The notes under the pieces: model-generated
Database searches by the model: none
What the model was told of the DNA's origin: nothing
Seen by the model: the letters and a program-made list of their open reading frames with translations, nothing else
In this document: in pieces, positions 1-22,007 of the stretch
Layout of the letters: every line of letters begins with the position of its first letter
Numbering within the stretch: position 1 is the first letter of the stretch
Translations under genes and position numbers: made by a program
DNA from: a virus
Reading direction: 5' to 3' (one strand)
Length of the DNA stretch: 22,007 nucleotides
IMG/VR virus record: IMGVR_UViG_3300001678_000045
Span: 1-22,007 of that record

Positions 1-1
1 G

Positions 2-112
2 GTATTTAAAACACTTGATGACTTCTTAGATTTTATTGAGGATATTAACGATTCTTTAAAGGTAGAAGTAGTTACTGATGGTAGTTGGGAGATTGAAAAT
101 GGGAAACATTAA
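2..112 (+). CDS. C-terminal end of a hypothetical protein (5' end outside window)
   Basis: An open frame enters from the left edge and stops at TAA 110-112, giving the last 36 residues of a protein. The fragment is acidic (FLDFIEDIND, then VEVVTDGSWEIENGKH). No domain is recognisable. Its end overlaps the ATG of the next gene at 99, the tight coupling seen through the rest of the rightward block. Function unknown. Confidence 0.6.
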   Translation, partial: VFKTLDDFLDFIEDINDSLKVEVVTDGSWEIENGKH

Positions 113-350
113 GTATAAAAAGAATGGGCGCGTAGCAGTAGACATGTCTATGGAGGATTATAGGGCGTTACTAAAAGGGTTTAATGACTTGAAAGGCGCG
201 TTAAATATGATGGCTGATTGTCACACAATCTATTTATCAGATGTAGGCAAGTTAGATGACCTCATGTATAAATTAAAAAACAGTTTAGGCTTTATTGATG
301 GCGAGGGTTACTACTCAGATTCAACTTTGCCAACTTTAAATCCACGCTAG
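99..350 (+). CDS. Small hypothetical early protein, 83 aa
   Basis: The frame opens at ATG 78, but ATG 99 is the better start because a GGGAG ribosome-binding site lies about 7 nt upstream at 87-91. The protein begins MGNIKYKKNGRVAVDMSMED and is a mixed-charge soluble protein with no signal peptide or membrane segment. No family is recognised. It is the first complete gene of a run of small, overlapping rightward genes that looks like a phage early or accessory operon. The stop at 348-350 is followed at once by the strong ribosome-binding site of the next gene. Confidence 0.6.
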   Translation: MGNIKYKKNGRVAVDMSMEDYRALLKGFNDLKGALNMMADCHTIYLSDVGKLDDLMYKLKNSLGFIDGEGYYSDSTLPTLNPR

Positions 351-358
351 GAGGAATT

Positions 359-439
359 ATGGGTGACTTTTTATTTTGGTTTATCTGTGTAGGATTCATT
401 TTTATGGTGGGTCTAGAGGTAGGTAGAAACAATGAATAA
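359..439 (+). CDS. 26-aa single-pass membrane peptide
   Basis: This short ORF has an excellent AGGAGG site at 350-355, five to nine bases before ATG 359. The peptide starts MGDFLFWFICVGFIFMVG and is one hydrophobic helix followed by a short polar tail (LEVGRNNE). It should insert in the inner membrane. Its last codons overlap the start of the next gene at 432, so the two are probably translationally coupled. Many phages carry such peptides for host modulation or lysis timing, but nothing here shows the role. It is supported by the ribosome-binding site and the packing, not by homology. Confidence 0.55.
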   Translation: MGDFLFWFICVGFIFMVGLEVGRNNE

Positions 440-659
440 CAAATACTTAACAATGACCCGTAAAGGGAAAAACTATACAGAAACACAAGAAATGTGTCCT
501 AACTGTACGGCTGAAGTCACTATCAAGACAGATGGACTAGACAGTTGCTCAGAATGTGGGCACAAGGAAATGTTACCTTGTAGTATGTGTGAGTTAATGC
601 ACGAATTCAAATGTGATTGGAATGAGAAAACTAGATGCACCGCATTTCCAATAAACTAA
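432..659 (+). CDS. Small double zinc-ribbon protein, 75 aa
   Basis: The protein has eight cysteines arranged as two possible zinc sites: C22/C25 with C39/C42 (CPNC...CSEC), then C50/C53 with C61 and C69 (CSMC...C...C). The first half matches the classic zinc-ribbon spacing, so it probably binds nucleic acid or a partner protein. An AGGTAGG site lies just before ATG 432; a second in-frame ATG at 453 cannot be ruled out. The gene overlaps its upstream neighbour by 8 nt and its downstream neighbour by 25 nt. Similar zinc ribbons are common as phage early proteins that bind host machinery, but the target cannot be told from sequence. Confidence 0.65.
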   Translation: MNNKYLTMTRKGKNYTETQEMCPNCTAEVTIKTDGLDSCSECGHKEMLPCSMCELMHEFKCDWNEKTRCTAFPIN

Positions 660-1057
660 AACTTAATGTAGAATACGATACCATGGTTGAATACACAGAC
701 AAGGAAATCAAGGACATCCTAGAGAAGTCCGAGGTGATGCAACGGTTTATACTCGGGGCACACGATATTCTGTCCGATATGGACTATAACACTGCCTTTA
801 AATTCATATTAGGTATAACTCAGACTGCACAAGAGCATATAGCAAACACGTTAATAGAGATAGCGGACGGTAGGGGCACAGAAGAACAGTTACGGCGTGT
901 CATAACTCACGTAGCACCCGCTTGTTTGATACTAACACAGACGCTTTACTCAGCGTTAGACAGTAGTGTACTTATAGATAGGTCGCGATTTGTAGATGAA
1001 GTAGCACGACGCGCAACCGAAACAGCAGATACAGCAATTATAAAACTTGGGGGATGA
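635..1057 (+). CDS. Hypothetical helical protein, up to 140 aa
   Basis: The reading frame runs from ATG 635 to TGA 1055-1057. The start is uncertain. ATG 635 has a weak GGA/GAG-type site about 8-14 nt upstream inside the previous gene, while in-frame ATG 683 begins MVEYTDKEIKDILEKSEVMQ, which looks like a natural amino terminus but has no clear ribosome-binding site. The sequence is mostly predicted helix (KFILGITQTAQEHIANTLIE) with a basic, Thr-rich end (FVDEVARRATETADTAIIKL). No family is recognised. It lies inside the run of small early-type genes. Confidence 0.55.
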   Translation: MHRISNKLKLNVEYDTMVEYTDKEIKDILEKSEVMQRFILGAHDILSDMDYNTAFKFILGITQTAQEHIANTLIEIADGRGTEEQLRRVITHVAPACLILTQTLYSALDSSVLIDRSRFVDEVARRATETADTAIIKLGG

Positions 1058-1061
1058 CATT

Positions 1062-1469
1062 ATGCTCATTAGCAAAGACACGGCGCAACTTATATTCACA
1101 GAACGGGAAGGGAGGGAGTCATTTAAAGCACCCTTCGAGGACATTGAGAAACTAGCACTAACTTTATATGCTACGTTAAGAAAGAAACCCGAGCATGAAT
1201 TCATGTTGATGTACTATCGTGAGGACGAGCATATTATGCTCATGGATTTACAAGAGAACTTCTCTAAGAAGTTTGCGGATGCAGTAGAAACAATCGAACA
1301 TTACTCGTGTCAGAACAGAGAAATTGAACGGGAGTATTGTACTGTTGGTATCTATTCAATTGAAGGCTCAAAGGGTATGCTGAAGCATTGGATACTGCAC
1401 GATTTAAAGTACATGCAGGCTGAACTAGATAAGGAGTCTTATGAGCGCGAGCAACAATCAAACCGTTGA
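1062..1469 (+). CDS. Hypothetical soluble protein, 135 aa
   Basis: The best start is ATG 1062, because a GGGGGA site at 1049-1054 sits 7-8 nt upstream; an in-frame TTG at 1047 lies over that site and is unlikely. The protein begins MLISKDTAQLIFTEREGRES and is charged, without membrane segments. The end overlaps the next gene by 29 nt, and the last codons carry the AAGGAG site of that gene. No domain is recognised. One copy of the recurrent GATTTAAAG 9-mer lies in this gene at 1401-1409 (codons for Asp-Leu-Lys). Confidence 0.6.
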   Translation: MLISKDTAQLIFTEREGRESFKAPFEDIEKLALTLYATLRKKPEHEFMLMYYREDEHIMLMDLQENFSKKFADAVETIEHYSCQNREIEREYCTVGIYSIEGSKGMLKHWILHDLKYMQAELDKESYEREQQSNR

Positions 1470-1812
1470 TATCAATTTAAACATTAACGTGAACTTAAAC
1501 ATTAATACTATGGATGCAGAGGCTATTACTACATACGAGTCACCATTAGATGATGTGTTTGACGATGAGTTAGATGAGGCGCGGTCTATGCCCGATGACA
1601 AGAAGGACGCACTATTTAAAGTAGTTGACGTACTGATGACGAAGGGCGAGAAAGACTTTTGCGTGTCGCTGATGACAGAGGCGCCACTGTTTGTGATAGC
1701 AGAGCACTTGTTGCTTTGTTTAGGTGAGGATATAGAAGGCTTTAGCCTAGGACAAGCCTACTTGGTAGTGGAGAATTTTAAGAATAGGCAAGACAAAGGT
1801 ACCCTACAATAG
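1441..1812 (+). CDS. Acidic hypothetical protein with Asn/Ile-rich N-terminus, 123 aa
   Basis: ATG 1441 follows an AAGGAG site inside the end of the previous gene. The first 25 residues form an alternating polar/hydrophobic stretch (VDINLNINVNLNIN) that would suit a beta strand or a self-associating segment. The rest is acidic (DDVFDDELDEARSMPDDKKD) and then helical. No homology is recognised. Acidic small phage proteins sometimes mimic DNA or bind host enzymes, but this is only a general possibility here. Confidence 0.55.
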   Translation: MSASNNQTVDINLNINVNLNINTMDAEAITTYESPLDDVFDDELDEARSMPDDKKDALFKVVDVLMTKGEKDFCVSLMTEAPLFVIAEHLLLCLGEDIEGFSLGQAYLVVENFKNRQDKGTLQ

Positions 1813-1814
1813 AA

Positions 1815-1979
1815 ATGACACTATATGAGCAACTACGTAAGGACTCAACTATCTCTTGGCATAAACTTTATGCAGAGGAAAGAGCGAAGAGAAAGGAAAT
1901 TGAAACCAAGTACAACTTCCTTGCCAAGAAGGTACAAGAATTTGCTTTGGAAGAGAAGAACAAAATAAAGGAGAAGTGA
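1815..1979 (+). CDS. 54-aa charged coiled-coil peptide
   Basis: ATG 1815 starts three bases after the upstream gene ends. The product (MTLYEQLRKDSTISWHKLY, then a Glu/Lys-rich helix ending EEKNKIKEK) is almost entirely predicted helix with heptad-like spacing. No strong ribosome-binding site is visible, so translation may depend on coupling to the upstream gene. The end of the frame supplies the AAGGAG site of the next gene, whose ATG lies two bases after the stop. This fits the gap exactly, which is the main support for it being real. Confidence 0.5.
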   Translation: MTLYEQLRKDSTISWHKLYAEERAKRKEIETKYNFLAKKVQEFALEEKNKIKEK

Positions 1980-1980
1980 C

Positions 1981-2208
1981 ATGCCCGTTTATGTCGATTT
2001 AGTAAAACAGAAATTCGGATTATTAGAAGTACTTAGTCGTGCTCCGTCCCGCAAGTCAGACCGACGCGCGATGTGGAACTGTACGTGCAAGTGTGGTAAC
2101 AAGCATACAGTGTCCACCGCAGACCTACGAGGTGGACGTGTCCGTTCTTGTGGTTGTTTGATGTTAGAAAGGGACATCAAAGGGCGGGTGCAGAAAAAAG
2201 AATTATGA
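1981..2208 (+). CDS. Small Cys-rich DNA-binding-type protein, 75 aa
   Basis: The protein carries the pattern GLLEVLSRAPSR...W-x-C-x-C-x-C-G ... DLRGGRVRSCGC, with cysteines 34, 36, 38, 57 and 59. This is the short zinc-binding module often found at the front of phage AP2/HNH homing endonucleases and also as a free-standing small phage protein. It probably binds DNA. No nuclease domain follows, so this copy is stand-alone. A strong AAGGAG site lies 5-10 nt before ATG 1981. The gene closes the first rightward cluster and directly abuts the long intergenic region. Role in the phage unknown. Confidence 0.6.
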   Translation: MPVYVDLVKQKFGLLEVLSRAPSRKSDRRAMWNCTCKCGNKHTVSTADLRGGRVRSCGCLMLERDIKGRVQKKEL

Positions 2209-2243
2209 AAAAAGTTACTCTAAGTGGATAATCAGAGTAAACT
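2208..2243 (-). terminator. Leftward intrinsic terminator (possible)
   Basis: AGTTACTCT (2213-2221) pairs with AGAGTAAACT (2234-2243), one A bulged, around a 12-nt loop. An A-run at 2208-2213 precedes it, so the minus-strand RNA would have the hairpin followed by a run of U. On the plus strand no U-run follows. It would stop transcripts coming leftward out of the intergenic region. Confidence 0.45.
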
Positions 2244-2290
2244 AGATATTTGTTTATACTTTAAGGAGTTTAAGCAAAGTTGACGGTTAT

Positions 2291-2317
2291 CCCTCTCCGA
2301 TATGAGGGTGTTTTTTT
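2291..2317 (+). terminator. Rightward intrinsic terminator closing the early cluster
   Basis: CCCTC (2291-2295) pairs with GAGGG (2304-2308), followed by TG and seven T at 2311-2317. The stem is only five pairs, but the T-run is long. It lies 83 bases after the end of the Cys-rich gene and would end the first transcription unit, so anything transcribed downstream needs read-through or its own promoter. Confidence 0.6.
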
Positions 2318-2550
2318 AGTATGTGGGTTTTCGTAATGGTGTAACCCTACAAACGCCCTTGGCTTGAGGTACATACGCAAGTAAGCCAGCGTAAACGGTT
2401 ACTATCATTTCCGTTTATTCCGCGCGCTGTCCCTCGCGTACGCAAAAAGGGACTTTTACTTTTCAGTAGACTCACTACTGCCCAAGGATGTTATCTCCAT
2501 CTATGGGATTTATAGAACGGCGACGGTCACAGTCGTGTGAGTAAGTGACC
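2318..2550 (+). ncRNA. Candidate structured RNA or hairpin-array control region
   Basis: No ORF or tRNA is seen here, yet hairpins follow one another almost without gaps: ACGC+GGCTT (2353-2365) with AAGCC+GCGT (2383-2392); TAAACGG (2392-2398) with CCGTTTA (2411-2417); GTCCCT (2429-2434) with AGGGAC (2448-2453), then a T-rich tail; CAGTAG (2464-2469) with CTACTG (2475-2480); CCCA+GGATG with CATCT+TGGG (2481-2507). Last, GCGAC (2520-2524) with GTCGT (2532-2536) encloses GGTCAC, which also matches GTGACC (2545-2550), an H-type pseudoknot layout. The loop at 2470-2475 (ACTCAC) matches GTGAGT at 2537-2542. Two G-U pairs form only in plus-strand RNA. It could be a leader RNA of the replication genes, a free ncRNA, or an origin of replication. 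No known RNA family is recognised. Confidence 0.45.
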
Positions 2551-2573
2551 ACCTAATTTAAGAATAATATAAT
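2545..2573 (+). promoter_or_regulatory. Sigma70-like promoter for the replication block, with inverted repeat at -35
   Basis: A perfect -10 box TATAAT (2568-2573) lies exactly 17 nt after GTGACC (2545-2550), which matches four of six bases of the -35 consensus. Transcription would start near 2580, just ahead of the ribosome-binding site of the gene at 2597. The -35 box is one arm of an inverted repeat (GGTCAC 2525-2530 / GTGACC 2545-2550, 14-nt gap), which could be an operator. The -10 area is A/T-only, which alone can give false matches. Confidence 0.5.
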
Positions 2574-2596
2574 AATAACAATAGAAGGAGAATAAG

Positions 2597-2725
2597 ATGG
2601 AAAACATTGATGCGTTTGAAGTACTACTAGGACTAGGAATACTGTGGCTTGCGTACTTGTCGGTTTACATTGTAGACCTCAATAAACCTACTTTCAGTAG
2701 AAAGGGGTATAAAGATGGAAAATAA
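2597..2725 (+). CDS. 42-aa single-pass membrane peptide
   Basis: ATG 2597 follows a good AAGGAG site at 2585-2590. The peptide begins MENIDAFEVLLGLGILWLAY and has one hydrophobic helix (about residues 9-26) followed by a basic tail (FSRKGYKDGK). It is the first gene after the structured intergenic region and overlaps the next gene by 11 nt. The basic tail suggests a cytoplasmic C-terminus. Function unknown; a membrane-located early peptide is a reasonable guess. Confidence 0.6.
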   Translation: MENIDAFEVLLGLGILWLAYLSVYIVDLNKPTFSRKGYKDGK

Positions 2726-3158
2726 AGTTTTATTAACAGAGGCTGATGTATTAAAGTGGCTACAAGAGTTTGTTAAGGAGTCGTTAGAGTTTAGCGAGGG
2801 TGATGAGCCTTATATGCTGTCTAGAGCATCAGATTTACTGAGTAGAGTACAGAAAGAAATGATTTTAGGCTACGAGCCAGAGATAGCGGGGTCTAGTGTG
2901 TCAGTACGGCACGGTTCCTTAGTTTCTGGCAGTGATAGTCTATATGTACTGCATGTCGATTTCACAGACAACCACTTCAAGAAGATTGATGTAACCACCT
3001 ACCTAACAGGCAGTAACAACTACTTGCGGGACTCCTACAAGGAGGCTTTCAGTTTCTCCCCTCATGTAGTACAATGGGATGATTATAAGTTAAACCTCAC
3101 CGCAAAAGAGTTGTATAGCATGAGCAACCATAACGTGTTGGAGGAAGGGGAGTGGTAA
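2715..3158 (+). CDS. Hypothetical protein, 147 aa
   Basis: ATG 2715 is preceded by an AAAGGGG-type site at 2700-2706. The protein starts with a helical, acidic part (MENKVLLTEADVLKWLQEFV) and continues with a region of likely beta strands around YVLHVDFTDNHFKKIDVTTY. There are no recognisable catalytic motifs, signal peptide or membrane segment. It stands between a membrane peptide and the DNA polymerase and is probably co-transcribed with the replication genes. No family is recognised. Confidence 0.6.
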   Translation: MENKVLLTEADVLKWLQEFVKESLEFSEGDEPYMLSRASDLLSRVQKEMILGYEPEIAGSSVSVRHGSLVSGSDSLYVLHVDFTDNHFKKIDVTTYLTGSNNYLRDSYKEAFSFSPHVVQWDDYKLNLTAKELYSMSNHNVLEEGEW

Positions 3159-3230
3159 ATGCAACAAATGTACGCAGACGAGGCTTGGGAAGAATTCTGG
3201 CAACGTGTTGAGAGGAATAAAAAGAATTAA
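3159..3230 (+). CDS. 23-aa peptide between the 147-aa gene and DNA polymerase
   Basis: ATG 3159 comes immediately after the stop of the preceding gene and is preceded by a strong AGGAAGGGGAG site, stronger than most in the window. The product (MQQMYADEAWEEFWQRVERN plus KKN) is an amphipathic helix with three Trp/Phe positions. Such a good ribosome-binding site for so short a frame suggests a real micropeptide, but no homology can be claimed. Confidence 0.4.
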   Translation: MQQMYADEAWEEFWQRVERNKKN

Positions 3231-3239
3231 CTATAAATA

Positions 3240-3264
3240 ACGCTACTTAGAACTAGGGTAGCGT
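3240..3264 (+). promoter_or_regulatory. Perfect 7-bp hairpin in the leader of the DNA polymerase gene
   Basis: ACGCTAC (3240-3246) pairs with GTAGCGT (3258-3264) around an 11-nt loop. There is no T-run, so it is not a typical terminator on either strand. It ends 19 nt before the polymerase ATG and close to its AAGGAG site (about 3272-3277). It could be an RNase III site or a translation or mRNA-stability element. Confidence 0.35.
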
Positions 3265-3283
3265 ACAACTTAAGGAGACCTAT

Positions 3284-5113
3284 ATGCTCGTATGGAAAAA
3301 CGGGCTAAAGGACAAGCAACCCGTACAGGGTAGGTTAGACATGCCTGTGCCTTTACCCGAGGATTTAAAGGATTATGAACACCCAGAATTACCTAAGATA
3401 CCAGAAGGAGTACCTTTTGCGTTTGACACTGAAACTACGGGTCTATTTCCTCACGATAGTGACCGTATTGTTGGCTATTCCGTTAGTATTGTTGGCGGGG
3501 CTAGTTTTTATGTTGCTTTTCGTCATCATGGGGACGATGGCAATATGGATGAGCAGGTAGCGCTCGACTATTTAAAGTACCTAATGGAACTGCCTAATCT
3601 TAAGATTATGGCAAACGCTAACTTCGACTTACGGTTTGTTATGGCAGAGGGCATTACACCTAAAGCACCTTTCTTTGATGTGTTGCTTGCCGAGAGGCTG
3701 ATACACGAGTACCGAAGTAGTTACTCACTAGACGCACTTGGTGAGGTATACACAGGTGAAGGTAAAGAAGATGACCTACTCTATGAATGGTGTCACCAGA
3801 CATTTGGAGGTCGTAAAGGTCGTTCTCAAGCGGGTAACATTTGGCGCGCACCCATCAAACTAGTAGAACCCTACGCTCGAATAGATGCGGAACTAACGCT
3901 TAAAATCTACGAAAAACAACTACAATTACTTAAACAGGCTGATGTTGAGGAAATAACTCAACTTGAAATGTCACTAATAGAGCCTATCTTACATATGACT
4001 TGTCGCGGTATCCGCATGGATATGGATAAGTTGTATAGCCTTGGCGAAGAACTAGTCAAGGAAAGCAAGGAACTGAACAAGAATCTGACAGGTCTAGTTG
4101 GACGGACGGTGAATGTAAATGCGGGCAGAGATATCCAGCGTGCATTTGACGATTTAAAGGTGTCTTATCCGACAACAGACAAAGGCAACCCGTCGTTTAC
4201 GGCAGACTTTTTGAAGAGTTGTGATGCACCTATTGCAAAAGCAATCAGCGCGTGTCGCAAAAACACCAAACTAATGAACTCCTTTATTGAAGGCGCTTAC
4301 AAGAAGTATGTGACTCGCGGAAGGTTGTACTCGGGGTTTAATCAGATTGGCGCCGTAACAGGTAGGATGTCCTCATCTAGACCTAACCTCCAACAGACAC
4401 CTAGAGACGAGCGATTCAGAGAGTTATTCATTGCAGACGAAGGTGAAACCTTGGTTGGTATCGACTACTCTCAGATTGAGCCTCGTTTAGCCCTTCACTA
4501 TTGCTCAGGTAGCGTGGCGGAGGATTTAAAGACTCTATTTAAGACTAAGCCCGAGTCAGACTTTTATGCCATATTAATGACAAGCGCACCAGATGTGGAA
4601 CGTCAGACTATGAAGATGGTACTACTCGCTCAGTTATACGGACAAGGTGAGGCGTCACTATCACTTAAACTAGGAGACGCTGTAACAGGTAAGCGTATTC
4701 TAAGCGGATTTAATGCTAAATTCCCTTTCTTTAGGGAGTTAGCCAAGCAAGTTTCAACCACTGCTCGTACACGTAAGTACATTAAGACAGTAGGAAACAG
4801 ACGATGTAACTATCAAGGCGCAGACTCTACTACTATTCACAAGGCACCTAATCGTTTGATTCAAGGTGGCGCGGCGGATATTATGAAGAAGGCGATTGTT
4901 GATTTATGGGAGTCTGGATGGTGTGCCGATGATAAATTAGGTGCCCCCATAGCAGTTGTGCACGATGAACTTATATTCAGCACGAGGCTCCAGGGTGACG
5001 ATTTAAAGTTGGCGCTTGCCGAGCTGGAAAGAACGATGGTCGAAACATATTCATTAACATGCCCACTACATGCAGAATCCAATATTGGACAATCGTGGTG
5101 GGATATTCATTAG
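3284..5113 (+). CDS. polA: Family A DNA polymerase with 3'-5' exonuclease, 609 aa
   Basis: This replicative polymerase has the Klenow-type two-domain layout and no 5'-3' exonuclease domain. The proofreading domain shows Exo I FDTETTGL (D48, E50), Exo II NANFDLRF (D115) and Exo III YARID (Y197, D201). The polymerase domain shows motif A GIDYSQIEPR (D394), motif B RQTMKMVLLAQLYG (R440, K444, Y452) and motif C VHDEL (H560, D561, E562). All catalytic acids are present, so both activities should work. The residue matching E. coli Pol I Phe762 is Leu448, a variant reported as frequent in marine virioplankton and linked by its authors to slower, possibly temperate replication. ATG 3284 has an AAGGAG site 6-11 nt upstream. 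It heads the pol/nuclease/helicase cluster. Confidence 0.95.
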   Translation: MLVWKNGLKDKQPVQGRLDMPVPLPEDLKDYEHPELPKIPEGVPFAFDTETTGLFPHDSDRIVGYSVSIVGGASFYVAFRHHGDDGNMDEQVALDYLKYLMELPNLKIMANANFDLRFVMAEGITPKAPFFDVLLAERLIHEYRSSYSLDALGEVYTGEGKEDDLLYEWCHQTFGGRKGRSQAGNIWRAPIKLVEPYARIDAELTLKIYEKQLQLLKQADVEEITQLEMSLIEPILHMTCRGIRMDMDKLYSLGEELVKESKELNKNLTGLVGRTVNVNAGRDIQRAFDDLKVSYPTTDKGNPSFTADFLKSCDAPIAKAISACRKNTKLMNSFIEGAYKKYVTRGRLYSGFNQIGAVTGRMSSSRPNLQQTPRDERFRELFIADEGETLVGIDYSQIEPRLALHYCSGSVAEDLKTLFKTKPESDFYAILMTSAPDVERQTMKMVLLAQLYGQGEASLSLKLGDAVTGKRILSGFNAKFPFFRELAKQVSTTARTRKYIKTVGNRRCNYQGADSTTIHKAPNRLIQGGAADIMKKAIVDLWESGWCADDKLGAPIAVVHDELIFSTRLQGDDLKLALAELERTMVETYSLTCPLHAESNIGQSWWDIH

Positions 5114-5121
5114 GAGAAACA

Positions 5122-5361
5122 ATGTTGAACTCAGATTTTGAAGAAATAAAGGATGTTGTCACGGAACGTATGCACGAATTGAACGAGGCTGTGGACTGCC
5201 TAGATATAGACTACGAGGCTAAGCAGTACTTATTTGGACAGGTTAAGGAGGTACAGTTGGGTATGTATACAAAACTAGACTGCCTATCTAAGTGTATTAG
5301 ACGTATGGACGGGTTAATTCTGACCTCTGAACTACTGTCTGAGCACTACTCAAGTGAGTGA
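5122..5361 (+). CDS. Hypothetical helical protein, 79 aa
   Basis: ATG 5122 is chosen because TAGGAGAAAC lies just upstream, directly after the polymerase stop; the frame is open further back to 5059 but would overlap polymerase by 55 nt for no reason. The protein (MLNSDFEEIKDVVTERMHEL...) is acidic and helical, with three cysteines (in DCLD, LDCLSKC) too widely spaced to suggest a zinc site. It ends overlapping the next gene by 8 nt. Its place between polymerase and nuclease suggests a replication accessory role, but nothing in the sequence shows it. Confidence 0.6.
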   Translation: MLNSDFEEIKDVVTERMHELNEAVDCLDIDYEAKQYLFGQVKEVQLGMYTKLDCLSKCIRRMDGLILTSELLSEHYSSE

Positions 5362-5791
5362 GTCGTCATTTGCACGTTCATTACGTGATGGCGTACGTAA
5401 GAAAGCGAAGGAACTAGGGCACAAGGTAGCGTGGACTAGACTTGAGTGCTCTCTGGCGGGGATACCCGATGTGGTGTTCTCTATTGATGGCAACCATCAC
5501 TTTATCGAATTAAAGTGCGTGGCTAACTTTCCGAAGAGGGAGGCAACTCCTATCAGACTACCTCACTTTACAGCAGACCAGAAATGGTGGCTGAAGCAAC
5601 ACGGAGAGGCTGGCGAGTATTGCTGGGTCTTTTTAAAGGTACAGAAAGAGTATTTCCTATACCATTGGAACAATTTAGATGGGCTAGGAGATTGGAACAA
5701 GAAGGAGTTATTCATGAACTGCGACTTCTACGCGAAGGGACGCATGGATTACGAAGGATTTATAAAGGAGATAACAGATGAGCGACTTTAA
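5354..5791 (+). CDS. VRR-NUC family nuclease, 145 aa
   Basis: The protein is a stand-alone VRR-NUC domain, a branch of the PD-(D/E)XK nucleases. The core is visible: GIPDVVF (D39) followed by FIELK (E52, K54), with helical flanks ARSLRDGVRKKAKELG before and FTADQKWWLKQHGEAG after. Phage VRR-NUC proteins are small structure-specific nucleases, often found beside an SNF2 helicase as here. The start is GTG 5354, overlapping the upstream stop by 8 nt, with no strong ribosome-binding site, so expression is probably by translational coupling. The end overlaps the helicase gene by 14 nt. Likely role: processing branched DNA during replication or recombination. Confidence 0.85.
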   Translation: MSESSFARSLRDGVRKKAKELGHKVAWTRLECSLAGIPDVVFSIDGNHHFIELKCVANFPKREATPIRLPHFTADQKWWLKQHGEAGEYCWVFLKVQKEYFLYHWNNLDGLGDWNKKELFMNCDFYAKGRMDYEGFIKEITDERL

Positions 5792-7208
5792 ATTTAAAAC
5801 CAAGCCGTATGCACACCAAGTACAGGCTTTTGAGCTGATGAAGGATAGAAAGTCCTTCGCTTTAATTGCAGATATGGGTACAGGTAAGTCTAAGATGCTA
5901 CTTGATAACGCCGTATATCTATATAACAAGGGTGAAATCGACGCGCTACTCGTATTAGCACCGTCTGGTGTGCACCAGAACTGGGTAATCAATGAGATAC
6001 CAACCCATTTAGCACTCCCTAATCATATGCAAGCATCTGCTGCGTGGAACTCCTCGATGCGGAAAGAAGATAAAGAAGCGCTGGCTGCAGTTGTCGATTT
6101 AAAGTTGGGCTTACGTATAGTGTGCATGAACGTAGAGGCTCTAATCACTAAGAAGGGACTAAGCTTCGTTCAAAAGTACCTAGCCATGTTTCGTACGATG
6201 CTGGTGTTAGATGAGTCCCAGAAGTTTAAGACTCCACAGGCGAAGCGTACTAAAGCCGTTTTAAAGTTGGCAAAGCACGCACCTTACAAGAGAATCTCCA
6301 CAGGCACTCCCATAACTAACTCCCCATTAGACGCATACAGTCAATTTGCGTTCCTAGACCCATACATATTAGGCTTTCAGTCCTTCGTGGCATTTAGAGC
6401 GCATTTCGCTATCTTAGAAAGGAAGATAAATCATACACAACAACGACAGTACACGCAAGTCATAGGTTTTCAGAACTTGGAAGAATTACAGTTGTTGATT
6501 AAGCCTCACTCGTATCGCGTGACCAAGGAAGAGTGTCTTGACCTACCAGACAAGATTTATGAGAAGGTGTACTTTGAGCTATCCGCTGAACAAAAGCGTC
6601 TATATAAAGCAATCAAGGAAGAGGTGATGTTGGAGTTTAACGAAGGGCGCGTGACGGCTCAACTAGCAATCACTAAACTACTACGCCTATCTCAGATTAT
6701 CTCTGGTTTTATGACTACTGAGGACGGTGACACTATTTCTATAAAAGGTGGCGATGTTAAGTTAAAGCTCTTAAAGGACATCCTAGAGGACAACCAAGAG
6801 AAAACTATCATATGGTGTCGCTTTATCCATGAAATACGTCAGATTACAGAAATGCTTGGGGATGAATGTGTCGCGTATTACGGAGCCACTGAATCAGACG
6901 ACCGTGCTAAGAACGTACAGGACTTTCAACTTAGCCCTAAGATTAGATACTTCGTGGCTAACAAGACAGCCTCTACTGGTCTGACACTAACCAGTGCGTC
7001 TAGCGTCATCTATTACTCTAATTCGTACTCACTTGAGGACAGACTGCAATCAGAAGATAGGGCGATGCGTATCGGGCAGAAAAAGAATGTAGTGTACCGA
7101 GACCTAGTGGCGCGCAACACCGTAGATGAGAAGATTATCAAGGCGTTGAGGAGCAAACAGAACATAGCAGATATTATATTAAAGGATATTGCAGGATTTA
7201 TTTCTTAA
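5778..7208 (+). CDS. SNF2-family DNA helicase/ATPase, 476 aa
   Basis: Superfamily 2 motifs are present in order: Walker A MGTGKS (about residues 33-38), DESQ motif II (145-148), motif III STGTP (174-178), motif V TASTGLTLTSASSV and motif VI QSEDRAMRIGQ (424-434). The arginine-rich RxxRxGQ end is diagnostic of SNF2/Rad54-like translocases. The size is the short phage form without accessory domains. A GGAGAT site precedes ATG 5778, inside the nuclease gene. No DnaB- or T7 gp4-like helicase occurs in the window, so this enzyme may act at the phage fork, or it may remodel recombination intermediates with the VRR-NUC nuclease. Confidence 0.92.
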   Translation: MSDFKFKTKPYAHQVQAFELMKDRKSFALIADMGTGKSKMLLDNAVYLYNKGEIDALLVLAPSGVHQNWVINEIPTHLALPNHMQASAAWNSSMRKEDKEALAAVVDLKLGLRIVCMNVEALITKKGLSFVQKYLAMFRTMLVLDESQKFKTPQAKRTKAVLKLAKHAPYKRISTGTPITNSPLDAYSQFAFLDPYILGFQSFVAFRAHFAILERKINHTQQRQYTQVIGFQNLEELQLLIKPHSYRVTKEECLDLPDKIYEKVYFELSAEQKRLYKAIKEEVMLEFNEGRVTAQLAITKLLRLSQIISGFMTTEDGDTISIKGGDVKLKLLKDILEDNQEKTIIWCRFIHEIRQITEMLGDECVAYYGATESDDRAKNVQDFQLSPKIRYFVANKTASTGLTLTSASSVIYYSNSYSLEDRLQSEDRAMRIGQKKNVVYRDLVARNTVDEKIIKALRSKQNIADIILKDIAGFIS

Positions 7209-7233
7209 AAAAACTACATTAAGTGCGTAGTTT
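7207..7233 (-). terminator. Leftward intrinsic terminator (possible) after the helicase gene
   Basis: AAACTAC (7211-7217) pairs with GTAGTTT (7227-7233) around a 9-nt loop. Seven A at 7207-7213 give a U-run after the hairpin in minus-strand RNA; plus-strand RNA has only three U. A second small stem, GGGT/ACCC, follows at 7234-7247. The layout copies the leftward terminator at 2208-2243, also placed right after a rightward gene's stop codon. Confidence 0.45.
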
Positions 7234-7281
7234 GGGTATACTAACCCTCATAAACACAGAATTATATAAACAGGAAAAACT

Positions 7282-7599
7282 ATGGAAGAGGATAAAAGCG
7301 TTGTATTCGTTTGTCAACAGCCGTTTAGATTTGTAGACTTAAGTGATGCGTTACGGTACGGTAGATTAGAGTATTTACTACCGCCAGGGGACATCACCGC
7401 AGGAACCGCACCTATCATCAGACAGTTAAAGGTGCTTTTAAAGGATTTTTCTGACGATGACTATATATTAGCAATGGGCGCTCCCGCCGCGATTGCAATG
7501 GTAGGCGCTATTGCCTCTAAGATAAACCACGGGAAAATTAAAGTCCTAACATGGGACAAAAAAGAAAGTCGCTACTATGCGATTGATGTATCACTTTAA
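7282..7599 (+). CDS. Conserved small phage protein, 105 aa
   Basis: The protein starts MEEDKSVVFVCQQPFRFVDL and has an alpha/beta pattern with a central DDYILAMGAPAAIAMVGAIA segment and ends VLTWDKKESRYYAIDVSL. Proteins of this general pattern (YILAxGxPxAI...A followed by LxWDxxxxxYxxxxVxL) are frequent in marine phage replication clusters but have no assigned function as far as I know. The AGGAAA site before ATG 7282 is modest. The 73-base gap upstream holds the hairpin at 7207-7233, so this gene may begin a new unit. Confidence 0.65.
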   Translation: MEEDKSVVFVCQQPFRFVDLSDALRYGRLEYLLPPGDITAGTAPIIRQLKVLLKDFSDDDYILAMGAPAAIAMVGAIASKINHGKIKVLTWDKKESRYYAIDVSL

Positions 7600-7613
7600 A
7601 GAAGGAGAATAAT

Positions 7614-8174
7614 ATGAGCAGTACTTTAAATAGTATGTTTGAGGCGGATGTACCCACTCAAGAGAGCGTAGAGATAGTACATATTGATAAGATATCAAAT
7701 ATTGCCAACGAGCAAGTTGCCAAGAAGGTTGAACTAACTCAGTTAGAGGGTGATGTGAAGCGTGTGAAGAAGGAATATATCCAAATTTCACAGGTTGACC
7801 TACCCGAAGCAATGCAATCGGTAGGTATGCAGTCATTTACACTAGAAAATGGGTCTTCCATTAGTGTTAAAGACCAAATGAGGGCGTCACTACCTAAGAA
7901 AAACAAAGCAGAAGTAGCTAATTGGCTCAAGGAGCATGGCGCGGGTAGCTTGATAAAGGACACAATAGTGGTTGAATTTCCTAAAGGTGACGCATCGCGT
8001 GCCTCGGAATTAGTAGACTTACTAGTTGAAAAAGGTTTTAGTAATTGGTATGAGGACATTAGTATTAATACCGGTTCACTGAAAGCACTAGCAAAAGAAA
8101 AGCTAGCACAGGGGGATGATGTGCCTCTAGAACTCATGGGGATTTTTCTGTACCAAGAGTCAATCATCAAATAA
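7614..8174 (+). CDS. Conserved phage replication-cluster protein, 186 aa
   Basis: A strong AAGGAG site lies about 7 nt before ATG 7614. The N-terminal 70 residues are charged helix with coiled-coil character (VAKKVELTQLEGDVKRVKKE), followed by a compact alpha/beta part with SLPKKNKAEVANWLKEHG and an end LPLELMGIF-like (VPLELMGIFLYQESIIK). This architecture, with the closing LPxELxGxF...IK pattern, is common in phages directly upstream of a putative ssDNA-binding protein, as here. Function is not established; a recombination or ssDNA-related role is suggested only by the neighbourhood. Confidence 0.65.
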   Translation: MSSTLNSMFEADVPTQESVEIVHIDKISNIANEQVAKKVELTQLEGDVKRVKKEYIQISQVDLPEAMQSVGMQSFTLENGSSISVKDQMRASLPKKNKAEVANWLKEHGAGSLIKDTIVVEFPKGDASRASELVDLLVEKGFSNWYEDISINTGSLKALAKEKLAQGDDVPLELMGIFLYQESIIK

Positions 8175-8205
8175 AGCATAACAAATAACAATATAGGAGA
8201 AAAAA

Positions 8206-9000
8206 ATGGCTAATACAAAATTAACCAAGAAAGAGCAAGAAGCACAAGAACTAGCAATCATAGGCTCATTTGAGCAGGATGCAGGTTTAGGAGCAGAGAA
8301 TATTGAGGCGGCAGACCAAGCGATGCCGTTCTTACGTCCTTTGCAAAAGATGTCACCTCAAGTAGACGAGGACAATCCTTCTTACGCCGAAGGCGCTAAA
8401 GCGGGTATGTTCTTTAATACTGCAACCGAGCGGTTGTACGATGAAGTGACGTTTTTACCTGTGTATTATGAGCGTTGTTACATTGAGTGGCAAGCGAGAG
8501 AACAAGGTGGTGGTTTCTTAGGTAAGTTAACACCAACAGAGGCTAAAGCACGAGGTATCACTCGAGGTGAAGATGGTAAAGACTACTTCGAGAATGGTAA
8601 CCAAGCCGCGGACACCCGAGAGTTAACTGTAATCCTCATCAATGGTGATGGTACGTTTGACCCCGCTGTTATCTCAATGTCATCAAGTCAAGTCAAAGCA
8701 TCACGCAAGTTAATGACACAGTTAAACGCTGTGCGAGTTAAAGGCGCTAATGGTATGTTTGCTCCACCGATGTTCGCGAATCAGATAGTGTTGAACTCTA
8801 CACAAGAGTCTAACGACCATGGTACGTGGAAAGGTATTGCATTCTCATTAGATGGCTTTGTAACTGACCAAGACGCATACATGACTGCCAAAGGTCTCTA
8901 TGATGCGGTTAAGGGTGGCTCAAAAAGCGCTAATTATAGCGAAGGTGAGGGAACGCCAGTAACATCTGTTTCAGATGATGGCGATACCATACCGTTTTAA
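8206..9000 (+). CDS. Putative ssDNA-binding protein with SSB-like acidic tail, 264 aa
   Basis: The central part has the pattern AMPFLRPLQKMSPQ, GAKAGMFFNTATERLYDEVTFLP, YYERCYIEW, found in many marine phages beside replication genes and thought to be an ssDNA-binding or annealing protein. The clearest evidence is the C-terminus: a low-complexity linker (SEGEGTPVTSV) leads to SDDGDTIPF, closely matching the DDDIPF tip by which bacterial SSB recruits partner proteins. A TAGGAG site precedes ATG 8206. The gene ends the main replication unit, with a strong terminator starting 9 nt after the stop. The OB fold itself cannot be proved by eye. Confidence 0.65.
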   Translation: MANTKLTKKEQEAQELAIIGSFEQDAGLGAENIEAADQAMPFLRPLQKMSPQVDEDNPSYAEGAKAGMFFNTATERLYDEVTFLPVYYERCYIEWQAREQGGGFLGKLTPTEAKARGITRGEDGKDYFENGNQAADTRELTVILINGDGTFDPAVISMSSSQVKASRKLMTQLNAVRVKGANGMFAPPMFANQIVLNSTQESNDHGTWKGIAFSLDGFVTDQDAYMTAKGLYDAVKGGSKSANYSEGEGTPVTSVSDDGDTIPF

Positions 9001-9008
9001 AGTAGTAC

Positions 9009-9030
9009 CGCCCACTTCGGTGGGCGTTTT
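9009..9030 (+). terminator. Strong rightward terminator with UUCG tetraloop
   Basis: CGCCCAC (9009-9015) and GTGGGCG (9020-9026) form a perfect GC-rich 7-bp stem closed by a TTCG tetraloop, followed by TTTT. It lies directly after the putative ssDNA-binding protein and 20 nt before the exported-protein gene. It should lower expression of the downstream genes relative to the abundant SSB-like protein. Confidence 0.9.
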
Positions 9031-9049
9031 AACTAATCATGAGGAAATA

Positions 9050-9373
9050 ATGAAGAAATTAATAGTAACAGTAGCATTGGCTACAACAATGGGAACTGCA
9101 TCAGCAGGATTTTTTAACAGTAACAATAACGGCTATAACCAAGACAATGGAGTGTTCGCATATAACCCATACTCATTTTTTGACCCACGATGGTTCATGC
9201 AAGAGGCTGAAAACTTCGTAGATGAATTTGACGATGATGACAGTGACCGCTATGGTTACAATGGCTATAACAGTAGTACACACAGCTTTCCAATAACATC
9301 TTTCAATAAGAACTATGTCAGAGGATACGCGAGAGGTTACACTGCCCGTAAAGAACAAATGGCAAATAACTAA
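9050..9373 (+). CDS. Exported Asn/Tyr-rich small protein, 107 aa
   Basis: The start is ATG 9050, preceded by a GAGGAA site; an upstream frame extension to 8975 would run back through the terminator and is rejected. Residues 1-19 are a textbook signal peptide: MKK, hydrophobic core LIVTVALATTM, and an ASA cleavage site before Gly20. The mature part is rich in Asn, Tyr, Gly and Asp (FFNSNNNGYNQDNG, DEFDDDDSDRYGYNGYN) and ends in a basic tail (NYVRGYARGYTARKEQ). It has no cysteines or catalytic motif. The composition loosely recalls bacterial sulfur-globule proteins, but that is a weak guess. A cargo-like (moron) gene changing the host envelope or periplasm is the general expectation. Confidence 0.7.
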   Translation: MKKLIVTVALATTMGTASAGFFNSNNNGYNQDNGVFAYNPYSFFDPRWFMQEAENFVDEFDDDDSDRYGYNGYNSSTHSFPITSFNKNYVRGYARGYTARKEQMANN

Positions 9374-9379
9374 GAATAA

Positions 9380-9394
9380 GTATGTTGTACATAC
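9380..9394. other. Perfect 6-bp inverted repeat with 3-nt loop
   Basis: GTATGT (9380-9385), TGT, ACATAC (9389-9394) lies in the 36-nt gap between the exported-protein gene and the next start, just ahead of its AAGGAGGT site. There is no T-run. It could be an mRNA-end hairpin or an operator. The same two hexamers occur at 2319-2324 and 2371-2376 in the structured intergenic region. Confidence 0.35.
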
Positions 9395-9409
9395 AAGAAG
9401 GAGGTGCCC

Positions 9410-9592
9410 GTGAAAGGTAAAGAAGCAGAAGAAATACTTAAAAGGGTCGATATAAAGTTAAACGACAGAGCTACGGTTAAGCACGATAAACCTAATCTTC
9501 GTATGGCTAGTATGTACGGCGCTTTAAGAGAGGCTTGTTGGATTCATTTGTCGACAGGTGAAGATTTAAAACAAATATTAAGGAGGTTATGA
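9410..9592 (+). CDS. Small hypothetical protein, 60 aa
   Basis: The start is taken as GTG 9410, because the very strong AAGGAGGT at 9398-9405 lies 4-5 nt upstream; the in-frame GTG at 9404 is part of that site. The protein (MKGKEAEEILKRVDIKLNDR...) is basic and helical and ends GEDLKQILRRL. The last codons (AGG AGG TTA TGA) form the ribosome-binding site and overlap the start of the next gene, a clear translational coupling. No family is recognised. Confidence 0.65.
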   Translation: MKGKEAEEILKRVDIKLNDRATVKHDKPNLRMASMYGALREACWIHLSTGEDLKQILRRL

Positions 9593-9864
9593 TGGATTAC
9601 GACAACAATATGTCTGGTGCGTTATTCAAAAACAAGGAAGTTAAGTCAGAGCGCTCCCCACTATACTCGGGTTCTTGCGAGATAGAGGGGGTGGAGTATT
9701 GGATATCTTCTTGGATTAAAACTAGTAAGAAGGGTACCCGCTTTATGTCCCTTGCCTTTACGGCTAAAGAAGAGAAGAGTAGAGAGACCATACAGGAATA
9801 TCGCTCTAAAACCGGCTCCGACATTGGGATAGGTACTGACCCAGACGACGAAATGCCGTTTTAA
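9592..9864 (+). CDS. Small phage protein with SSB-like tail, 90 aa
   Basis: Two adjacent ATG codons occur at 9589 and 9592; 9592 has better spacing from AGGAGG (9581-9586). The core (SPLYSGSCEIEGVEYWISSWIKTSKKGTRFMSLAFTAKEE, read in parts) is a short beta-rich fold of a type common in phages, with a conserved W-I-x-x-W-x-K segment. It ends GTDPDDEMPF, very similar to the acidic tip of bacterial SSB. It may bind ssDNA or dock to SSB partners. It is coupled to the upstream 60-aa gene and followed after 19 nt by the ParB-like gene. Confidence 0.65.
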   Translation: MDYDNNMSGALFKNKEVKSERSPLYSGSCEIEGVEYWISSWIKTSKKGTRFMSLAFTAKEEKSRETIQEYRSKTGSDIGIGTDPDDEMPF

Positions 9865-9883
9865 AATATAAATAGGAGAAAAA

Positions 9884-10687
9884 ATGAACAATTTACAAAT
9901 AGAAACAATCACGCCTGCAATGGCGAAAGGCTACTTAAGTAGAAACTTTAACAACCGTAACTTAACTAAGTCACACGTCGCTTTCTTGAAGAGTGAGATA
10001 TTGGCGGGTAACTATAAACTCAATGGACAGAGTATTGTGTTGGGCACTACGGGGCGTTTACTAGATGGACAGCACCGCTTAACCGCTATTGTCGAAACAG
10101 GTATGGCTGTACAGTCTGTTGTTATGCACGATGTGGATGAGGGGGCGTTTACGACCATTGACACAGGTAAGCAACGAGGTGGTTGTGACGCGCTACATAT
10201 ACATGGCGCTAAGAACTCTAAGCATATCGCATCTGCTATACGCAAGATACTTGATAAGTTTGGCTCACAACGTCGTTTAATTGGCTCAGACACTCATAAG
10301 ATTGGTAACACTGAGTACGTAGACTTTTACAAGAAGAACAGAGCTGACTTAGATGCGTTGTTTGAGTTATCACACGCTTGGGTACTTAAAGGCAGTCGTG
10401 TCCTATCTGAGTCTGAGGCTATGGCGTACGTTTACTTGATGCGTATTGAAGATGATTCAGCCTATGAGTTTATCGAAGAAGTTATTACAGGTGAGCGTAG
10501 AAACCCTAATTCCAACGCCGCGCAGACGCTGAGAAAGAAGTTAATCGATACTAGACTCTCTGGATTGACCGCAAGAGACACACAAAAGCGTGATTGGGTA
10601 CTTCTAGCGTTTAGAAAGTACTACAACAGTAAAGACATCTCTAAGATTATGGTCAGAAGTCCTTTCCGTTTTCTAGAAGATGTGTAA
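9884..10687 (+). CDS. ParB/sulfiredoxin-like domain protein, 267 aa
   Basis: The N-terminal third has the ParB/Srx-type pattern: NRNLTKSHVAFLKSEILAG, then SIVLGTTGRLLDGQHRLTAI with DGQHRL at residues 61-66, then VVMHDVDEGAFTTIDTGKQR. Proteins with this domain and a helical C-terminal half are common in tailed phages. ParB-like domains include nucleotide hydrolases and nucleases, and the exact role of this phage form is not established. A TAGGAG site precedes ATG 9884. It is the last gene of the rightward block and faces the leftward virion operon. Confidence 0.75.
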   Translation: MNNLQIETITPAMAKGYLSRNFNNRNLTKSHVAFLKSEILAGNYKLNGQSIVLGTTGRLLDGQHRLTAIVETGMAVQSVVMHDVDEGAFTTIDTGKQRGGCDALHIHGAKNSKHIASAIRKILDKFGSQRRLIGSDTHKIGNTEYVDFYKKNRADLDALFELSHAWVLKGSRVLSESEAMAYVYLMRIEDDSAYEFIEEVITGERRNPNSNAAQTLRKKLIDTRLSGLTARDTQKRDWVLLAFRKYYNSKDISKIMVRSPFRFLEDV

Positions 10688-10698
10688 GTAGGGTGGCT

Positions 10699-10734
10699 AA
10701 GCATAGTAAAAGGAGATAAATAAAAACTATGCTT
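10699..10734. promoter_or_regulatory. Perfect 9-bp hairpin at the convergent junction
   Basis: AAGCATAGT (10699-10707) and ACTATGCTT (10726-10734) pair perfectly around an 18-nt A-rich loop. It lies between the stop of the last rightward gene and that of the last leftward gene. It lacks a U-run on either strand, so it may work with the adjacent leftward terminator or protect mRNA ends. The loop contains AAAGGAGAT, followed 13 nt later by ATG-CTT-TAA, possibly the relic of a lost gene. Confidence 0.5.
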
Positions 10735-10744
10735 TAACCATAAA

Positions 10745-13700
10745 TTAAAAACCAGACAGTATTCCTGTCGTGGGAGGAGGCGCCGTAAGTTGGCGCTTGT
10801 TTCCTTTCTTAATGGCTTTAACTTTAGCCTTTTCCTTTTGTTTCTTCGTCATAGTTGGCGCGTATCCCGCATCAGTATCAACTGACATCACACCGCTATC
10901 CGGTAGCATAATACCATTACCTGCATCAACATCGTCTATCAACGGAGGTATTATAGGTCTTGCCTGTGCCGTAGGTTGTACGCCACTCAACTGTTGCATA
11001 ATACCTTGCATTTGGTCTTGTGTCACTAGGCCGCCTTCGGCGTAGCCTTGTTCAGCTGTTCGTTCCATTTCAGCCCCAAGCATTCCGCCCGCTCTTTGTC
11101 GGTAACCTTCACCAGACTCGTTAGGAAGTTGCATGTACGTGCCTTGATTCTGCTTGTTGAGCAACATAGATGCCTCAAGCTCGCGCTCTATCGCCACTGC
11201 TTCTTGTTCTCTACCAGCCTCTCGTAGCGCTTGAATGGTTTGCAACGCTTCTTGGACACCTTCTTGCATCATCCCATCCATATAATCAGGTCGATTTAAA
11301 GTAGGCAGCTGGTAGTCGTGTACTACGCCGCCGTCTTTGTATCCTTTGTTGAAGTTAGCCTTGAAGTCATCTACGCCTTGCGTAAATTCTTTCTTTTTCT
11401 CGTCAACACCTTGGGTGAACAGCTTACTATTCAAATCCCAGTTGTACTGGCTAGTATCTGGTTTAGGAGCGCCACTCGTGACGTCAGAGATGTTTGATGT
11501 ATCCACTTGGTCTCTTTCAAGCTCTCTTCCACCCGGTTTCATAGATATTATGTTAAACATATTCATAATACGACTACGGTCTAGGTGGTTAATACGCTTC
11601 GCGGCGACTTCCGCGTCTAGGAGTACAGCCATAACCTGTTGGTTTTCGCCCCGTGCTTTAAATCGTTTGTAACCCGTTAGCGCACGACCTGTTCTGGTGA
11701 ACATACCAACGTAAGCTCTTAAGCCGTCGTTCAGCATATCGGATGGGTTTATTTTAGCCTTTTCAGGATGATTGGTTCTCCATGTGGTAGCCAGCTCTGC
11801 TAGGTACCTAATCTCTTTAAGCTCCCTAATCTTGTCTGGGCCTAACCAAAGCTCCATAGAGTCATGGTTCTTTTTAATGTAGTCATCTATGCTTTTGAAA
11901 TCAACGAAAACCTCACTTGTTATATTAGGGTCGTCTTTGAGGTTAGTCTTTAATATTTTATCGTTTATATCGTTGAAAATCATTCGCTGATATTGCTTAA
12001 TGTATTTCTCAGCACCGGCTTTAGCCTCTCCATCCTGATGATGCAGTACCTGCCATACATTTTCCGTAGCGGCGTACTTGGCAGGGCCCGGACCGTAAGT
12101 TGTCTGGAACACCGTATTACTGTCTTTCATACCCGGCATTTTCTGAATCTCTTTGAGAATTTCAGATTCGGCACGTAGTTGAGTAGACAATTTATTAATG
12201 TCGTAGAACCTAGCTACGTCCTCAGGGTCTAACCATTTTTCTAGGTACTCTTTATGGTCGGTTATCCAGTTATCATGAGCTTGTTCTCGTGACATCGTTA
12301 CTTTCCGGTCTATACCTGCTATATCGGCAGAAGGCCCTAGGTTTGTGTCTTCCTTTAAAACGTCACGTCTATAACTGTTGTAAAAAGCCTCCCTAGTTGC
12401 CTCGTATAAATCGTCGCCATGCTGTTTAGGGATAGGGGTTAGCTGCTGAGGTCCTACCTTGCTATAAGGGTCTCCTATATAGGAGTCCATTAGGTTCTTT
12501 ATATAGTATACATCTGAGTCACCTATATTATCACTGGTGAGCAGGGCAAATAGCTTTTTCTCTTTAATAGGGACGTTATCGCCTACTAGAGAGCTGATTA
12601 ACTCGCTGTCAAAAGTAGCGTGTGCAGCTCTAGTTAGACTGTCTGCCTCGTTCAAACGAACCAGCACATCCTCTCCGGAGGTCCCTTTTAAAGTATTGTA
12701 TCTCCAGTCCAGCAGCCCTTGTTCGATATCAAGTAGAGTTTGCTTGTTAATTCTATCTGTAGATGTGTTCCATACCGCACGCTTAGTTTGTCGAAGTATC
12801 TTTATCTCTTTATCCAGGTCTGCCCAACTTAGTTTAAGAGGGTTTCCATCCGCGTCGAATATGTTGTTTTGTAAGTTCTTGATGAACGTCGTATCCCCAG
12901 ATAGCTGAGGAAATAACTTAGGTAGCTTTTTTATCTGCTTTAGTACAGTTCCTTCTATCTGGGATGCGTCAAACATCGGGACGTCCGGGTTAAAGTCATC
13001 ACCAAGTATGTTTAAGTAAGCCTGGTTAACACGAGAGTCTAAGATACTTTCGGCTGAGGCAAACGCACTCTTGACGGAAGAGTTTGCTTTTGCAGGGTCG
13101 CTGGTGAATCTGATAAGGTCAGCTACTGTTTTCGTTAGCTCGGTTGCGGTCTGCGTTACATCCGCATTAAACTCCCCACTGTCATAGATACGTGTTTCGC
13201 CAAGGTATTTATGTAAGTCGTTATTGGCTTGCTTTAAGTACTGCTGTCCTAATGTACGTACTGTGTCTTTATCAAGTCCTGAATTCTGTAGCATTTCAGT
13301 GTAACGCGTGTGTATATTCTCAACCCTTGCTTGGTGCTTATCGCGCAACAAGCCAGAGTTTTTCCAGTTTAGAGCGCTAGATTCCATCTGCGACAGCTCA
13401 ATGGATACGCGCTTTAAATCAGCCACTTTTTGAGGGTCTAGCATCAATATACCAGCGGCCTTTTGCTGCTCTTGAGTTGTACCAAATCCCAGATTCTCTA
13501 AAGCGAGTGCTTGTTCCTCGGTCATGTCATCATAGGCAACACTCTGGACACTGTCCTTTACTGTCGTCGACGTAGCCTGAGACTCTATCTTGCCTGCTGC
13601 TGTACCGGTGCCTTTACCAATAGCCTGCTCACCTACTGCAATACGCTGACGTCTAACTAATGCTTTTGCAGCACTTACTGCCGTGCTGGTTATGCTTTTG

Positions 13701-14698
13701 GTGGCAGTAGTCGGTTGAATAGTTGGAACACCCAAACCAAGAGCCTCTACCGCAGTCCCCTGACGTTTAGCTAATGCTTGTAAAATACTAGCGCTGGTTT
13801 GTACAGGCCAATCTTCCTCTGAGAACAGTGGGTATGGACCCTTTTGTACACGAGATGCCTCAGTTAAAGAGTCTTGCAGCAAGTACCTATCTGCTAGTTT
13901 AGGGAACTTAGCCCTAAATGGCCTTGTCTGGGCTAGTTTACTAAAGCCCTTCTTTCCTGCGAACATAAGCGTATCACCCGCTAAACTACCGCCTGCTGAT
14001 ATTGCGGCCTGCGTGGTTACTTCCCCATTTAGGGCTTCCTCATTAGGGTGTTCGGCAGTTCCGTATATATTAGGGTCTAACAAGCCCCTCTCTAATAAAT
14101 CGTACAATTTATTGTAGGTATAACCACCAGTAGCAATTCCTGAACCAATCGCTGAGCCGAAGTACATTCCAGGGGGTCCGCCTAAACCAAATCCGATAGC
14201 ACCACCCGCACCCGCACCTCCTGTCTCCCATGCCATTACAGCACCGTCGTCACTCCAGTCGCCCGTCTCGATGCCCGGGGGTTCTACCCACGTAGGCTTC
14301 ATTGTATTAGGGTCAGTGTACACCCAGTGTCCTGAGTTCTCGTCTTGGAATACATCAAACGCGTGTCCGCCCTTCGCCGCCTCGGAAAAATAATTTCTCA
14401 ACAGCTGTCTAATTGCGTACGGTTTAGAGTTAGATGGTACGTGTGACAGTTCTCCTTGAAAAGCCTCAGGAGCGCCTACATTACTAATGCCTGTATCTTC
14501 TTCAGGTACCTGTGTAATAGTGTTCTGCCACTGGTCACCTACCCAGTTAGTTACGTCATCTACCCAGCTCGTATCTTGCCCTTCTCTGATTACATCAGAG
14601 TGCCTCTTACGAGTATCGAACGTACCAAAATCCTCAGTAACTGGTGGAGCGTTAATTCCTAGTCTCTCTAGCTGGTCAGTAGTTATTCCAAATCCCAT
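10745..14698 (-). CDS. Putative internal virion / DNA-ejection protein, 1317 aa
   Basis: This is the largest gene and the last of the leftward operon. Residues about 159-192 form a Gly-rich segment (GGAGAGGAIGFGLGGPPGMY onwards) typical of glycine-zipper membrane-inserting parts. The middle is long and helical (about residues 400-1050). Near the C-terminus it repeats FTQGVD and carries YKDGGVV and YAEGGLV, short motifs common in marine phage virion proteins, before a basic tail (MTKKQKEKAKVKAIKKGNK). Size, position at the end of the tail gene block, and make-up fit the large ejection proteins of podoviruses such as T7 gp15/gp16. No lytic transglycosylase motif was recognised. Start ATG 14698 has an AAGGAA site. 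Role inferred, not shown by homology. Confidence 0.7.
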   Translation of the reverse strand: MGFGITTDQLERLGINAPPVTEDFGTFDTRKRHSDVIREGQDTSWVDDVTNWVGDQWQNTITQVPEEDTGISNVGAPEAFQGELSHVPSNSKPYAIRQLLRNYFSEAAKGGHAFDVFQDENSGHWVYTDPNTMKPTWVEPPGIETGDWSDDGAVMAWETGGAGAGGAIGFGLGGPPGMYFGSAIGSGIATGGYTYNKLYDLLERGLLDPNIYGTAEHPNEEALNGEVTTQAAISAGGSLAGDTLMFAGKKGFSKLAQTRPFRAKFPKLADRYLLQDSLTEASRVQKGPYPLFSEEDWPVQTSASILQALAKRQGTAVEALGLGVPTIQPTTATKSITSTAVSAAKALVRRQRIAVGEQAIGKGTGTAAGKIESQATSTTVKDSVQSVAYDDMTEEQALALENLGFGTTQEQQKAAGILMLDPQKVADLKRVSIELSQMESSALNWKNSGLLRDKHQARVENIHTRYTEMLQNSGLDKDTVRTLGQQYLKQANNDLHKYLGETRIYDSGEFNADVTQTATELTKTVADLIRFTSDPAKANSSVKSAFASAESILDSRVNQAYLNILGDDFNPDVPMFDASQIEGTVLKQIKKLPKLFPQLSGDTTFIKNLQNNIFDADGNPLKLSWADLDKEIKILRQTKRAVWNTSTDRINKQTLLDIEQGLLDWRYNTLKGTSGEDVLVRLNEADSLTRAAHATFDSELISSLVGDNVPIKEKKLFALLTSDNIGDSDVYYIKNLMDSYIGDPYSKVGPQQLTPIPKQHGDDLYEATREAFYNSYRRDVLKEDTNLGPSADIAGIDRKVTMSREQAHDNWITDHKEYLEKWLDPEDVARFYDINKLSTQLRAESEILKEIQKMPGMKDSNTVFQTTYGPGPAKYAATENVWQVLHHQDGEAKAGAEKYIKQYQRMIFNDINDKILKTNLKDDPNITSEVFVDFKSIDDYIKKNHDSMELWLGPDKIRELKEIRYLAELATTWRTNHPEKAKINPSDMLNDGLRAYVGMFTRTGRALTGYKRFKARGENQQVMAVLLDAEVAAKRINHLDRSRIMNMFNIISMKPGGRELERDQVDTSNISDVTSGAPKPDTSQYNWDLNSKLFTQGVDEKKKEFTQGVDDFKANFNKGYKDGGVVHDYQLPTLNRPDYMDGMMQEGVQEALQTIQALREAGREQEAVAIERELEASMLLNKQNQGTYMQLPNESGEGYRQRAGGMLGAEMERTAEQGYAEGGLVTQDQMQGIMQQLSGVQPTAQARPIIPPLIDDVDAGNGIMLPDSGVMSVDTDAGYAPTMTKKQKEKAKVKAIKKGNKRQLTAPPPTTGILSGF
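10747..10773 (-). terminator. Leftward terminator inside the end of the 1317-aa gene
   Basis: CCA+GACAG (10752-10759) pairs with CTGTC+TGG (10765-10773, one G bulged) around a 5-nt loop. Five A at 10747-10751 give UUUUU after the hairpin on the minus strand. The hairpin overlaps the last codons of the 1317-aa gene and its stop. It should end the leftward virion operon. Confidence 0.7.
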
Positions 14699-14706
14699 AA
14701 TATTCC

Positions 14707-17472
14707 TTATTTTTGAGCGGTGGGTGTTGCTAAATATTTGAAGATAGCTGTTATTTGACTCTCACTAAGGCCTTTCCCCTGTAAATATTTCTGCATCCCC
14801 AGTGCTACCCCGTCACTACCCTCTCCATGAATGGCTATCAACTTAGCTATCTCCTTATGTACCGCTGGTAAATAATGGGATACTTGTTCGAGAGTGGTTG
14901 GCTTAGAACCACCGGTGGTTGATTGGGTGCTAGTACTTCCATCTTCGGCTTCGCCTCTACCTTCCCCGAAGGCTAGGTTGTAGGCTATAGCCTTATTCTT
15001 ACCGGTAAAGCCCATTAAGAAGTTATCTCTATTCGCAAATGCAGACTCCCATTCAGAGCCGTATACCTCTAGGTCAGACTTTCTAGCGGACTGTAATTGA
15101 TTGATGATAGTACTCTTATCTGCGCCCCAGTCACCTAACGCTGCTATGTTACGAACTTCGTCCCTCATATCTTCGTTGGAGATTGACTTTCCTTTCTCAC
15201 CATGTCGCGCCATCAGTCTCTGCCTAGCTAGTGTTCTAATCAAGCCTTTAATTTCGTTGTTTTTTCGCACAGTCTCCGTAAAACTAGAGGCGAAGGTTTC
15301 CTCAAACGCTTTTTCTATACTGGTCGCGTTGTCTCCTACATTAGCATTAGAATTCCAGAGAGGGCTTACTAACTTAGAGAAACTGCTAGTTAAGTTACCT
15401 AGCCAGTTAGTTGAGTTATCCGGTGATTCTTCAATAGTTTTGATAAGACTGCGATAGCTAGTCATGAGACCATTGTAACTAGTCTTCTTGGATTTAATTT
15501 CACTCTGAACTACTGTAGGAGGTCTATTACTTCTTAGGGCAACCTCAATATTGCTTAGCTCTTTATCATTAGGGTGTTTTTTGCGTAATTTACTCAGCAC
15601 CACTAGTGGGTTCTCTTTGCCTGTGTTGTTCTGCACCTCTCCAAATCTATTTATTGTGCTTGAGCCGTTATACGCAGATATATAATCATTGGCAAACTGT
15701 GCTGCTTGCTTCTGGGTTAACCGGTCTAGGACATCTCTGGTGGAGAGTGCCGACATCTCATTTAGCCTTTGGCCAGCGCGTTCTTTACCGGTATTCTTGC
15801 CGGTTACTTGAGATGTTGAAATGGTACCGTCTTTGTTGACCTCCCATTTAGTGTACATCTTCTCTTTAGCATCGTCTGTTGCAGTTCTCTTAGTCTCTGC
15901 TAATTTAGCGTACTTGAGTGCCAATTCTTGTTTCTTGTTTGCTAGAGCGTTGTGGTCTTTTTTAGTTTCCTTCCAAGTTTTAAGCGCTTCTTTACCTGCT
16001 ATACCTACTGCATTTAGGAAAGACCCCGGAGTTGACATCAACGTAAGACCGAACTGCATCATTGCCGCGCCCCACTCCTTGTCTGAGTTTTTCATATTCA
16101 GCATTTTCTCGCCTTCTAAGTACAACTCTAACGCTTTAGCATCTAATCCTTTGGCGGTTAGCGGGCCACTTGTAACAGCTCCCTTTAAAGTGTTAGTGGC
16201 AACAACTGCTTCTTGGGGAGTTTCTACGCTAGCCTTTTTAGCCGCTTCTAGATTCTGCAGTCCCTTAACGCCCCAATCTACAGGCGATAACTGTTTACCG
16301 TCTACGTTAGACATTGTTGAAGGTACGTTAGACATTTGAGGGTCTAGTGTTGACTCATCTACCTTTATCTGAGGCTTCTTACCTGTGAAGTCTAACGCTT
16401 TTAAGTTGGCTGCTGCTTTTTCCTCTGCGGCAATAGTAGATACCAGTGATTTAGTCTCGTCGCCCTGAGGGTCGTTTAGGTAATCTGCTTCGGCGTTTGC
16501 TTTTTCCTGTTGTCTTTTGGCGTAGTCCGCATCTAGGTTTTCATATATGTCGTCTATGTTTCCCATCTCAGCATCGTCTGCAGTTTCTGCATCCCAGTCA
16601 GCTAGCATTTGTTGCGTTTCTAATTCATCTTGCTTAGCGAATTCCACGTCTTCTGCTTCTTCTCGTTGTGCTCTAACATAGGCTGTTCTAGCTAATTCCT
16701 CACCCTTAGGTGATTTAGAGTCCTCCATTTGACGTCTAAACTCATTATAAGCAGCCTCTTTTCTTTTCTTTTCTTCTCGTTGTTTATATTCTAAGTCTAA
16801 GTCGGCGTACATGTCATCTGCTTCACTCATCTGAGTGTCCATCTTAGTGTCTGCATCCCAGTCAGCTAGCATCTGGCGCGTGTCAGTCTCATCTGCCTCT
16901 TTAGCTACGAGGTCCTCAGCCCTAATTCTATCGTCGTTTTTTCTGAATCCCTGTGCTATATCTCTGGAGTACTGTTGTCTGGCCTGCTCTTCTTCATCAG
17001 TCGATTTAAAGTCACGGGCCATAGTTCTTGCATCGTGTCCTTTAAAGCCTTGGGCTATATCTCTGGAGTACTGTTGTCTGGCCTGCTCTTCGTCGTTCGA
17101 TTTAAAGCCCTGTGCCATAGTTCTTGCAGCATAATTAGAGTCTAAGTCAGCGTACATGTCGTCTGCTCCACTCATCTGAGTGTCCATCTGAGTGTCCGCA
17201 TCCCAGTCAGCTAGCATCTGGCGCGTGTCAGTCTCATCTGCAATCCCTGCTTGTATATCTCTGGACTCGTATACTTTAACTAGGTCTGCCTTACGGTTCT
17301 GCAGAGACATATGCTCTTTTGATTTAGGGTCTGTCTGGGCTATTAGTCTATCAAGTACTTCAATAGCACCTCTGAAATGCTCTTCTGACCAACCTTGTGT
17401 CTCTTTTGCAGCCTGGGTTGTATCATCAATACCGTCTGTCTGGTAGTAAGTCTCCAGTTTGTTGTTTCGCAT
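14707..17472 (-). CDS. Large virion-associated protein with acidic internal repeats, 921 aa
   Basis: The N-terminal third holds two repeat families: an acidic unit, DTRQMLADWDADTQMD...DDMYADLD, at residues 79-114, 194-229 and (diverged) 282-317, and a tandem 32/33-aa unit, ARTMAQGFKSNDEEQARQQY...DIAQGF, at 116-147 and 148-180. The rest is helical and polar, with a moderately hydrophobic stretch near 460-490 (WGAAMMQFGLTLMSTPGSFL). It lies beside the putative ejection protein and is probably a second internal virion protein. The start at ATG 17472 has no visible Shine-Dalgarno site and overlaps the upstream gene by 47 nt, so coupling is likely. The next possible start is far inside the protein. 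Confidence 0.7.
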   Translation of the reverse strand: MRNNKLETYYQTDGIDDTTQAAKETQGWSEEHFRGAIEVLDRLIAQTDPKSKEHMSLQNRKADLVKVYESRDIQAGIADETDTRQMLADWDADTQMDTQMSGADDMYADLDSNYAARTMAQGFKSNDEEQARQQYSRDIAQGFKGHDARTMARDFKSTDEEEQARQQYSRDIAQGFRKNDDRIRAEDLVAKEADETDTRQMLADWDADTKMDTQMSEADDMYADLDLEYKQREEKKRKEAAYNEFRRQMEDSKSPKGEELARTAYVRAQREEAEDVEFAKQDELETQQMLADWDAETADDAEMGNIDDIYENLDADYAKRQQEKANAEADYLNDPQGDETKSLVSTIAAEEKAAANLKALDFTGKKPQIKVDESTLDPQMSNVPSTMSNVDGKQLSPVDWGVKGLQNLEAAKKASVETPQEAVVATNTLKGAVTSGPLTAKGLDAKALELYLEGEKMLNMKNSDKEWGAAMMQFGLTLMSTPGSFLNAVGIAGKEALKTWKETKKDHNALANKKQELALKYAKLAETKRTATDDAKEKMYTKWEVNKDGTISTSQVTGKNTGKERAGQRLNEMSALSTRDVLDRLTQKQAAQFANDYISAYNGSSTINRFGEVQNNTGKENPLVVLSKLRKKHPNDKELSNIEVALRSNRPPTVVQSEIKSKKTSYNGLMTSYRSLIKTIEESPDNSTNWLGNLTSSFSKLVSPLWNSNANVGDNATSIEKAFEETFASSFTETVRKNNEIKGLIRTLARQRLMARHGEKGKSISNEDMRDEVRNIAALGDWGADKSTIINQLQSARKSDLEVYGSEWESAFANRDNFLMGFTGKNKAIAYNLAFGEGRGEAEDGSTSTQSTTGGSKPTTLEQVSHYLPAVHKEIAKLIAIHGEGSDGVALGMQKYLQGKGLSESQITAIFKYLATPTAQK
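16786..17238 (-). repeat. Internal repeats coding the acidic modules of the 921-aa protein
   Basis: Two 96-bp near-identical copies lie at 16801-16896 and 17146-17241, with a diverged third copy at about 16522-16629. Between the two close copies sit two tandem units of 96-99 bp (about 16933-17031 and 17032-17127). All keep the reading frame. High identity at DNA level suggests recent duplication. The unit lengths are whole numbers of codons. Confidence 0.85.
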
Positions 17473-18010
17473 TATTTAAAGCATCACTTGAAATCGACGG
17501 GATACCGGCGTTTTGCTGTTGTGCCTGTGCCTTAGCGTAATCAACCTCTCGTTGCATACGGTTCATTGAGTTTTCACCAGCTACTACGCTCTGTTGTGCT
17601 TGAGTTAGTTGTGGTTGTGTGTGCTCCACGGGTAGTATCGGCGGTGTTGCTACCGAACCTTCTAGTCCAGCGTTCTGTATGCCCTGAAACACCTGCATCT
17701 GCTCTGGTGTCCACTGGTTAGCTGCACCACTTAGCCCCATTCCTGTTGCGTTCATAGCATCTGGTTCTAGATTAGCGCGCGTCCAGTCTTGCAGTGACAT
17801 GCCAGCTTGTTCTGCTGAACTACCATATAAAGTACCTAGTGCACCCATACCCATAGCCATTCTATCAGCCATAGACATATTATTAAGTTCGTTGCGGTCC
17901 TTGACATCACTCCACTTCTTGGCATCGAGTCGCTGCCATCTATCTACTGCAGACTCATCCTTGTGGTCTAAAGACCTAGTGAACTCTAGTAACTTTTCTG
18001 AAATACTCAT
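17426..18010 (-). CDS. Hypothetical virion-block protein, 194 aa
   Basis: The protein has a charged helical N-terminus (MSISEKLLEFTRSLDHKDES), a Met/Gly-rich centre (MSMADRMAMGMGALGTLYGS) and a Gln-rich tail (AQAQQQNAG). It starts directly after the stop of the upstream gene (TAA then ATG), and its end overlaps the 921-aa gene by 47 nt in another frame. The composition fits a structural or chaperone protein of the tail or ejection apparatus. No family is recognised. Confidence 0.6.
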   Translation of the reverse strand: MSISEKLLEFTRSLDHKDESAVDRWQRLDAKKWSDVKDRNELNNMSMADRMAMGMGALGTLYGSSAEQAGMSLQDWTRANLEPDAMNATGMGLSGAANQWTPEQMQVFQGIQNAGLEGSVATPPILPVEHTQPQLTQAQQSVVAGENSMNRMQREVDYAKAQAQQQNAGIPSISSDALNNAKQQTGDLLPDRRY

Positions 18011-19228
18011 TTAACTACCCCACCATCCAAATTCTTTACCTGCCCCTGCTAGAGTGGCTAATCCTCCTACTAACTGACTAGCTCTAGAAGGGTCCTCTGT
18101 TTCTGTTGTGGTCATAGATTGTTGTCTATATGGAGTTCCTTGAACTAGACCACTCATAAAGTTAAGTTGCTCATAAGGGTACTTCTGCTTTTTCATGAAC
18201 TCATTTTGGTCGATATCAAGTCCACGCTGAGCTTGTACCTGCTGTAAGTTACCTACGTTCTGCAGTGCTGAGATATCATCACCAGTGAAGCCTCGTGACA
18301 TTCTAGCGATGTTAGCCTGATTTAATCCTACCTGACCTAATTGCTGTCCGATGCCTGCTTGGGTTTCACCCATTTGACCGTATCTACCACCTAGAGCGCC
18401 TAATTGCTGTCCAAATGTACCGTACTGACCACCTAATTGACCTAATTGAGTTGCTACGTTTTGTTGCATTCCTGAACTAACCTGACCTAATCCACCGATA
18501 CCTTGTGCGGCACCTGCTTGTCTAGCCATCTGGTTCTGGAAATTCTGCATAGAAGCATTCTGTGCTTGTCCGAAGTTCTGAGCATTAGACTGATTGATGA
18601 ACTGAGATTGTTTATCCATCATATTTCTACGATGCTCTGCTTCAGCAATACCGTGTCTTGCGCCTCCGTATGCTCCACCTGCAACAGCATTTGCGTTAAT
18701 CTGGTTAAGGCCCATCGTGCCTTGTCGACGCATCTCATCAAGACCCTGCTTAGTTACAGCATCTTGGTATGGATTCATAAATCCAGCTGCAGATTTAGGG
18801 TCGTATGCTCCTGCAGAGCCTGAGTACATACCTGCAAGACCTGGCAACATTGCATTAAAGGTACCTGGCGCGCCTCGCGCAGCCGCTGCTGCTTCGTTAG
18901 TTAAGCCTGCACCTGTACCAGTTAAAGTAACACCCTGTCCAAATAAAGGGGTTCCTGCTCCTGCTTGAGTGATGCCTGCTCTAGCATGTTTAGCTTGCTC
19001 TCCCATCAGTCCAGTAGAGGCTGTAAGAGCCGATTGTCCTGAACCTACATTAGAGCCTACTAGGCTAGCTGCTTGATTTTGAGGGGCTGTAAAACCTGCT
19101 AGTTGCGAACCACCGTAGGCCGTATAGGGTTGCTCAGTTAGTGTTTGTCCAGAGGCAAGGGTCTTCTTAGCATAATCCTCCATCCATTCTGGCATTCCTC
19201 CCAGTGTCGTGCTTGTGCTTGTTGCCAT
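18011..19228 (-). CDS. Gln/Gly/Ala-rich virion protein, 405 aa
   Basis: The protein opens MATSTSTTLGGMPEWMEDYA, then PYTAYGGSQLAGFTAPQNQA, a start seen in many uncultured marine podovirus virion proteins. The middle is Gln/Gly/Ala-rich with short repeats (QLGQLGGQYG, QLGALGGRYG, GQQLGQVGLN) and a helical KSQFINQSNAQNFGQAQNAS region. There are no membrane helices or enzymatic motifs. It lies between the Gly-rich 359-aa protein and the 194-aa protein in a tightly packed operon, so a tail or internal structural role is likely. A GAGGGA site lies about 11 nt upstream of ATG 19228, inside the end of the preceding gene. Confidence 0.7.
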   Translation of the reverse strand: MATSTSTTLGGMPEWMEDYAKKTLASGQTLTEQPYTAYGGSQLAGFTAPQNQAASLVGSNVGSGQSALTASTGLMGEQAKHARAGITQAGAGTPLFGQGVTLTGTGAGLTNEAAAAARGAPGTFNAMLPGLAGMYSGSAGAYDPKSAAGFMNPYQDAVTKQGLDEMRRQGTMGLNQINANAVAGGAYGGARHGIAEAEHRRNMMDKQSQFINQSNAQNFGQAQNASMQNFQNQMARQAGAAQGIGGLGQVSSGMQQNVATQLGQLGGQYGTFGQQLGALGGRYGQMGETQAGIGQQLGQVGLNQANIARMSRGFTGDDISALQNVGNLQQVQAQRGLDIDQNEFMKKQKYPYEQLNFMSGLVQGTPYRQQSMTTTETEDPSRASQLVGGLATLAGAGKEFGWWGS

Positions 19229-19229
19229 C

Positions 19230-20309
19230 TTATCTTGCTCCCTCTAATGAGTACATTAAATCGTATAGTTTCTTGGCGCCCAGTCTAGGGTCGCCTTGTC
19301 CTGCGTTTCTGACAGCGTCTGCTGTCATTACAAATTCACCTTTTGATGCCATAATAGGTACATCGTCTGCTGTTCCTGTTGTTCCGTGCTTAATCATACC
19401 ACCGTGACTTGCGTATGCAACTGGCTTGTAGTAGTCCATAAGCTCTTCTTCAGTTAAATTAGGATTTTCTATAACCATAGGAACTGGTGTTATGAGTGGT
19501 GATGCGACATAATCAGCAACATTTACTGGTAGTGTAGGTGCGTCGTAATTTGCATAAGCACCGTACCCTGTTGTGTCCGATGTAACCTTGTTATTACCTG
19601 AGTCCGTTGTAGCTCCTGAGTCCGTGTAGTCTATCTTAAACCCTTCGCCTTTATCAGTGTTTGGTACGTAGGAATTTCCTACCGCGTCTGGTTCTGTTGC
19701 TACTGAGCTAAGCAGGGCCGACATAGCCATCGGGCTATTCGCTACTTTCTTAGCTAGGTGCTTCCAAGCTCCGCCCACTCCCTTGTTAGCTACTGTACGA
19801 CTAACTGCGTCACTTCCCCAACTACCTGCAGAGCCACCTATATTACCAAACGACCCTACACCGCCTATACCACCACCAGACCATCCTGCGACACCTGTAC
19901 CAAACGCTCCACCAGCAGCAAGAGAGCCACCTACATAACCAAGAGCAGCGCCTTTTAGTGCGCCTTTTATACCGCCACCGCCTGTAGCACCAGCTAGGCC
20001 ACCTCCAATTGCGGCGCCCATAGGTCCACCTAAGGCGTAGCCTATTACAGGGGCTGCTAGTTTAAATAATTTCTTAAAGAACCCGTACTCAGGTTTGCCT
20101 GTTACTGGGTTTAGAGATGTGATTCCAGAGCCTACTTTAAATTGACGCGGGTCGAACCCTTCCTCAATGTACGCTTGGTATAACTTTTTCTGTAGGTCAG
20201 GGTGGCGCGCCATCATCTCAGGTGGAACCATCATTTCACCTGGAGTTACGTGGGCCATCATGCTATCGTTGCCCCTTCCGTATTGTGCTAAGTCTTGTAT
20301 ACCTGCCAT
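19230..20309 (-). CDS. Gly-rich marine-phage virion protein, 359 aa
   Basis: Residues 18-60 read MMAHVTPGEMMVPPEMMARH...IEEGFDPRQFKVG, a pattern widespread in marine podovirus structural proteins. Residues 84-160 are a long Gly/Ala-rich segment (APVIGYALGGPMGAAIGGGL onwards) that could insert in or span a membrane. The C-terminus contains SKGEFVMTADAVRNAGQG and ends KKLYDLMYSLEGAR, again a common phage virion motif. The start is at ATG 20309 right after the upstream stop. The likely role is in the tail or ejection machinery. The family is recognised by pattern only. Confidence 0.7.
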   Translation of the reverse strand: MAGIQDLAQYGRGNDSMMAHVTPGEMMVPPEMMARHPDLQKKLYQAYIEEGFDPRQFKVGSGITSLNPVTGKPEYGFFKKLFKLAAPVIGYALGGPMGAAIGGGLAGATGGGGIKGALKGAALGYVGGSLAAGGAFGTGVAGWSGGGIGGVGSFGNIGGSAGSWGSDAVSRTVANKGVGGAWKHLAKKVANSPMAMSALLSSVATEPDAVGNSYVPNTDKGEGFKIDYTDSGATTDSGNNKVTSDTTGYGAYANYDAPTLPVNVADYVASPLITPVPMVIENPNLTEEELMDYYKPVAYASHGGMIKHGTTGTADDVPIMASKGEFVMTADAVRNAGQGDPRLGAKKLYDLMYSLEGAR

Positions 20310-20645
20310 CTACCCGCCTCTGTACCTATCTAAATATGATATTACAATGTCTAAACAGCCCCCTGCGGAAGCTGTTGCTTTGATTGAGTCCCCCTCTTCT
20401 AATACGAAGGAATGCTCTAAAAACTCAATGCTTGTTTTTGCGCCGACGCTAAGGTCTGTGGCGATATTAAAGGTAGACCCTGCACTACTGTCAGTGAAAT
20501 CAATTGTTACTGTCTGAGCCCCAGTAGTGGTGTTTGATATTATAACACTACTTAATATAAAAGACGACTGGGCAGGTGCAGTTAATAGAGTTGTCTGTGC
20601 TGTGGTAGATAAAGACGTACCTGTCGATTTAAAGAAGTTACTCAT
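20310..20645 (-). CDS. Small beta-rich virion protein, 111 aa
   Basis: The protein is rich in Ser and Thr with alternating strands (SFILSSVIISNTTTGAQTVT, FNIATDLSVGAKTSIEFLEH) and ends LDIVISYLDRYRGG. This beta-sandwich-like make-up is typical of small phage structural or fibre-related proteins found next to the nozzle gene. The start overlaps the upstream stop as ATGA. A copy of GATTTAAAG (plus strand 20626-20634) lies in its fifth to eighth codons, in a frame that does not code Asp-Leu-Lys. Confidence 0.65.
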   Translation of the reverse strand: MSNFFKSTGTSLSTTAQTTLLTAPAQSSFILSSVIISNTTTGAQTVTIDFTDSSAGSTFNIATDLSVGAKTSIEFLEHSFVLEEGDSIKATASAGGCLDIVISYLDRYRGG

Positions 20646-20806
20646 TTAAGTAACCACCCTTCAGCTTCACGTTGGTCAGCGTCATCCGCTAGCTCAAAAT
20701 CTACCTTACGGAATGCCAGTTCTAGTACTCTAACCAGTTGATTTAACTGCTCTTTTTCGTAACTATCCCTTGGAATAGGGAATCTTTCTTTTAGCAAAAC
20801 AGCCAT
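20642..20806 (-). CDS. Small hypothetical protein, 54 aa
   Basis: The frame is open back to 20881, but ATG at 20806 is chosen because a TAGGAGAT site lies just upstream and the nozzle gene's stop is one base away. The protein begins MAVLLKERFPIPRDSYEKEQ and ends with an acidic helix (DDADQREAEGWLL). It is coupled to both neighbours. Small proteins with the same opening style sit beside nozzle genes in marine podoviruses. Function unknown. Confidence 0.65.
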   Translation of the reverse strand: MAVLLKERFPIPRDSYEKEQLNQLVRVLELAFRKVDFELADDADQREAEGWLLK

Positions 20807-20807
20807 G

Positions 20808-22007
20808 TTATCTCCTACCGTCCGGTTGTATATTAATACGAGGTAAGCCGATACGCCATCTGTCTCCTGTAGCTGTATCACTTTCTATCCTAATATTCAT
20901 CTGTCTTGCTCTGATTCTAAGGTCTAGTTTTTCTGTTGTGGCTGTTATTGTATAAGGGCCAAATGCAGTAGCGGTGTCGTTAGGGTAGAGCCTACCTTCA
21001 ATTTTCAAATCTACTGTACCGCCACCTTGTGTTATATCTGGGATAAACTCGGTTAGTAAGAATAACTCATCACCTTCCGCTAAATCAAAGTCTGCGGATT
21101 GAATATGTGCAGCAATAGCAGCACCGTCATCACTGTCACCAGTCTCGTGGTCGTATACTTGTCCTGTAGATTTAATACCAATAGGTAAGTTGTATACCTC
21201 TCTGTCAATCCAGGCTGTACGATTTAAAGTACCGATGGCCCACGAACCTTCTGCATAGTTATAAGTTACATACTTATCGTTCTCTGAACTAGATGCAGAC
21301 GGGTAGAACCACCACACCTCGTGAAACTCTTGGTTTAGTCCCGCTGTAATTTTACTACGTTGGTTAAGGTTTAAGTCATCTAGTACAAACCTACGTACAG
21401 GGCTTTCTATCGGTTTAACAGAACCATCATACATATAGAAGTTATGCTGTCCAATCCAGTATGCTACTGAGTTTGATACTACCATTGAGTTGGGGCCTGC
21501 CGCGCCACATTGTGATGCAATCTGTTGAAACCCGAATGTAAAAGGAGGTCCTGTGAACTGCATAGAGTGTAAGTCTGTATCTGTCCACACTAATACCTGT
21601 CCTTGTGCTCTTTTAGCGCCTACGATTTTAGAACCGCCTGATAATCTCTGACTACCTGCGGTGTTGGTAGAGGTTGCTGTCCAGTCTGTTTTATTCTCTT
21701 GTGACGACCATCTAACGAGTAAAGCATCGCTTGAAGTACCATCATGTGTTCCGAATGCAACTAAGTGCCTGTCTGGGTTAGATACCAGTACTAACGTATT
21801 CTGGATAGGGGCGTTGGTAATCGCTGTTGCTCTGGTAGTAGTACCTCCTGAAAAATCCCAGGTGTACATTTTAGATTCCTCATAAGTTGCTACTAAGTCC
21901 TCACCAAATGTATCTAGTGACCATACTCTAGGAGCTAGGATTACAGAAGAGGTAGCACGAGGTGTTCCCCAAGTGCCTGCTCCCCAAGTACTAGTTCCCC
22001 AACCATA
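20808..22007 (-). CDS. Tail nozzle-like protein, C-terminal 399 residues (5' end outside window)
   Basis: The frame is open through the right edge, beyond the internal ATG at 21869. The edge segment has Trp-Gly repeats (GWGTSTWGAGTWGTPR), followed by LAPRVWSLDTFGEDLVATYE and NPDRHLVAFGTHDG...LLVRWSSQENKTDW. Then come VLVWTDTDLHSMQFTGPPFT and YDGSVKPIESPVRRFVLDDL, which match the beta-propeller-type nozzle (T7 gp12-like tail tubular B) proteins of marine podoviruses. It would form the distal end of the short tail. It ends in TAA at 20808-20810, one base before the next gene's ATG, and carries that gene's ribosome-binding site. Confidence 0.75.
   Translation of the reverse strand, partial: YGWGTSTWGAGTWGTPRATSSVILAPRVWSLDTFGEDLVATYEESKMYTWDFSGGTTTRATAITNAPIQNTLVLVSNPDRHLVAFGTHDGTSSDALLVRWSSQENKTDWTATSTNTAGSQRLSGGSKIVGAKRAQGQVLVWTDTDLHSMQFTGPPFTFGFQQIASQCGAAGPNSMVVSNSVAYWIGQHNFYMYDGSVKPIESPVRRFVLDDLNLNQRSKITAGLNQEFHEVWWFYPSASSSENDKYVTYNYAEGSWAIGTLNRTAWIDREVYNLPIGIKSTGQVYDHETGDSDDGAAIAAHIQSADFDLAEGDELFLLTEFIPDITQGGGTVDLKIEGRLYPNDTATAFGPYTITATTEKLDLRIRARQMNIRIESDTATGDRWRIGLPRINIQPDGRR
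21964..22004 (-). repeat. 15-bp tandem repeat coding Trp-Gly units
   Basis: Three units of 15 bp with the shared core TCCCCAA occur at 21964, 21979 and 21994, the last cut by the window edge region. Each encodes x-x-x-Trp-Gly on the minus strand. Trp-Gly-rich stretches are usual in this family of tail proteins, so this is a protein-level repeat. Confidence 0.75.

Follow-up and report, generated by a model that had tools for sequence, protein, structure and literature searches.

The translational operator of gene 32 in phages T4 and RB69 is an H-type pseudoknot located 5' of an A/U-rich ribosome-binding region (PMC535899). The put RNA of phage HK022 is a folded RNA of ~70 nt that lies downstream of an early promoter and acts over at least 10 kb (PMC9378689). 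Type III antitoxins (ToxI, CptI and TenpI) are tandem H-type pseudoknots of ~35 nt in variable copy number, and in mutants of phage TE a pseudo-ToxI RNA suppresses the type III toxin (PMC5086642). Candidate structured RNAs from metagenomes have also been published (e.g. Genome Biol 2010, PMC2864571); like the RNA described here they were recognised by covariation in uncultured genomes and are of unknown function, whereas the present RNA is not among the 4227 families of Rfam 15 (cmscan). New structured RNAs with good support are uncommon in phages, and repeated, diverging pseudoknots across unrelated phages are unusual.

The window, that is, the whole stretch of DNA analysed, is a 22,007-base record of an uncultured virus (IMGVR_UViG_3300001678_000045). 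Its plus strand carries genes at 78-10687, including that of the DNA polymerase (3284-5113), and its late genes are on the minus strand. A noncoding gap of 388 nt (2209-2596) lies between the gene for a 75-aa protein, similar to part of phage HNH endonucleases, and a 42-aa gene. The original prediction regarded this as the only long intergenic region, and the list of open reading frames leaves no second gap near this length. It placed a hairpin array at 2318-2550; the hairpins are present, but the true start is upstream, at about 2263, a 5' module and hairpin A (2291-2308) having been overlooked. The folded element thus spans ~2263-2550, or ~290 nt, inside the gap. In function it would be a phage control element made of RNA, and probably a new one. 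The explanation we favour, with about as much doubt as confidence, is that of a conserved, structured plus-strand RNA that forms the 5' leader of the DNA-replication operon and acts on its own transcript. The features of the locus are as follows.

2215-2243, plus strand: promoter-like element TTACTC-N17-TAAACT with an inverted repeat (ACTCT..AGAGT) in its spacer; kept in the family 5' of the RNA.
2263-2289, plus strand: single-stranded 5' module AGGAGNNUAAGCAAAGUUGACGG, near-invariant in the family.
2291-2308, plus strand: hairpin A, CCCUC/GAGGG with loop UCCGAUAU; two-sided change at 5 of 5 pairs, 35 of 35 alignment cells paired.
2323-2350, plus strand: hairpin B; two-sided change at 3 of 5 pairs, 30 of 30 cells paired.
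2355-2387, plus strand: pseudoknot PK1, weak in the window, with a stem 1 of only 3 bp; stem 2 is GGCUU/AAGCC.
2394-2415, plus strand: hairpin D, AACGG/CCGUU; two-sided change at 5 of 5 pairs, 42 of 43 cells paired, none of 2000 shuffles as good.
2422-2453, plus strand: pseudoknot PK2, GCGCG.CU.GUCCCU..CGCGU.ACGCAAAA.AGGGAC; found by the motif scan, with the same fold in L001, L010 and L105.
2464-2507, plus strand: two abutting hairpins, found in the window genome alone.
2520-2550, plus strand: pseudoknot PK3, GCGAC..GGUCAC.A.GUCGU.GUGAGUAA.GUGACC; found by the motif scan, with a counterpart in L002, L020, L106 and L200.
2551-2596, plus strand: A/U-rich stretch with the ribosome-binding site (RBS) GAAGGAG (2584-2590), which is kept in relatives.
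2597-2725, plus strand: 42-aa gene, the first 3' of the RNA; its homologues follow the RNA in the family.

The transcript would thus present the near-invariant single-stranded module and hairpin A, then spacer hairpins, one to three H-type pseudoknots and finally the RBS. The sequences quoted in the original prediction were all confirmed at their coordinates: CAGTAG..CTACTG (2464-2480), CCCA..TGGG (2481-2507), GCGAC/GTCGT (2520-2524/2532-2536), GGTCAC/GTGACC (2525-2530/2545-2550) and ACTCAC/GTGAGT (2470-2475/2537-2542). Their interpretation fared unevenly. The proposed pseudoknot at 2520-2550 is supported as a further copy of a repeated motif and has counterparts in relatives, and the supposed simple hairpin near 2429-2453 proves to be the second stem of PK2. 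The abutting hairpins at 2464-2507 exist but find no support beyond the window genome, relatives having one unrelated hairpin or none at this site. The region has eleven 6-bp complementarities, where 5.9 are expected, and the long-range contact suggested between 2470 and 2537 is among them; it has no homologue. An outer stem around PK1 was also considered and was given up in favour of stem 1 of PK1.

With the polymerase as query, 12 related contigs were found. In the relatives that hold the region, the gap is flanked by the 75-aa gene and a gene of 42-47 aa, and BLAST aligns mainly the 5' end of the gap; every contig with the 75-aa gene and sequence downstream of it has the RNA next, followed by the 42-47-aa gene. 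A family search with the 42-aa gene gave no match; it is followed in the window by a 147-aa gene, relatives of which carry DUF3310. Further carriers, among them L020 and L105, came from pattern scans for the conserved 5' part, with matches kept only if they showed the remaining features. These scans of viral contigs also gave many chance matches, which were removed by demanding the rest of the element. As separate observations on these contigs, the polymerase genes of L007-L011 hold an intein-like in-frame insertion of ~285 aa (CVHGDTLL...HHN) which the window polymerase lacks, and DNA methyltransferase-like genes, recognised by eye from the translation, lie upstream of the polymerase in L005 (2800-4445) and L012 (5002-8007).

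The structural alignment was made manually, and a script confirmed that its segments and pseudoknots are present in the loci; MAFFT misaligned L002, L020 and L106. Two-sided standard change with pairing kept was seen in 26 of the 47 base pairs, which bears out the suggestion that the structure is under selection. In total, 275 of 279 alignment cells were paired (248 Watson-Crick and 27 G-U), the rest being one A-C cell and three others. In relatives, stem 1 of PK1 has 4-5 paired bases, with two-sided change at one pair and 37 of 38 cells paired. When, for each stem, the 3' arms were shuffled among sequences, the observed pairing was reached in 1 (A), 9 (B), 0 (D), 7 (PK1 stem 1), 14 (PK3 stem 1) and 101 (PK3 stem 2) of 2000 shuffles; PK2 (514 and 169) and PK1 stem 2 (2000) are too invariant for a stand-alone test. 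An earlier count that pooled the 3' pseudoknots across types reached it in 5 (stem 1) and 3 (stem 2) of 2000. These counts are not probabilities, as the segments were chosen so as to pair and related sequences lack independence (at most seven well-separated types in the family and two Schitoviridae-like ones), and we therefore added an alignment-free motif scan.

The alignment also bears on the strand. The 27 G-U cells against a single A-C indicate that the constrained strand is plus-strand RNA, in agreement with the earlier remark that some pairs form only there, and this excess, with the near-constant terminal G-U of the pseudoknots, fits RNA and not DNA. The same bias counts against a role in replication, as an origin or as a primer RNA that folds on DNA or within an R-loop, for which the noncoding, structured character of the site and its position at the start of the replication genes might speak. 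Neither a GC-skew switch at the site nor notable direct repeats in the gap were found. The hairpin-type origin offered by the original prediction is accordingly disfavoured, and we regard an origin of either kind as highly improbable.

Folding energy was a poor guide to this RNA. Shuffled sequence was barely beaten (2318-2560: plus strand z -1.9, minus strand z -2.9), and this comparison, which had been named as a test of the structure, would reject real structure in several relatives, plus-strand z values over the homologous regions being about 0 to -2.6. Minimum free energy (MFE) folding cannot count pseudoknots, and the case shows that MFE z-scores overlook pseudoknot-rich RNAs which comparison finds. 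Read by comparison of sequences, the gap RNA is folded and conserved, as seen in its stems, pseudoknot fold, strand and repeated design.

The core unit of this design is an H-type pseudoknot of ~31-36 nt, with a stem 1 of 5-6 bp, a loop 1 of 0-3 nt, a stem 2 of 5-6 bp and a loop 3 of mostly 7-10 nt, which often begins GUAC or GUGU and has an A-rich end. Stem 1 ends in a G-U pair in 14 of 17 copies, and the stem sequences vary from copy to copy. There is one copy in L106 and L200, two in L001, L002, L007, L010 and L105, and three in the window, the first of them weak; L020 has two by count and, by eye, possibly a third in an insertion. The motif scan required a stem 1 that starts GC and ends GU, two stems of 5-6 bp and fitting loops. 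On the plus strand of the window it gave two matches, 2422-2453 and 2520-2550, both inside the gap, over a background of 0.5 matches per shuffled window; over all loci compared, the density was 0.42 per 10 kb of single strand. Since the signature was derived from these same copies, the telling part is that the window plus strand holds no further match. Relatives gave one or two matches at the same places, except for L020, the copies of which deviate from the strict motif. Loop-loop pairing between GUAC motifs of the two pseudoknot regions, looked at by eye, is not claimed: carriers could form it, but GUAC is self-complementary and the relative L200 (GUGUAAAA) lacks it.

Copies of this size and variable number recall type III antitoxins, and raise the alternative that the array is freed from its transcript and acts in trans as a decoy that occupies a host RNA-binding protein, such as a type III toxin-antitoxin RNase. 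Suppression of a toxin by phage pseudo-ToxI (PMC5086642) and the presence of the array in unrelated phages would suit such a role. However, the stems differ among the repeats of one array, unlike the near-identical tandem repeats of ToxI, and the gap holds no direct-repeat family. Neither a Rho-independent terminator that would free the RNA in the family nor an adjoining ToxN-type gene was found, the 42-aa and 147-aa genes following instead, and the Rfam searches gave no match to ToxI. We consider the decoy unlikely.

The pattern scans also gave two contigs, L106 and L130, of one very different phage; its primase shares 48% identity with the one from Vibrio phage SBP1 (Schitoviridae). Here the RNA is located upstream of a single-stranded DNA-binding protein (SSB) gene (phrog_743); the space before SSB is only 23 nt in SBP1 and 15 nt in Vibrio phage D497. 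A second Schitoviridae-like phage (L200; SSB 86% identical) keeps the module as AGGAGCATAAAAGCAAAGTTGAC, the A stem, a D-like hairpin and the pseudoknot, in which one pair is compensated (GCTAGT/ACTAGT to GCCAGT/ACTGGT), and loses the following GG and loop A. Both phages have the module, A stem, D and one pseudoknot upstream of SSB, and hairpin B is missing from both. The 5' module is kept in the two as AGGAGCAUAAAGCAAAGUUGAC; its relaxed form is AGGAGNNTAANGCAAAGTTGAC, without the GG, which L200 shows can vary. The GGA of the module could pair with the UCC of loop A, a pairing without covariation. In L200 a small basic ORF of 42 aa (2764-2892) lies directly 3' of the pseudoknot; it is not at this place in L199 or L130. 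Comparison of the sequences shows the RNA to be common to two unrelated phage groups, which, judging from the closest named phages and the sample context, appear to be marine.

Separately, a second conserved, structured-looking stretch lies upstream of the RNA in L199 (~2440-2560) and L200 (~2320-2420), with a compensated change from GTAGATGG..CCACCTAC to GCAGATGG..CCATCTGC and a conserved GGGAGGGTTTACTCTTGAGGA.

The gene 3' of the RNA is therefore that of a 42-47-aa protein in the window family, the small basic ORF in L200 and SSB in L106/L130. The window has its own SSB gene at 9589-9864, not directly 3' of the RNA, and SSB belongs to different families in the two carrier groups. These differing downstream genes weaken a gene-specific cis role. 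The cis-acting leader of the replication genes, put forward in the original prediction, is favoured for the window family, with reserve because the same RNA precedes SSB or a small basic ORF in the Schitoviridae-like phages. For the leader, we suggest that the pseudoknots bind a factor that sets the translation, stability or processivity of their own transcript. This factor would be host-encoded, since no known family of replication proteins to which the RNA could bind is common to the carriers and the downstream gene differs, and a host factor is the simplest binding partner to infer. If so, the RNA offers a way into a host function which phages have exploited repeatedly. A more tentative reading, which we think has a minor share of the probability, is that of a new RNA class: a mobile array of pseudoknots, diversified in sequence and alike in geometry, that acts on a host factor, perhaps a defence RNase or the expression machinery, and has passed from one unrelated phage to another.

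The gene 32 operator is the nearest working analogue of this leader. Both have an H-type pseudoknot upstream of the RBS in a phage replication mRNA. The operator regulates the gene of the SSB that binds it; among the present carriers, SSB is downstream in the Schitoviridae-like phages only. In contrast to the operator, the present RNA has several arrayed pseudoknots and a conserved 5' module, and the first gene in the window family is not SSB. Between pseudoknot and RBS, where the gene 32 operator has UUAAA/UAAA repeats, L007/L105 have CUUUAAAUAAAC and the window has only UUUAAG.

We searched for known families that could account for the RNA. Rfam 15 gave no match to the window at the gathering threshold, in agreement with the earlier statement that no known family is recognised, and permissive scans of the window, L130, L002, L010 and L200 gave none near threshold. 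By BLAST the gap had no real match among 50,697 phage genomes, one in Vibrio breoganii phages being judged chance on inspection, and both matches in a scan of cellular genomes were likewise judged chance, as neither had the following hairpins. In the open-access literature no paper was found that brings together tandem pseudoknots and phages. These results are relevant to a tandem riboswitch, in which the pseudoknots or the 5' module would bind a metabolite and gate the replication genes. The long near-invariant unpaired module, the compact pseudoknots, the leader position and the generic use ahead of different replication genes would all fit, but no riboswitch in Rfam matches, no expression platform is visible and the cellular genomes gave only the two chance matches. 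We regard a riboswitch as quite unlikely.

In the favoured leader, transcription would start at the promoter-like element at 2215-2243, a role that we infer from its sequence and position. Its -35 match is weak, and a simple promoter scan does not call it. A second copy at ~7212-7240 (CTACAT-N17-TATACT) precedes the gene at 7282 without the RNA, and the two are probably a shared phage-controlled promoter. The element with its spacer inverted repeat was also seen in L010 (2825 and 9354) and L012 (13135). From the end of PK3 to the RBS there are 33 nt in the window, and from the last pseudoknot to the RBS ~20 nt in L007/L010, with no terminator found between the two; the RNA is thus most simply a 5' leader. 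Hairpin A and the U-run after it are terminator-like in the window genome only.

A folded leader near the promoter of a long operon also resembles HK022 put, and could be a nascent-RNA antiterminator that acts on RNA polymerase across the 8-kb operon. However, put consists of two stem-loops, ~70 nt in all, which suppress termination on host RNA polymerase, and the present RNA of pseudoknots over ~290 nt. N4-like phages use a phage polymerase to transcribe middle genes such as SSB, and an element for the host polymerase would be hard to explain before an SSB gene so transcribed. We hold antitermination to be very unlikely. Still less credible is a short leader peptide with attenuation, starting at a UUG after AGGAG: both are conserved and in most members stand 10-13 nt apart, but the frame after the UUG is not (LRY in some, TPIW in others), its length ranges from 8 to 35 codons, and what is conserved is the RNA letters.

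Elsewhere in the window, we observed repeats of ~99-103 nt at 16530-17241, inside the late gene at 14707-17472.
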